From Kingdonia uniflora (lineage: Eukaryota; Streptophyta; Magnoliopsida; Ranunculales; Circaeasteraceae), in NCBI GenBank assembly GCA_014058105.1, contig JACGCM010000440.1, forward strand, positions 3,844,001-3,908,000: DNA of 64,000 bases, read 5' to 3'. The position numbers and the translations under genes were made by a program. Below the pieces are notes generated by a model, which did not search any database, was not told the DNA's origin, and worked only from the letters and a program-made list of their open reading frames with translations. How positions within the stretch are numbered: position 1 is the first letter of the stretch; every line of letters starts with the position of its first letter. Positions 1 through 64,000 of the stretch are shown here, piece by piece.

Positions 1-145
1 TGAGGACTCCTCTCTCTCTCTCTCACCGTGAGAATTGGGGTTTCGCATTGTTGATGCCTATTTTGTGTATTGTGTCTGGGGTTGTTGTTTCAATTTTTAA
101 GAGAAGAGGAGTGTTGTCTGGGGTTGGTGATTTGGGTATTGTGTA

Positions 146-3100
146 TTGTGTTTGATGTTTCAATACCCCGGACTATATAAAGATGTTGGAGAGGACGTAA
201 TTCAACTATTTGATCTTTCCATTATTCCTAAGAGTCATTCATCTGAAGAACAAGATAACAGTTCAAGCTCTCTTCCATCATTGATGCATAAGGGAAGAAG
301 GGATTCATTATTTTCTTTGAGGATTCTCTTATATCGTCTTGCTCACAGGCTATCACTTTCTATGGTATGTGTATATACTTTTTTCCTTGGTGCTATGCAT
401 AAAGACCATGTTATATGTAGCTGATGGATGTTGGATATTGCTGCAGGCACTAGTAGTAGAGCCAAGTGTGGAAGATTTTTCAAGAAATGTCTTGATTTCT
501 TAGATGAACAAGATCGTCTGGCAAATTTATTGATATATTCCTTCTCTTGATTTTTAAACTTATAAAATCAATTATATAATCAAACATACAATGAATTTTG
601 TTCTAAAACAGGTACTCCGTGCATCTGCTCATGAACAATTCGCAAGGCTGATCTTAAAATGTTACAAGGAGTTGGATTTGCCATCCGAATATATTCCGTT
701 GGAATATGAAGCTAGAGTCACTGATGTAGAGGATGAATCCTCAGACTTCCCTATGGGTTTTTCTGAATCAGTTTTAGATGATAAGTCACACTCTGAAGTT
801 GCAGAGGAAGACACATCGGAAAAAATAAACATATTCTCGAGGAATCAGGGGAGGCACTTGCAGAGAATACATTTGAAACAAGTGTATCTACTGCGAGAAC
901 GTTAGGAGATCTAAAAGTTATGGAACCTAGTTCAAGGGATGCGGATACAATGACAGTATTTTAGATTCCTGAAACTACACATGTCGTTGAAACTATTACT
1001 GATCCAATCACCTCCAAGTTGGCTGCAATACACCATGTATCTCAAGCTATCAAATCTTTTCGATGGAACCGCCAACTACAAAGTGCAGATGAACAGGTGG
1101 GTCATGGGAAGGCAAGTCGTGATAGGTCTTAACCACCAATCCAATTTTCTGTATGTGCTTGTGGTGATGTTGATTGTATTGAAATCTGTGATATTCGAGA
1201 GTGGCTTCCAAGATCTAAGATGGACTATAAGTTATGGAAACTAGTTCTCTTGCTTGGAGAATCCTATTTAGCTCTTGGACAAGCTTATAAGGAGGATGGT
1301 CAATTACATCGAGTTCTTAGAGTTGTCAATTTAGCATGTTCCATTTACGGATCAATGCCTCGATATCTAGATGATGCACAGTTTATCTCGACTATGGTTA
1401 GTAGCGGGACAGAGGGGTTATTATTGGATAATGAAACGTTAAAGCGAGATATAAGTTTTTCCCACATTCATGTATCCATTGATAGATTCTCATATACTTA
1501 TCTATTCTGGGCCAATGCATGGACACTTTTGGGAGATGTCTACGCTGATTTTCACATTATGAGAGGTACAAAGTTATCAGTTCAACCAAATAAGAAACTG
1601 CGTAGTAGTAAGTTGGCTCTTTCATCTAAAGTTGAAAAAGAGGTAAAAAGGCTAAAAAAAAGTTGGGGCAGTTTAAACAAAAATGTAGCATGTGTTCTTT
1701 TGATAAACTGTAGCTGCCAGAGTGATAGAGCAAGTAGCAGTAATAACGCAAGTAGTAGCAGTGGACCTGTGCGTCCACAAGCTTATGAAAGAAGATCAGT
1801 TAAAAGAACAAATGGTCACTTAGAAGTGGAAAATGCAAATGGCCATGAAGGTGGATATTCAGACATGAGAAAAAGTGATTCTCATGTTCAAACATCCAAG
1901 ACAAAAGTTGATAAGACTTGGGAAACCATTACCACTCTAGCTACTAATTTCGGAGGACTTGATGGTGGGAAAGAAGCCTTTGAGCGAAAATCTGGGGGTA
2001 TTTTCAAATTTCTGAATGGTCCTACAGTAGGAGATCTTGATTACAATCTCCCAGCTGCCGTAACTTGTTATAATGATGCCATAAAAATGTTAAGCAAACT
2101 TCGTGCTGATTCAACAGAGCTTTTTTCAGTTGTGAAAAAGAAAGGATGGGCTTGTAATGAGCTGGGAAGAAACAAGCTTGAGAGAAAAATGTTAGACAAA
2201 GCTGAACTTGCGATTGCAGATGTTATAGCAGCATTTAGAGAAGTTTCTGACCATACAAACATTATATTGATTAATTGTAATTTGGGTCATGGTAGAAGAG
2301 CACTGGCTGAAGAAATGGTATGCAAGATGGGAAATCTCAAAACACCTATATTCTTCCAGAAAGCATACAACCAAGCTCTTGAGAATGCAAAACTAGAATA
2401 CTGTGAATCCCTAAAGTACTATTGTGCAGTGAGGTTAGAGTAAAATGCAATCGAAGATTCAGTCAGCTTATCAAATAATTTGAGGAACAATGTGTATACC
2501 CAATATGCTAATTCCTATTTAATGCTCGGCAGGCTTTTAGAGAGAGAAGATATTTCTGCGGAGGTTTGTGAAAATGGATCTCGTGATAGAAGGGCGAGGA
2601 AGGAGCTTAGAAAGCACGTGAATTCAGTAAATGATGCCATAAGGGAGGCATTATCTATGTATGAATCACTGGGAGATCTGTGGAAGCAGGAGGCTACTTG
2701 CGCTTATTTTCAACTAGGTTGTTATCATAGAGATTGTTGCTTGAAGTTCTTGCATGATTTTGAATCATCCAGAATCGAGAACATATTACAAAGGGTTAAG
2801 CAATATGCTTCATTAGCTGAGAGGAACTGGCAGAAGTCAATAGATTTTTATGGCCCAAAGGCGCATCCAGTCATGTACCTAACTATTCTGATTGAACAAT
2901 CGGCTCTCGTACAGAAGCTCTCAGACTCTTTTCATTCAAACACTGTATGTTCTCTCAACTTTCCTTTCAGTTAATACGGTTATGCAGTGATATATAAGTT
3001 TGTTCGTTGCAGGGGGGCACGATTATAAGTTTCTAACCTCTTCTTACCTTTTACTGTTCTATTTTCTTTTATATACTTGTGGCCTGTTCAGTTTCAATCT

Positions 3101-3673
3101 TAAACGGCTTGGATTCAACTAAAATTATGGGAATCACAATGTTATCATATATGCATTTTGAACCCAGTTTAATACATTTTGCTTCAGAAAATGTAGACTC
3201 TAAAGTTAGTTCTAAGTTCTAACTTTCCTATTCACAGTTGAGCCGGATTAGACCCTAATTTTAGTGTGAAACACAATATTAAAAATGATCCATGCCGTTT
3301 ACAGTGAACATAAACTAGTAATATCACTTCATATTATGTTTAGTTAGATCTTTTTTAATAATTTTTGCAAACTATTTTATGTGGTTTCCTTAGAAATTTT
3401 AGCATTGTTACTGGAGATACTCTAATATATTTTTACTTGTTACTATTGCAGATGATCGAGTCCGCACTATGTCATCTACTTGAAGGTCGTCTTGTACTTG
3501 GAGAACTGTCCGCAAATTCTTTGAGCAACGATGAGTCTGAGGTAACTGCTAGACTTAGAACTCAGTTACAGGTATTATTAAAGAGGATGTTGCAAGTAGC
3601 CCTAACTGCAAATTCAAGCAAATCATCTGAACCTCATAGAATCACCACCAATACTAATAGATTTGGCATCTAA
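146..3673 (+). pseudogene. EDRF1-like gene remnant (plant erythroid differentiation-related factor 1 homologue)
   Basis: The translated pieces match the plant EDRF1-like protein, a large TPR-rich nuclear-type protein of unknown biochemical role. Readable blocks in order are VIQLFDLSIIPKSH and SLPSLMHKGRRDSLFSLRIL (about 150-364), a KCGRFFKKCLDFLDEQD block (about 460-510), RASAHEQFARLILKCYKELD (612 on), ITDPITSKLAAIHHVSQAIK (about 985 on), KLVLLLGESYLALGQAYKED (about 1229 on) and a long block from 1220 to 2974. Introns are kept: a donor at 365 and acceptor near 446, an acceptor at 611, a donor at 2945 and an acceptor near 3451. In-frame stops lie at 962-964, 1130-1132 and 2441-2443, and the frame shifts near 840. 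The N-terminal half expected for the family is missing. It is a truncated genomic copy, not a retrocopy. Family assignment is from memory of conserved blocks and is strong. Confidence 0.85.
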
Positions 3674-4299
3674 TGAAATTGTTCAAAGTGATCTACCTGA
3701 TTTAGGCGTCTGCTGTAATTTTATACATACTGTTATAGATAATCTCAATCTCGAAATGTATAACCTAACCAAAGAATGTCTGGAATCTTTAGTTGTAATG
3801 AAAGGGGTAAGTTAGAAACTTGGGAGCTCGGCCAACTTAACCAACATTAGCTTTTAATTTGGAAGAAAAATTTAGATTGGATTCATGCATTTTCGTGATA
3901 GTTTGTCACACTTGAGGCCAACAAAGAGATGATTTAAGGGATTATGTCCTTTTGGATATCCTTCACATAAAAATCCAACACTTGTAACCACATGAAATGC
4001 GGTTCTTAATTTAAGATTGAATGGATGGGCACAATTTAAAATTTTAATTTCCATTCAGATGCTATTGTTAATGTTGGAGTTGCCTGTATCTTTTTATACA
4101 TGATATTCATGGTAATGGTATCATACCCCAATAAGAAAGATCCCATAATTTGTTTTCATGTGGGCCTCGTGAAGGGTGTCGAAAGTGTGTCAGCCATGTA
4201 TGTGTATAAGTATGTCCATTTTGGCGAAGAAGTTCAGGACTACAAAAAAATCCATGGATCATAGATTTCTAGGAATGAAGTTTGCTTAGTCTTGTTTTG
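3674..4299. other. Non-coding stretch, nothing recognised
   Basis: Stops occur in all frames and no motif is recognised. It separates the EDRF1-like relic from the reductase relic. The part from about 4070 may include diverged upstream reductase exon or intron sequence, but no clear match can be read. Confidence 0.5.
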
Positions 4300-4950
<651 letters not shown>

Positions 4951-5108
4951 GTACATATGTGAGTATAATTTGCCTCAAAATAATTGAATATTTATGAGAA
5001 ACAACGTATGCTTTGTATATGATTTAGTGGGGTTTGGATGAATTTTTACAGGGCGCTTTGGGCGTTGGGATCAACAACTTCGAAGAAGGTGACCTACATC
5101 AGGTATGG

Positions 5109-5640
5109 TATCATTAATCTTGATAAACCAGCAAACTAATCTTCACATGAGGTTGTTGCTTGGATTAAACGTATTTTTTGAGTCAATAAGACTGGTTGCA
5201 GTGTCACACTTGATCCCAAAGTGGCTGGTAATCTCATTTTTTGTATTGATATTGCTACTCGTCTTGTGAACTCCCAACTTAAGGGGCTACGAAAGAGTGT
5301 CTGTATTGCTAGGCTTCATTCGGCGGTACCCGGTGTTGCTAAGGTGTCTAGAACGCTAGAGATGCTTACGGGTGTTGTGTTTCAGCATCCACTGCTTATT
5401 TATGTTGTGAAGCGTCAGCTTCATATTAGGACTATTTATGAGAGTAATCTTATGGAGTATGATGCTGATAAGCATGTAGTTGTGTTCTGGATATCATGCG
5501 AAGCTGATACTTATGTTATGACACTTTGGGTTTGATTTTGGGTGTTGCATGGCATATGCAAGAGCTAAGGAGGGTAAGGTCTAAGGTTTTGGGTGAGAAG
5601 GAGAATATGATTATGATGCAGGATGTGTTGGATACATAAT
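5109..5640 (+). pseudogene. Unrecognised coding-like remnant
   Basis: An open frame at 5221-5535 has a protein-like composition (LIFCIDIATRLVNSQLKGLR, then EMLTGVVFQHPLLIYVVKRQ, then NLMEYDADKHVVVFWISCEA). The same frame can be followed upstream as HEVVAWIKRIF, stop, VNKTGCSVTLDPKVAGN. After a one-base shift near 5533 it seems to continue as GFDFG and [19 protein letters not shown] conserved protein appears to underlie it, but I do not recognise the family. With an internal stop and a frameshift it is probably a relic like its neighbours. A homology search of the concatenated frames is the decisive test. Confidence 0.4.
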
Positions 5641-5719
5641 GGGTGTATGGTTTGAGAGATTCTTAAACATGGAAGAGGTCGAAGAAGCTAATAAACCACT
5701 TGTTGAGAGCCTCAAACAA

Positions 5720-5750
5720 TTCTCTCTCCCTCTCCCTCTCCCTCTCCCTC
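5720..5750. repeat. CT-rich microsatellite, (CCCTCT)n
   Basis: A short array of TCTCCC units ends the coding-like stretch before it. Confidence 0.8.
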
Positions 5751-5892
5751 AAAATCTAAAATCTTTATCCCTTTTATTGAATGTTTTATGATTTACGATT
5801 TTGGGTGTTTGGTTTGGTTATTATTTCTAGCGTAATAACATTACTCTACATTCAAACTCAATTTTTTATTATTTACTTTTGATAATTTTCAG

Positions 5893-5984
5893 GTGAGCGA
5901 TTTGATTCCTTATATTCCAACCGTATCATCCATCGTGGTATGAAGTCGCAGAATATTCTCACTGGGGCTGGATGTATTGTTAAG
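5893..5984 (+). pseudogene. Single exon of a TIO/FUSED-like Ser/Thr protein kinase
   Basis: After a TTTTCAG acceptor the frame reads YSNRIIHRGMKSQN and then ILTGAGCIVK, followed by a GTAAGG donor at 5985. This is the catalytic loop exon of a plant FUSED-type kinase (TWO-IN-ONE), which acts in cytokinesis at the phragmoplast. The family sequence is HRDMKPQN. Here the catalytic Asp has become Gly and Pro has become Ser, so the copy is dead. No neighbouring kinase exon was found, so it is an isolated exon with intact splice sites. The kinase identity is firm; the FUSED subfamily rests on the GAGxxVK continuation. Confidence 0.72.
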
Positions 5985-5989
5985 GTAAG

Positions 5990-8220
5990 GCTTACTATTT
6001 TTACAAATTTTGTCCAATATGTTTTGCGCGTGGTTTACACTTGATTATGCTACCCAACAACGCGTAAGGTTTTGTACGTGCTTTAATTGACTGAAGTAAG
6101 GGATTCGATTAGATCACGTAAAGGGTGGTCTGGTCTTATTTAAATTATTAAATGTGTACAATCCAAATCAAATTATTTATAAAATACAACGAAAAAAAGG
6201 TTACGGTTCAATTTGACTCTTTTCTAAGTACATTGTCACATGTTTTAACTCTGTTTTATATAGATGACCTATGTTCATCATGAGAAGGATTCTTCTAAGC
6301 TGGATCTTTGTTGTTGTAATTGTATTTTGTATCCAACTCACACTAATCATTCTTACATTTACATTGATATGCAAACACATTGTTCCTGGAGCACTCTTAC
6401 AGAAAAATTTGGTCACTTTTTTTATCTTATTATAATATATTTTGGTTTGTTTTGCAGCTTTGTTATTTTGGTTTCTTTTATGTCACTCTATTTTATTTTG
6501 TTTTGTTTCGTGATGCTATATTGTGTCTATCCACATAGTGTTGTCCTTTTGAACTGATCAATTTGTTCTTCACTGAACCTGCAACCCATTTCAGAAGTTT
6601 GAGCTGAATTCTACTAATGAAGGAAGGTCAGGTTTCAATTTTTCGTCCTATTAGTTACAGTCATTCAAAATCCTAATTTCATTTTAGTGGAAAGGCGGAT
6701 GATTAAGTGGGAATATTTCACCTATATTTGTTTGATAATATTAGAATTTGTAGGCACTTTATGTAACAACTTATTTGTTATGGAGAAAACTAAAAAGAAC
6801 ATGTACAAAAAGATTAAGACAACAAATTAATGTGGGTTGTATTGTAATAACTATTTTACACATATTTAGTAAGTAAATTCGTATTTTTGTTGATTTTCTC
6901 TTATCATTTTTATTGCTTATCAACTTTTATCGAAAGTTTTCTTGTATGACGAGTCTATTTCAGTAAGCTATTATTGTATTTTTAGGGTTTCACACGATTT
7001 ACGTTTCTAAGGGCTGAATCGCGAATCAAGTATTAAACCAGATATAAATGTAAAACATGAAAAATTATAAATATTGACTATCACAGTCTAAAACATGTGC
7101 ATTCAGCATATCATATAATACATAAGTTAAACAGAAAAAACACGTCTTGTAACAATAAGCTTCGATTTCTCTCAAGGAAAAAACATCGTAAGCGTGTTCT
7201 TCAACTTAAGACTAAAACACATGACTTACCTCTTTACTTGGTTGACAAAACAAATTACCATGGTGAAAAGGAGGAAATGCGCAGTATAAAAAGGAATTGT
7301 GCACTATTAATGGCTTGAGTATCTAAACCAATAAGGTCTTCCCTCTTAATCCCTCCTACCAATGTGCTCTTTAACTAAAGTTGCTCTTGATTTTTGTTCT
7401 ATGGCAGAATTCTTTCTCCTATCTCATTGTTGCTCCAAAATGTCGGTATTGTTGCTTATTTAAGTTGGATACAAACAATTGTATGAACCTACACTTCTTT
7501 TTTTCTGCTTCTCTTCGAGGTAACATAATTGTAGGAAACTAAATAGAGGGGAAACAATAAAAACAAGACGATACCTAATTTGCAAATAATCTATAAGCAC
7601 GCGTATATATGAAGCAAATAATCAATTTTCGCATTCCTTCAAGTCTCAGACAAAGCTTATCATGCAATGATGTGTTAAAATACTATGATCAAGCGCCCTG
7701 TAAAGATTCATGCAAGTATAACTTGAAGACTTGTTTTTTCGTTTTCCTAATATTGAAGACATGAAATAATAATTCAAACCCCAGACTTGCAACAAATGAT
7801 TTTACGCATAATGCCATACTCCATTCTACCTTGAATCGAAGTTAATTCATGTTGAACGTTTGATCGATGCTTGAGATATCAGCTCTATTATTAACATTTT
7901 GTATAACACCTGAAATATTAAACTATTTGAAAACATAGGTTAGAATTTTACAAATAATTGTAGGCACACGCGATAGCGTGTTCCCGACTGCTAGTAGTTA
8001 GCTAAAACTTCAGTAAGCTTATGTTTTGGTTAACACAATGTTAGAGAGAAGAGTATACTCAAGTTGAATTCATACTCAAGTTGGCAATACATATAGCGAA
8101 AATGTCGAAAAAAGTATAAGATCCTCGAGTATAATGAAGCATTCATGTAAAGTGCTATGAAAGAGGCACAAAATCCATCTTAGAAGCATGAAGCTTTATA
8201 TAATGAAATGCAGAAGAAGA
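5990..8220. other. Long AT-rich stretch without recognised genes
   Basis: Open frames here (for example 6264-6557 and 7097-7318) are low-complexity, AT-driven and match nothing I recognise. The only local structure noted is a 6-bp-stem palindrome at 7966-7981 (ACACGC, GATA, GCGTGT). Confidence 0.5.
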
Positions 8221-8370
8221 AGAAAATTTTTCAAGTAAAACTTGCCTAGCAGTTTACCATTCATTCAGAAAGGAGAGTAGCACAAACTGTCCTAAGTTTG
8301 AGTACTGGTATTGATTAAACTGTACATTTTATTACATACTAGAAAAAATCATAATCGCAATAACTCTCTC

Positions 8371-8990
8371 AGAATACCATTCATTCAACAAGGAGAATCC
8401 CACAAACTGTACTAATAAGTACTATGACTTATTAAACTGTACCTATCATAGCCTTGTAATATATCGAAAGAAAGCTACTACCCACCTTTCGAGTAACCTC
8501 AGTTCCATTCTTGAAAACCCAAGAATTTGTCTTAAAGGCTCTCTCTTCTTCCTTAATTTCCTTAAATTTTCTTATGTCCTTTGAGACAATACAGTCAAGC
8601 ACCGTCATACAGTTTTCGATACCGCAGGCCTCAGGAGTTGCGCTTGCAGTAAGAGCACTGAAGACTTAAAATCTGATAAGAACACTAAAAGCGCAACTCC
8701 TGAGGCCTGCACTATCGAAAACTGTTTGATGGCGCTTGACTGTATTGTCTCAAAGGACATAAGAAAATTTAAGGAAATCAAGGAAGAAGAGATAGCCTAT
8801 AAAACAATTTCTTGGGTTTTAAAGAATGGAAAACAATTTCTTGGGTTTTAAAGAATGGAACTGAGGTTACTCAAAAGGTAGGTAGTAGCTTCCTTTCGAT
8901 ATATTACAAGGCTATGACAGGTACAGTTTAATAAGTCCTAGTACTCATTAGTACATTTGTGGGATTCTCCTTGTTGAATGAATGGTATTC
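8371..8990. repeat. Large inverted repeat with arms of about 275-300 bp
   Basis: The left arm (about 8371-8645) and right arm (about 8689-8990) are near-complementary along their length, with a spacer of about 43 bp. Anchors that pair: AGAATACCATTCATTCAAC at 8371 with its complement ending at 8990; CTTTGAGACAATACAGTC near 8580 with GACTGTATTGTCTCAAAG near 8740; AGGCCTCAGGAGTTGCGC near 8627 with GCGCAACTCCTGAGGCCT near 8690. The right arm has an internal direct duplication of about 31 bp (AACAATTTCTTGGGTTTTAA at about 8804 and 8832). A weaker outer extension pairs CTTGCCTAGCA (8241) with TGCTAGGCAAG (8991-9001). A transcript would fold into a long hairpin. Confidence 0.85.
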
Positions 8991-9525
8991 TGCTAGGCAA
9001 GAAGAGAGAGTAACAACGAGGAGGACAACTTGGATGGAGAATTGACCAAACGAGGAGGACAACTAAGAGCACGATTGAGATAAAGGTGACGAATCCCGTA
9101 AAACAAATAGTGCTTTACGTGCTTGCCATAATTCTTCTCCTTCCCAGACATCTCACTCTTCGCGAAGACTCTGTTGAGTGATAATAAATGATAACTGGTA
9201 GAGAATTAAGTTTTTGCACCATATAGTATCAAAAGTTTCAAAAGACAACTGTAAGCAAGTAAAATGTGACTCCAACCAACTCATCCCATCCCATAAGCAT
9301 TTCTCACAACTTCATTAACGTTTTTTTTCTCCTTCCTAATACAATAGTTTCTTATTACTCTATAGAACTTTAAAAGGAATAATTCTGAACCAACACGAAA
9401 TTATGGTAAAAAGAAATTGCATTTCCATAACAATAAGATGGGGGATATACATTTTTATCGAGTTCCAACAAAATGAGCTTACACTACAATGAGACCCACT
9501 CCTTACTAAAGTTAAACTTACTAGA

Positions 9526-9781
9526 TCAAGACTCAATAGGAAGAGCATTGAAGAAATGATAGACCTCGTCTTTGTCTCTAACCCCAACCTCTGTTGAACA
9601 AACTGAACAACAAACTGGCCTCAATACTTCACCAGGCGCGGGTTCCACTTTACTATTACCAGAGTCTGTTCTGCTTTTACGTTTTCTCGAATTTTGATTC
9701 TGAAAAGATACTTGATCATTCTTCATCATCTTGCAGTTAACAACAAAAATGGCCCTGTACTGGGTTTCGTACGTCTCGTGC
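9526..9781 (-). CDS. EAPP-like gene, exon 3 (stop codon)
   Basis: The exon follows a TTGTAG acceptor (AG at 9783-9782). It encodes HETYETQYRAIFVVNCK, a basic Arg/Lys-rich stretch, the second cysteine block CCSVCSTEV and the terminal DEVYHFFNALPIES, with TGA at 9528-9526. The frame is unbroken. Confidence 0.9.
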
Positions 9782-12700
9782 CTACAAGATTCAGGTTCAT
9801 TTCAGTTAAAGATGACAAATATATATACATCTGACCTTGTAACAAATATGTATAATGATGGCATGTTTCTTGTAATTCAAGAGAAAACGATCTGTACGAG
9901 GATGAGAAACACAACTGAGTTTTCTTCTAATGCGCTACATGCCTACAACTTCAAATCAGAGACAAACAACTCTAATCCCACTCACTAAATATTGTCACAG
10001 GCTCACAGCTTTATTAGCCTCACTCATGTAGCGGTCATCAACTATAGCCATGTTAGATACATAAGGTTAAGTAGGAACACAACTTAAGTTCACTTCTAAT
10101 TAGCTACAAGCCTACAACTTTGAATCTGAAACAGACAGCTCTTATCCTTCATCCCATTCGCTAAACATTGTCATGGGCTCACAACGTTATCAACCTCATT
10201 CTTTCTATACTGATCATAATCTATAGCACAAATGTGGATAGCTCAAAAAACTACGTTCATAGGAGCAAGTTTAGATATAGAATTCGAGAGATATTCTCCT
10301 TAATAGTATCATTGGGATGTCATTATTCCTTCTTCACCCTGATGACTAGGAGAATAGCATCGATTCAATGCAAGATGCACAACCGTTTGGCTTGAACATC
10401 ACTGGTATCTGGAGCCACATTCCAACATCTGGTATATGGATGTTAGAAATATTGTTAAGCTATACATGACCACCAATGGCAGTCTTAAAATTTTGTCACT
10501 CCTTGCCTCCACTACAAGAAAAAGTGCCTATGATAGCACTTAAACGATTCCATTTTTAGTGAATGCTATTATAAGTTGATATTTATGGCATTTTTTAAAT
10601 CAACGCTATCATATACTAGACTGTGCGCGAAAAAACACAAATGCAAGCAATAAACATCGCGAATTAACTAACACTCCAAAAGTAGGAACCACTCCATCCA
10701 CGACTCTAACTCATTTTTTCTCTACCCTAACCTTGTATCTTAATTCTCTTCCACTCCTAAGAGCATCTCTACTTGCTATCGGCTCCTACATCTTCCAATG
10801 TCCATAGTTAGGTCTCTCTCTCTTATGCTACAAATTTCCGTGTGATTCCTTGTACCAGATCCGAAATTGAATTCTAGTGACTGAAGTTGTTGTTTCAAAT
10901 TTCACCCGAGGCAAGCTCTTCATTACTCTAGGCAGGTACCCTCTTTTCTTACTGGTTTTGGGAATCTATTGTTCAATTTAGGGTTTCGTGGGGTTTTATT
11001 TGGATTATGGACTTTGCTTGTGTGTAATTTTGTTGACATTAGAGATTAATTAAGAGGTAAATCTGTTTCTTCCAATTTCGTTGCCTTAGGACAGAAAGTC
11101 TCCAATCTCAAATCTCAAATCTCCTTGTTGGATTTTAATACTTATTTGTAATGATTTAGTAGTATGCGGATTTTGGATTCTTGCTAGCATACTAAAATGA
11201 GAGAGATAGAGATGTTGAATCAAACACACCATTTTAGTTGTTTCGGGAGTAAATTTGAAGCAAATGATAATGAGGTTGTTAGATGGCCTAAAAACTCGAC
11301 GTAATCTTGCTCCGTAAAGACTATCCTTTGCAGATCTGTGTGATATCTTTATTGACTACTTGTGGAAATTTAACAATCGGCTTTTGGCTTTGATTCATGT
11401 TAGGAAGAGTTAAGACTAAGTCTAGTATATAACTAAGTCTCCTAGATCTTTGTATTTAATCTCCTGTAATATGTGAAAATATCCCTTTTATTATGGGATT
11501 AGTTAGATTGCATCACTGTAGATATTTGCTCTATTAGTGAAGTAAGAAAGATTTGAATGATATTTTTTTTCTCTAGGAGTCATAACAAGGATATCAAGAT
11601 GGCAACAGTGGCTACTTCTCACTTCATATCATGTACCTCACATGTCCATTGTGGAATATTTGGGTCGGAATCGAACGTATCGGCGCAGATTGGCTTAAAA
11701 AAACATGACTTATAATGGGTACTTAAGATCATCTCTGAACAAGGTTGAATTGTTACAACTGAAAAACAATTCACGAGCATTTGTCAGACAAGCAAGGAAG
11801 AGTGGATTCAAAACTAAGAGCGCAGGGCTTTCGGGAGCGATCACATGCGAAGATGGGATGAACTTGGTATTTGTGGAGGGAGATGGTATATGAGAATGCT
11901 GCCCGTATTTTGGACTAAAGTATATATTTCAGATTTTAAAATTAATAATGAATGGTAAGTTTGGGTAATGCCTAGATTTAGTATGAGAAACATACCTGGC
12001 ATGTGGAGGATTGAGTGGTTTCTCGGGTGGACGAGGCCAGACTTGAGGTAATGCTACATCTTTATGAGAAATATAAAGCCTCTGAAAGTAACTAGCCGAG
12101 TAGGCTACCTGAATGGCATTGTTATGCAAATGAAAATGCTTAGAAACTGCGTCCCGGCCAACAGAGTGGCAGCATACAAAGAAATGATCTGAACCCATAG
12201 AAGCATTCCAAAATCTGAACTATATACTGAATCTTTTAGGAAACATGAAGGTAACGCGCAACTTAATAACTTTATTAGATTGTTCTGTAATATTAAATCT
12301 TCTGATTTTACAAACTCTGATCGAAATTTATTCATTGCATGATTGGTTTTTTTGTGGTGCAGCAAAAGATAGTGCTGAAAGTGGATATGTACTGTGACAA
12401 ATGCAGAATCAAGGCTATGAAAGTGGCTGCAATCCTAGAGAGTGAGTATCATCTCTTTTCTTTTGTTTACAAGATAATACAATTTAGATTTCATCGTTTT
12501 TGGCCTTATAGTTCCGTTAGACTGCAGTCCGTCTCTTCAGTGTTTACTAGTTTTTCTCCTCTGCAGTCTTATCAAACTTTCATGCAATTATGGTCTATAT
12601 GAATTTACAAGGCAAATGAGAACATTAGTGGCTCAAACCCAAACCTTGCAGTAGCAAAATTGAGTTTTTATGAGGTTTTGTTAACACTAATAGATAAGGG

Positions 12701-15700
12701 ATTAACTCCGGTTTAATATCTGAACCGGTGTTAGTTCTTGGTCGTGCCAAGTGTAGACTAAAAGTCAATTTAGAATTTGGAAGAAAAAAGAAAAAAAAAA
12801 TGCCAATTTACAAGTATGACCAAATATATCAGATTCGTGGAATTGATTTTATTTGACAAAAGTTAGAAACTTGGAACAAGCCAATTAAGGACCACTTCTC
12901 ACAAGCTAATTAAGGACTGGACTGATGTCCAGTGCCTACACCGGTGGCAGAAGGTCTTGAATTCAAAACTTATTAAAGGTCCATGGTCTAAGGAGGAGGA
13001 TGATATCATTGTTGAAATGGTTAATCAACTTGGGGCAAAAAAGTGGTCCACTATAGCTTAAGCTTTACCTGGGCGTATTGGGAAGCAATATCGTGAAAGG
13101 TGGCATAATCATCTCAATCCTGGCATAAACAAGCAGGCATGGACTCAAGATGAAGAGTTAGCTCTGATTCAAGCTCATCAAATTTATGGAAACAAATGGG
13201 CTGAATTAACAAAGTTCTTGCCGGGAAAAACGGACAATGCAATAAAAAACCATTGGAACAGTTCTGTAAAAAAAAGAAGTTGGGCTCATATTTGGCGTCA
13301 GGTTTACTCGCACAATTTAAAGGACTGCCTCAGGTCGGAAATTCGAGCCAGTTTACTCCTTCATCCTCCTTTACTATACAACAGAACAGCTTTGAAAACA
13401 GTGGTCTCCCTGATGGCGATGAAGGGGAGGAAATGTCAGAATATAGTCAAGGATCAACAGCTGTTGGTTGCTCACAAACTGTGTTTGACCTCCCTACTTT
13501 TGTTGTAAATTCACAAGAGGACAAAGTAATTGATGATAGAAATCAAAGAGTGGGGCAAGGCTCAAGTTCATCATCATGTTCAAAACATTACTACACATCT
13601 CACGAAGAAGTTTAGGCTCCGAAGTTCCTTATGGAACAGTTTTCTCTGCAAAGTCCTCTGAGCCAAAATCACATGAGCTTCCTTGTACTTCTGCAATTGA
13701 GTTAGTCAGAGGATCATTAGATTTAATTGAAACACCGAGATATAGTTCAGCAATTGTGGATAAAAACCAGGAAATTGGATCTCTTTGTTTACAAAGTTCT
13801 ATGGGGTTAAATTCTTCTACGTTTATGGGGGAGCTGGTATCCATATCTGAAGATAACTGCTACAAGGTTACGTTCTCAGAATCAGTGATCAATGAATGCT
13901 TCTCTGCACAAAATCTGACGAAATGCTCAAATTATAATGAATTAAATGGGTGTACAGGTTTAAGTTCAGCTTCACAATTATATGATGCAGTGAGATCTTC
14001 TGAGGTTGCAGTAACTGCAAGTTATCAGAGCTTATTGACAACTCCCTTTAGCGACGAATGTAATGAAATAGAAAACGTGTTTGGTGGAGCTCAAAACTTG
14101 GGATTTATTGCAAGCTCATGCAATGAGTTTGTGTATGTTAGTGGCTCTGCTGATGGCCCTAGTGACGATGATATAGAGACAGTATGTCCGCGTGGTGAGC
14201 CAGGTGGGGAGATGGGACTTTCTGAATCAACAGTTAAAACACAAGATCAGGTTTCAGAAGCTCAATGTTATGACCCATCCGTAACAATGGTTAACACAGA
14301 AGACCAGGTTTCAGGAGCTCAATGTTAAGGCCCAGCCATAACAGCGGTTAACGCGGAAGATCAGGTTTCAGGAGCTCAATGTTATGGCCCATCCATATCA
14401 ACGGTTAACTCAGAAGATCAGGTATCTGGAGCTCAATGTTATCACCCATCCATATCAACAGTTGACACAAAAGATCAGGTTTCTGGAACACTATGTTACG
14501 AGCCACCTCGTTTTCCTATCTTAGAACTCCCATTTTTCAGCTGCGACCTCGTACCAGCGGATGATATGCTGCAAGATTATAGTCCGTTTGGGATACGTTA
14601 GCTGACCATGCCATCTATAAATTACTCTACTCCTTTCAACCTATGGGAGTCCCCATCTCGAGAAGTTAGTACTCCTAATGTGTCTGTAACAATTATAGGA
14701 TTCATAAGCACATTATCCGTTGCGAAGAAACGTCAGAGTGAACTCCTGTCTCCTATACAAGAAAAAAATGTGGAAAAAAATTTGAGCGGGACGATAAACA
14801 ATGTGACTTTTCTTGCTTGAATGTTATTTCGGATGAGAATAGATCTTTCAAAGCCTCTGCTGAAGATAAAGAAAATTTGGAAGAAAGGTTTCGAGATAGC
14901 ACGATTTCAGAGGAAACGACTGATAATGCTAATTTTTTTGACAAATTCAAGCAAGGAAACACTGATAGCAATGCTCCAACTAAAGTCGATTGTGACAGTG
15001 CAAACCCAATGGTACAACAACCATCTGGAGTTCTAGCTGAGCATAACTTGAACGATCTTCTATTTGTTTCTCCAGAACGAGATGGATATCCTAGGAACAG
15101 GGCCTTTATCGTTGGCTCTAGGACTCCAAGGGGACAATTTTCTAGAAGCATAGGAACTTCAATTCAGCGTTCCCCAAGCAGCTCAAATCAACTCAACTCA
15201 CGCCCGCTTGAGGCCACCTTTGAATATGCTGGAAATAATGCAGATATTGAAAACTTTAGCATATCTGGTAACACTCCTATAAAGAGAGGGTTTGAATCTC
15301 CCTCAGCATGGAAGTCTTCTTGGTTCATGAACTCTTTTTTGCCACTAGAAAGAAAAGATCTTATATGGGAAGCGATCAAGGTATTATAAAAGCTTGAATT
15401 GTATAGTTTTAGTTTTCAACTAAAGGTAATAAATATGTATTTCATCTATTATTTTGCAGCAAAGGCTCACTCTAGATGAGGAAAGCATAAGTTACTGTAT
15501 GCAACGGTTTGAAGATTATGGAGGAGTTGCAAAACAAGGCTAAGGAGGATAATTGATAGTTGTAAGTCAGACACAATGATAATGAAAAAAAGGCCAAAGA
15601 AAATTGATCTCAAGGAATGGATATTTTTTGTTAAAGGAAAGTCATCTCCAGTATTTAAAGTATTTGAGTTTGTTTATAAGTAAGTCAGAATAATGAATTA

Positions 15701-18700
15701 TGTATAGCCTAATATCATTAACCACTACTTGGCAGGCAAAAAACAATAAATTAAGGAATATGAGGTCAAAGCAAGTCTTCCCTTATACAGGAAGTCGACG
15801 GGGTTATGCTCGTCTAGAAAATGATATGGTAATTAATGTTTTAAGAGACACAATCTCTAAATTATATGAAGTTTATGCTTCGATGATAATTATTATGAAT
15901 AATATCGCAAACCACAGGTAGGGTAGCCGAGCTTGAGGAGCAACTAGCTGCAATGATGGGGAAGATGGAAAAAATGTCTAATTTGATTTCGAAGTTGATT
16001 CGTAACCAGGCAAGTCTTTCATGCATATACCATAATAATTTAGTAGACACTTTTTTAATTTTTTTTATTAGTTAGGTTTTTATTCTACTAAGGTATAAAA
16101 ATGCGACTTAAGAAAAAAATTATCTTCGTCGCTGAAAAACCCTTCCCTCCGAAATTATAACATATGGATGAATAGCACTATTAAACATACAAGGCAGTGC
16201 TTCTCTTTCAAACAGATGGATGAATAGCATTAGTATGACTTTTAGGGTGGCTTGTGCACAACAACAAGAGCCTCAGCTGCTAAAGAACTATTTTAAAATC
16301 CTCCAATTGGTTGGGTTTATAAGATCTGCTGTAATAGTGTCGCTAGAGGAAATATGCAGTCACACTAGGAGCAGTTATAGAAACATGCAGTCACACTAGG
16401 AATAATTGATGTTCATTTAGACTTTCTGCTACTATTCGAATTTTGCTGTTACGGGAGACTAATGTATATAAAGTTATAGAAACATCCATCTGTTTGAAAG
16501 AGAAGTACTGCCTTGTATAATTGCATGTTTCTATAACTGCTCTTAGAAACATTAATTATGAATCCATCTGTTTGAAATACATTAGTCTCCCGTAACAGCT
16601 GCATAATACATTAAGGTGCATGTCTTTGATTATACAGATGAATCCATCTGTATGATCCCGTAAGAATTTGATTATGAATAGCATCTGTATGATTCAGTAG
16701 CAGCTGCATAATACATTATTATACAGATGAATCTATTTGTATGATCCCATAAAATTTTGATTATGAATAACATCTGTATGATTCAAACAGATGAATCCAT
16801 CTGTTGATTATACAAGGCAGTGCTTCTCTTTCAAACAGATGGATGAATAATAGTTAGACACAATATTGTTTATTCTCAATATTTTCATGTCTTTTATGTG
16901 AACTTCAAGGTCAAAGTACGGGAGATTTGCAGTCTTCACATACACCTCATTTACTCTCCCAAGAAAATTATAATGTAATAACAAAGTGATCTCTTGTAAA
17001 TAATATTATTAGCTTTTCTCATTTCTTTCATTTGTCATTTTACAGGCACAAAGTGTATCGGAGGTACGAAGTGTAGCGGATGATGAAGTATTACATACAC
17101 AAACGTCTACCCCCCAAGTAAATCTTTTTCTTTTTGGGCTTATTTTTTTATTAGATAATTGAAAATAATATTAAAGACAAGGACTAAGCTAGTCTTGCTT
17201 CTGTAACACATCTTCTAATAGAATCTATACCAAGCTTCTTCATGAAATATTTAGCCCTGATATCTCTATAGAGAGACCACTGCATATAATATAGTTGAAA
17301 TATTAGCACTTCCAAGTTTATATAACCATATAATATATATAGAATTGCAAATATAATCTTAATTTTTCTTTTCAGGCACAATGTAAAAAAAAGGCTAAAG
17401 ACACCAGTTGCAAATTGTTAAGTTGAAAGGGTTTTAAGGTTGTTGTTGCTCATGCACAATGGGTGACAGAAGATCCTGAATGCATACTGCATAATCAAAT
17501 TCTTGGGCCTAATGTATGCAAAGTTGTTATTACGAATGTCGTAATCCCTTTATTCCCGTTATGGAGGGCGACTGATGATGCAAGTACAATTGGTGGTGCT
17601 TTAAAGAGTTTTATTGTATGGCCCAAAAAATACGCAGTTATGAAGGATGGTTGATTTAGGTATAATAAACCCTTATAACTTAACTATTTATTCTCCGTCA
17701 CTACATCCTTATATAATCAAATTCCTATACATTAGTAGACCTATATCTGATCTTTATATAAGAAAATTTAAAGTAAGATTCATGATTGGTGTTCATTTTC
17801 GGATTAGATATGGTATGATTGTTTTACTATTTATAATTTAATTTGTTTACACTCTTTTTTGTATCTTTTATGTAGTTTATGATGGAGTCGCAGTTGAAAA
17901 TAACTTCTTACAGTGTTTGACCATTGTACATAGATAAGAAGGGATTTGCATTTATCTTTTATCTTTTTTGTTGAATACCTGAATATGATGATTATAACAT
18001 CAACTTTTATTGTATCAGAGTCCTTTTTGCAGCAAAGCTGTGACTTTTATTTATTTGATAAAATGCTAATTTCATTTTTGTAATTTAGAGAGTATTAATG
18101 ACCGCTTCTTATTGAACATTATAATTGTTTTGTACCACTAATTTGTTAAGTAAATATAGCATTTGAAGATGTTATGTTACAGATAATAGATAACATTAGA
18201 CAAATGTTATGGTTCAAATAATAGATAACATAATACAAATGTTATGGTTACAGATAACAGATAGCATCAGACAAATGCTAAGATACAGATAATAGATAGC
18301 ATCAGACAAATGCTATGGTACAAATAATAAATAGCATCAGACAAATGCTATAGTACACATAATAGAGAACATTAGAAAAATACTATGTTACAGATAATAG
18401 ATAGCATTATAGAAATACTATAGTACAAATAATAGATAACATTAGATAACTGCTATGGAAAAGATAATAGATAACATTAGAAAAATGTTATGTCATGTAA
18501 ATAAAGACATTGCATGAATATTATGGTAGGCACAAAAAATAGCATTATAGCCTTGCTATGTTAAAAAGAAAAAACAGCGGGGAAAAAATATTATAGAAAG
18601 TCAACTATGGCGTTCTCTAAACGCCATTTAAAATAAATTGATAGCATTGCTCAAATACTATTATTTAAGGGCGTTCAAAAAAATGCAATTGTAAAATGGA

Positions 18701-21700
18701 TAGCATCGCATAATAGAGTGGAGGAAAAATGCTATCGTAGCTTTTCATAGAGGTTTTTCAATGCTATTATGTGTTTTTTCTTGTAGTGCTCTCTCGCTCA
18801 AACGCAATCACTATTAGCCAAAATTATCACACAAATTCTAATTTAATTTGTATTGGTTGTTTCTAATTTAGTTTTACATTTTCAAAAATCGACATTCATA
18901 TTAAGATGAAAATAATAGAATTAGAGAGAACCTTTGGCGGTCTGCTCAAAAACAGTACCAAAACTTGAAGTTGTATACATTGGGAAAAAAAAGGTACGAA
19001 TTACCAAAAAAAAGCAATGGATTTCATAGTAAATATATACTTAGTAAGCATACCTTTGGCACTCCAAACAAAGAGTGGTGAAACAAGCTGGACAGCTGAG
19101 GACAGCGTCAGAGGTTCCACTTTTTCTTTTCTTAAGAACCCATAATTCATCTTTAATGTCAAGATTAGGATCGTAGAATTCTGGCTTAGTAGAGTAGTCA
19201 ATTTCATCATCATCGGAAACTGAGAATAAGACAAATCAAACATTTGTTTAATAGATTGAACTTCAACAGGAGTAATAACAAGAGATTTGCATGTCATATG
19301 ATTTATATTACAGAGCTGGTAGATTTGCACTGGCCAACTCTGTGTTTGAACTATAATAACTAAAGCACTATAATGTAAGGGTTCAAATTGAATGATCCAC
19401 ATCAAAGATTTGAAAGATTTTTGTTTCAGTACACTTTTACCATACCAAAATTGGTACTCGTGTCAGTTAAATATTGATCGGAGCTAGAGATAAGTTCGTA
19501 CATGGTTTAATAATCTGAAGCAGATCTAATTGGAAGACTGAAAGAGATGAACTTTAAGAAAAATAGAAGTATGCATTTACAAACTTGATCAAGTACTTCT
19601 CAATCAAGTTGAGATCAACTCGAACACCAACAACATCAAGTCCAAAAGAAACTTTACTATAATGCTTTTAAATTCACCACCATATTCATAGTGACAAAAC
19701 ACTGCACTGGTTTTATTCATTAGATCATATGCACTAAAATGTTTTAAATCTGAAAATCGAAACCACTCGGTGTAAAGAAAATGATAAAAACGATATCTAG
19801 TGGATGCAAATATGGCATTGTGTGCAGCATGGTTCAATCCACGCCATATATAACATGGTGGAGGACAGGCGCACCAGTGTCAAGAAAATTAGACCCCAAG
19901 GTCGTCCCATGAGAACAATCGCAACATTTACAAGAACGAATTACCCTGGGTTGGACGTGGCTTCAACTCCAAACCACAACTAGGCTAACTCCTGCGGATA
20001 AATTTCTCATTGGACCGAAACAAGCACTTCCAGTTTGAAACAAGATTTTTTACTAAATCTACGTCTAGTAGTAACTAATAAAGTTCAAACAGAAGTTGAA
20101 AAACTCTATAGAATATACACACAAAAATACCAAAGTCCTATTCAAACAACTGCTGTGATAGGTACCTGGAAAGTGAAAGAAAAAATAAACCATTCCTGAA
20201 TTGAAATTTCCATGAAAATGACAGATAATGAAATAATAGATTTCAGGATAACAAGAAAAGGAATTTCCCAATTCTACCTAATCTCCTATGGAGCAAATAC
20301 ATAAATTCAGAAGTTAGGTCTGATACCATCTTTTTTAAAGGTGAACCCGAATTTCTTAGCATTGAGTTACAAATGCAAGTAGTTTGATTGAATAAGTCAA
20401 CAGTTAGTTTCTGTTTGAAGTTGAGTGTAGATTTCTGTTAAGTTGTTATTGTTAGCTGTTTGAGTCAGAATTTAGTAGGAGTCTTCCTGTTTGTTAGGCC
20501 TTATCTAAGTAGTAGTGAAGAGTCAGTTCTGTAAGCCTATATAAGCATTGGGCAAGGAATTAATATCTAATCACAATGCTTTTTGGAGGTTAGGTTCCCT
20601 CAAAGAACCGATCTGAGGCAGGTTTTCCACAAACTAAACCCAACTATCCACTTTAAATCGTTGTTCTTAATAGAAGAGGGAGGTTAACCCTAATCAATCT
20701 GTAACTCTTGATGAAGCTCCATTGTAGTGGATTAGAGGAGAAGAACAAAGACAACATAACTAAGTTTGCAGATCCAGATCTGAACTCAACAATCAAGCTC
20801 AATCTAGTACGCTTTGGAGTTGGAAAAAACACAACATAATCTGGCTGATAAACCTATGAAAATTACACAACCTTATGCCGAAAAGGTTAGAGGTCTACAA
20901 GATATCTGCCATTAGAAGATATCCCTTCACCCACTCTGAGAGAAGACAAGGCTGTGGCGATGATATTAAAAGAGTCTGTTGCAGAGGAGCTGGAATACTA
21001 CAAGTATAGCCTTATTGGGAGGTTACCACCATTACAGATCACAAACTTCATGAGATCAGATCCTTAGCCTTGGCTAAATAGAAACTTAAAGGTACTTGTA
21101 TGTTTATAGCAATTTGCAAAGGTTTTTTCATCATCAGAATGGATAATGAAGAAGATAAGCAAAAAGTCTGGAGAGGAGGTACTTGGTTCATTGAGAAACA
21201 ACCAATGAGATTACTGCCATGGACTAGAATATTCAAGTTGGAAAATGAGAAGAACTCTCATGCCTTGGTTTGGGTGAGATCTCCTGACCTTCATATGGAA
21301 TACTGGTCAATTAACAACTTGATGGCTGTGGGAAGGCTCTGGGTACACCTATTAGAGTGGAGAACTCAACAAGACAGGGAATTTGAATTCTATGCTAGTG
21401 CGCTTGCAGAGATAGATCTCGCAAAGACCATACGCAATTGGTATTATTTTGATGATGGAGTTGAAATGTGGCAAGAAATTCATAGTGGAGCCACCAAAAT
21501 TTTCCTTCCACTCTAAAATCATCGGTCATGTGGTGTCAGATTGTGGAACTATTGCGTTTTTCATTTATTGATTCTTCTATATAGCTTGATTACGAAAACT
21601 AGATACTAGTTTTTGATTTTATGAATTAACTCGTTTAATTTTCGAAAGACTTCGATTTTCCCTGTAATTGTGTTGGTATGTAATCATGTACAATTAGGAC

Positions 21701-24700
21701 TATATTTTTGACTCGTCACGTGGAGATAAATTTCTAAGGCTTACTTGATTTTAATTCTCTTAATTTAATTTTATTTTGTCTATCGACTAATCAATCACAA
21801 GCATAAACTGCTTTAGTGGCAAAACTTTTACTTGAGATATTAAAAAATAAAAACAAATGAGAGAAAGATGAATGAAGCCAGCAAAGTGAAAAAGACAATC
21901 TCTAAGACTAAGGACATCATTGATCTCACAGAGAAAAGGAAGGGGAGCAAACCAGATAGTAGTGAGCCACCTGCCTTAGGAAATGGAGTGAAGATTCCAG
22001 AGAGCTCAAATGTTAGAGACATAAACAACAAAGGAGGAGACTGCTCCAAAGTGGTCCCACAAGGAGAAAACAATAAAAACGCTGAGAATAAAATTCTACA
22101 GTCTAATAAAGAGAAGAACACCATTACAGAGTTCACAGACTCATCTGTGACTAAACAGTCAGGTGATAGCGAGAATGAGAAACCATTAGAGGAAAACATG
22201 GAAAGTGAAGGTAACATGGGGAATACATGCAACATGAAATCTGATGAAAGTTATGAGTCTACTGACCATAGAGATGTTGTTGACCAAGTCCAGGATCACA
22301 AGGAGAAGACGTATATTCAATCAAGATAGCACTGGGGGGTGGGGGGTGTGTGGGTGGGTGTGGTGTCTTCCTACATTCGTGCAGCTTGTGAAGTCAGTGT
22401 AGGAAATTCAGTTACAGGAAGCTCCCTTATATGTTCTGAAGACTAAACTTAAACTCCTTAAAGCAACTCCCAACATGTGGAAGAAGGAGGTGTTTGACAT
22501 AGATAGTCAGTCCATAAATAACATTACTTCTGAGATCCAACGTTAAATGAAGCACAAGAATTGTATCCTCAATGTGACTTAATTCAAGATCATATTGCTC
22601 AACCTGAAATAAGACTGAACACTGCCATTTAAAAAACCATATAGTTGCAAAGGTCTAGACTGAACTGGGCAAAGGGTAGAGAAAGAAATACAGCTTACAA
22701 TCACAACATCACTAACTGAAAAGAAACAAAGGCTTTATTACAAATCTGATTGATGAACAATGGATCAGCCAATTACATTCTGAGAAGATAAGCAAATATA
22801 TTGTAAATTTCTACATGTAAAGTTCTCTAAAGAAGATAGGGTGATTATGAGCTCTAGATTGATGGATCTCATTTCCTCCAAAGGTCAGTGAGAAAGAAAA
22901 CAACATGCTTTCCAATATTCCATCGAATGAGAAGATAAAAAAAAGCTATGCTTGACATGAATGGGGATAGTGCACCATGGCCAGATGGTTTTCAAGGCAT
23001 GTTCTATCACGTGTTGGGATAGTGTCGAGAGAGATGTGACTGTTGCCATCAAATCCATCTTTGTTAAAACAGTATTACAGAAGGGTTTCAACACCAACTT
23101 CATTACTCTTACTGCTAAGAAGCCTAAAGCAATACAGACCTATCTGCCTGAATAATTTCTGCCTTAAGATTATTACTAAAGTGATGGTTTCAAGGCTCAA
23201 AAGGGTAGTTATATATTTCCAGAGCAAGGGGCTTTTATACCTGAAAGAAACATCCAGTCTAACATTGGGTTTGCTAGTGAATTTCTAAATGAGTTAGATG
23301 ACAAGAAAAGGGGAGAGAATGCTGACATTAAGGTGGACATCTCACAGCCTTTTGATACTCTTGACTGGGGTTTTCTGCTAGAGGTCCTTAAAAGATTTGG
23401 CTTCAGTAGTACTTGGTGCAGATGGATAGAATGTATTTGCAGCAGTGCTTATATCTCTATCATGGTTAACGGGGGCCCATCTGGCTACTTCCCAGCTTCT
23501 AAGGGATTGAGGCAAGGTGATCCTCTATCACCTCTTCTTTTGCTTTTGTAGAGGAGGTGATAGGCATTGGTCTTCACTGGCTTAGGTCTCATGCTGGAGT
23601 TCAGGCCATAACATCTCAGAAAGGTACAACTCCTTATCGCTTTTTTGCTGATGATATTATTATATTTTCCAATGGCAGCATGAAGGGTCTAAAACTCATC
23701 AAATCCCTCCTAGCTCACTACCAGCCTACAACTCCTTATCGCTTTTTTGCTGATGATATTATTATATTTTCCAATGGCAGCATGAAGGGTCTAAAACTCA
23801 TCAAATCCCTCCTAGATCACTACCAGCCTGCTGCAGGGCAATAGATTAATAAGGCCAAGAGTAAATTGTTTCTGGGGACCATGAATGAAACAAAAAATTA
23901 TAGAGTGGAGAACCTCTTTGAGATAACTCAAGGAACATTGCCTGAAACTTACCTCGGTGTTCTTCTTGATAAAGGGAAAGTCAAGTCTTCTACCTTGAGA
24001 CTGCTTGTTGACAAGATCAAGAAAATGGAAAATCAATTTCTCTCCTTTCAAAGTAGGGTGGTGTTGGCAAACTCAGTTCTTAGCAGTATTTCTATTGACA
24101 ACATGGTTGTCTCCAAATGGCCTCACTCAGTGATAAATGTATGTGAAGCAGCTACTAAATTTTTTATCTGGACTGCCAATCACTCTAAGAGAAAGGGTAC
24201 CACTGTATCTTGAGGAAAACGTTGTAAGCCTAAGAAGGATGATGGTTTGGGTCTGAGAAGGCGTAAGGAAATGAACTTTGCCATGTTGATATAGCTAGCT
24301 TGGCCAATAATGCAAAAAAGAAGATGCCTGGGGTACTTATATGAGAGCTAAGTACTTCTCTCATTCTGGTGGCATGATAAAGTACTACAAGAGATCTTCA
24401 GGTTGGGAAGGGAAAAAGAATCTTACAAGGAGGTGCAGGAATATTCTACTAGCTCCATAGCTGATGGCACTAAGGTGAGCATTTAGCAGAACAGTTGGAC
24501 TCTTAACTCCACTCTAGCAGTAGATGTTGCGGGAGAAGATTCTCTAGGCATGCATAAAAGATATGTGAGTGAACTGCTTACAAATGGGCAGTGGAATCTT
24601 GATACTGTTACAGGCAGGCTCCTTCAATAAATGGGAGTTGATTTTCTAACATATTTGTTAAAATGAAGGTAAAGACCATTGTTTCTTTATTCCACTTGTG

Positions 24701-27487
24701 CAAGGCAAGTTCACAGTCAAAGCTGCTCGTGACACTATCAGAAGAACAAGCAATCAATACTGGTCGAGAGACAACATTTGGAGGACACTACTTCCCCAAG
24801 ATTAAACAACCTGGCCTGGAGAATCTTTCACCATATCCCCACTGATGAAAAAATTCAAAGGCAAAATGTTTACTTATTCTCAAGATGCAGTTTATGCAAT
24901 CTGACAGAAATCACTGAACATTTGTTCCTCCACTTCTCTTTTGCCTTAAATGTATGGGGTTGGGCTATGCAGATCTTCAACCTCTCCATTACAGATTGAA
25001 CTTTCCCCAATGTTTTCAATCTTGCTGCAGGTAAAAGCTTTTAAATCAAAGACTTCTGGATTAGTGTGTGTCTCTCTATACTGAATGACATTTGGTCCTC
25101 TAGAAACACAACAAGACATGATGAATCCATTTTATTTTACAATGCTGGAAAATACAACATTCTCAATCAAGTTCAGCTATCTGCTATGACCACCAAAAGA
25201 GTCATAAATAACTCTGTAAATGACCTGAGTATTATCAATGCCCGGAGGTGAGATGCAGAATCAAGAAGCCACCAGATATAAGAGCTTGCTAGAGGGCTCC
25301 ATCCCAGGGAAGAATGAAAACTAATACAGACGGGGTTTGCATGGCCAATCCCAGCAGAGGTGGTTTTGGCATTGTTTTTAGAAATGAGATAAGTGATGTA
25401 CAAGGAGTTATGATTCAGAATCTGATGATAACAACTTCATACATGGTTGGATATCATGGTATACTTGCCATAGCTGAGAAGGCCTACACCATGTTCTGGC
25501 TACAACTCATTATTGTGCCAGACTCAATCTCTGCATTGAATGCTTTCAGCAGAATAGTATGCCTTGGCAAATGGTTGCTAAATGGAGAAGACTGTTCTCT
25601 TATGTCTATAGATATTTTTCACTCCTGAAGGGATGTTAATTCTTAGCTGATGGGGAAGGGCAATGGTTTCATCACAAGCCTAAGTTCATCAAACACCTAG
25701 AGATATCCTATAAGCCTTATTATAGATGTTAATTACTATGATTGCGGAAGCATCAAAATATCTCTAATTGCAATTCTAGAGTTTCTAGAGTTTTCCCCCA
25801 AACTCAAAACAAGAGAACTGAAAAACAAAAAGGGCTCCTAACATCAATATAAAGACAAAGCAGAAGGTACGTGGCCTCGTGGGTAGACGACCCACGAGGC
25901 ATGATCTATCAATAGATTAGTGTAGATTCCTTTAATGGCTTGACTGTAGGAGTTATCTACAGTAGCCCTTCATCTTGTACTTGATTTAGTTGCTTTAATA
26001 AATTGTTAACCTTTGGCATCAAGAGAAAAAAACTTTTGAATGCAATAAAAACTATTAAGTTCAACAAACCAGTCATACTGAAGCGGATCCTGAAGATGAT
26101 AAGAGGATTCGGAAATATTACAGATTTGTCTTAATCAGTACTAAACAACAATGTCTAGTTATTTTGTACAACTAGACCTCCATTACTAGAGTATAAAAAC
26201 AAACTCGAACTCAATAAATTGTTTGTATCCATGTTGCATTTGTTTGATTTGAACAAAACAATATGAATTCTCATGATTATATTGATTTTCACGAAAATAA
26301 GGATGACAGAGAAGAGAGTTTTTGCAACTATAATCACTCATTAATAATCAAAAACGCTCAAAAATTATGTTGTAAACCCTGAATTTGCCAAGTTTGGATT
26401 TCACGTTGTAGCAGGAAATGAGTCATCTAACAGAACTACCTGGTTGGGTAATGTTGATAACAAATGTTTATCGGGTTCTGTAAGAAGATCAAACCAGCTG
26501 TACCATTTTCATCATAACTCTGTTTGCAAGTCACTGCTTATAAAACTGGTTGGCAAAATCATAACAACGTAGTATTTGGTTACTGAAAATAAGATGGAAG
26601 GCAGGATTTTTCTCTCATGGATGTTGCAGAGAAGATGTTGAGAAAAACTTAGAAAATATACAAAGAGAACTCTATCATTCAGCCTTTTATATACAAACTT
26701 GAGTTTGATCTTCATTATTTAGTTGGACTAACTCTACTTTTCAATTCCTGTTAAGTGTTTCTAAGTGGAGGGCTTTTTTATATCTACGTAGACTTTAATT
26801 GTTATCAAAAAACTGTTTCCGTAATTTTGAAAGTCTGAATAAACATGTTTCTAATCAGCGTCAAAATAGATATAAGAATGCCTCCAATTATAATGAATTA
26901 ACCAAGAGACAAATGGATTTTTAGTGGAACCAAATAACATAAAATAAACTCAAGTTATTTTCATATAAAAAGCAGAGATAAAGTTTTATTTGTATTCGTT
27001 CTAAACTTCTCTAACATTTTGTCTACAATATCCATAGTAGAGAAATTTCAACTCCTTTCTAATTTCCAGCAATCAAATAGCCCCAAATAATTTGATCAAA
27101 GTATAAGTGATGATTTTGCCTATCAATTTCAATATCAGTGGCTTACAAGGAGAAGCTATGGGGAAAGCTAGTATAACTAATTCTAGCTTCTTGCCGAACC
27201 CGATCAAGGTTGGTTATCAGCATAATCCAACTGGGTACTTCGGTAATAAGACGAAACATGTTATTGCTGTAAGCATAGAATCCAAACTTGAGCGACATTA
27301 CGTTTTATTGTAACTACTACTCTATTGTTCAATAGACATAATAGTAATGCCTTAAAGTTGAAATTCTGAATCCACTAGTCATCATGATATGGATATTGAA
27401 GTGAGTGAAGATGAGAGTATTTTTACCTGTTTTCTGTGAACTGCTACTACTGCTGGGTGGTGATGATGACTCCATTCCAATTTCCAT
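9526..27487 (-). CDS. E2F-associated phosphoprotein (EAPP)-like gene, three exons, intact 160-aa ORF
   Basis: Exons are 27487-27427 (61 nt), 19219-19054 (166 nt) and 9781-9526 (256 nt, including TGA at 9528-9526). Together they make 483 nt, or 160 codons plus stop. Both junctions use GT/AG and are in phase (G|TT gives V; AG|G gives R). The protein starts with a Ser-rich tail, then DDDEIDYSTKPEFYDPNLD, KDELWVLKKRK, a CxxC-type block CPACFTTLCLEC, then QYRAIFVVNCK and a basic SRKRKS stretch, and ends with PVCCSVCSTEV and DEVYHFFNALP. These blocks are diagnostic of the EAPP family, a small nuclear zinc-ribbon-like protein reported in animals to bind E2F factors; its plant role is not established. 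Introns of about 8.2 and 9.3 kb are swollen by a LINE and by CACTA-1. Expression cannot be judged from sequence. Confidence 0.85.
9899..10226. repeat. Imperfect direct duplication in EAPP intron 2
   Basis: About 9899-10046 and about 10070-10226 are two diverged copies of one unit. Shared anchors are AACACAACT, GCCTACAACTT, AACATTGTCA with GGCTCACA, and CAACTATAGC versus TAATCTATAGC. The copies are about 170 bp apart. No coding sense was seen. Confidence 0.65.
10510..10523 (+). repeat. CACTA-1 left terminal inverted repeat
   Basis: CACTACAAGAAAAA, preceded by the target duplication CTC. Confidence 0.92.
10690..11892 (+). pseudogene. Captured 5' part of granule-bound starch synthase I (waxy-type)
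   Basis: The first coding exon begins after TTTCTCTAG at 11577. ATG at 11599-11601 gives MATVATSHFISCTSHVHCG. After frame breaks it reads NGYLRSSLNKVELLQLK, then ITCEDGMNLVFV at 11845-11877. These are the plastid transit peptide and the start of the mature GBSS I protein, which makes amylose in starch granules; the family has CGKGMNLVFVG here. Upstream, a plausible untranslated leader ends with a GGCAG|GTACCC donor at 10935, and 10936-11576 behaves as a leader intron, matching the known 5'-UTR intron of waxy genes. The copy stops before the ADP-glucose-binding catalytic domain and has an in-frame TAA soon after the start. It is a captured fragment that includes promoter-proximal sequence. Confidence 0.82.
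11996..12222 (-). pseudogene. Captured exon of an exostosin-family (GT47) glycosyltransferase, antisense
   Basis: On the minus strand the frame reads FWNASMGSDHFFVCCHSVGR, then SKHFHLHNNAIQVAYSASYF, then ISHKDVALPQVWPRPPE, ending CCAG|GTATGT at 11996. This is a core block of plant GT47 exostosin-like enzymes, Golgi type II membrane glycosyltransferases of cell-wall polysaccharide synthesis. Only this exon and its donor are present, and it lies opposite in strand to its neighbours in CACTA-1. The family call is firm; the subfamily is not. Confidence 0.8.
12363..12441 (+). pseudogene. Captured exon of a heavy-metal-associated (HMA/HIPP-type) protein
   Basis: An isolated exon is bounded by TGGTGCAG (AG at 12361-12362) and GTGAGT (GT at 12442-12443). 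It encodes KIVLKVDMYCDKCRIKAMKV and then AAILE. The M-Y-C-D-K-C segment is the MxCxxC metal-binding loop of the HMA fold. The downstream part of the HMA domain is missing. It is in frame internally but has no gene around it. Confidence 0.82.
12926..15545 (+). pseudogene. Captured three-repeat MYB (MYB3R) gene relic
   Basis: The frame opens at the end of R1 (DVQCLHRWQKVLN), runs through R2 (GPWSKEEDDIIVEMVNQLG to RERWHNHLNPGINKQAW) and R3 (TQDEELALIQAHQIYGNKWA to FLPGKTDNAIKNHWNSSVKK), then a long Ser-rich C-terminal region with the family block near 14608 (YSTPFNLWESPSRE). 3R-MYBs regulate G2/M genes through MSA elements in the nucleus. Breaks include TAA at 13059-13061 (family CAA), a one-base loss in an A-run near 13270, a shift near 13615, TAA at 14326-14328, TAG at 14599-14601 (family CAG) and a shift near 14790. 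An intron (about 15380-15460) is kept, so capture was from genomic DNA. The start of R1 is absent. Confidence 0.88.
14245..14529 (+). repeat. Five-copy 57-bp in-frame minisatellite inside the MYB3R relic
   Basis: The GAYCAG anchor recurs at 14245, 14302, 14359, 14416 and 14473, exactly 57 bp apart each time. Each unit encodes 19 residues of the form DQVSGAQCY-P-S---TVN--. The last unit is the most diverged, and the second carries a TAA at 14326-14328. Confidence 0.93.
15551..17654 (+). pseudogene. TNPA / Ptta-En-Spm plant transposase-like remnant
   Basis: Exon-like blocks are: KKRPKKIDLKEWIFFVKGKS (about 15575-15660); NNKLRNMRSKQVFPYTGSRR with GYARLENDM (about 15740-15830); a coiled-coil RVAELEEQLAAMMGKMEKMS (about 15918-16009); AQSVSEVRSVADDEVLHTQT (about 17046-17118); and VAHAQWVTEDPECILHNQIL to GGALKSFIVWPKKYAV (about 17445-17645). 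The PYTxSRRGYARLE block is the plant Ptta/En/Spm signature, and the last block resembles the DUF8039-type domain of these proteins. In En/Spm, TNPA binds the subterminal repeats. A TGA after KLLS near 17423 and broken frames make it a relic. It marks the transposon's own sequence to the right of the captured genes. Confidence 0.75.
16180..16850. repeat. Foldback mosaic of short direct and inverted repeats within CACTA-1
   Basis: The block CAAGGCAGTGCTTCTC with TTTCAAACAGATGGATGAAT occurs directly at about 16190-16222 and 16810-16849, and inverted at about 16484-16520. Between them CATCTGTATGATYC and GAATCCATCTG units alternate, and GCAGTCACACTAGGA is duplicated (about 16358 and 16389). It lies in a probable intron of the TNPA-like relic. 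Confidence 0.7.
17655..18159. other. AT-rich spacer between the transposase relic and the right subterminal array
   Basis: No coding pattern is seen beyond the end of the TNPA-like block. It probably holds the 3' untranslated part of the transposon gene. Confidence 0.4.
18160..18720. repeat. CACTA-1 right subterminal repeat array
   Basis: Around ten degenerate units of about 40-50 bp recur, each with GATAATAGATAGCAT-like and AAATGCTATGGTA-like halves. The left end has fewer copies (GATAGCAC at 10535, GAATGCTAT near 10560, CGCTATCAT near 10605). Subterminal arrays of this kind are the transposase-binding regions of CACTA elements. Confidence 0.8.
18775..18788 (-). repeat. CACTA-1 right terminal inverted repeat
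   Basis: TTTTTCTTGTAGTG, the exact complement of the left end, followed by the target duplication CTC. Confidence 0.92.
18792..19053. other. EAPP intron 2, original intron sequence beside CACTA-1
   Basis: AT-rich sequence without coding pattern. Together with 9782-10506 it makes about 1 kb, the apparent intron length before insertion. Confidence 0.6.
19054..19219 (-). CDS. EAPP-like gene, exon 2
   Basis: The exon follows a TTCTCAG acceptor (AG at 19221-19220) and ends GCCAAAG|GTATGC at 19054. It encodes the acidic DDDEIDYS motif, KPEFYDPNLD and the first cysteine block CPACFTTLCLEC, the most conserved part of the family. The reading frame is unbroken. Confidence 0.9.
19220..20780. other. 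EAPP intron 1, left part; no firm gene
   Basis: Minus-strand open frames around 19440-19500 and 19604-19837 look faintly protein-like but match no family I know. At about 20535 a CTATATAAGC box lies in a plus-strand block (20340-20780) that could be the 5' leader of the LINE that follows or an old LTR. Neither is demonstrated. Confidence 0.35.
21100..21516 (+). pseudogene. LINE ORF1, DUF4283 domain
   Basis: The ORF reads GFFIIRMDNEEDKQKVWRGG, then TWFIEKQPMRLLPWTRIF and LVWVRSPDLHMEYWSINNLM. This is the DUF4283 pattern (F..xDxxxVWxGGxW, LxPWTxxF, WVRxPDLxxEYW) of plant LINE ORF1 RNA-binding proteins. The open frame is 138 codons, shorter than complete ORF1 proteins, and ends at TAA near 21514. 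Confidence 0.8.
21868..22329 (+). pseudogene. LINE ORF1 C-terminal region (charged, low complexity)
   Basis: An open frame of 153 codons, rich in Lys, Glu, Ser and Asn, opens with MNEASKVKKTISKTKD. It has no recognisable domain. Its position between the DUF4283 block and the RT suggests the hydrophilic tail of ORF1. It ends immediately before a G-rich run. Confidence 0.5.
22334..22358 (+). repeat. G-rich run with quadruplex pattern
   Basis: Four runs of at least three G separated by loops of 1, 5 and 1 bases lie on the plus strand, just after the charged ORF1 tail of the LINE. Confidence 0.7.
23140..24240 (+). pseudogene. LINE reverse transcriptase relic
   Basis: Blocks are RPICLNNFCLKIITKVMVSR (with a shift), DISQPFDTLDWGFLLEVLKR, FPASKGLRQGDPLSPLL, then FFADDIIIFSNGS twice, and GTLPETYLGVLLDKGKVKSS. 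RQGDPLSP and FADD are RT palm motifs. Stops and shifts occur near 23550 and 23845. A 102-bp tandem duplication repeats the FADD catalytic motif. Confidence 0.85.
23626..23829 (+). repeat. 102-bp in-frame tandem duplication spanning the RT FADD motif
   Basis: Units are 23626-23727 and 23728-23829, nearly identical (one has GCTCACTACCAGCCT, the other GATCACTACCAGCCT). Because 102 is divisible by 3, the frame continues through both copies. Confidence 0.93.
24690..25000 (+). pseudogene. LINE zf-RVT (zinc-binding) domain relic
   Basis: After a frame shift near 24780 the sequence reads LAWRIFHHIPTDEKIQRQNV, CSLCNLTEITEHLFLHFSFA and WGWAM. This is the zf-RVT pattern (W....PT...L..R......C..C....E...HLF..C) found between RT and RNase H in plant LINEs. 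The last Cys has become Ser. Confidence 0.75.
25314..25640 (+). pseudogene. LINE RNase H-like C-terminal relic
   Basis: KTNTDGVCMANPSRGGFGIV followed by FRNEISDVQG matches the start of the plant LINE RNase H domain (K.N.DG......G.GG..R). Later active-site blocks are weak (AIAEKA resembles the E-containing A-EAxA helix). It is the last coding part of the element. Confidence 0.7.
25641..27426. other. EAPP intron 1, right part; no firm gene
   Basis: AT-rich with no recognised coding block. It contains a perfect palindrome at 25874-25900. Confidence 0.45.
25874..25900. repeat. Perfect 11-bp-stem palindrome
   Basis: GCCTCGTGGGT and ACCCACGAGGC flank a 5-base loop (AGACG). It is GC-rich against an AT-rich background. 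Function unknown. Confidence 0.85.
27427..27487 (-). CDS. EAPP-like gene, exon 1 (start codon)
   Basis: The ATG is at 27487-27485. The exon encodes MEIGMESSS followed by a Ser/Pro-rich tail and ends ACAG|GTAAAA at 27427, leaving one coding base. A second in-frame Met lies at codon 5. This exon is assigned by phase and composition, because the N-terminus is poorly conserved in the family. It is the least certain exon. Confidence 0.7.
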
Positions 27488-27660
27488 GCCCTCACTCTCT
27501 CTCCTGCAGTTTCATGTTTTTCGTTGTTAATTGATGTTTGACTCAATTGGGCCAAATCTTACAATTGGGCTCTTGGTATCCAATCCAACTCAATTGGGTC
27601 AAACAAGATTTAGGCTCGAGGCCTAAATAAGTGATATTATAACTACTACTCTACTAGTAA
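27488..27660 (-). promoter_or_regulatory. Probable EAPP promoter-proximal region with TGGGCY motifs
   Basis: Just upstream of the EAPP start are TGGGCC (27548-27553) and TGGGCT (27566-27571), 18 bp apart. These are site II-type motifs common in promoters of plant growth and cell-cycle genes. No transcription start can be fixed from sequence. Confidence 0.45.
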
Positions 27661-27880
27661 GCCGCAACACGGTGGGAAAACGACTGACAGATCTTTTGCA
27701 CAAAGAGTTTATTTAGCAAATTTCTAAGGTGCCGTTTGTTTTTTTGCTTATGAGTCTGAGTACACTTAGAAGCGTTCACTAGCTGAATGGATACCTTGGA
27801 GTGTTTGTTTTTTGGTCTGAGTCTGAGTGGTTGTTAAAATATACAAAAAACCAAAATACCCCTATCAGTTTATAAGGAAC

Positions 27881-27901
27881 CACCACCACCACCACCACCT
27901 C
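27881..27901 (+). repeat. (ACC)n microsatellite
   Basis: About seven ACC triplets lie within the candidate island. Confidence 0.85.
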
Positions 27902-28127
27902 TTCGTCAGCACAACGTCAACACCACATATACATAACAAACACATAGGAAATAACCTGTATATATAACAAACATAAATACATAGAAAATGACCTGTATAT
28001 ATAGCAAACACAAATACATAAATACCTAAAATCAAATAATTTTAACATTGGTTTGAAGTTAATACAAATATCAGAATCTTAAGAGTTATTACAAATACGC
28101 AAACAAATAATTCCAATCAACTTAAAA

Positions 28128-28335
28128 TGGTTTCAAGGAAACTAGCACGCTGTTCTGGCTCGAGCGCCAGAAACATCAACTTGTAGCTGCTTGAGTCTTT
28201 CCCTCTCCAGACTTGCCATTGCCTCTTCAAGTAATCCCATTAGATCTTCAGTTCCTTATGTTGCAAAACATGAAAATCTTGCCTGCTGTTTAGCTCATTT
28301 TTCACCGTCTTCCAAGCTAGAGCATTTAGAGATGT
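28128..28335 (-). pseudogene. Harbinger-associated MYB-like protein remnant
   Basis: On the minus strand a frame reads MGLLEEAMASLERERLKQLQ. Shifted by one, it continues as LMFLALEPEQRASFLETILS. This resembles the C-terminal end of the MYB/SANT-like second ORF of plant PIF/Harbinger transposons (MFLALxxExRxxWLxxxL). Upstream frames contain stops. The match is short, so the call is tentative. Confidence 0.45.
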
Positions 28336-28549
28336 TCCAGACACTTTATGCAAGTTTATCCGTACTTGACATTTCATGATAAAGTCAAGTCTGAACTATG
28401 GATATTGCTGGAAAATGCCGCCTTTCTTTGGTGGTATCGGTGGTGGTATCGCTGGTGGTATCGACATAACTACACATTTCAAACAAATAGACAAATTAGT
28501 TAAGCATAAGCAGATAATAAATAGACAAATGGTATTGCAGATAAGCATA

Positions 28550-28860
28550 AGCATAAACCTGGTCCAGACTGTTCAGTTCATCTAATATATGCAGATAACA
28601 AAGGTTCAATCCATCTCATATATCTAATATATGCAGATAAACCTGGTCCAGATGGTATTGTAGATAACAAAGGTTCAGTCCATCTATATATTCAGATATT
28701 GCAGATAAACCTAGTTCAGTCCATCTAATATATGTAGATATTGCAGATAAACTTGGTTCAGTCCATCTAATATATGCAGTCCATCTAACAAAGGTTCAGT
28801 CCATCTTACAAAGGTTCAGTCCTTCTAATATATGCAGATATTGCAGATAAAAAAGGTGCC
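28550..28860. repeat. Degenerate tandem repeat array
   Basis: Units built from GTTCAGTCCATCTAATATATG, GCAGATATTGCAGATAA and ACAAAGGTTCAGTCC recur about six to eight times at irregular spacing of about 30-60 bp. Confidence 0.8.
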
Positions 28861-29799
28861 CCCAAAGCTGTTCAAAAAATGGACAGAAAATGGCAGAAGC
28901 TGCTTTCGATTGCCACAAAAATAGACAGAAAATGGACAGAAAATGGCAGTAGCTCTCAATAGGGTGATAGCAAACGTATGAGATAATAACACAATCAAAT
29001 AGTAAATGGAATGCATGATCTTCACTTGGAAACTGAAAAAAGTATGAAATAATAACACAATAATCAAAGAGGCTCTCCCAAATCTAATCTTAAGTTTTGA
29101 ATCAAAATAAAATGGTGGGTGGATTCTATTTGTGTCAGTAAGAAAACCTTATCACTCAAGCTTCTTCTTGTTATGGAGTTTTAAGTTTGTTTAGTGAGGC
29201 CACATGGTGTCCACCACAACTTAGAGAGACACATAAATATGGCAGGAGAAGAGCAAACCCATATGAATATGTGATATCTATTTTCTTGTGTACATGTTAT
29301 AATTAATCCATATAGGCTTCTTTCTTGATACAGGGATAAAGGGGGCATATTTTCAATGTTCTTCCCCTCTCTTCCTCTACCTACCTACTTGAACACAGAT
29401 GCTCATGCAAATGGAGATACTGCTAATGTTTTCCTTAATGAGATTAATTCACAGTACTTGAATATCAGATGCTCATGCAAATGTGTTTATATATAGCTTA
29501 TAAACAAGTATATATAGCTTATAGACAAGTCTAACAAGTACATAAGCAATATGAATATACTTGGCACCAATATCATATACTAACAAGTAATAACAGCTTC
29601 AATAAGCATCTTGAATTACTGAACAAATACTTGAGACCCATCACACTGTCTCATTACTTTTGTAGACACTCTTCTCAGTTTAAGCAATAGTCATTAGTGG
29701 GAATATGAGCTTAAAGGAAGAAGTAATATTTTAAAGAAGAGATACATAGTCTCTTACTCTCTTTCTGGCTTTGGGGAGTGGGGAAAATAGAGAAGAGCT

Positions 29800-30265
29800 T
29801 TGGGGAGTGAAGTGAACTCTGGTGTACTATCCACACTCCCAAGCACACTTGTTATGGGAATCCCATTATTGAAAGGGATGTATGGGGACTTCTCTGGGAA
29901 TTTAATGGTACAAATTGTGGTTCTCCAATGTATCATTTGGTATACATTGATGTTGTTTATTATGTTTGAGTATAGGGGAGCTAAATTGCTTATCACTGAG
30001 CAGTTCCCAGATACTGCTGGTTCCATTGTTTCAATAAATGTTGATTCTGATGTTATGTCTTTGGATGGAAGAGGGGTTTTAGAGACTGAAGCTGATATTA
30101 AAGAAGATGGGAAACTTAATGTTACTGTAAGGAAATCAAATGCGTCTAGGTCTGATATCTTCTCTAGGAGATCTCATGGCTTAAATTCAACAACACCCAG
30201 ACCATCAAATCTGTAATGCTAAGATTTATTCGTTACAATCCTCTAGAAACCCAACTCCAATCCCT
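29800..30265 (+). pseudogene. Fragment of a PIN auxin efflux carrier
   Basis: The open frame reads [80 protein letters not shown] and [20 protein letters not shown]. After a small deletion near 30215 the sequence resumes as NAKIYSLQSSRNPTP. This is the end of the N-terminal transmembrane region and the start of the central hydrophilic loop of long PIN proteins, which export auxin across the plasma membrane. The rest of the carrier is absent on both sides. Conservation is high, so capture was probably recent. Confidence 0.9.
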
Positions 30266-30529
30266 AAATCAATCAAAAACAAAACAAAGTGAAGAAATTT
30301 AAAATGGAAATCAAACCTTGTTCAAATCAGCTCAAGCGTACTCGTACTCGTAGGAGGAGCTGCGTTTGGAGGAGATCAAGGAAAGCAGCTGGAAGAGATT
30401 GGTGGATTTTCGTTTGGGGAGGAGCTGGTTTGGAGGAGAAAGTGAGTTTTTTTTGTAATTTTTTTATTTTTGTAAGGATAGTTTGGGGAGCCAAAATAGA
30501 CTTAGAGTCAGACTCAGTACTAAGCTAGC

Positions 30530-31790
30530 AATGTCGTGATTTAAATCAGCCATAATTTTGATTGTAAAATTTGATTTTAGATAATGTGACACTGTAATCT
30601 TCAGGATCTGCCAATATTAAGTCAAAGCATCTCTAAATGGTAACCCAACTCAACTTCAAACATTGGACATTGAAATAAATAGTATTGAATGCTCATAACA
30701 ATATGAATGTTACAACCATAAACTTTTAAAGCATTTATATTAAATCAAGTTCAGAAAGATATCAACATGAGCATTGGAGTAATAAATTCAAATTGAAAAT
30801 CAATTATATAAACAATTAATGCTCTAATGCCCTTTTCATTTCACCATTGTATCTAATTAAACTCAACAAAACTAAAAAAAGAAGATCCAAATAATCTTAC
30901 ACTTGATATTTCTTATTCATTTAAGAAGATATTGTAAGAACGATAGTGACAATAAATTGCCTACACGCCATAGAAAATGAATTTGTCACCATATCATTCA
31001 TTTTATAGCCATATCATTCATTTTATAGTTGCTGAATTAGATGCCCACAATGTTACGTGTAAAACCTTATTTTTAACAGCCACCATATGACTCACGCCTC
31101 AAAGTTGGGTATATTTTATCATGGATGCCATTGAGCTTTTCACCTGCAGAGATAAACCTTCACTTTTCATCACATACTATTGTCTACAACAACAATAACA
31201 GAAAGCTCTGAAATCTAGATCAACAATACCACTAAGAAATCAAAAGTAACCCTCACCTTTCATGCCTCAAAGTTGGGTATATTAGATCATTGTCTAGCAC
31301 CTGTAATCCATAATATTAATCTCAGAAATCTAGAGCAACAATATGGCTCAAAAATAAACTATAACTATAAAATATTGATTGCTTAAAAGGGTTAATACCT
31401 TCAAAAATCAAAAATAAAGCTATGACAGATATTGGTTGCATAAAATGAAGTTATTGTTAACTTTGTATGCTCCTAGATTAGTGATGCCAGAGGAAATGCA
31501 AGACTTGGTAATGTAATAATTTTCATTGGTAAAACCTGAAAAACACAAAAAAGAAGAACATAATGTACACTTAACATTAAAATTATGAAAAAAACTATTG
31601 CATCAAGAAAGTGTAATATAAAGAACATTGCCAAGGGATATGCACACTTGTAAACTTGTATACATGAATGGTACCCAAGTTACCAGCCTGTAGTCAAAAA
31701 TATATTATATTATAAGAACATTACATTCAATAAATGTGTTTTAAGAAATATGAAATGAAATGACAAAAAAAAAAAAAAACTTACCTATGA
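30530..31790. other. AT-rich stretch with small duplications, no gene
   Basis: A 22-bp unit (CATATCATTCATTTTATAG) is repeated in tandem near 30991 and 31012. GCCTCAAAGTTGGGTATATT occurs near 31096 and 31264. It may contain the Helitron 3' terminus, which I could not place. Confidence 0.5.
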
Positions 31791-31833
31791 TTATGTATCA
31801 TTATTCCTTGTTCTGCATAGCCATATGGCTCAA

Positions 31834-33110
31834 TCATTTCTCTTCTAGTAGCCTTTGTCTAAGACCATAACATTTGCCAATTTTTTGGAATCTTTCAAAG
31901 GTGAACATTGGTTGAAACGCTAAGTTGCATAATTTTCTTGTTCGTGAAAGTGCTACAAAAGTCAACCCAAGGATCTCCCTTTTACCAATTTCCACGATTG
32001 CTTGATCTAAAGTAAGTCCTTGACTTTTATATATCGTAATTACCCAACATAGAAGAAGTGGTATTTGTGTTCGTTGACAAGATGTATCAGACATATATTT
32101 TCTAATTGGATGCCTGTGGTGGTATTGGAACAATGTTATTACGTTCATGAAATTTTGGACTGCGGTAGTTATCAAAGTTAACCATAACTGCGAGAGGCAT
32201 ATTATACGGTAACACACAACCAGGGGCATAGGCAATATCAGTTATACTACCCACCGCACCGTTGAGCAGTCCATATTTTATTGCTAGATTTGATTGAAGC
32301 ATTACACAGGCCCCTACTGACAGATATAATGTTTTCTCCAACCCTTTTGCAATATCTGACGTGGAAGAGGATGCAAGATCACGATTATTTTTTGAAGGGA
32401 TTTTTGCAATGGGTTTTCAAAGTTCAATCATCCTCTCGCGATTGTAATTATTGGTCGCTTGTTTCGTCGAGAATAAACGTAGAGCGTGTTTGAACTTGTA
32501 TTTATCGGTGACGCTTAGAATTGAAAAATCCCTAGTTTTGAAAAGACACGAGTCGTGTATTGACCATTGCCCTTCATTAAGTCTTCTTAGAGCATCTCTG
32601 TAAGGTGCTTGATCATTTCCCGACTGGCAAAATATTTGTGGCAATCGTACACATTTATCAAAACTAACATAAGCTATCCCACCATTTTGTTGCACAAGGT
32701 TCCCTTGTTTTGTATAAAGTGGACTATCACAAACAGGGGGCAATTGACGTATATCATCTACCAATACGATTGAAACATTGGCAAATATGGCTTTCCTTAA
32801 CATACTAGACTCATCAATGATTATGAGTTTTGTATCTTTAAATTCATCTTGCGTTCTACTGTAATGATCACCAGTAACAGATTTGTAATTGTATGAACTA
32901 CTTCTATCAGCTGAAGTCATGGTGATGGTAGAACCTCCAATGTTGAAGGCAACCACTCTAGTTGGGGCCATTATGGGCACATAAGTTTTGTTTTTGAAAT
33001 GACCAATCATAGAACGAACAATTACATTAATTAGAGCTGATTTTTCACTTCCCGCTCCACCACATACGATCATTCAAATATTCTTTCCCGTCTGAATTAA
33101 ATTTTGAACC
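31834..33110 (-). pseudogene. Helitron PIF1-like helicase domain relic
   Basis: Frames on the minus strand give a Walker A block GGAGSEKSALIN (family GAGTGKS; Gly has become Glu), Walker B LIIIDESSM, DDIRQLPPVCDSPLY, then GACVMLQSNLAIKYGLLNGA and the C-terminal ITIYKSQGLTLDQAIVEIGK with FVALSRTRK. These are the ordered superfamily 1 motifs of the Helitron DNA helicase, which unwinds DNA during rolling-circle transposition. The sequence is split into three frames. Confidence 0.88.
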
Positions 33111-33292
33111 AGATCGTGAGCAACCCTCTTATCAATTGATAGTTTTTTTTAATGTTGCTACTAACGAAACGTTCTATTCTCCCTCTAAATAGTCATAATC
33201 GGTTCGTAAACTATTGTGAACAAATTTCCTTTCTGAATCAATATTAGGATATATTTGCAAACCTTCATCCCAATTGTGTGAGGTATTGAATC

Positions 33293-34277
33293 TCACAAAC
33301 CCAGCTCGATTTCTTTACCAGGGACAAACTGTGGCCTAATGGCTGCTGCCATCATCCATTCTTCTCGTTGTTGTTCTTCTATTAAAATTTCTTGAATGTT
33401 GTCATCCTCAACAGATTCTGGAAGAACAATATGAAGATTTGTTTCTAGCCAAAGGTTCAAAAAATAGTTTGCCCAAGTATCACAATCTCCTTTTGCTTCC
33501 TCGAGATATCGATATCGATAATGAAGTAGTACTTGTTGACGACAAAAATCTTCCCATTTTTCACCTGTCTGTGGGATGTCTCCATCAATATTTTGAATAA
33601 TACGGACAATTATTTCAGCTCGTGATTTGTGCCAATTTTTCCCTTGATAATAGTATTTATTTGCCATATTAAGGAAAGAAATGTCTTTCATATTCTATAG
33701 GTTATAACATATATTTGCCTATAAAGCTTCGACCAGTGCCACTCATCTCATTTTCATTTGCATGCTTATTTTTTTCGTAATTTCAATGAAAGTATGCTTT
33801 TCCTAGTTAAACTTAGGTGCATCGTCTTTCGGGAAGATCACGTCATAGGATATCCCATTAGAAAATGACACACCTCCTATGTAGAAATATTTCTTTCAGA
33901 CATCGATTTCATAATAAGTTGTTTGATTGCAGAATTTGTACTTTGACATGGTCGTCAAACATCTTCAATTATATCTCGTAATGTATCTGTAAAAGACTTT
34001 GAGGCTGGTTCCAATTTAGCAACATATTTACCAATGTAATTAACAACTACTTGTGTTGATAAAATAGGGGACCAGTCTATGTTACCACGTCACACTTGTA
34101 AAACTTTTCGATTGTGAGAATTCACAAGTAGGTCACTTCTTTTCCCCAAAAATTGATACATTTTACTGTTAGGTGGTTCTTCAACTATTTTTAATTACTC
34201 GAGTATCTCAAATGGGTATCTAAATCGACAACCCATTATTTTGGTTCTTCCATATTTGGAGTGTCTCATGATAAAAT
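33293..34277 (-). pseudogene. Helitron Rep-helicase middle region relic
   Basis: The 132-codon frame at 33691-33293 contains FCRQQVLLHYRYRYLEEAKG and WANYFLNLWLE. This suits the linker between the Rep and helicase domains of plant RepHel proteins. The interval 33692-34277 is further decayed linker sequence with many stops. Confidence 0.65.
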
Positions 34278-34645
34278 TCACACCACGCTAGCATAGTCAT
34301 TATCATCATCATTCAAATTAGTATCGACTTCAACAATTCTTGAACAAGGGTGATTTTGTTGATCAGCTATCACTTCAGGAGTAAGGTTTTGCATTGAAAC
34401 TAATTTATCAAAGTATTCAATCAACCTTTCTTTCTCAATATTACTTGAAGCAATCTCTGTCACATTCAGAGCATTGCCCAGCCAAATAAAACCATGGACA
34501 TGACTGCTACCCCTAATTTCCCGCTCAAATCGATACCAATAGTAAATTACAGAGAATTCTTCAATCAAGAAATCATAAAAGAATAAATCAACTCTTTTTT
34601 GCATGAACCAGGTAACTACCATTGGATTATCATTTATTAACTGTG
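34278..34645 (-). pseudogene. Helitron Rep domain, catalytic part
   Basis: The minus-strand frame reads INDNPMVVTWFMQKRVDLFF, then YYWYRFEREIRGSSHVHGFI and WLGNA. The HVH core is the two-His metal motif of the rolling-circle Rep nuclease, and WFMQKR is the conserved block before it. The Tyr motif downstream was not identified. Confidence 0.82.
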
Positions 34646-35191
34646 TTTTTTACTTTATCTGTCCTTTATGATCTAGGCTTTAAATTTTTCTTGCAGGGTT
34701 GAGGAGTTTATGATCCAGGAGGCTCTAAATATTAAACCTCTTAAAGGATGCCATGACATTCAAACGAGCCTTGGAGCCGTTCGAAGGAAAGTCAAGCCAG
34801 GGTACTATTGTTAATTCTCGGTATATTTTGCCAGGTTGTTTGAACGAGCTTTGAAGCAGTTCAAGCAAGATCGAAGGCCAAAAAAAGTATTCTATATGTC
34901 TCGCTTTCTATGCTTAATTTGTCAAGTCATTCTAATGACATTTGGAGTCGTTCAAACGACTCCAGGTTCCCAGAAAACTAATCTATCTGTCTCAGTTTTC
35001 AGGCTTAATTGAACCAGTCGTTCGAACAACTTATATTGTAACTAAGAAACTTGTAACCTTCATAAAATGGCAAGGCTAGGAAATATGAAATTATCCGAGT
35101 TTGTAATTTAGAACTTAGAGTTTGAGAAGCAATTCGTTGTAATCAATCCAATTGAGCAATAGAAGTTCTTATTAGGAAATTATCCTGCCAA
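34639..35191. mobile_element. Insertion of about 550 bp in the Helitron Rep region, flanked by a 10-bp direct repeat
   Basis: ATCATTTATT occurs at 34629-34638 and 35192-35201, directly flanking the insert. Helitron Rep sequence is readable on both sides (INDNPMVV to the left, PTIFFTLS to the right on the minus strand) but not between. The insert contains TCGTTCGAAC-type motifs like those of the nearby LTR. Its class is unknown. Confidence 0.5.
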
Positions 35192-35337
35192 ATCATTTAT
35201 TTTATTGTTAATTATTCTTCAAGGTTAATCTCTAATTCGATTGTGGATTAGTTTAAATAACTTTGGCTAATGCATATTTACAACACTCAAAGTAAAGAAG
35301 ATGGTTGGGGACCTAATTGCTTAATCATGGCAATAAG
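35192..35337 (-). pseudogene. Helitron Rep segment directly left of the Copia insertion
   Basis: The minus-strand frame reads LIAMIKQLGPQP, then after a one-base shift PTIFFTLSVVNMH and PKLFKLIHNR. This follows the RepHel order before the NDNP block. Confidence 0.7.
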
Positions 35338-35974
35338 TGTTGGGCGTGAACTCGAACTGTGAAGAATGAAATTGTCGAAGATGGAAATTATCGAAGTCAT
35401 TCGAACGATCTTGGAGGGCATTCGAAAGAGATCTCTATTTTCGCGTTTTGAAACTTGGTTCGTCAAAGTCATTCGAACGAGCTTGGATGCCGTTTGAATG
35501 AGTTACATGTTTCTAGGGCTGGAGACCAATTATTGTTAAAGTCGTTCGAAAAAGCTTGGAGTTAACGAGCTTGGAGTCGTTTGAATAGGCTATGCATAGG
35601 TTTGCCTTGGATGTTGTTCTGGGACGTCGAGTTTACCTTGAGATCCATTATACTTGTATTTTAGTTCCCTAGTATATAAAAGGAACTTAGTTTATTTGTT
35701 TAATCAATCTTTCTCTATGTGAGTTTAATTCTAGAGACCTATAATTTGATAAACTCCATTAAAGCTTGAGAAGCTTGGAGAGATTGTTGTAACCTGCTTG
35801 ATCATCATAGTGGATTGTTCGGGAAGTAGTTTTTTATTCGTAAGGGTTTTCCACTTCCCTCCTCAAGGAATTCTTGTGTTCTTTAGTATTCTTATTTGAT
35901 TGTTTTCCTGCTAGGGTTTATTCCGCGTATCATTCTTGGCCTAAAAAAGAGATTAACTACCTTGATTTTCAACA
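35338..35974 (+). repeat. Copia 5' LTR
   Basis: It begins TGTTGGGCGTGAAC and ends TTTTCAACA. It carries a TATATAAAAG box near 35674 and several palindromic TCGTTCGAACGA-like motifs. It has additional GAGCTTGGAGT sequence near 35550-35590 that the 3' LTR lacks. Confidence 0.93.
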
Positions 35975-35976
35975 AT

Positions 35977-35988
35977 TGGTATTAGAGC
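35977..35988 (+). promoter_or_regulatory. Copia primer binding site (tRNA-iMet type)
   Basis: TGGTATTAGAGC lies 2 bp after the 5' LTR. It differs by one base from the usual TGGTATCAGAGC. Confidence 0.85.
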
Positions 35989-36019
35989 AAGTGTTACAGG
36001 GCATGTATGGTAAAAAGCG

Positions 36020-36800
36020 ATGGCCGATCAGAAGAAGTTGAAGATCACAAAGTTCAATGGATCTAATTTTGGAGTGTAGAAGATACAGATAGACGATTAC
36101 CTCTATTAGAAGGATCTTGATTTACCACTGGGTGGAGTTGAGATAAAGCCAGCAGATTACGATACTACTAAGTAGGCGTGATTGGATCGCAAGGAGCTTG
36201 GAACCGTTAGGTTAGCGATGTCATCTCAGATTCTACACATGATCTCTAAAGTTACGATAATGAAGGGCTTGATGGAGACGTTGTTCGCTATGTACTCAGA
36301 ACCGTCCGGGGTAAATAAGGTACATCTTTTACGACGCTTGTTTACTTTGAAGATGAATAATAATAGTAGTGTGCAGGCTCATATTAGTGAGTTCAATATC
36401 ATTCATGCTCAACTGGAATCTGTTAAAATTATTTTTGCCGAGAAGGTGAGAACGTGGGCTCTTTTAAGGCAGATGCCTGAGAGTTGGGAAGGGTTCATTA
36501 CAGCAGTGAGTAACTCATCGGGGAAGGAAGACATCAAATATAACACTATAATATCTTTGATTATGAGTAAAGATAATAGGCGTAAAACATCTGAACTCTC
36601 TTTAAGTTCAAACGGCAGTGTGATGAATGTCGAGGAAAGAGGGAGGTCTTATAAAAAAGGGCCAAAATTTAGAAGCGGTCGATCACAGTCAAGAGGAAAG
36701 TCTAAGCCACTCGGTGCGTGTTGGGCTTGTGGAAAGAAGTGTCACTTCAGGCGAGATTGTAACTCTTCTTCAAAGAAAGATGATAAGGAGAAAGATACAA
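36020..36800 (+). pseudogene. Copia Gag relic
   Basis: ATG at 36020 opens MADQKKLKITKFNGSNFGV, followed by stops at the start and a long open frame from 36182. The GAG polyprotein block RRLFTLKMNNNSSVQAHISE precedes a CCHC zinc knuckle, CWACGKKCHFRRDC (CX2CX4HX4C, near 36715-36760). Gag packages the element RNA. Three early stops (YLY*KD, TTK*A*LD) disable it. Confidence 0.9.
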
Positions 36801-36839
36801 TGAACCTTACTAAGGAGGCTAGTTCTAACGAGGCTCTAT

Positions 36840-38110
36840 TACTTTCATGTGATGATGTTAACAAATCTTGGATAGTTGAATCGGGTGCCTCTTTCAATAC
36901 TACTGCAAACGTAGGCTTCCTAACTAATATTGTTAAATGCGACTTTGGTACGGTCTTTCTTGCAGATAAGAGTGTACACAATATTACTAGAAAGGGAAAT
37001 GCTAGGTTGTTATTACCTTTAGGGGGAATGTTGGTTTTACAAAATATGCAACTTATACCCAAATTAGGGCTTAACCTTATATCGGTTAGCAAATTGGTGG
37101 ATGATGGCGGATATGTGAGTACCTTTGGTATAACCTTCGGGAAGGTTACAAAGGGAGCTATGGTAGTAGCTCGAGGCTTGAGACAAGGAATGTTGTATAC
37201 AATAGAAAATACAATTTCCACTATTTGTGCAGCTACTTTGGGGATTGATACAAGTACATGGCACAAATAGCTCGGTCACATGAGTGAAAATGGGACGAAG
37301 ATAATGGTAAGAAAGGGAAAGCTAGAGGGTCTTGCTGAGGTTGATCTTAAGTTTTGTGAAGAGTGTATTCTTGTGAAGCAGAAGAAGGTCAGTTTTAAAA
37401 TAACTGAAAGATCAAGGAAACCTGGAAAGCTGAATCTTGTACACACAGATGTTTGGGGACCAACCAAGGTGTCTTGTCTTGGTGGTTCTCACTATTGCGT
37501 TACTTTTATTGATAATGTTACTCGTATCTCAAGTCGGTGGATGGCTCTAGTTGAAAATAAAACCGGCTTGAAACTGAAGTATCTCAAGTCGGATAATGGG
37601 GACAAATACTATAGTGACAAGTTTGAAGACTTTTGCGCATCAAACAGGATTAGGAGACAGAAGTCTATTCCCAGAATACTGCAACAAAATGGTGTTGCAG
37701 AACGCATGAACCGAACAATAAATGAAAGAGAAAGGAGTATGAAACTCAATGCTGGATTGCCAAAATGTTTTTAGACAGATGCGGTTACTATGGCGGTGCA
37801 CTTGATTAACAGAGGGACTTCAACGGCTTTGGACTTTGGATTTCCTGAAGAAGTATGAACCAGTAAAGAGGTAAACCTTTCTCACTTGCATATTTTTGGT
37901 CGTACCTCATATGTGCTTGATAATTCAGATACAATGACAAAGTTAGATGCAAAGTCGATGAAGTGCATATTTATTGGATACGGTGGTGATGAGTTTGGGT
38001 ACCGATTTTGGGATCTGAAAAATCAGAAAGCTATCCGGAGCCGTAATGTTACATTCAATGAGGAAGTTTTGTATAAAGACTTGAAAGTACTTGTGGAAAA
38101 GAATTGAAGT
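36840..38110 (+). pseudogene. Copia protease and integrase relic
   Basis: The protease site reads WIVESGAS, where the family has DSGA, so the catalytic Asp is Glu. The GAG-pre-integrase block follows (WHK, stop, LGHMSENG; FCEECILVKQKKVSF). The integrase core (HTDVWGPTKVSCLGGSHYCV, then FIDNVTR) jumps directly to RWMALVENKTGLKLK and SDNGDKYYS, so about 20-25 residues of the core are deleted, then QQNGVAERMNRTI. The C-terminal FIGYGGDEFGYRFWD block is present. Stops occur at 37268-37270, near 37772 and near 37856. Confidence 0.9.
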
Positions 38111-38336
38111 AAAGTAGCAGAAAGTGTCGACATTGATGTTGAACCCTCTCGAGAGGTTGATGAAGAAGTTATGGTTGAGTCCGATGCACCGGATCAAGGC
38201 GAGGAACCTAATGATTTAGACATTCTAATAGTACTTTAAAAGGAGCTGATAGTTGCAAGAATTTTGGGTAGGTATGTTAACTCCCTAAATCACTTGTTAC
38301 TTACGGATGGTGGTAAACCAGAAAGTTACAAGGAGG

Positions 38337-39390
38337 CTTTAGATGTAGAAGCCAAGAGCAAGTGGGAGCTTGCTATGGATGATGAGATGCAGTCATTACC
38401 AGTTAATTAGACTTGGGATTTAGTTCGGTTACCGAAAGGGAAGAGAGCATTGTACAGCAAGTGGGTATACAGACTAAAGTAGGAATCTGACGATTTAAGG
38501 AGATTTAAGGCTAAACTTATGGTGAAGGGCTTACAGCAGAAAGAAGGCATTGATTTCGGTATGATTTATCTCCTGTCGTGAAGATGTCTACTATTCGGGT
38601 TGTGATGAATATAGTTTTAGTTGAAGATTTGCATCTTAAGCAGCTTGATGCCAAGATAGTTTTTCTTCACGGTAACCTTGATGAAGAAATTTATATGAAG
38701 AAACCAGAAAGGTATCCAGTTAAAGGAAAAAAAGATCTTGTGTGTAGGCTCATGAAAAGCTTATATGGTTTGAAGCAAGTGTCGAGACAGTGGTATTTGA
38801 AGTTCGAACAATTCATGTCTAGAAATAGTTATTCGAAGAGCAATGCTGATTACTGTTACTTTATCAAAAATACAGGGAACTCGTATATTATTCTACTTCT
38901 GTATGCAGATGATATGTTGGTAGCAAGTGCTGACATAGGAAAAATTGTCAAGTTGAAGGAACAGTTATCCTGTGAGTTTTCTATGAAGAACTTGGGTGCA
39001 ACAAAACAAGTTCTTGGTATGTGTGTTACAAGGGATAGAAAGGGGCGAGAATTGAAGTTATCTCAAGCTGAGTACATCGATAAAGTACTTAAGCAGTTTA
39101 ATATGGATGGTTATAAAGTTATTAGTACACTATTGGGAGGTCACTTCAAATTATCAAACGATCGTTGTCCGAAGACACAGAAGAATTGTGATAAGATGCG
39201 GAAGGTTCCTTATAAATCTGCTGTTGGTAGCCTAATGTACACTATGATTTGTACGAGACCAGATATTGCCCAAACAGTGGGAGTTGTTAGTAGGTATATG
39301 AGTAATCCAGGCAAAGAGCATTAAATAACTGTAAAATGGATACTTAGGTATCTAAAGGGGACTCAAGATATGGCATTGTGTTATGGGGGT
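38337..39390 (+). pseudogene. Copia reverse transcriptase relic
   Basis: Blocks are EAKSKWELAMDDEMQSL, KWVYRLK, FKAKLMVKG, QLDAKIVFLHGNLDEEIYMK, LYGLKQVSRQWYLKFEQFM, the catalytic YADDMLVAS and GSLMYTMICTRPDIAQTVGV. An open frame of 248 codons covers 38578-39324. Stops occur before it (N*TWD, LK*ES) and at 39322-39324. RNase H follows but is cut by CACTA-2. Confidence 0.92.
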
Positions 39391-39415
39391 TCTCAGATAT
39401 ACTTAGGTATCTAAA
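39340..39415 (+). repeat. 17-bp templated duplication at the CACTA-2 left border
   Basis: ATACTTAGGTATCTAAA occurs in Copia sequence at 39340-39356 and again at 39399-39415, where the left terminal repeat of CACTA-2 should be. Confidence 0.9.
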
Positions 39416-39778
39416 ACCATTTGCCACGGCTACACCCATGCCTAGGGTTGTGTCAACTGGTGGTGTGGCTAATGCCTAGCATGGACCTGGCCGTGACTAT
39501 TACATCACTTTTGGCACGAATATGACTGTGGCTAATGGCAGAGAGTAAGCACGACCCATTTTGTGGCCATTACTTTTCAATAACTACAAAACTTTATGTG
39601 GCTATTACATGTCAATGATTGCATACCCAACCGTGGCTAAAAAAATTTTACAAAGATTTTTTTTTGCCTCGTAACCAAATAATATTTCCGCAAATAGCGA
39701 CATCATTATATAACAATACACAATTTATTATCATAATATCTTAGACAATTTATATAAATCAAATAAATATAAGTCCAA

Positions 39779-40273
39779 AAGTATCCTCCAATGCTAACTC
39801 ATCTTCTCACGGACAAGAAATCTCCTCACTACAATGGGAAAATGATAGAAACAATTTGCAAACTTCGTAAGCTAAATTAGACTTAAGAAAAAGAACAACG
39901 TTCAAGTGTAAAAGCTAATGGGTTAAGATCTTACCATGTGATATTAAGCTTTTTGAACTGGTTTGCATAGAACCCTACAAGCATTAGAAACGTAAGTTTG
40001 TTAGGCATAATATTCTATTACATCGGCAAACATTAGAAATGTAAGCAAAAAAAATCCTCTAATCGCGACTCATCTTCTCACGAATGAGAAATCTCCTCGC
40101 TGCAATGGAAAAACAACAGAGAAAATTTTACAAACTTTATAAATTAAATTGAACTCCATAACTCACAAGAACAACCTTCAAGTAGAAAAGCTAATTTGTT
40201 CATATCTTACTATGTAATATCAAGCTTTTTGGTCTGGTTTATATAGTATCCTGCAAGCATTACAAACATAAGG
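39779..40273. repeat. Tandem pair of diverged units of about 230 bp in CACTA-2
   Basis: Copies at about 39779-40005 and 40048-40273 share ACTCATCTTCTCACG, GAAATCTCCTC, ATATYAAGCTTTTTG and TACAAGCATTA-like anchors. Confidence 0.75.
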
Positions 40274-42757
40274 GTCAAGTATAATATCCTATAGCATCAA
40301 AATGGTGGAAATGTGAGAATGGTGGAACGCAAATTCTCTATCTTGCATGAACAAATAAACAAAAATAGCAATCAACCTTGAGGGTGTAACTGACTTGATC
40401 AAACTTTCATGCCCTGATAAATGTTTTCATGAGAGTAGTATAAGTAATCGCATCAAGACTGAGCCCTTCCAGATAAATAATACTATCCTCATTAGTTCAG
40501 GAAAGAAAGATATGGTAAAAAAATAATACTCAGACTTCAAACATTTACTTGAAACTTGTTAAGGATAAGAAGAAAACTTACAATTTCTTTTATATGGTGA
40601 AATACTAATAACGCTTCCAGACGCCTCTCAGCAATACCAAATGCATTGATCAGCAAATTAAGAAACCTAATTCCAACAAAAAGGCAAGAAAAAAAAACCC
40701 AAATTAGAAAAAGAATGAGTAGGCCTCAGAAGGATCTATTAGTTTCTATAATCAGGAAAAGAGGAAATCCATTTCCCCATATCAGAAAATAGGTAGCTTC
40801 TCATCATCATCGCCAACTCATTTTTAGTCTCATCATCACAAAAAACTAACCAAGACTTCTATTTCATGTTGAGTAACTTTGGTGTTCACATTCATGTACC
40901 TTATTCATAGGCATGCTTCAACTTCTCTTGTAACTGAATACAAGGTGGAAAAAACATTAGTGGTATCCTAAAATATAAGAAGCTTTATTAAGGACTAAGT
41001 AAATAAAATATGGCTTGCAAAATTTGTTGAATCAAAGATGCTCTTAGTAAGCAATACAAATATTAGCGATAAATTACTGTACTATTACAGAGAAACGCAG
41101 GGGGAAGCCTTACATAGACAACAACTCATAGTCATCCGTGTCAGCCTATTTGCCGTCTTTTACCAAAGGTGATGCTAGTTGGTTAAACCTAAATAAAAAA
41201 GAAAAAAACCAGAATGCAACAATATGCTAAAATCAGACTTCATAATAAAAAAAGTTTGATAATTTGTGTTTGTACAATACAACATAATCTAATGCTAACT
41301 AATAAAGATCACACAGTATTGAATATAACCTACTATAAAGGTTAAAGCATAGATGACCGAATGGCATGAAATTTGACGCTTAGAAAGCTTCTTGATTGGG
41401 TGCAAGGTGTAAAGTGACATAGTTACAAAAAAGCCTCTTGATTGTAGGTGAATGGGAAAGATAGGGGAGAAAAATAGTTGGATTACACAAAAATTCAGGT
41501 CACCTCCGAAAAACTCCATCAAACTTTCAATAAAATGGCTTTTGTAAGGTTCGGGTAACTCTGAAGAGACATCGAAGAGAATCATACAGTCAACGTAAGG
41601 TCCGGCGAGTTCCATATGAATTTTAGGGGATCGTGACTTGCAATGAGAGAGTTTTCTTTCTCAAAAATGTCTACCAAATGCCTAAACAACTTAAAACTTC
41701 ATTTTGTGACTAATAAATGATTTTAATTCTTACCTTGTTATAAATATAATAGGGGTTACCGAATAGCACCATAGGTTTATACAAGCAGATGAGAACACTA
41801 CTGTATTTACACATAAGTATAAGTTGTAGCAAGGTCCTCTGAGACCATAAAAATGTGAACCCACTAATAAAAAACCAATCCCACATGAAAAAGATAAAGT
41901 ACAATAATCTCTCTTTATATCATTTTAGTATTTTACAAATGGACATCATAGGAGACTATGTATTTTTCCTTATATTTTCCCTCAACCTTTTCTTAACTTG
42001 AGTATAACAGATCCAAATAGCAAAAAGTATCCTAGATTGTAAATTTGTTCATATTTAATAAAGTCTGATAGGGGTCTACCAAAACCCTAGCTTCCTTCTC
42101 AATTTTGTTTAGCATTTTACTTCCTTCCTCGTGCCTTCATTATTAATAACATATTTATACAGAATTTAAGTTGAATTAGTGGCAAAATAAACACAATACA
42201 GAAGTAAATACCACTTGGTGCAACAATTTGAATTAGTTTGAGCGCCCATCGTGTCACTAATAGCTCTCCAACATATATTATCTCGAATCTGCAAATGCTA
42301 GTTATTGAAGATATAGAAAATACGTAACAAGAAGCATGTCCAGTCAAAAATTATATTTATATATGCATTGAAATAATAAATCACCTCTTTACCATATTGT
42401 GTATATTTATATAAGAAAATTAGTTCATATCTTACTATGTGATATCAAGCTTTTTGGTATGGTTTGTATAGTATCCTGCAAGCATTACAAACATAAGGGT
42501 CAAGCATAATATCTTATAGCAACAAAATGGTGGAAATGTGAGAATGGTGGAACGTGAATTCTTTATCTTGCATGAACAAATAAATAGAAATAACAATCAA
42601 CCTCGAGGGTGTAACTGGCCTGATCAAACTTTCATGTCCTGATAAATTCTTTCATGAGAGTAGTGTAAGTAATCACATCATGACTGAGCCCTTCCAGAGA
42701 AATAATACTACCCTCATTAGTATAGGAAAGAAAGATATTGTAAAAAAATAGTACTCT
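40197..42757. repeat. Two direct copies of about 340 bp in CACTA-2
   Basis: Copies are at about 40197-40534 and 42422-42757. They run nearly base for base from TTCATATCTTACTATGT through AAAATGGTGGAAATGTGAGA and GACTGAGCCCTTCCAGA to GGAAAGAAAGATAT. Confidence 0.9.
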
Positions 42758-44820
42758 TACTAAATTTATTGTTAAACATAAGTATGAACACACATGGTGC
42801 TTTCATTACTTATATTAAGTAGCATGATTAGCACTTTGAGAATCCTCCATGTTTAAAGAAGCCACTGAAACCTCCTAGGGATGGCAATTGGAGTTAGAAT
42901 TAGAATCCGATTATTAAGGCCATTGATTGAGCAAGGCCACGAGAGTTTTATATCTTCCCAGGAGTTCCCTTGCATCATCGAAAAAATTAAAAGGAATAGT
43001 TAAATTTACAGATTAACTGGAAAATGCATGAAGTCATTCAAGGAACTAATATCACTTATCACTACTTTTATAAGTTTGCAAGTTAAGTCATCAGGGAACT
43101 GATCTCATGTAGTGAAATAGCATACAAGGATCTAACGAAGATACCAGAAATGCAACAAAGTACATGAAACGAGATTATGAGATAAAAGATTGAGTAATCA
43201 TAAACCTCATTCTAAAGGTTTACTGGAAATCCTGAATAACAGAAGAAAAAAATATGGGTATATCTATACCTTCGACGTTAGTGTTGGAGATACATGACAC
43301 TAGACTTTTCTAAGCCACTATACCATCTGTAGTAATGTAATTTCACATCTGAAGATGTATAGCTAAATTTTGGTGGTCCCTTCTATTTAACCCAATCTTA
43401 AAGCTTTTGAATTACCAACATCTAGTAGGAAGAGCGGTGGGGGTTTAAGATCATGGAAAAAAAAAACATGCCCTTTATAGCATTATTGTAAATTAGACTA
43501 GAACATTCATCTTACATGTGCACTTCATAAGATTTTTAGATTGTGCACCTATAACATATAGATAATTTAGAAGCCATAAATTATTTTGTTAAGGAATGAA
43601 ACATGAATGTTGCTTCTTCAACTTGGTTAGAAAACACACATATTTCTCTTAGCTTAGCTTCGATGTACTTCATTGTAAGATCTTCAGGTTGTGCACCTAT
43701 AACATATAGATAAGTTTAAGGGCCCAAAATGGGTAAATCACAAAAACTATTCAAAAAGCAAAACTAATGCCCAAACTTACCCAACTCTTATATCACGAAA
43801 ATAATTTAGCCTTCAAATTGGACTTTTTGTAAATTAAGACAAACTAATTGAAGCATAATTTTTTTTTTAAAATTGGACCACATAAGACAGTGTAACTCTC
43901 AATGCCACTCTATTTTTATTTTGCATATTGTTCGACCAGTAAGCATTCTTGTTTCTTAAAGACTTTTAGTTTATTAAAAACTATTAAAAATTATTGAAGT
44001 GTTCCAAGGGGATGTTCAAAATGCAATTATAGGGGCTCTTTTTTATCACTTATAAGGTCCACACTATAATTCTTATATCTAATCCAAGATGTCAAGATGC
44101 ATCGTGTACATAAACTACTTGTGACAGACCGAGGCATCTTCCATTTCAAGTCATTCAAGAGAATCTTAGGAGTTTCTAGACACCTAAAGGAGAATTGTTG
44201 ATTGATTTTTTTATCATCCAGAACTATCTACCTATGCAACTGAGTAATCTAGTCATGTAACAAAGTCAAGGTTATATTTTTCTTCCATATACTACATCCC
44301 ACATTTTTCTTAGTAATCTCACTTCAACTAGAGACTCAAGATTTACTTGACTTTTCTTATAATTAACTTTGTAGCTTAAAGGGTAATCTAATCTCTTATA
44401 ACTAAATTTCATGATCAAATAACATATAATAGTTCTGTTAATACAAACTAAAACTACCTAAGATAAAACCCCTTACTTCAGCAAGAAAAACAAGGATCAT
44501 ACTAGCTCATTGACAAAAACAGAATCATAAATCCCCAAACAATAGCAACTAATAGAGTCTATAGAGAACACAAAGCACATGATCATACTAAACCCCAACT
44601 TGCAGTTAGAGCAAAATTTAGAGAATCCCTAAATCAATAACAACATAATAATCCCCAAATCAACAACAAAATAATAATCCCCAAATTATCAGCAACAAAA
44701 AAACTCAAATGATAAATACCTCGAATTCGATGGATTCAATTCGATTAGTAAGTTGCAGCCTACAATTGAGTTTCCAATTGCTTTAATAAACCATCTGCCT
44801 TCGTTCATAACACAATAAAT
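40535..44820. other. CACTA-2 interior without further recognised genes
   Basis: AT-rich throughout. Apart from the repeat copy at 42422 and the short frame at 41490-41615, it holds a repeated TTGTGCACCTATAACATATA (about 43543 and 43688) and a CCCCAAAT-rich tandem near 44595-44690. Confidence 0.5.
41490..41615 (-). pseudogene. Possible captured first exon, family unrecognised
   Basis: On the minus strand an ATG-started frame reads MELAGPYVDCMILFDVSSEL and then PEPYKSHFIESLMEFFGG, with a possible GT donor (GGAG|GTGACC) at the end. The composition is protein-like and unlike its surroundings, and it sits inside CACTA-2. I do not recognise the family, and the frame decays beyond about 41490. Confidence 0.35.
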
Positions 44821-44829
44821 TAAGAAATA

Positions 44830-44830
<1 letters not shown>

Positions 44831-44889
<59 letters not shown>
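44831..44889. repeat. (GA)n microsatellite
   Basis: About 29 uninterrupted GA units lie near the right end of CACTA-2. Confidence 0.95.
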
Positions 44890-44893
<4 letters not shown>

Positions 44894-45208
44894 AGTTAAA
44901 TATATATATAGAGATAGTTAAATATAGAGAGAGATGCTTTCGTAGCTAAACATACCAACGAGAGTTTTTTAATTAAGAGAGGAATGGCCCAAGATGGAGA
45001 GATCGGGTTTCTGTAGGGGGAGAGAGAGGAGATTAGGTTTGGGTATTGTAAGTTTAATAAGAAACTATAAAATAGTGGTACAACCGGTGTCATTGGCAAC
45101 GAATTTTAAGTTTTGGCCACGGTTAAAATCATGACATTTTGTTACTGTCACAACTGTGGCCAAAACTAATTGTGACCGTGGCCTTTGGTCCATTTTCTAG
45201 TAGTGAGA

Positions 45209-45663
45209 GTTTTGTTGATTCTAATATGGCGGGTAACATTGATAGGCAGAAAAACACTAGTGGTTTCATTTTTATATTGGGAAGCGGTGCGGCTACATGG
45301 GTTTCAAGGCTATAAAAGATTGTAGCTTTATCTACGACGGAGGCAAAATATGTTGCAGCTACAGAAGCGTGCAAGGATATGGTTTGACTTAAATGGTTGA
45401 TGAAAGAGCTTGGTAGAGGACAACTTTTTCCTAAGTTGTATAGTGATAGTCAAAGCGTTATATACTTAGCGAAGAATTCGGCTTTTTACTCTAGAACCAA
45501 GTATATTGATATTCGGAATCACTATATTCCCCCGTTCCTCGAGGACGGTGTGTTAAAACTTGTGGTGATTCATACTGATGTGAAGCCGGCCGATATGTTT
45601 ACGAATGTGGTGACTTTTCAGAAGTTAACGACATGTACAACTTTTGTGGGTCTTCAAGATTGA
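45209..45663 (+). pseudogene. Copia RNase H relic (continuation after CACTA-2)
   Basis: The frame reads FVDSNMAGNIDRQKNTSGFI, then STTEAKYVAATEACKDMV, LYSDSQSVIYLAKNSAFYSR and TKYIDIRNHYI, ending in the ADMFTN block. These are the Copia RNase H motifs. Stops at SRL* and MV* disable it. The upstream half is at 39390. Confidence 0.9.
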
Positions 45664-45736
45664 AGGTCCGGGTAGTGCGAGCAATTTATTTGGAGATCTA
45701 GAGATGAGTTACGGGATTTGATTTCAAGTAGGAGAT

Positions 45737-46338
45737 TGCTGGGTGTGAACTCGAACTATGAAGAATGAAATTGTCGAAGATGGAAATTGTCAAAGTCGTT
45801 CGAACGAGCTTGGAAGGCGTTCAGACAAGATCTTTATTTTCGTGTTTTAGAACTTGGTTCTTCAAAGTCGTTCGAACGAGCTTGGATGCCATTTGAACGA
45901 GTTACATATTTCTAGGACTAGAGACCAATTATCATTAAATTCTTTCGAATGTGCTATGCGTAGGTTTGCCTTGGACGCTATTCTGGGACATTGAGTTTGC
46001 CTCGAGATCTGTTTTACCCTTATTTTAGTTCCCAAGTATATAAATGGGACTTAGTTTATTTGTTTAATCAATCTTTCTTTGTGTGAGTTTAATTCTAGAG
46101 ACCTATAATTTGAGAGACTTCATTAAAGCTTGAGAAGCTTGGAGAGATTGTTGCAACCTGTTTGATCATCATAGTGGATTGTTCGGGGAGTGGTTTTTTA
46201 TTCGTAAGGGTTTTCCACTTTCCTCCTCTGGGAATTCTTGTATTCTTTAGTGCTCTTGTTTGATTGTTCTCCTATTAGGGCTTATTCCACTTATCGTTCT
46301 TGGCGTAGAAAAGAGATTAGCTACCTCGATTCTCAATA
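45737..46338 (+). repeat. Copia 3' LTR
   Basis: It begins TGCTGGGTGTGAAC after the purine-rich AAGTAGGAGAT and ends near TCTCAATA, with CA decayed to TA. It is followed by the target duplication ATAAG. Confidence 0.92.
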
Positions 46339-47030
46339 ATAAGTTCCTTCAATCTTGAATATCAAATTGTTTGAGTTCCACGAATAGTATTTCCATAATA
46401 CGAAATACGTTATGTGAGTCTATTATCACCAGATGCTAGCATATTTTGTATATCTTGTAAAGATAATTCTCCATCCTCTGGATTACGTCTCATATGTACA
46501 TCACCTATTTTGAGAGCACGCCACCTCGATAAAGAGTTTAATGAAAAATAACAAAATCTTATATCTTTTGCAAAGCAACGATCTTTATAATTTATCAAAT
46601 ACTTGAAGTATTGATTTGGCTTCAGCTACCTTGATCGAGCTTTACAATACTGAGAATGCCATGACTAAGTAACCTAAAGTATAAATTCTATTAATAACTT
46701 TATTGGTGAATGGCATGTTGACAGTTGTTTTATCTGCTTCAGTTGCTTATAAGACCCTTTCTATACATGCCCTCTTATTTCCTTGAACTCTACTTACTAT
46801 TGTTCCACTATTTAGGAAACCATCAACAATAACTTATATGTAGCTAACTCGGGTGGTCCTTCATCATCGGCGTGTTCAACATTACTTTTGGACATCTCTT
46901 CACTTTGATTATCATGAGCACGTGGGAGGTTTTCGGGTACGCCATATACTGGAAGTTTTTGAAGAGTAACTTCATTAATAACAATATTGTGGTAATGATG
47001 GTTATTGCATTTTAGCCACAAAAGTGACAT
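46339..47030 (-). pseudogene. Helitron RepHel N-terminal and Rep-start relic
   Basis: Minus-strand frames read LWLKCNNHHYHNIVINEVTL, LPVYGVPENLPRAHDNQ and DEGPPELATY (47030-46812). Further on come GDVHMRRNPEDGELSLQDIQ and NMLASGDNRL, then RISYYGNTIRGT with an SRLKELI end at the Copia junction. These match the N-terminal half of plant Helitron RepHel proteins. Confidence 0.8.
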
Positions 47031-47879
47031 ACGTACAAACTCGCGCCTTACACATAATTCTTTACAGCCATACTTCCCAATTTTGTTGACAAGTAATACG
47101 ATAGTGAGCTCTTTTGGCTGATTGGCAAAGCAGTGACAACAACGTTTACATCTTGTGCAAAATTGATAACATTGCCACTATACTGTTGAGAAAATTCAAA
47201 AAGAAAGAAAGAAATTTCACCAAAAGAAAACTAATTACCAAATCAAGCAAGAAGGCGCGCAAGCGCTTCTTGAAGATAGTCGAAGCCTCTCCAAAAGTGC
47301 AAGAGAACTCAACAGTACTATCTTCGGGATTCAATCAAGCTAGACCCGCTCCATCGCTATGTGCTTGCATTGCACAAAGTGATCAAGTTTGTTTCACCTG
47401 TCCTAAATGCCCAAAAAATGAAAAATAAAATTGAGAAAAAGAAAAACTTGTTTGTTTATTTTTTACTCACATATGAGATCTCTATAAGTAAGAGTCTATG
47501 ATTGTTTAGTTCTAAAACTACTTAATTAATACATTAAAGTATTAATATCAAATAAGTTACACACAACAATCATAAAAGTTCAAGAGGTTATCTCTTTCAG
47601 ATCAAGACCCACTAAGCCCACGTCCCATGACCACAACAAACGTACTAAGTGTTAAGTGCACACACTCCTAGAGTAGAGTTTTAAATCCAACTAAGCAATA
47701 GATATATAAAAACTATTAGAAAATTGTTTTTATTTCCAATGTGGGACAAAACATTTAAAACTATATTTTGTTTTATAAAACATTTGAAGTTAAAACAATT
47801 ACAACATATACTTGTATTGTTGGTACACGGACATCATTGGGTGTATACGAGTAATCAAAATATGTTCCAAATTTGTTAA
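47031..47879. other. Helitron N-terminal interval without a readable domain
   Basis: Heavily decayed. A plus-strand frame at 47114-47428 is open for 104 codons but lacks any known domain. The interval could contain a further small insertion. Confidence 0.35.
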
Positions 47880-48420
47880 TTATGATAACTCAATTGGAAT
47901 TAAGCCTGGGTCCATGAAATTTTTAGCGGAGAACATGAATGGAGCTTTATGTCGTTGTTTATCTGACAAACCTGCTTTGCAAATAGTTTTATCAATATTC
48001 TCACAAAGATACCTTGAATTGCATTTTTGACAAACTACCCATGTTATATCTTGACACAATTTTCTAAATCGCTGGGAGTTCTTCATCATACAAATGCGCC
48101 TTGTATTACTAACTCGTCATTGAAACTTGTTTTAAGATAACTCGACACGTCTTTGTTCAGGCGTTTGCCTTGCACGAACTAGACATGATCGCTCAGCAGT
48201 TGACATCACCCTTTTTTTTGGACAATTTTTTTTTCCTTTTTCAATAGTTCTTTTATAATTTGTCATCTTTTTCTGATCAACATCAAGAGCTTGAATTTTT
48301 ACCCCTTTTTGAGTTGTTAATATCTGGTTAGCTTTTCTTCTACGTGCTGTGTCATTAGCTCTTTTATTTTTCTGTAGTTGATTTGTTCTTTTTCTTTGTA
48401 CACTTGTACGCTTATCTGCA
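47880..48420 (-). pseudogene. Helitron RepHel extreme N-terminal relic
   Basis: One frame (48089-47880) reads SQRFRKLCQDITWVVCQKCN. Further upstream on the minus strand, RANDTARRRKANQI and RVMSTAERSCLVRARQTPEQ precede it. Arg-rich RARxTPEQR repeats and a Cys-containing block are typical of Helitron N-termini. Stops separate the frames. Confidence 0.65.
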
Positions 48421-48825
48421 TTTTCCCACGGATGGAAGATCCAAAATATGAATTTTCAAGCCTTCTGGCTTTATCTGCAAATGTTGAGAACGAAAAATGC
48501 CTTGAGTGTTTATTGTGTTTTGTGGTTGTTATGTACCTCTATTCTGGAAATACATTTTCCGTTAATCCCGCTATCGAAGACTGTACATCCGCATATGCTT
48601 GATTAACCAAAGAGCTTGTGGTTATTGAAAATGGAAGATACCTAAAACGTAGTACATTTCTTATGTTGACCACGACTCTTTTTGGGTATAACACCTAACA
48701 AGTTAGACCGGGGTATATGATGCACACGTGGGACTATCATATTGGTTTTGACAGTAACATTATTGTTTGATAGTGCAGTAAGTAAGCGATCTCATATACG
48801 AGTCGATCTTCGTGCCACATTCTCC
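48421..48825. other. Helitron left-over and start of the tandem repeat host of CACTA-3
   Basis: No readable domain. From about 48760 the sequence (GCGATCTCATATACGAGTC...) is a copy of the repeat that continues at 54283, so the two sides were adjacent before CACTA-3 inserted. Confidence 0.6.
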
Positions 48826-48949
48826 CACTTGGCCAAAATAAGTAAAAATCGACGGGAAAGGTTAGTCGTTATTATGCTAAAGCGACATCCATTTTAGTCG
48901 AAAAAAACGTCATTTTTTTTCCAGTAATTTTATATTATCGACTTGAAAA

Positions 48950-50317
48950 GCGTCGTAAATTAACGACTGAGGGGCGGGTCAAAGTTTATTTCTGGAGTAA
49001 CTTTTGTCTGATGGAATTTTATGCGACCGGAGTAAGCCATTGTTGTTCCAACCTCCAACCTTCATAACAGGCTGCTGCGATGCCACCGGATTATTACGTG
49101 CTGGATGTTGTTACTGGCTCCCAGAACCAACCGTCATTTTGGCCAATTTATCAGCCGTATCAAAAATAACTCCACCACGAGTACCTCTTCCCAGGTAAAC
49201 AGATGTCGGGTTGTTCTAAGCAGTTGGCCGATATTTTTGTTGTGGCTGCTTCTTAGTGATGTTCTTCGATAATCTTTCATCCTTGTTTACACCCTGCTGC
49301 TGCTGGTGGCAGATGAAAAGCTACTCGTAGGCTTTATACTAGATAATGTTACAGAATATCTTCTACTAGTACTCTTCTGGTCCAACACTGCTCTTGTTCC
49401 AGCGGTTGGAGGTATTCTAGGGGTAGGAACTCTCGAACGAAGTGATGGTGGAATGTAAAAACATGAATGGAAGAAAGGATGCTGAAGGGCCTTTGCACCT
49501 GTTGGTCTCTTACTAGGATCCCATGAACAAAGCGAAGAAATGAGACTGATCGCATTCTCACCCGTTGATGGTATCAGTGTTGAAAGATGGACATACGCCA
49601 GCAAGCAACGGAAATTTAATGTTTTTTGCATTTGTAAATTGAATCCCCTCGGCCCAGGAACTCATACTGAGACTGCCTATAACCTTACATATCTTATAAA
49701 TATGATCTGGTTCCCTTAAACCAGGAAATAGAGGTTCGAGAGTGAACAATTCAGCCATAATAGCACCCATAGCCCACATATCAACTACAGAATTGTATGT
49801 GGATGACTGCAGCAGAACTTCTGGGGCTCGGTACCAGAGTGTCAAAACATATTCTCTATATGGAGGCTGAGAACAGGTTTCTCAAACTAGACCAAAATCA
49901 ACAATTTTTATACTCTTTTGTGACCCACAGGTTCTCAGGTTTAAAAGGTCACAGTGAAAATATCCATTCTGGTGCATGTAAGAAAGAGCTTGGAACACCT
50001 GGAAGCACTAGTTCCTGACTTCAGTCTCTGAGAAAAGCTTTCCCTGATCGTTTATAAGTTGGTGTAGGTTAAATTCCATGTATTCGAACACGAAATACAA
50101 GATGTCATATTCTGTCTTCCTTGAGTTTCACAATGTTTGGATGGTTCATTTTTTTAAGTGACTTTACTTCCCGAAGATTTATGCACTCATCACAAGAGTA
50201 GTATTTCCTTTTTATTTTCGTAATGGCAACAATTTCACCAGTCAGCTTATTGATAGCTCGCCAAACACTCCCAAAAGTACTATTACCAACTTCCTTGATT
50301 ATATTATACCGGTCCAT
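48950..50317 (-). pseudogene. Captured CDKF / MAK-like Ser/Thr kinase copy, apparently without introns
   Basis: Minus-strand ATG at 50317 opens MDRYNIIKEVGNSTFGSVWR. It continues through INLREVKSLKKMNHPNIVKL, LYFVFEYMEFNL, YMHQNGYFHCDL, IVDFGLV, the [14 protein letters not shown] block, [20 protein letters not shown] and LCSWDPSKRPTGAKALQHPF to SCFYIPPSLRSR. This order and the tail identify plant CDKF-type (MAK/RCK-like) kinases. Subdomains I to XI follow each other with no intron, unlike the multi-exon family genes, so a retrocopied origin is plausible. Key residues are lost: the VAIK lysine is Thr, HRD is HCD, the Gly loop is altered, and stops replace Trp (EVRN*CF) and Arg (GLV*E). The C-terminal tail degrades toward about 48950. 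Confidence 0.88.
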
Positions 50318-50335
50318 TCTGGCTGAGGACACCAA

Positions 50336-50883
50336 AGTAAAGGTTTAGGTACAACTTTTACTTATTCAACTAAATGAGTACGCTATTATTAGACTATATA
50401 GATAAAGTCTCTGCCTGAGTTTAGCATTAATTTTGACAACCAAGATACATCTTTGAAAAATCCGTATTCTTCACATAGGTGGGCTTCAAGAAAGGATCCT
50501 CAAGCACACTCTAACATTGTAAATAGATTCTGCTGGCAGGTAAAGTTGCATATACTTATACATCTTGATGTTATGTGCCAACTATCAATGAACCAACTAA
50601 TTGATGATCTCTGGATTTTAATAAAAATTATGTTGATCATGATCAAAATATCTGAAGTCTGGAAATGACATGTCATGTTAACCAGATATTGAATACGAGC
50701 AAGGAACAAAAAGTAACTAAGGACCACCACGTCAGCATAAGAAAGATAACACACTTCTTTACTGAAAACTACGTCAGATACTTTCACTTATTCACTAACA
50801 GACTTCAGCCCGTGCAAGATGTTTTCCCAAACGTCTCAAGAAGAACTTGGGATGGCAGTGCACTGACATGAAAAACATCATTA
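50336..50883. other. CACTA-3 interior upstream of the kinase copy
   Basis: No coding pattern is recognised. It could be the captured upstream region of the kinase copy. Confidence 0.4.
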
Positions 50884-51282
50884 GACCATCTCCAACAGAG
50901 TGGTATGTTGTTAAGGTTTTCTCATACTCTTGCAAAAAATCCATCCAACAGGGGTAATGTTCAGCATACTCACCCCCATACTCCTCCAAAGTATGCGAAA
51001 CCTGAACTTGGAGAGGAGTATGCGCATACCGCTTAGGCGCTGAATCGTTCAGCGCCCAATAACTTTTTAATACAGTTGTCTAGGCGCTGAACCATTCAGC
51101 GCCCAATAATTTTTTTAATACAATTGTCCAAGGAGAAAAGTAATAATTAACAGACACTAGGCGCTGAACCGTTAAGCGCCCAAGAAAAAAAAATGTAATT
51201 TGCTGTTGGACGAAAACAATATGCGATTCTGGAATACCGATATGGTAAACCGGAACAACATACTCTTATGTTGGAGATGCTC
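50884..51282. mobile_element. Tourist-like MITE within CACTA-3
   Basis: The terminal inverted repeats are GACCATCTCCAACA (50884) and, complemented, GAGCATCTCCAACA (ending 51282), flanked by TTA at 50881-50883 and 51283-51285. TTA duplications and this end sequence suit PIF/Harbinger-derived MITEs. It is 399 bp and non-coding. Confidence 0.8.
51036..51180. repeat. Three GGCGCTGAA hairpins inside the MITE
   Basis: Palindromes of 21 bp start at 51036, 51083 and 51160. Each has GGCGCTGAA paired with TTCAGCGCC (TTAAGCGCC in the third) around a 3-base loop. The first two are followed by similar CAATAAYTTTTTTAATACA spacers. Confidence 0.9.
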
Positions 51283-51285
51283 TTA

Positions 51286-51708
51286 GATATGGCGATTTTG
51301 GATTTTCTGCTAAAACAATAAAGCCAAGCTAACTTACTGATTAATCTGCAGTGTAGATCCAACACCAATTTCAGGAAAAATATTTGCATCAAGCCCTTTA
51401 TGGTGATCATTTATGAGTAGCTGATCACTAAGTGCAATTGACGAAGGAAATAGCTAATAACTTTCCAAAGATGATAAACCACCAGTCAAGAACCTCCTCA
51501 AATGGAAAAATGCTATTCTGGTAGAAATTTGAGAAGTTGTGCACTTGCTCCATATCTTATAAGTGAACTTTGAATCAACGTTGGTAATGACCTCCTCGCC
51601 TTGGATGAGTAGATATTAGAGACTCCAGAGCTCTCTCTCTCTCCAAAAACACAAAAAAAAAATACTAATTTGGCATAAAACCAAGAGAAAAAGCAATGAT
51701 GCTCAAGT
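51286..51708. other. CACTA-3 interior, nothing recognised
   Basis: No coding pattern is seen. A short CTCTCTCTCTCTC run lies near 51633. Confidence 0.4.
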
Positions 51709-52010
51709 TAATGTTTCAGGGGTACCACCAATTACTCATTTACCCTATTCTATGTGGGGGATGATGAATCATGTTATGATCTCTCAATTGTATTAGGGCA
51801 TCTTTAGTCAAAGCAGATTGCCTCAACTCCCTTGGCTCCATCGTCATTATGATGAAGTTAAGTTAATGTTTCAGGGGTACCACCAATTACTCATTTACCC
51901 TATTCTAGTTCGGTAAATCATGTTATGATCCCTCAATTGTATCAGGGTATCTTTTGTCAAAGAAAATTGCCTCAGCTCCCTTGGCTCCATCATCATTACC
52001 ATGGGATCTC
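51709..52010. repeat. Tandem duplication of about 155 bp in CACTA-3
   Basis: The unit beginning AATGTTTCAGGGGTACCACC starts at about 51709 and again at about 51864. Both copies continue through TCATGTTATGAT and CTCCCTTGGCTCCATC. Confidence 0.88.
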
Positions 52011-52149
52011 TAAAAACAAGTTTATGGTATATCGTCACTCTCAAATGAACCAATAGCTGGTCAACCCAATCCCTCGCTATTGGCACGCCAGGGAAATTTG
52101 TCTCCCCCTGGCTTACAGATCTCATTAGTCTGGGTGGTACTGCTTCCAC
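51895..52149 (-). pseudogene. Unrecognised minus-strand frame, possible captured exon
   Basis: The frame reads PPRLMRSVSQGETNFPGVPI, then ARDWVDQLLVHLRVTIYHKL. The composition is protein-like but it overlaps one copy of the tandem duplication. I cannot assign a family. Confidence 0.3.
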
Positions 52150-52433
52150 AATTAATTATACCAGGTCATCTAGTGAAGAAGACCCTATGGGACACTTGAT
52201 AAGAGTGTTAAAATTATAATCAGGTAAAGCGTCAAGTACTGTTGTTAGTGACATTGGGTTGGTTATTTATTTGAGCAATAAGATAGCAGAATATACACCT
52301 GGTGATGGTATTCAAAGTACACCAGATTTGGCAGCTATGATGCACGCTTCTACGCAATAATAGAACTCTACTATACAGTATGTAAAATCTGCATGAAATA
52401 AAATAAGGCGTAAGACGAGTGTGAGGTCCTTGA

Positions 52434-52619
52434 ATGTTGTTTTTAGCTGGTATTGTAAATATTGATATACCTGACTTCAAGTTTACTGTAATTGTTAGGA
52501 TCAAGAGGCCTAGAGTCGAGGCCAACCATGCAATATTTATAGAAGTCTGCGAGATAAGCAAGCAGTTAATAAACATTGTGGTAGACCTGGAAAAGCTTCA
52601 AAGAATTTTGCTAAGATAG
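52434..52619 (+). pseudogene. Unrecognised plus-strand frame, possible captured exon
   Basis: The frame reads IVNIDIPDFKFTVIVRIKRP, then RVEANHAIFIEVCEISKQLI. Alternating hydrophobic and charged residues suggest beta structure. It is not recognised and has no splice context that settles it. Confidence 0.25.
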
Positions 52620-54190
52620 TCTCTTGAAAGACTTTGCTTGGTACACACTATGACATCGTGATAATATTTGCTGGAAAATGTCAATTTCTATAATGAGAAA
52701 AGCATTGCACATTTAAAACTTATGCCTTTTAGTGCCTTGATGTACAAAATCACAGGTACCTAATATTTCTGAAATTTGGGGTACCTAGATATTCTTATGT
52801 ATATAGGCTAAAACATCGGAAATTGTATCTAGATGCATGCATTGGAGGATGCTCTAATATATCCTCGCCTTGCGCACTCACCTTGATCTCAAAGGACGTA
52901 CATAACAATGATAAAGGGGAGGAAAGAGCCCCCAAGGCTAGACTAACATCTAGAAGCTAATTTTACTACTAAACAAAATCAAGAAGATGCTTCTTTTTGG
53001 CCGAGCCATAAAGGATTGTACCGTTATTATGTAAACATTCATTGTTCATACAGATATGTTATCCTTTAAAAAATGTCACTTCGACCATGATGCCTACGAT
53101 TATGTCCCACATTGTGCACATCGATGATTTTTCCATTACAAACTTCTTGAATTTGTAAATGTTAGGATTTTGACGTAGTGAAAGTTTATGGAGCAACCAT
53201 GATAAAATATGTAAGACCAATAGTTACTCCTCAACAACTATAGAAAATACAAACAAGTTCTTTTTACCAACTTAGAAAACAAAACCCTCTCTTCTCATCG
53301 ATTTTTCAGTAATGTATTCCAAGTTATAATTAGAGTTGTATTAAAATCTACAGAAGCAAACCCTGTAATTGGGAAGCCTTTAAATTTTAATCCTAAAAGC
53401 CTTAAGTGGGTTAATCAAAACCCATAATTTCAAAAAATAAGTTCAATTGGAACCCTAACTTTGTACTTAGCCAAAATTGAAGAATCACTACAAGCAATTA
53501 TCAACTAAAATTGATGATTAGAAATGAAGAATAAAAAATAGAGAGAGAGAGAGAGAGATAAAGAGAAAGAAATACCTTAATTGCAGAAGAGGGGCGCGAG
53601 AACCACATGGAAAACTGTTATCATTGAAAATGATCTCAACATGCAAAGGGAAATTGCTGATCCAGATAATATTTAGGGTAGGGGGATGAGATTGGTGTTT
53701 AGGGTGTTTGGAGAATTAAAATTCAATTAGAAATCTGAGATCTACGGAGCTGAAATCCTTAACTGAAATTGGATTGTGGCGTAGTTGTTGAAAAGACAAA
53801 ATTATGTGGGATTAGGGTTTTTTAGGTGCTGGATTTAAGCGTGGAAATTTATTTTAGAGAAGTCCATAGAGGTTGATATAGAGATTAGGGGATATAGATT
53901 TGAACATAGCTCAAAGATTTCCTAATTTCAAACTCCTGGTAGAATCGGACTAGGGAGAAAGAGAAAGAGGGCGTTGGCGGGATTATGGTTTTCCTTTTGA
54001 GATTCGAGGAATTTGGGTGGGGCTCTTCTATTTTATTTTTCACAAAGAAGGATTAGAGTGGTTTTAGCATAATTAATCAAAACGACTATATAAACTGCTT
54101 GGATTTGTTTTCTAATGAAATACACAGTCATATTTTTTATGACGCAAATTAGTGGAAAAAAAGAACAAACGACGGTGGTAATAAGATTAC
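52620..54190. other. CACTA-3 interior, right part, no gene recognised
   Basis: AT-rich with a short AG run near 53541. The stretch 53560-54010 has the AG/CT-rich, AGGGTTT-containing texture of plant 5'-UTR or first-intron sequence and may be captured gene-flank DNA. Confidence 0.35.
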
Positions 54191-54282
54191 GACTGTTTAA
54201 GGATATCAAAATTTTCCAATACACCTACCCGGTCGTAAATACATATCCAAAAGTGTCAATATTTACTCTTTTTGGCCTAGTG

Positions 54283-54850
54283 TCCTTTTCCTAATTAATT
54301 TATTTGACATTTATATGAAATAGAAAATTAGGATAAAAATTGAGAAGGAATTTCTAAAAGCTTTATATCTACATGTTTTCGAAGTTCTTGAACTAGGAGA
54401 AAATCATTGCACTCTTGGTTCATATAGTTGGCATGGGTAAAATAGTATCTTACACAAATCGATCTTCGTGCCACATTCAGCTTTACCTAATTCATTTTTA
54501 CGATAATTCGAATGTTAGACATTTATATGAAAAGGAAAGTAAGTAAATGAAAATGCTAATATAATTTGGTAAGATTAATTTTTTAAAAGATAAGAAATTC
54601 CGAAAGAATTTGTTAGAGATTAATATCCACCTGTTTCGATCGTTCTTGAGCTAGGAGGAAATCGTTGCGTTCTTGGTTGATATTGTTGGCATGTGTGAAG
54701 CGATCTCCTATGCGAGTCTATCTTCACACTACATTCACCTTTTCCTAATTCATTTTTACGGTAATAAGAAGGCAAAAAATTCAGAAAGAATTTGTAAGAA
54801 ATTTATACCTACCTGTGTAATATTGTTGGCATGTGTAATATCGTCATGTG
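54283..54850. repeat. Tandem repeat of about 210-230 bp that hosted CACTA-3
   Basis: Units share GACATTTATATGAAA (54303 and 54516), GTTCTTGARCTAGGAG (54384 and 54643), GTTGGCATG and TCTTCRYRCYACATTCA...CCTAATTCATTTTTACG (about 54466 and 54720). The first copy is split, with its left part at 48760-48825 before CACTA-3. Confidence 0.85.
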
Positions 54851-56440
54851 CAACTAAAACTTAATTGGGATTTCCTATAGACTTCTACAATTGGCATGCC
54901 ATTTCCTAAGTAGTATCTATCAATAATATGGTAAAGTTATATATAAGTAATATATCTGAAAATTATGGAGATTTGAACGAACCTGATCTTGAAGTATTCG
55001 GAGATTGAGTAATTTTTCTTGTTCCCGGTTTACTTAATTGTCCATTTCATTCTCCCTAGAGTATTGGCCAATAATAGAATGCTTAACAGTAGTTTCATAA
55101 TCCTCGTCCATGACCATAGGTCTTTTAATTTACCTTTAGCATCCATTGTATATGTTGCCTTAGTGACAACTAAATATAATCCTAATTGGTACTATGAAGG
55201 ATCTCCAACCTATTGATGAAGACGATAACTTGCATATATCTTTCTCGATCAACAATGATTTATTAATTTGTAGTAATTCTAAAAAGAAAAGAAAAAAAAC
55301 ATAACCAACACGAGCAGAATTTTAGAAATAATAGACACTAAAAAGAAGTGAAATTAACTCTGTAACAAGGAACTCTAAATCAGAATTTAACCCGACTCAA
55401 AACCCTCATAAATTCCTTGATTTTGTTTTCAACTTTGAATATGTTTTTGATTAAAGCAACAATAGTTTGTAGATTAAATAAAAAATAATGTGGTATTTTA
55501 GAACAACGATTTAGCAGTAAAATCTTTTAAAAATTGGCAACATCTTGGTAGTTGAATTTAGAGTTAATGTTGATTACAACAACAGTAGTTTCTAGATTAC
55601 GACGAACAGTAGTTGAATTCAGTTAAATTTTCTGTACACACCCATATGGAGAGTGAGAGAGAGTGTGAGTGTGTGCGTAAATCCAAATTTTGGAGATCAT
55701 TAAAGCTTTAGTGAGAGTTTCCATTGTAAATTTTTTTGGAGTCTCCGTAATTAAAGAATTGTGACCATAATAGTAATTTCATGAATGTAAGAGATTTCTG
55801 GAGAGTCTCCGTAATTAAAGAATCGTGAGAGATGAGGATTGTGGAGAGTTTGTTGAGATTTTTTGGGAGAGATTGTGCAGTGTTTTGAGAATTTGTTCTT
55901 TTTTGCTATGATGATGATGCTGAAGAATACATAAATTCTAGCGTCCTCATCCATTTATAAAACACACCTAATGTGGAATGTTTGAAAATGCGGGAGATTT
56001 TGGCAGGCTTTTCTGAAACCTTATAAAATAAGAGCTTGACGCTAAAATTTGTATAAAGCAGCATGAATGTTCAAGTGAGTTTTAAGGTTCATTTTCTCCT
56101 CATTGAAGTTAGGGTTTTGTTTTGTACCAAGCAAAGTTTTAGTGTTTACCTTTTAATTTAATAGTTAGCTAATCTGCAGTTAACCACCACAATTTAGCGA
56201 TTTTACTCCAAGAATCGTAACACTTAAGCCAATATTTGGCATTTAGTGTTTGAGTTGTTGGGGTAAAGTTATAAGTTATGAAGTGAAAGTATTCAAATGT
56301 TAAATCGTGGGGGTTAATGGATGATTGGCATACTATTTAGGAGGTAAATGCTAAAAAAATTGACTTGACTATATTCACTCTAGAAAAAAGCATTAACCCG
56401 TGTGATTAATTTATAAAATAGACACAAAGGGTTAAGCTGG
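54851..56440. other. AT-rich intergenic stretch, no gene recognised
   Basis: Open frames are short and low complexity. The motif GAGTCTCCGTAATTAAAGAATYGTGA is repeated at about 55738 and 55802. Confidence 0.5.
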
Positions 56441-57860
56441 GAGTTTATAGATTACATGTTGCATAGAATGGGCTTTGGAGAGAGATGGTGAGGTTGGATT
56501 AGAAAGTGTATTTCCTCGGTGTCCTATTCTATCTTGGTTAATTGTTCTCCGACGGGGTATTTTAGGAGCACGGGGTGTATTCGTCATCATAGATTACATA
56601 TTGCATAGGATGGACTTTGGAGAGAGATGGCGAGGTTGGATTAACAAGTGTATTTCCTCGGCGTCCTTTTTTATCTTGGTTAATTATTCTTCGGCGGGGT
56701 ATTTTAGGAGCACGAGGTGTATTCGTCAGGGGGATCTTCTCCCCCCTTTTCTTTTTATTATTGTTGTGGAGGCTCTTGGTAGGATGATTAATAGAACAAT
56801 GTTACTTTGAGATATGGATGGTTTTAAGGTTGGTCAAGATCAAGTTTAGGTGAGGTATCTTCAATTTGCAGATGATACTTCAGTGTTTCTTGGAGCTTCC
56901 ATGCATCAGTTGCAGTTTGTTCAGGGGCTATTGTCTGATCTTTGCATTATCCTTAGTAAGAGTAAAATTATGGGGTTAACGAGGTCCTTAATTTTTCCAC
57001 TTTAGCAAAGATCTTGGGTTGTGGTGTGGAGACACTCCCTATTCTTATTTAGGGCTACTATTGGGAGCGATGTTCAAGTCTAAGGCTTTATGGGATCCTG
57101 TTATTGAGAGATTTTCTAGGAGATTTAGTGGGTGAAAAACTAAGTATTTATCGAAAGGTGGGAGGGTCACCCTTTAGAAAAGTACTTTTTCTAGTCTCCC
57201 TGTTTATTATGTCTTTGTTTACTCTTCCTAAGGGAGCAGAGAAGACTTCGGAATCTATTATAAAAAAAAAATTATTTGGAATGATTTGGTGGAGGAGCAT
57301 AAGATCTATCAAGTCGGATGACATCAAATTTGTAAGTCTAGAAAGGAAGGTGGGTTAGGGATCAAGAAACTGTCTAGGATGAATGTGGTTTTGTTAGGTA
57401 AATGGTTATGGAGGTTCAGGCAAGAAGATGTTGGGTTGTACAAAATAGTTACTATTTCGGGGTTTGGTGTGACAGAGTTTGGGTGGAGTAGTAAGGAGAT
57501 TGTTGAGTCCTTTAGATGTGGGGTGTAGAGGGGAGTGATGAAGTTTAGTAAGAGTTTTGGTAGAGGAGTTAAGATTAAAGTTGGTATTGGTAATAAGGTG
57601 AGATTTTGGGAGAATTATTAGCTTCATAACTCATTGCTTTGATAATTATATCTGTTATTTTTCTCCTTATCAGATAAGCATGGGTGTTTAGTTCAAGATG
57701 CGTTAAACTTTGATCATACCGGTATTTCATAGAATCTTGGCTTCCATCGAAACTTGAATGATTGGGAATTGGATCTCATTACCTCCCTTTTGGATAAACT
57801 TACTAGCTTTCATCATTGTCCAGGGGAAGATGATAGGATGCATGGTTTGGACTGATTGTG
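56440..57860 (+). mobile_element. Second LINE relic (L1-type RT and downstream)
   Basis: Plus-strand frames give [24 protein letters not shown] and then [27 protein letters not shown] (near 56865) and, after several shifts, GGLGIKKLSRMNVVLLGKWL with WRFRQED. The order RQGD, FADD, GGLGI..L...N.ALLGKWLWRF is that of plant L1-type LINEs. It is not the same sequence as the LINE at 20.8-25.6 kb. Only the middle of the element survives, with stops throughout. Confidence 0.85.
56449..56732 (+). repeat. 142-bp tandem duplication in the second LINE RT
   Basis: Units start AGATTACATGTTGCATAG (56449) and AGATTACATATTGCATAG (56591). Both end near GTGTATTCGTCA. Since 142 is not a multiple of 3, the duplication itself shifts the frame. 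Confidence 0.9.
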
Positions 57861-57869
57861 CCGATCAGC

Positions 57870-59580
57870 GCTATTTCGTGCGCTATTAATACCCCGATCA
57901 AGGACAGTTTCCCGTTATAGTAATTAGTAGTCGGGGGTCGTACTACAGGGAGTGTCTAGATGCAAATAACCTAATCTAGGCCGATTTATCAATTAATTTG
58001 GATTGCCTAAAAATAAGTATAAAAAAAAGGTAAATTCAATAAATGAAAAATATTAAGGCTTTGGATTGCCCCTTCCAATCAAAGCATTACTGAAATGATT
58101 AAAATGCTAGTTCTTCTACCCATATATGTTTCGGTTATAACACATCATGTTTATAAGATGCACCCTTAAATCTTTGGTTAAGCATATAGGGGGTGTACGT
58201 CAGAAGGTAGTAGAGATTAGAGAAAATCCTAATCAACAATGGCTAAGTCGAGAGTGAGATGTTATTCTCAAATGTTTCCTCTAATTTGTTTGATATGGTG
58301 ATTTAATCCCTGACATAAAGCTATGGTTAAGCCTTCAATCAGGGAATTAAATACAAGAATTAAGTACAAGATGTATGAAAAAACTAACATTCTAATATTA
58401 ATCTCTAATGTTCATCTAGGAAGGGGCCATATCCTAGCCTTAGTTAGGAGATTAGCCATTCAATCTGAAATTCCTAATAACTTGAGATTAGTCAATTTCG
58501 ATTAATTTAGGTATAAATCAATAGGTCCGAATTCCTTTGAATTAATGGTCTAACCTTAACCTAATTCAAATTGATTTGATTATTTTGTGTCAATGAGAAA
58601 TTATAAATTAAACATAAGACCAAAGTATTTTAACTCTGTAGGAAACCTTTCTCAGGAGAAAAACCTACAGGTCGCTTTCAAATCACCCGATAGCTAAAAA
58701 ATCTACTATTGAAATAAAGTTACAAGAGTTCAATTACTTACAGACTCGATAAGGACATCCTATGGTTACCTTTCTTCTAATCAAGATTCTTGCAATCGAT
58801 TCCTCATTCTCACAACGCCTTGCTTCAATTTCTCATCAAAGCTTTTAATCTTGAATCTCACAAGTTCTTCAAATCATGATTTGGGCTTGTGAGTCAATGA
58901 TTGATTCAAGTTTAAATTATTAGTTCTCATTTGAATCGCTCAAAGAAATCTCTTCTCTCTAAAAGTTTAAGCCCTTAAAAAGTTAGTTTTTCAAAAAGTT
59001 AAGTTATGAGAAAATAAATGATGTCTTAAATAAGAAAACTGAAAAGCCGACCTCTATTCGAATAGAGACAAAGTCTATTCGAATAGAAGAATTTCTATTT
59101 GAACATGATCAAGATCCTATTCGAACAAATTAAGTTTTGAGGCAATTTGTTCGAATAGAGAAAGAGTCTATTCGAACAGAATAAGTTCTCAGGTAATGTA
59201 TTCGAACAAAGAAATAGTCTATTCAAACAAAGCAAGTTTTATTCGAACATAACCAAAATCCTATTCGAACTAACATAGTTTTGAATGAAAATGTTTGAAT
59301 TGATACTAACTCTTATTTGAACAAGATTTTATTCAAACAGAACAAAAGCATGTTCGAACGGAGACCTACTTTTCCCAAAAGGACATATTACTTGCTTTTT
59401 ATACTCTATAAAATACTAAGGGCTTGATATTTAGAGCAAAGAGATACAAACCCACTTATCTGTTCAGTGTCAGTCTAGCTATAGTCGCTTCACGTGCACT
59501 AAGTGACGATGGATAACCATGAGATAATGCTGACACCTATTCTAGATACTAAATGAAACAAACTCCAAAATGCATTTTCA
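57870..59580 (-). repeat. Probable 3' LTR of the Sirevirus-like element
   Basis: On the minus strand it begins TGAAAATGCATTTTGG directly after CCAAAGGGGGAGA (59594-59582), a typical polypurine tract. A TATAAAAA box lies at about 59403-59396 (minus). The far boundary is not fixed; the second LINE ends near 57860. No second LTR is in the window to compare. Confidence 0.55.
59050..59360. repeat. Cluster of TATTCGAATA-type palindromic motifs in the LTR
   Basis: CTATTCGAATAG and near matches (YATTCGAACA, TTGTTCGAAT) recur more than a dozen times over 310 bp, alternating with GTCTATTCG and TTTTGA spacers. Confidence 0.85.
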
Positions 59581-60079
59581 ATCTCCCCCTTTGGTTTATT
59601 TTGTGTCAAAACTAGAGCTACGGGTAATAAAATAAAATTATAACTCGATGGACTGACTCACTCACTGAACATCTATTCTTAAAAGCATTTCCTCTGGAAT
59701 CCCTGCGCACCAAGCAAGATACATCACATAACCATTCTCATTCAAAATAAGGGATTCAAAAGATAAATATTACTTACATGGTTTACTTGTCAGGAACATC
59801 TCTCCCCCTTTTTGGCACAGATGAACAAAGGGTAAGCAAATAAAAAATAAAGATGAAGATAAACATATATCAGACACTCTTAGAACATCCATGCACAAAA
59901 GGAACTGTTAATACATAGCATACCCAAAAATGACTACCAAAATAGAATTTATGGGTCGTGAAGATAGGATAGACTAAAGCCGACATAGATAAAAAAATTA
60001 AAATAAACATACGCACACACACAAAATAGTCACTCTAAAGTGAACAAGATGAATCAAAGTCACATCAGGCCTAAGATTA

Positions 60080-61343
60080 CTCATCTGGATTGGGAACGGG
60101 AGAACCACCCGAAGAGTCTCGAACTACACTGCTCATATCATCTACAGAGGTCTGGAGCAGACCGATATCCTCATGAAAAAGTTGAAACTAAGAGTTTATC
60201 TGACTGAACTTAGATTTCATCTGACCAAACAGAGACTCCATATAGGGTTAGAGAGAAACAATATCATGAGGTGCTGATATAGTAGAAGTAGCTGCCACAA
60301 TAGTAGCAGCAGACCTAGAAGCAACAGCTTACCCAACTGCAGCGGGCTCAGCCTCAGCCTCAGAGTCCACTGAACCCTTCTCTGACTCTGACTCTGGCTC
60401 TACCGTGTGCTTTCTACTCTTTTCCCAATACTTATGATCAAGAACTTCGTCCCTAGGATCAGCCACCCCATCCTCACGAATACCATAACGCACAACCGTC
60501 AGAATCTGTGAAAAAATTTGCTAAACGGAAAAGCTCGTGTATGAAGATCAGGGTTAGTAGTAAGAATCATCTCGTGCATAATAACACTCACCAGGTCAAG
60601 ACTATACCCCATACTGCAGCGATAGACAAGGTAAAACATATTACCCACCGATGAGCAATCATATGAAATTTGCACAGTACCTTTGAAAAATTCTTGTACC
60701 TGATATAGGGTCCTTTCTTCTTCCCAGTGTGAAGAAGCCTCACCTCCATTTCCCTCTTGGAAGGAAACTAATCAGGAACAAGAGGCCACTCCGTAGGTAC
60801 AACAACCAAAACAAAAAACTCAACTAAGCCAAATGCTTTTCGATTGTTAGCCCAACGAACTTGAAACTCCAAACCATCAATAGACACCTGAAATTTCTTG
60901 TTCTTACCAGTCCCACGTACATTGTGGAGGGAAGCATAGAACAACCAAACCAATCTAGGGTAACAAGGCATCTAAGGCCGCATAAGGCCACTCCGGCCAC
61001 GAGAAGAGAATGTATCAAAGATATGCGAGAACCCTGAGTAGTGCTGTAGTAACCCCGCTTTATCCAATGATACTTTCCGTCGATAATTATGAAATTTAAT
61101 CCCATGTCTCGGAGTAGACCGGTTGGGAGGATTCGGGTGGATGCCGTTATTCCCTCCATCATTGTCTCGTGGCAACGCACGAGACCCCCCAATGCCACTA
61201 GATCCTTCTCGGCGAGAAACCAGAGGAACAGAACTGCTCGGACCCATCCCTGTTCCCTGCGTCGCCCGACCCTGTTTAGACTCATCACTTTTAGTGGGAA
61301 CGGGGGACACAACCTCAGGACGTATATCCCTAGTCATAATCAC
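60080..61343 (-). pseudogene. Sirevirus env-like / plant transposon-protein region relic
   Basis: The minus-strand frame opens at 61343 (MTRDIRPEVVSPVPTKS), is Ser/Gly/Pro-rich, then reads NYRRKVSLDKAGLLQHYSGF. After TAG near 60973 it continues as CYPRLVWLFYASLHNV and SIDGLEFQVRWANNRKAFGL. This resembles the plant retrotransposon env-like or putative plant transposon protein domain (LVRLFYANL, then a GxxxxxxxxxLAxxLGxP block). The frame is traceable to about 60080 with stops. Its molecular role is not established for the family. Confidence 0.5.
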
Positions 61344-61694
61344 TCAATCCGTTCAATAATCCACTATCAATCAGCACTCAACAACCTCCAATCAACCCAA
61401 ATCAAACTACAAACACTGCAAACCCCCAATTAAACAACAATCTTCTCCTTGTAAATCACAATCGCAGGCAACCAATAATCTACGAAATAGGCGTAGGCAC
61501 AAAGAGAGAGTGGTCACAAACAATCAATACCAACTTTGGACGGGAGGCAGATACGAGAAGAGTAAGGGTAAACAAATTTGATCAAAGAAATAATAGTTTA
61601 CAAGGATTAGAGTGAGAGAGAGACAAGGTCAAGGTGCAGAACAAAATAGAAAGAGTGAGAAAAAAAAGTTTTAAAGGTTTTATGTTTTTCTTTT

Positions 61695-61895
61695 TTTTGA
61701 AAGACGAAATGTATTCGAATAAAAATTTCTCTAAGGCAATGTATTCGAATAAAAAAGATATGTATTTGAATAATTAATAAACTGAAGAAAAGTATTTGAA
61801 TAAACAAGTTTGTATTCGAACAATGTATTGAATGAGGAGAAATATTCGAATACAACACAGATGTATTCGAACAACTTTTTTTGTTTGTTCGAATT
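61695..61895. repeat. Second cluster of TATTCGAATA-type motifs
   Basis: GTATTCGAATA, GTATTCGAACA and TATTTGAATA recur about nine times over 200 bp, and a CTCCCCCT run (purine tract on the minus strand) follows at 61897. Confidence 0.85.
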
Positions 61896-61949
61896 CTCCC
61901 CCTGTATACTCTATACGAGAGATGAATCACAGGGTATATGAGCAACAAA

Positions 61950-63136
61950 TAAGAAATCAGTCAATATGAAAGCCAGTCAGTATAAGAATTTATTCAGTGT
62001 GTGTGTGTGCAGTAAACTTAAAATAGTAACATGCAGTCAACATAACGAGCAACTAGAAATAAGTAAATATATTGGAAAGTTATTTCAACTTAGGCCTCTC
62101 ATGGTGGTCACTCAAAATCTTTGAGAATTGACTAGCAAGCATTGTGTGTGAAATATGAATATAAATAAAAAGCAAAGTAAGAGTCATATTTCATAAAAAA
62201 AAATGGTACACTGTGAGTTGGAAAATCTCATGGAAAGGAACCTTATTTGTCATTAATGGTGTCAAGTTAAAACTAATTTAGACTCCCTATCTCTAATCTC
62301 TACTAATACTGACTGCGCCTAACTCAAGATCAAATAGGTCTTTAAACAGGTTATAATGTAGGCATGGGTAGGCATATGACGGAATAGGCGTTGTGCTGGC
62401 ATTCTGAGACTATAGTTACACTAGCTCCCTATCTACTTTAAATCAAGTTCACCTTCTGTCATAATCTCTTCTTATGGAGTACACAAGGAATAGAAGACCT
62501 CTTCTCCTCCCTTTTTTTCATGACTCTAATTGATATAATAGAAAAGTCATTTGGGGATACTCATTGTATTCTTCTATTCATCTTTCCCCCCAAAATTACA
62601 CTTTTTTTTAAAGTCTCAGAACAAAAGGGTAAAGAATAAAGGATTTGGGTAGAAAAATGAAAAACATATTTTAAGACACAAAGGGCTGCAAGTGGAAAAT
62701 AAATGGTTAGAAATAACAAAGGCCAAAAATGGAAAGAAAAAAATGCCTATTATTACATCTTCGGTTGGACACCGTCACTTTTTTGCCTCGAATAAAAATA
62801 GGAAAGTTTTACTAGTATAACTTGACTTTGATGTTACCATTGACAATTGAGTAGGGAAATGAAATGAGATCAAAGACGACTAGATCAACAGAAGAGTAAA
62901 TGTCATAACACTCGAAGTTAATAAACAAAGTCAGATCCTCACATAACATTAGGTGCAAAGTCTTTGCATGTATCCACAAGTATGCTATCAATGATTACCT
63001 ATCCATCTAAGCATGAGATAGTTGAATGCCATGGAAAAAAATCTAAGTAAAAACCATGCTGGGCTATCCTAAAAATGAATTAGAACTCATATCTAAAAGA
63101 AGTGCAAAAAGTAGTGTAAAGAGAAAGTAAGAGACA
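61950..63136. other. Non-coding interval between RNase H and the env-like region
   Basis: AT-rich with stops in all frames. In Sirevirus-like elements a spacer is expected here. Confidence 0.5.
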
Positions 63137-64000
63137 TACCTAATCAATGGAACATACACCGATGGACCGTCTCAGAAGTTCAAACCTCATAGCATATAAT
63201 GGCTTGGTAAAAAAATTGGCTAACTGATTCTCTGTAGGAACATACTCAATAATGATTATCTTTCGCTCAACAAGATCACAGATTTAATGGAAGCGAATGT
63301 CGATGTACTTGATTCTGGAATGTTGTTCAGGGTTCTTAGAAATGTTTATCGTACTTGTATTATCACAAAAAGCTGATATCATCCCCCGGACTATTCCATA
63401 ATCATGCACCATCTGTTTTATCCAAATGAATTGAGTGCATCAACTTCCTGCAGCTATATACTCCGCCTTTGCTATGGATTGAGAGATGCAATTTTACTTC
63501 TTGCTTTGTCATGCCACAAGATTATTTCCAATATAGTAATATCCACCCAAAGTGCTCTTCCTATCATATTCATTACCTGCCCAATCTATATCAGAATAAC
63601 CAATAACCTCAGATGTTGTGTCATGTGAGTACCATAAACCAAATTCGGAAGTCCCATATACATAACGAATAATGCGCTTAACGGCCTATAAATGGGACTC
63701 TTTAGGACTACCTTGATAGCGAGCACAAATATAAACACTAAACATGATATCAGGATGAGTAGCAGTAAGATAAAGTAAACTACCTATCATACTTCTATAC
63801 ATCTTTTGATCAATATCTTTACCTGTCGTGTCCTTACTTAGCTTTGTTGTGGTACTCATGGGTGTCTGAGCATGCTTTGCAAAGGAGAGACCAAACTTCT
63901 TCACATGATCCCTTACATACGTGGATTGAGAGATAAATATCCCTTTATCTACTTGAGGTATTTTGAGACCTAAGAAGTACGTTAGTTCTCTAACCATGCT
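63137..64000 (-). pseudogene. Copia RT C-terminus and RNase H relic, Sirevirus type
   Basis: The minus-strand frame reads LTYFLGLKIPQVDKGIFISQ, KKFGLSFAKHAQTPMSTTTK, MYRSMIGSLLYLTATHPDIM and ARYQGSPKESHL. After TAG near 63686 it continues as VKRIIRYVYGTSEFGLWYSH, YSDIDWAGNEYDRKSTLGGY, KAEYIAAGS and DNTSTINISKNPEQHSRIKY, ending with LANFFTKPL. These are the Copia RNase H motifs, with the KHAxTPMSTTTKLSKD block typical of Sirevirus-type elements. Stops at 63686 and at GS*CT and FH*IC inactivate it. Confidence 0.9.

Follow-up and report, generated by a model that had tools for sequence, protein, structure and literature searches.

A CACTA element in an EAPP intron of Kingdonia uniflora that holds genomic GBSS I sequence together with an intronless MYB3R piece

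The window that we analyzed, 64,000 bp of the Kingdonia uniflora genome (contig JACGCM010000440.1, positions 3,844,001 to 3,908,000), contains a CACTA element of 8,279 bp (10510–18788). It shows the features of the CACTA superfamily, namely CACTA inverted ends that are exact over 14 bp, a 3-bp target duplication (CTC) and repeated subterminal motifs that are common to both ends (Table 1). The element lies in an intron of a gene for an E2F-associated phosphoprotein (EAPP), on the opposite strand, and the two EAPP exons on either side of it match the Pfam Eapp_C profile with an E value of 3.8e-46 when joined. An empty site is present in the same 1.0-Gb genome; the paralogous EAPP intron at locus C934 is uninterrupted, carries one CTC in CT-rich surroundings and is identical to the joined flanks of the element at 242 of 278 positions, with five gaps. 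The terminal repeats, the CTC duplication and this empty site, together with the parent genes described below, bear out the proposal of an earlier note on this DNA that a bounded CACTA element holds pieces of unrelated host genes.

The 13-mer CACTACAAGAAAA occurs in the window solely at the two element ends. Genome-wide it was counted 741 + 744 times (reversed control, 25 + 35), and since several different families share it these counts do not give the copy number of the family of this element. The subterminal motif [AG][CT]GCTAT or its complement, which was selected post hoc after inspection of the ends, is found three times in the first 161 nt and 12 times in the last 649 nt of the element, four times in its interior and 22 times elsewhere in the window. 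Among overlapping stretches taken outside the element, 0 of 1112 and 0 of 1102 had as many as the respective ends. The element had no match at E 1e-3 in the remainder of the 64-kb window, and no Rfam family or tRNA was found anywhere in the window.

Table 1 Features of the CACTA element and its insertion site (positions in the window)
Feature	Position	Strand	Remarks
EAPP exon downstream of invaded intron	9529-9781	-	Pfam Eapp_C E 2e-24; acceptor AG before 9781; 9529 is an open-frame limit only
Target-site duplication CTC, left copy	10507-10509	.	Single CTC at paralogous empty site
Left 14-bp terminal inverted repeat, CACTACAAGAAAAA	10510-10523	+	Exact
Element 5' region, not GBSS	10510-11211	+	Common to relatives
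GBSS I fragment, genomic	11212-11888	+	Part of leader intron (acceptor AG 11575-11576), then exon, ATG 11599; frame broken near 11700
63-nt filler	11889-11951	.	Between GBSS and GT47-HMA blocks
Pre-joined GT47-HMA unit, 722 bp	11952-12673	.	Identical limits in loci L055, L056, L058 and L059 at 91-92%
GT47 (exostosin) exon	11996-12214	-	Donor GT 11995-11994; acceptor inferred
HMA-like exon, MYCDKC motif	12363-12441	+	Acceptor AG 12361-12362; donor GTGAGT
Linking sequence	12674-12907	.	Inverted ACCGG-type repeat; duplicated AAGC[CT]AATTAAGGAC at MYB3R junction
MYB3R relic, processed (intronless)	12908-15343	+	End of R1, R2, R3, most of C-terminal part; stops, frame breaks
TNPA-like exon remnants with introns	15344-17640	+	First exon in frame with preceding MYB3R
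Nested inverted repeats between TNPA-like exons	16187-16845	.	Strong predicted hairpin
3' subterminal tandem repeats, ~35 bp per unit	18143-18528	+	
Right 14-bp terminal inverted repeat, CACTACAAGAAAAA inverted	18775-18788	-	Exact
Target-site duplication CTC, right copy	18789-18791	.	
EAPP exon upstream of invaded intron	19054-19235	-	Pfam Eapp_C E 4.3e-16; donor GT 19053-19052; 19235 is an open-frame limit only

The alignment of fragments to parent genes of the same genome, as the earlier note had suggested, identified parents for GBSS (L060) and MYB3R. Other probe sequences gave identical assignments of the pieces and were superseded by the genome's own genes. The GBSS gene (on C1433) matches the element at 90% over 11418–11888 and at 94% over both 11298–11393 and 11212–11244; 11245–11297 is without a match to it. 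The gene itself has the leader-intron acceptor AG, and the GBSS I piece is an intron-retaining capture from genomic DNA that is limited to 11212–11888. Six relatives continue into GBSS beyond the breakpoint of the window copy, by up to about 1.4 kb, and are collinear with the gene over 1.1–1.9 kb, introns included. A PDB search with the GBSS piece returned none at E up to 5, and no printed GBSS start sequence turned up in the papers searched. The GBSS leader exon and donor that had been claimed at about 10690–11211 are instead element sequence, which the GBSS gene does not match; a leader exon at 10690–10936 is rejected, that stretch being matched by L010 and ten other places. The 5' region is shared with L010 to 11063 and with these ten places, which match only that part of the queried stretch, to about 11216–11224, and its first 87–104 bp recur in L009, L011 and L015 at 74–76%.

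The GT47 exon matches Pfam PF03016 with an E value of 1.3e-7 and 31.7 bits, slightly under the cut-off of 33.4, and a PDB search with it gave six chance matches only. The neighboring exon is presumably from an HMA gene, an assignment that we base on its M-x-C-x-x-C motif; a Pfam scan of this piece gave no match. No parent gene was found in the genome for GT47 or HMA, and locus L066, considered as a GT47 gene, proved to be a further GT47-HMA copy that is interrupted by other sequence. GT47 and HMA entered as a single pre-joined piece that is present in another repeat too. At least four gene sources, as first proposed, are likely, but because GT47 and HMA arrived joined, three acquisitions suffice.

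The reading of the next piece as a MYB3R relic holds against the genome's own MYB3R gene, and its Myb domains are recognized by the Pfam profile. The intron-bearing gene has exons of 95, 104, 129, 1852, 250 and 118 bp separated, over the captured span, by GT-AG introns of 133, 150, 104, 1271 and 1609 bp, and is 94% identical to the relic. All five of these introns are absent from the relic, the joins being exact with no base gained or lost, and we therefore conclude that the piece derives from spliced RNA. It is an internal piece of 2.4 kb with both breakpoints inside exons and without a poly(A) tail, ending mid-exon where it runs into the TNPA-like exon. Fifteen MYB3R loci, including the window copy, lack the intron structure of the gene, and all 15 adjoin other sequence of the window element. 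Of the other 14, two (C1526 and C655) are uninformative; the remaining 12 each cover at least one intron position, and none of them has an intron there. No free-standing processed or intronless MYB3R copy was found among 48 genome matches (30 of 30 candidates scored). The inference from retained splice sites to repeated genomic capture thus stands for GBSS, which kept its intron, but fails for MYB3R.

An open frame (14742–15389) joins MYB3R into the TNPA-like exon. Between 15342 and 15671 the window is 92.5% identical to L015, a relative with a gene for a tnp2 transposase, which supports the TNPA-like remnant recognized earlier, but the Pfam matches to Transposase_23 fall below the cut-off of 21 bits (16.4 bits, E 0.008, and 13.7 bits, E 0.056); on this similarity and these matches the remnant is best termed TNPA-like. 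The stretch from 16160 to 16870 has a predicted fold with a z score of -8.26, equaled in 0 of 20 shuffles.

The GBSS-GT47-HMA-MYB3R mosaic is found in at least eight other loci, and so in at least nine places with the window, several of them with internal deletions; eight is a lower bound because 40 of 122 candidates were scored. The comparison of order in the eight relatives runs from GBSS to MYB3R, and MYB3R is linked to the 3' subterminal region in L021, L022 and L030. The element therefore does not stand alone in this genome. Among the 5' flanks of seven copies, one pair shares sequence (178 bp at different offsets). TNPA and tnp2/TNPD genes of the family are found in relatives, the window copy having only its TNPA-like remnant. 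L015 has CAC on both sides, Transposase_21 (E 7.7e-83) and a TNPA-like exon with no MYB3R in front, and L009 has Transpos_assoc (E 2e-18). Seven pairs of terminal repeats were retrieved whole for comparison with the element. L012 and L017/L018 were rejected as relatives, having only the terminal repeat in common and unequal 3-mers (TTT/CCA and TAC/TCA), as was L013 (AAA/AAA), which shares only 18625–18788.

Like Pack-CACTA elements, the element carries host gene pieces inside its terminal repeats, and for GBSS and MYB3R the parent genes are present in this genome. We consider it highly probable that it is a non-autonomous Pack-CACTA element and belongs to a multi-copy lineage that was built stepwise. 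In the order that we infer, a CACTA element would first have acquired a genomic GBSS I stretch, introns included. In one descendant, the pre-formed GT47-HMA segment and the 2.4-kb spliced MYB3R piece would then have taken the place of the 3' GBSS sequence, the MYB3R piece becoming linked to the TNPA-like gene that the element already had. The window copy itself inserted into the EAPP intron, in the opposite orientation. Faulty gap repair with template switching may have been the route of acquisition. The non-autonomous copies may be mobilized in trans by relatives that have transposase genes, L015 among them, and copies at different positions would fit mobilization by the transposase of another element.

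Within this stepwise assembly, the source of the MYB3R piece was probably, as we see it with some reserve, an ordinary processed pseudogene made by retrotransposon enzymes and captured later as DNA, which needs no new capture route. The piece is intron-free as processed pseudogenes are, and the chemistry is the simplest; against this, the genome matches include no free-standing processed copy, and the 3' end and poly(A) of such a copy are absent, though both would also be lost if an internal piece had been captured as DNA. We tentatively entertain, as a less probable course, that spliced MYB3R cDNA or RNA was copied directly during repair of a double-strand gap in the CACTA element, with no pseudogene step. 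The internal piece with its mid-exon breakpoints and no tail, and the lack of a free-standing processed copy among the matches, fit direct templating, and reverse-transcriptase-mediated intron loss, described as inferred for CACTA transposase genes (PMC4158355), points in the same direction.

Serial capture of all pieces from genomic DNA, gene by gene, is unlikely. The introns kept in GBSS, also in the six longer relatives, and the splice sites flanking the GT47 and HMA exons speak for it, but the exact removal of five of five MYB3R introns, with no intronless donor gene among the 48 matches, and the unity of GT47 and HMA speak against it. That the MYB3R-TNPA fusion is a working element protein under selection is very improbable. 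MYB3R is in frame with the TNPA-like exon, and dN/dS of the element copies against the gene is 0.40–0.92, although constraint along the branch of the gene itself contributes to this range. The measurement used the first four exons of the C237 gene model; this gene has a frame break in the fifth exon counted from R1, at a place where a single gap distinguishes it from its sister gene on C1565. However, stop codons, 1 to 11 each, are present in all 11 element copies measured and the frame is also broken within the window copy, and we reject such selection for these 11 copies. Nested insertions or an assembly error, in place of a single mobile unit, might be read from adjoining fragments of different origin and the other repeats in the window, but this is hardly credible and is rejected by the clean empty site and by the same order in eight other loci; the seven 5' flanks compared have nothing in common apart from the one sharing pair.

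The capture of several genes by one element had been thought rare, a view that is not supported by published cases or by the related elements of this genome, in which pieces of other genes are found. Published CACTA elements with multi-gene capture include Tgm-Express1, Tpn1 and Pack-CACTA elements. Soybean Tgm-Express1, a 5.7-kb element in intron 2 of F3H with five host gene fragments (PMC1947982), likewise has CACTA ends and an intronic position and combines exonic and intronic stretches from several host genes that are unrelated; it gives rise to chimeric transcripts, whereas the window element has a spliced piece and a multi-copy mosaic. The non-autonomous Tpn1 family of Ipomoea nil is similarly described as having conserved ends, interiors replaced by captured host sequence, and chimeric transcripts (PMC5105172); one Tpn1 element is reported with a genomic HMG-domain capture, and the window element adds processed MYB3R. 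Pack-CACTA elements of Arabidopsis and maize share coding DNA bounded by terminal repeats (PMC8903248, PMC13317346), those of maize often with several loci (PMC8903248). The acquisition model put forward for them, tandem insertion and aberrant excision (PMC8903248, PMC13317346), would by itself presumably not yield a spliced MYB3R. In the Jozin CACTA-like elements of Chenopodium, captured fragments also lie 5', upstream of the coding part, but the cases given have one gene per element (PMC8978399), in contrast to three acquisitions here. No processed host gene inside a CACTA element was found in the open-access literature searched by title and abstract opening, subscription papers lying outside this scope.

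The captured pieces are probably not to be expected to give functional proteins. Judged from the arrangement of the locus, their most plausible activity is at the RNA level, through read-through from EAPP. Such RNA would contain MYB3R and GBSS in antisense orientation, together with the GT47 exon in sense orientation and possibly spliceable.

What stands out is that DNA-derived and RNA-derived capture occur in one element whose relatives partly order the steps. The route by which DNA transposons gain unlinked pieces of host genes is still unsettled, and splice sites beside captured fragments are insufficient to call all fragments genomic. The K. uniflora genome holds a partly ordered series, from CACTA elements without these pieces, through long genomic GBSS, to short GBSS with GT47-HMA and spliced MYB3R and to internally deleted mosaics, which permits asking whether capture uses spliced RNA as a template. 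Direct copying of cDNA or RNA, if true, would mean that DNA transposons can gain host sequence in an RNA-templated manner.

In the 8,279-bp CACTA element, the MYB3R piece comprises the end of R1 and the whole of R2 and R3, uninterrupted, and c-Myb (PDB 1h88) aligns with it across 117 residues without an insertion. Introns are conserved in R1, R2 and R3 of plant 3R-MYB genes, according to the accessible text of two reports (PMC3542171; PMC4223058). The genome's MYB3R gene (contig C237) and its sister copies (two on C1565, one on C277) match the window exon by exon. The captured span covers six exons of the C237 gene (95, 104, 129, 1852, 250 and 118 bp) and five GT-AG introns (133, 150, 104, 1271 and 1609 bp), and at each of the five intron sites the window has an exon-exon join with zero bases retained or missing, two bases being substituted at the third join. 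The earlier note had proposed genomic capture from retained splice sites, which for MYB3R is contradicted by the precise loss of all five parental introns. The piece begins about a dozen bases into one exon and ends within another, its 3′ end meeting a TNPA-like exon at GCC-ACTAG.

The genome search with MYB3R gave 48 matches, with all 30 candidates scored: four genes account for 22 rows, distant relatives for five and 15 loci for 21, two C413 rows split by about 10 kb being counted as one copy. These 15 loci, the window included, are without the gene's intron structure, and all adjoin other sequence of the element. Twelve of the 14 other loci span at least one intron position and lack the intron; the pieces on C1526 and C655 span none. 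The 5′ junction pattern was found in six of eight copies examined, and in each of the six AATTAAG immediately precedes the MYB3R homology, just as it does in the window; copy L038 is without the duplicated stretch ahead of AATTAAG. The 3′ junction is identical in the two other copies read across it. The absent introns and common junctions most likely reflect a single MYB3R capture of spliced origin that spread afterwards. The copies are relics. With the gene's first four exons as reference, dS is 0.081 and dN 0.045 for the copy in the window, whose 529 codons contain 2 stops; among the ten further copies dS is 0.078-0.130, with 1 to 11 stops each. Across the 11 copies dN/dS is 0.40-0.92, to which constraint along the branch of the gene itself contributes.

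The start of locus L060 (C1433), which we take to be the genome's own GBSS gene, closely resembles the window's GBSS start and then runs on into the starch-synthase region. The match includes intron sequence upstream of the ATG, which shows that this piece was captured from genomic DNA; the gene is longer by about 350 bp near window position 11418. There is no similarity to the gene 5′ of 11212, L010 (a relative of the element) is similar to 10510-11063, and ten places are similar only to about 10691-11216 (11224 at most) of the queried stretch. Therefore, the leader exon and donor formerly assigned to GBSS I are the element's own sequence. Six related loci (L049, L050, L052, L053, L054 and L057) are collinear with the GBSS gene over 1.1 to 1.9 kb, introns included, at 83-88%, and extend 0.6 to 1.4 kb beyond the end of the window's GBSS piece; the terminal inverted repeat (TIR) is reached in L052 and L054, and L050 comes to within 2 bp of the end. 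Judging by these longer copies, the GBSS capture was originally more extensive, and the window's lineage has most likely since lost its 3′ part.

The antisense GT47 exon was recovered slightly under the Pfam cut-off (E 1.3e-7) and the HMA piece is named by its metal-binding motif only; the two had been listed as separate pieces, and they form one block. Another repeat contains the block at four loci (L055, L056, L058 and L059), each time with exactly the same limits, so the two pieces were acquired together. These loci are mutually 92-94% over nearly all sequence fetched, and a presumably HSP70-like reading frame adjoins the block in each; they constitute a separate multi-copy repeat with GT47, HMA and this frame together. 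CACTAC and GTAGTG are absent from the 9.8 kb read around L055. The GT47 exon search returned 32 matches, including all eight mosaic relatives described below. Neither the true GT47 gene nor the true HMA gene was found.

The bounded CACTA element is borne out by its 14-bp inverted ends, CACTACAAGAAAAA, which lie at 10510 and 18788, and by a CTC flanking it on each side. The AATGCTAT-type motif, picked after inspection of the ends, is crowded there (3 per 161 nt and 12 per 649 nt, matched by 0/1112 and 0/1102 overlapping comparison stretches) and sparse elsewhere, with 4 occurrences between the ends of the element and 22 outside it in the window. The 13-base end, common to several families, occurs 1,485 times in the 1,003,380,622 bp searched (2,693 contigs), against 60 for the reversed control. 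Seven TIR pairs were taken by place; four are relatives of the element, and the other three were put aside. On the minus strand, the element is flanked by exons of a gene for EAPP (E2F-associated phosphoprotein), one on each side, and the two when joined match Eapp_C at E 3.8e-46. A second EAPP-like locus, on C934, similar to the flank after the element, is continuous across the insertion site with a single CTC, 242 of 278 bases being identical to the joined flanks (5 gaps). The gene fragments, whose presence outside the element at the same locus of related accessions the earlier note had named as a counter-indication, are absent from this paralogous site.

Features of the window and of relatives with paired TIRs
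Feature	Position or locus	Strand	Observation
EDRF1-like reading frames	558-2974	+	frame 1133-2443 alone matches TPR_EDRF1, weakly (E 0.0039)
Zinc-binding dehydrogenase piece	4778-4882	+	E 9.2e-5, below cut-off; possibly a further shuffled gene piece
TruB/dyskerin-like protein piece	5182-5532	+	E 6.5e-9, near the dehydrogenase piece; possibly likewise shuffled
EAPP intron, by splice sites	19053 to 9782	-	about 9.27 kb, 8,279 bp of it the element
GBSS piece	11212-11244, 11298-11393, 11418-11888		90-94% alike to L060; 11245-11297 without match in L060
GT47-HMA block	11952-12673		GT47 exon on minus strand
57-bp tandem repeats in MYB3R relic	14228-14512		also in the gene; copy number may differ between copies
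Hairpin-forming stretch	16187-16845		fold of 16160-16870, z -8.26; derives from none of the captured genes identified
LINE-like reading frames	21000-25600	+	
PIF1-type (Helitron-like) helicase-like frames	31834-34649	-	profile-tested frame 32417-33073 only
Copia retrotransposon-like frames	36182-39324	+	
TIR-pair relative	L009		3-bp duplication CAC/CAC, matching
TIR-pair relative	L011		3-bp duplication GCA/GCA, matching
TIR-pair relative	L015/L016		3-bp duplication CAC/CAC, matching
TIR-pair relative	L010		ends with CTG and TTG, target duplication mismatched

GBSS, GT47-HMA and MYB3R occur in the same order at at least eight other loci (C869, C655, C2144, C397, C1897, C413, C1636 and C1526; 40 of 122 candidates scored). 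The flanks of four mosaic loci with a TIR and of two longer-GBSS copies differ from the window's and from one another's, the sole overlap being a 178-bp stretch in L041 and L044 at different offsets. L021 and L022 are internal deletions joining MYB3R near 14431-14435 to 17155, and L030 has this join within an inverted segment. The C413 copy appears to be interrupted by other DNA, about 10 kb long (L046 end C413:997743, L032 start C413:1007876), probably a later insertion. L015, 12.4 kb long, carries tnp2 transposase sequence (E 7.7e-83) and a TNPA-like exon with no MYB3R ahead. Ten reading frames from four relatives were tested against Pfam (two without a hit), giving, as matches of host type, a prenyltransferase in L011 (E 7.4e-58) and a PDS5 piece in L015 (E 9.1e-15), with pfkB and PPR pieces of L011 and an MFS piece of L010 below cut-offs. 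Gene acquisition looks habitual in this element group. The L011 prenyltransferase frame (undecaprenyl diphosphate synthase family) is 285 aa and stop-free, and L011 additionally has a hAT piece.

As far as the accessible parts of the papers go, the element belongs with four known systems. It shares host gene fragments and an intronic position with Tgm-Express1 (five fragments, chimeric transcripts produced; PMC1947982), host sequence in the interior with Tpn1 elements, whose interiors are exchanged for it (PMC5105172), several host loci in one element with maize Pack-CACTA (the highest number among elements compared in that study; PMC8903248), and captured pieces with Chenopodium CACTA, where they lie in the 5′ region (PMC8978399). 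The spliced MYB3R piece is its one uncommon feature. Our search of the open-access papers available to us found no spliced host gene inside a CACTA element; the nearest hint seen, in the accessible part of PMC4158355, is reverse-transcriptase-mediated intron loss inferred for CACTA transposase genes.

The element is best read as a non-autonomous Pack-CACTA, probably using transposase from relatives such as L015. On this reading its interior was rebuilt stepwise, most likely by faulty excision-gap repair with template switching; a duplicated AAGC[CT]AATTAAGGAC stretch is located at the MYB3R junction. The template for MYB3R was a spliced copy. We lean towards an ordinary processed pseudogene, later captured as DNA, as that copy, and regard uptake directly from cDNA or RNA as rather doubtful. 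Because the element lies antisense to EAPP, read-through of this gene is predicted to give antisense MYB3R and GBSS together with a sense GT47 exon and its donor site.
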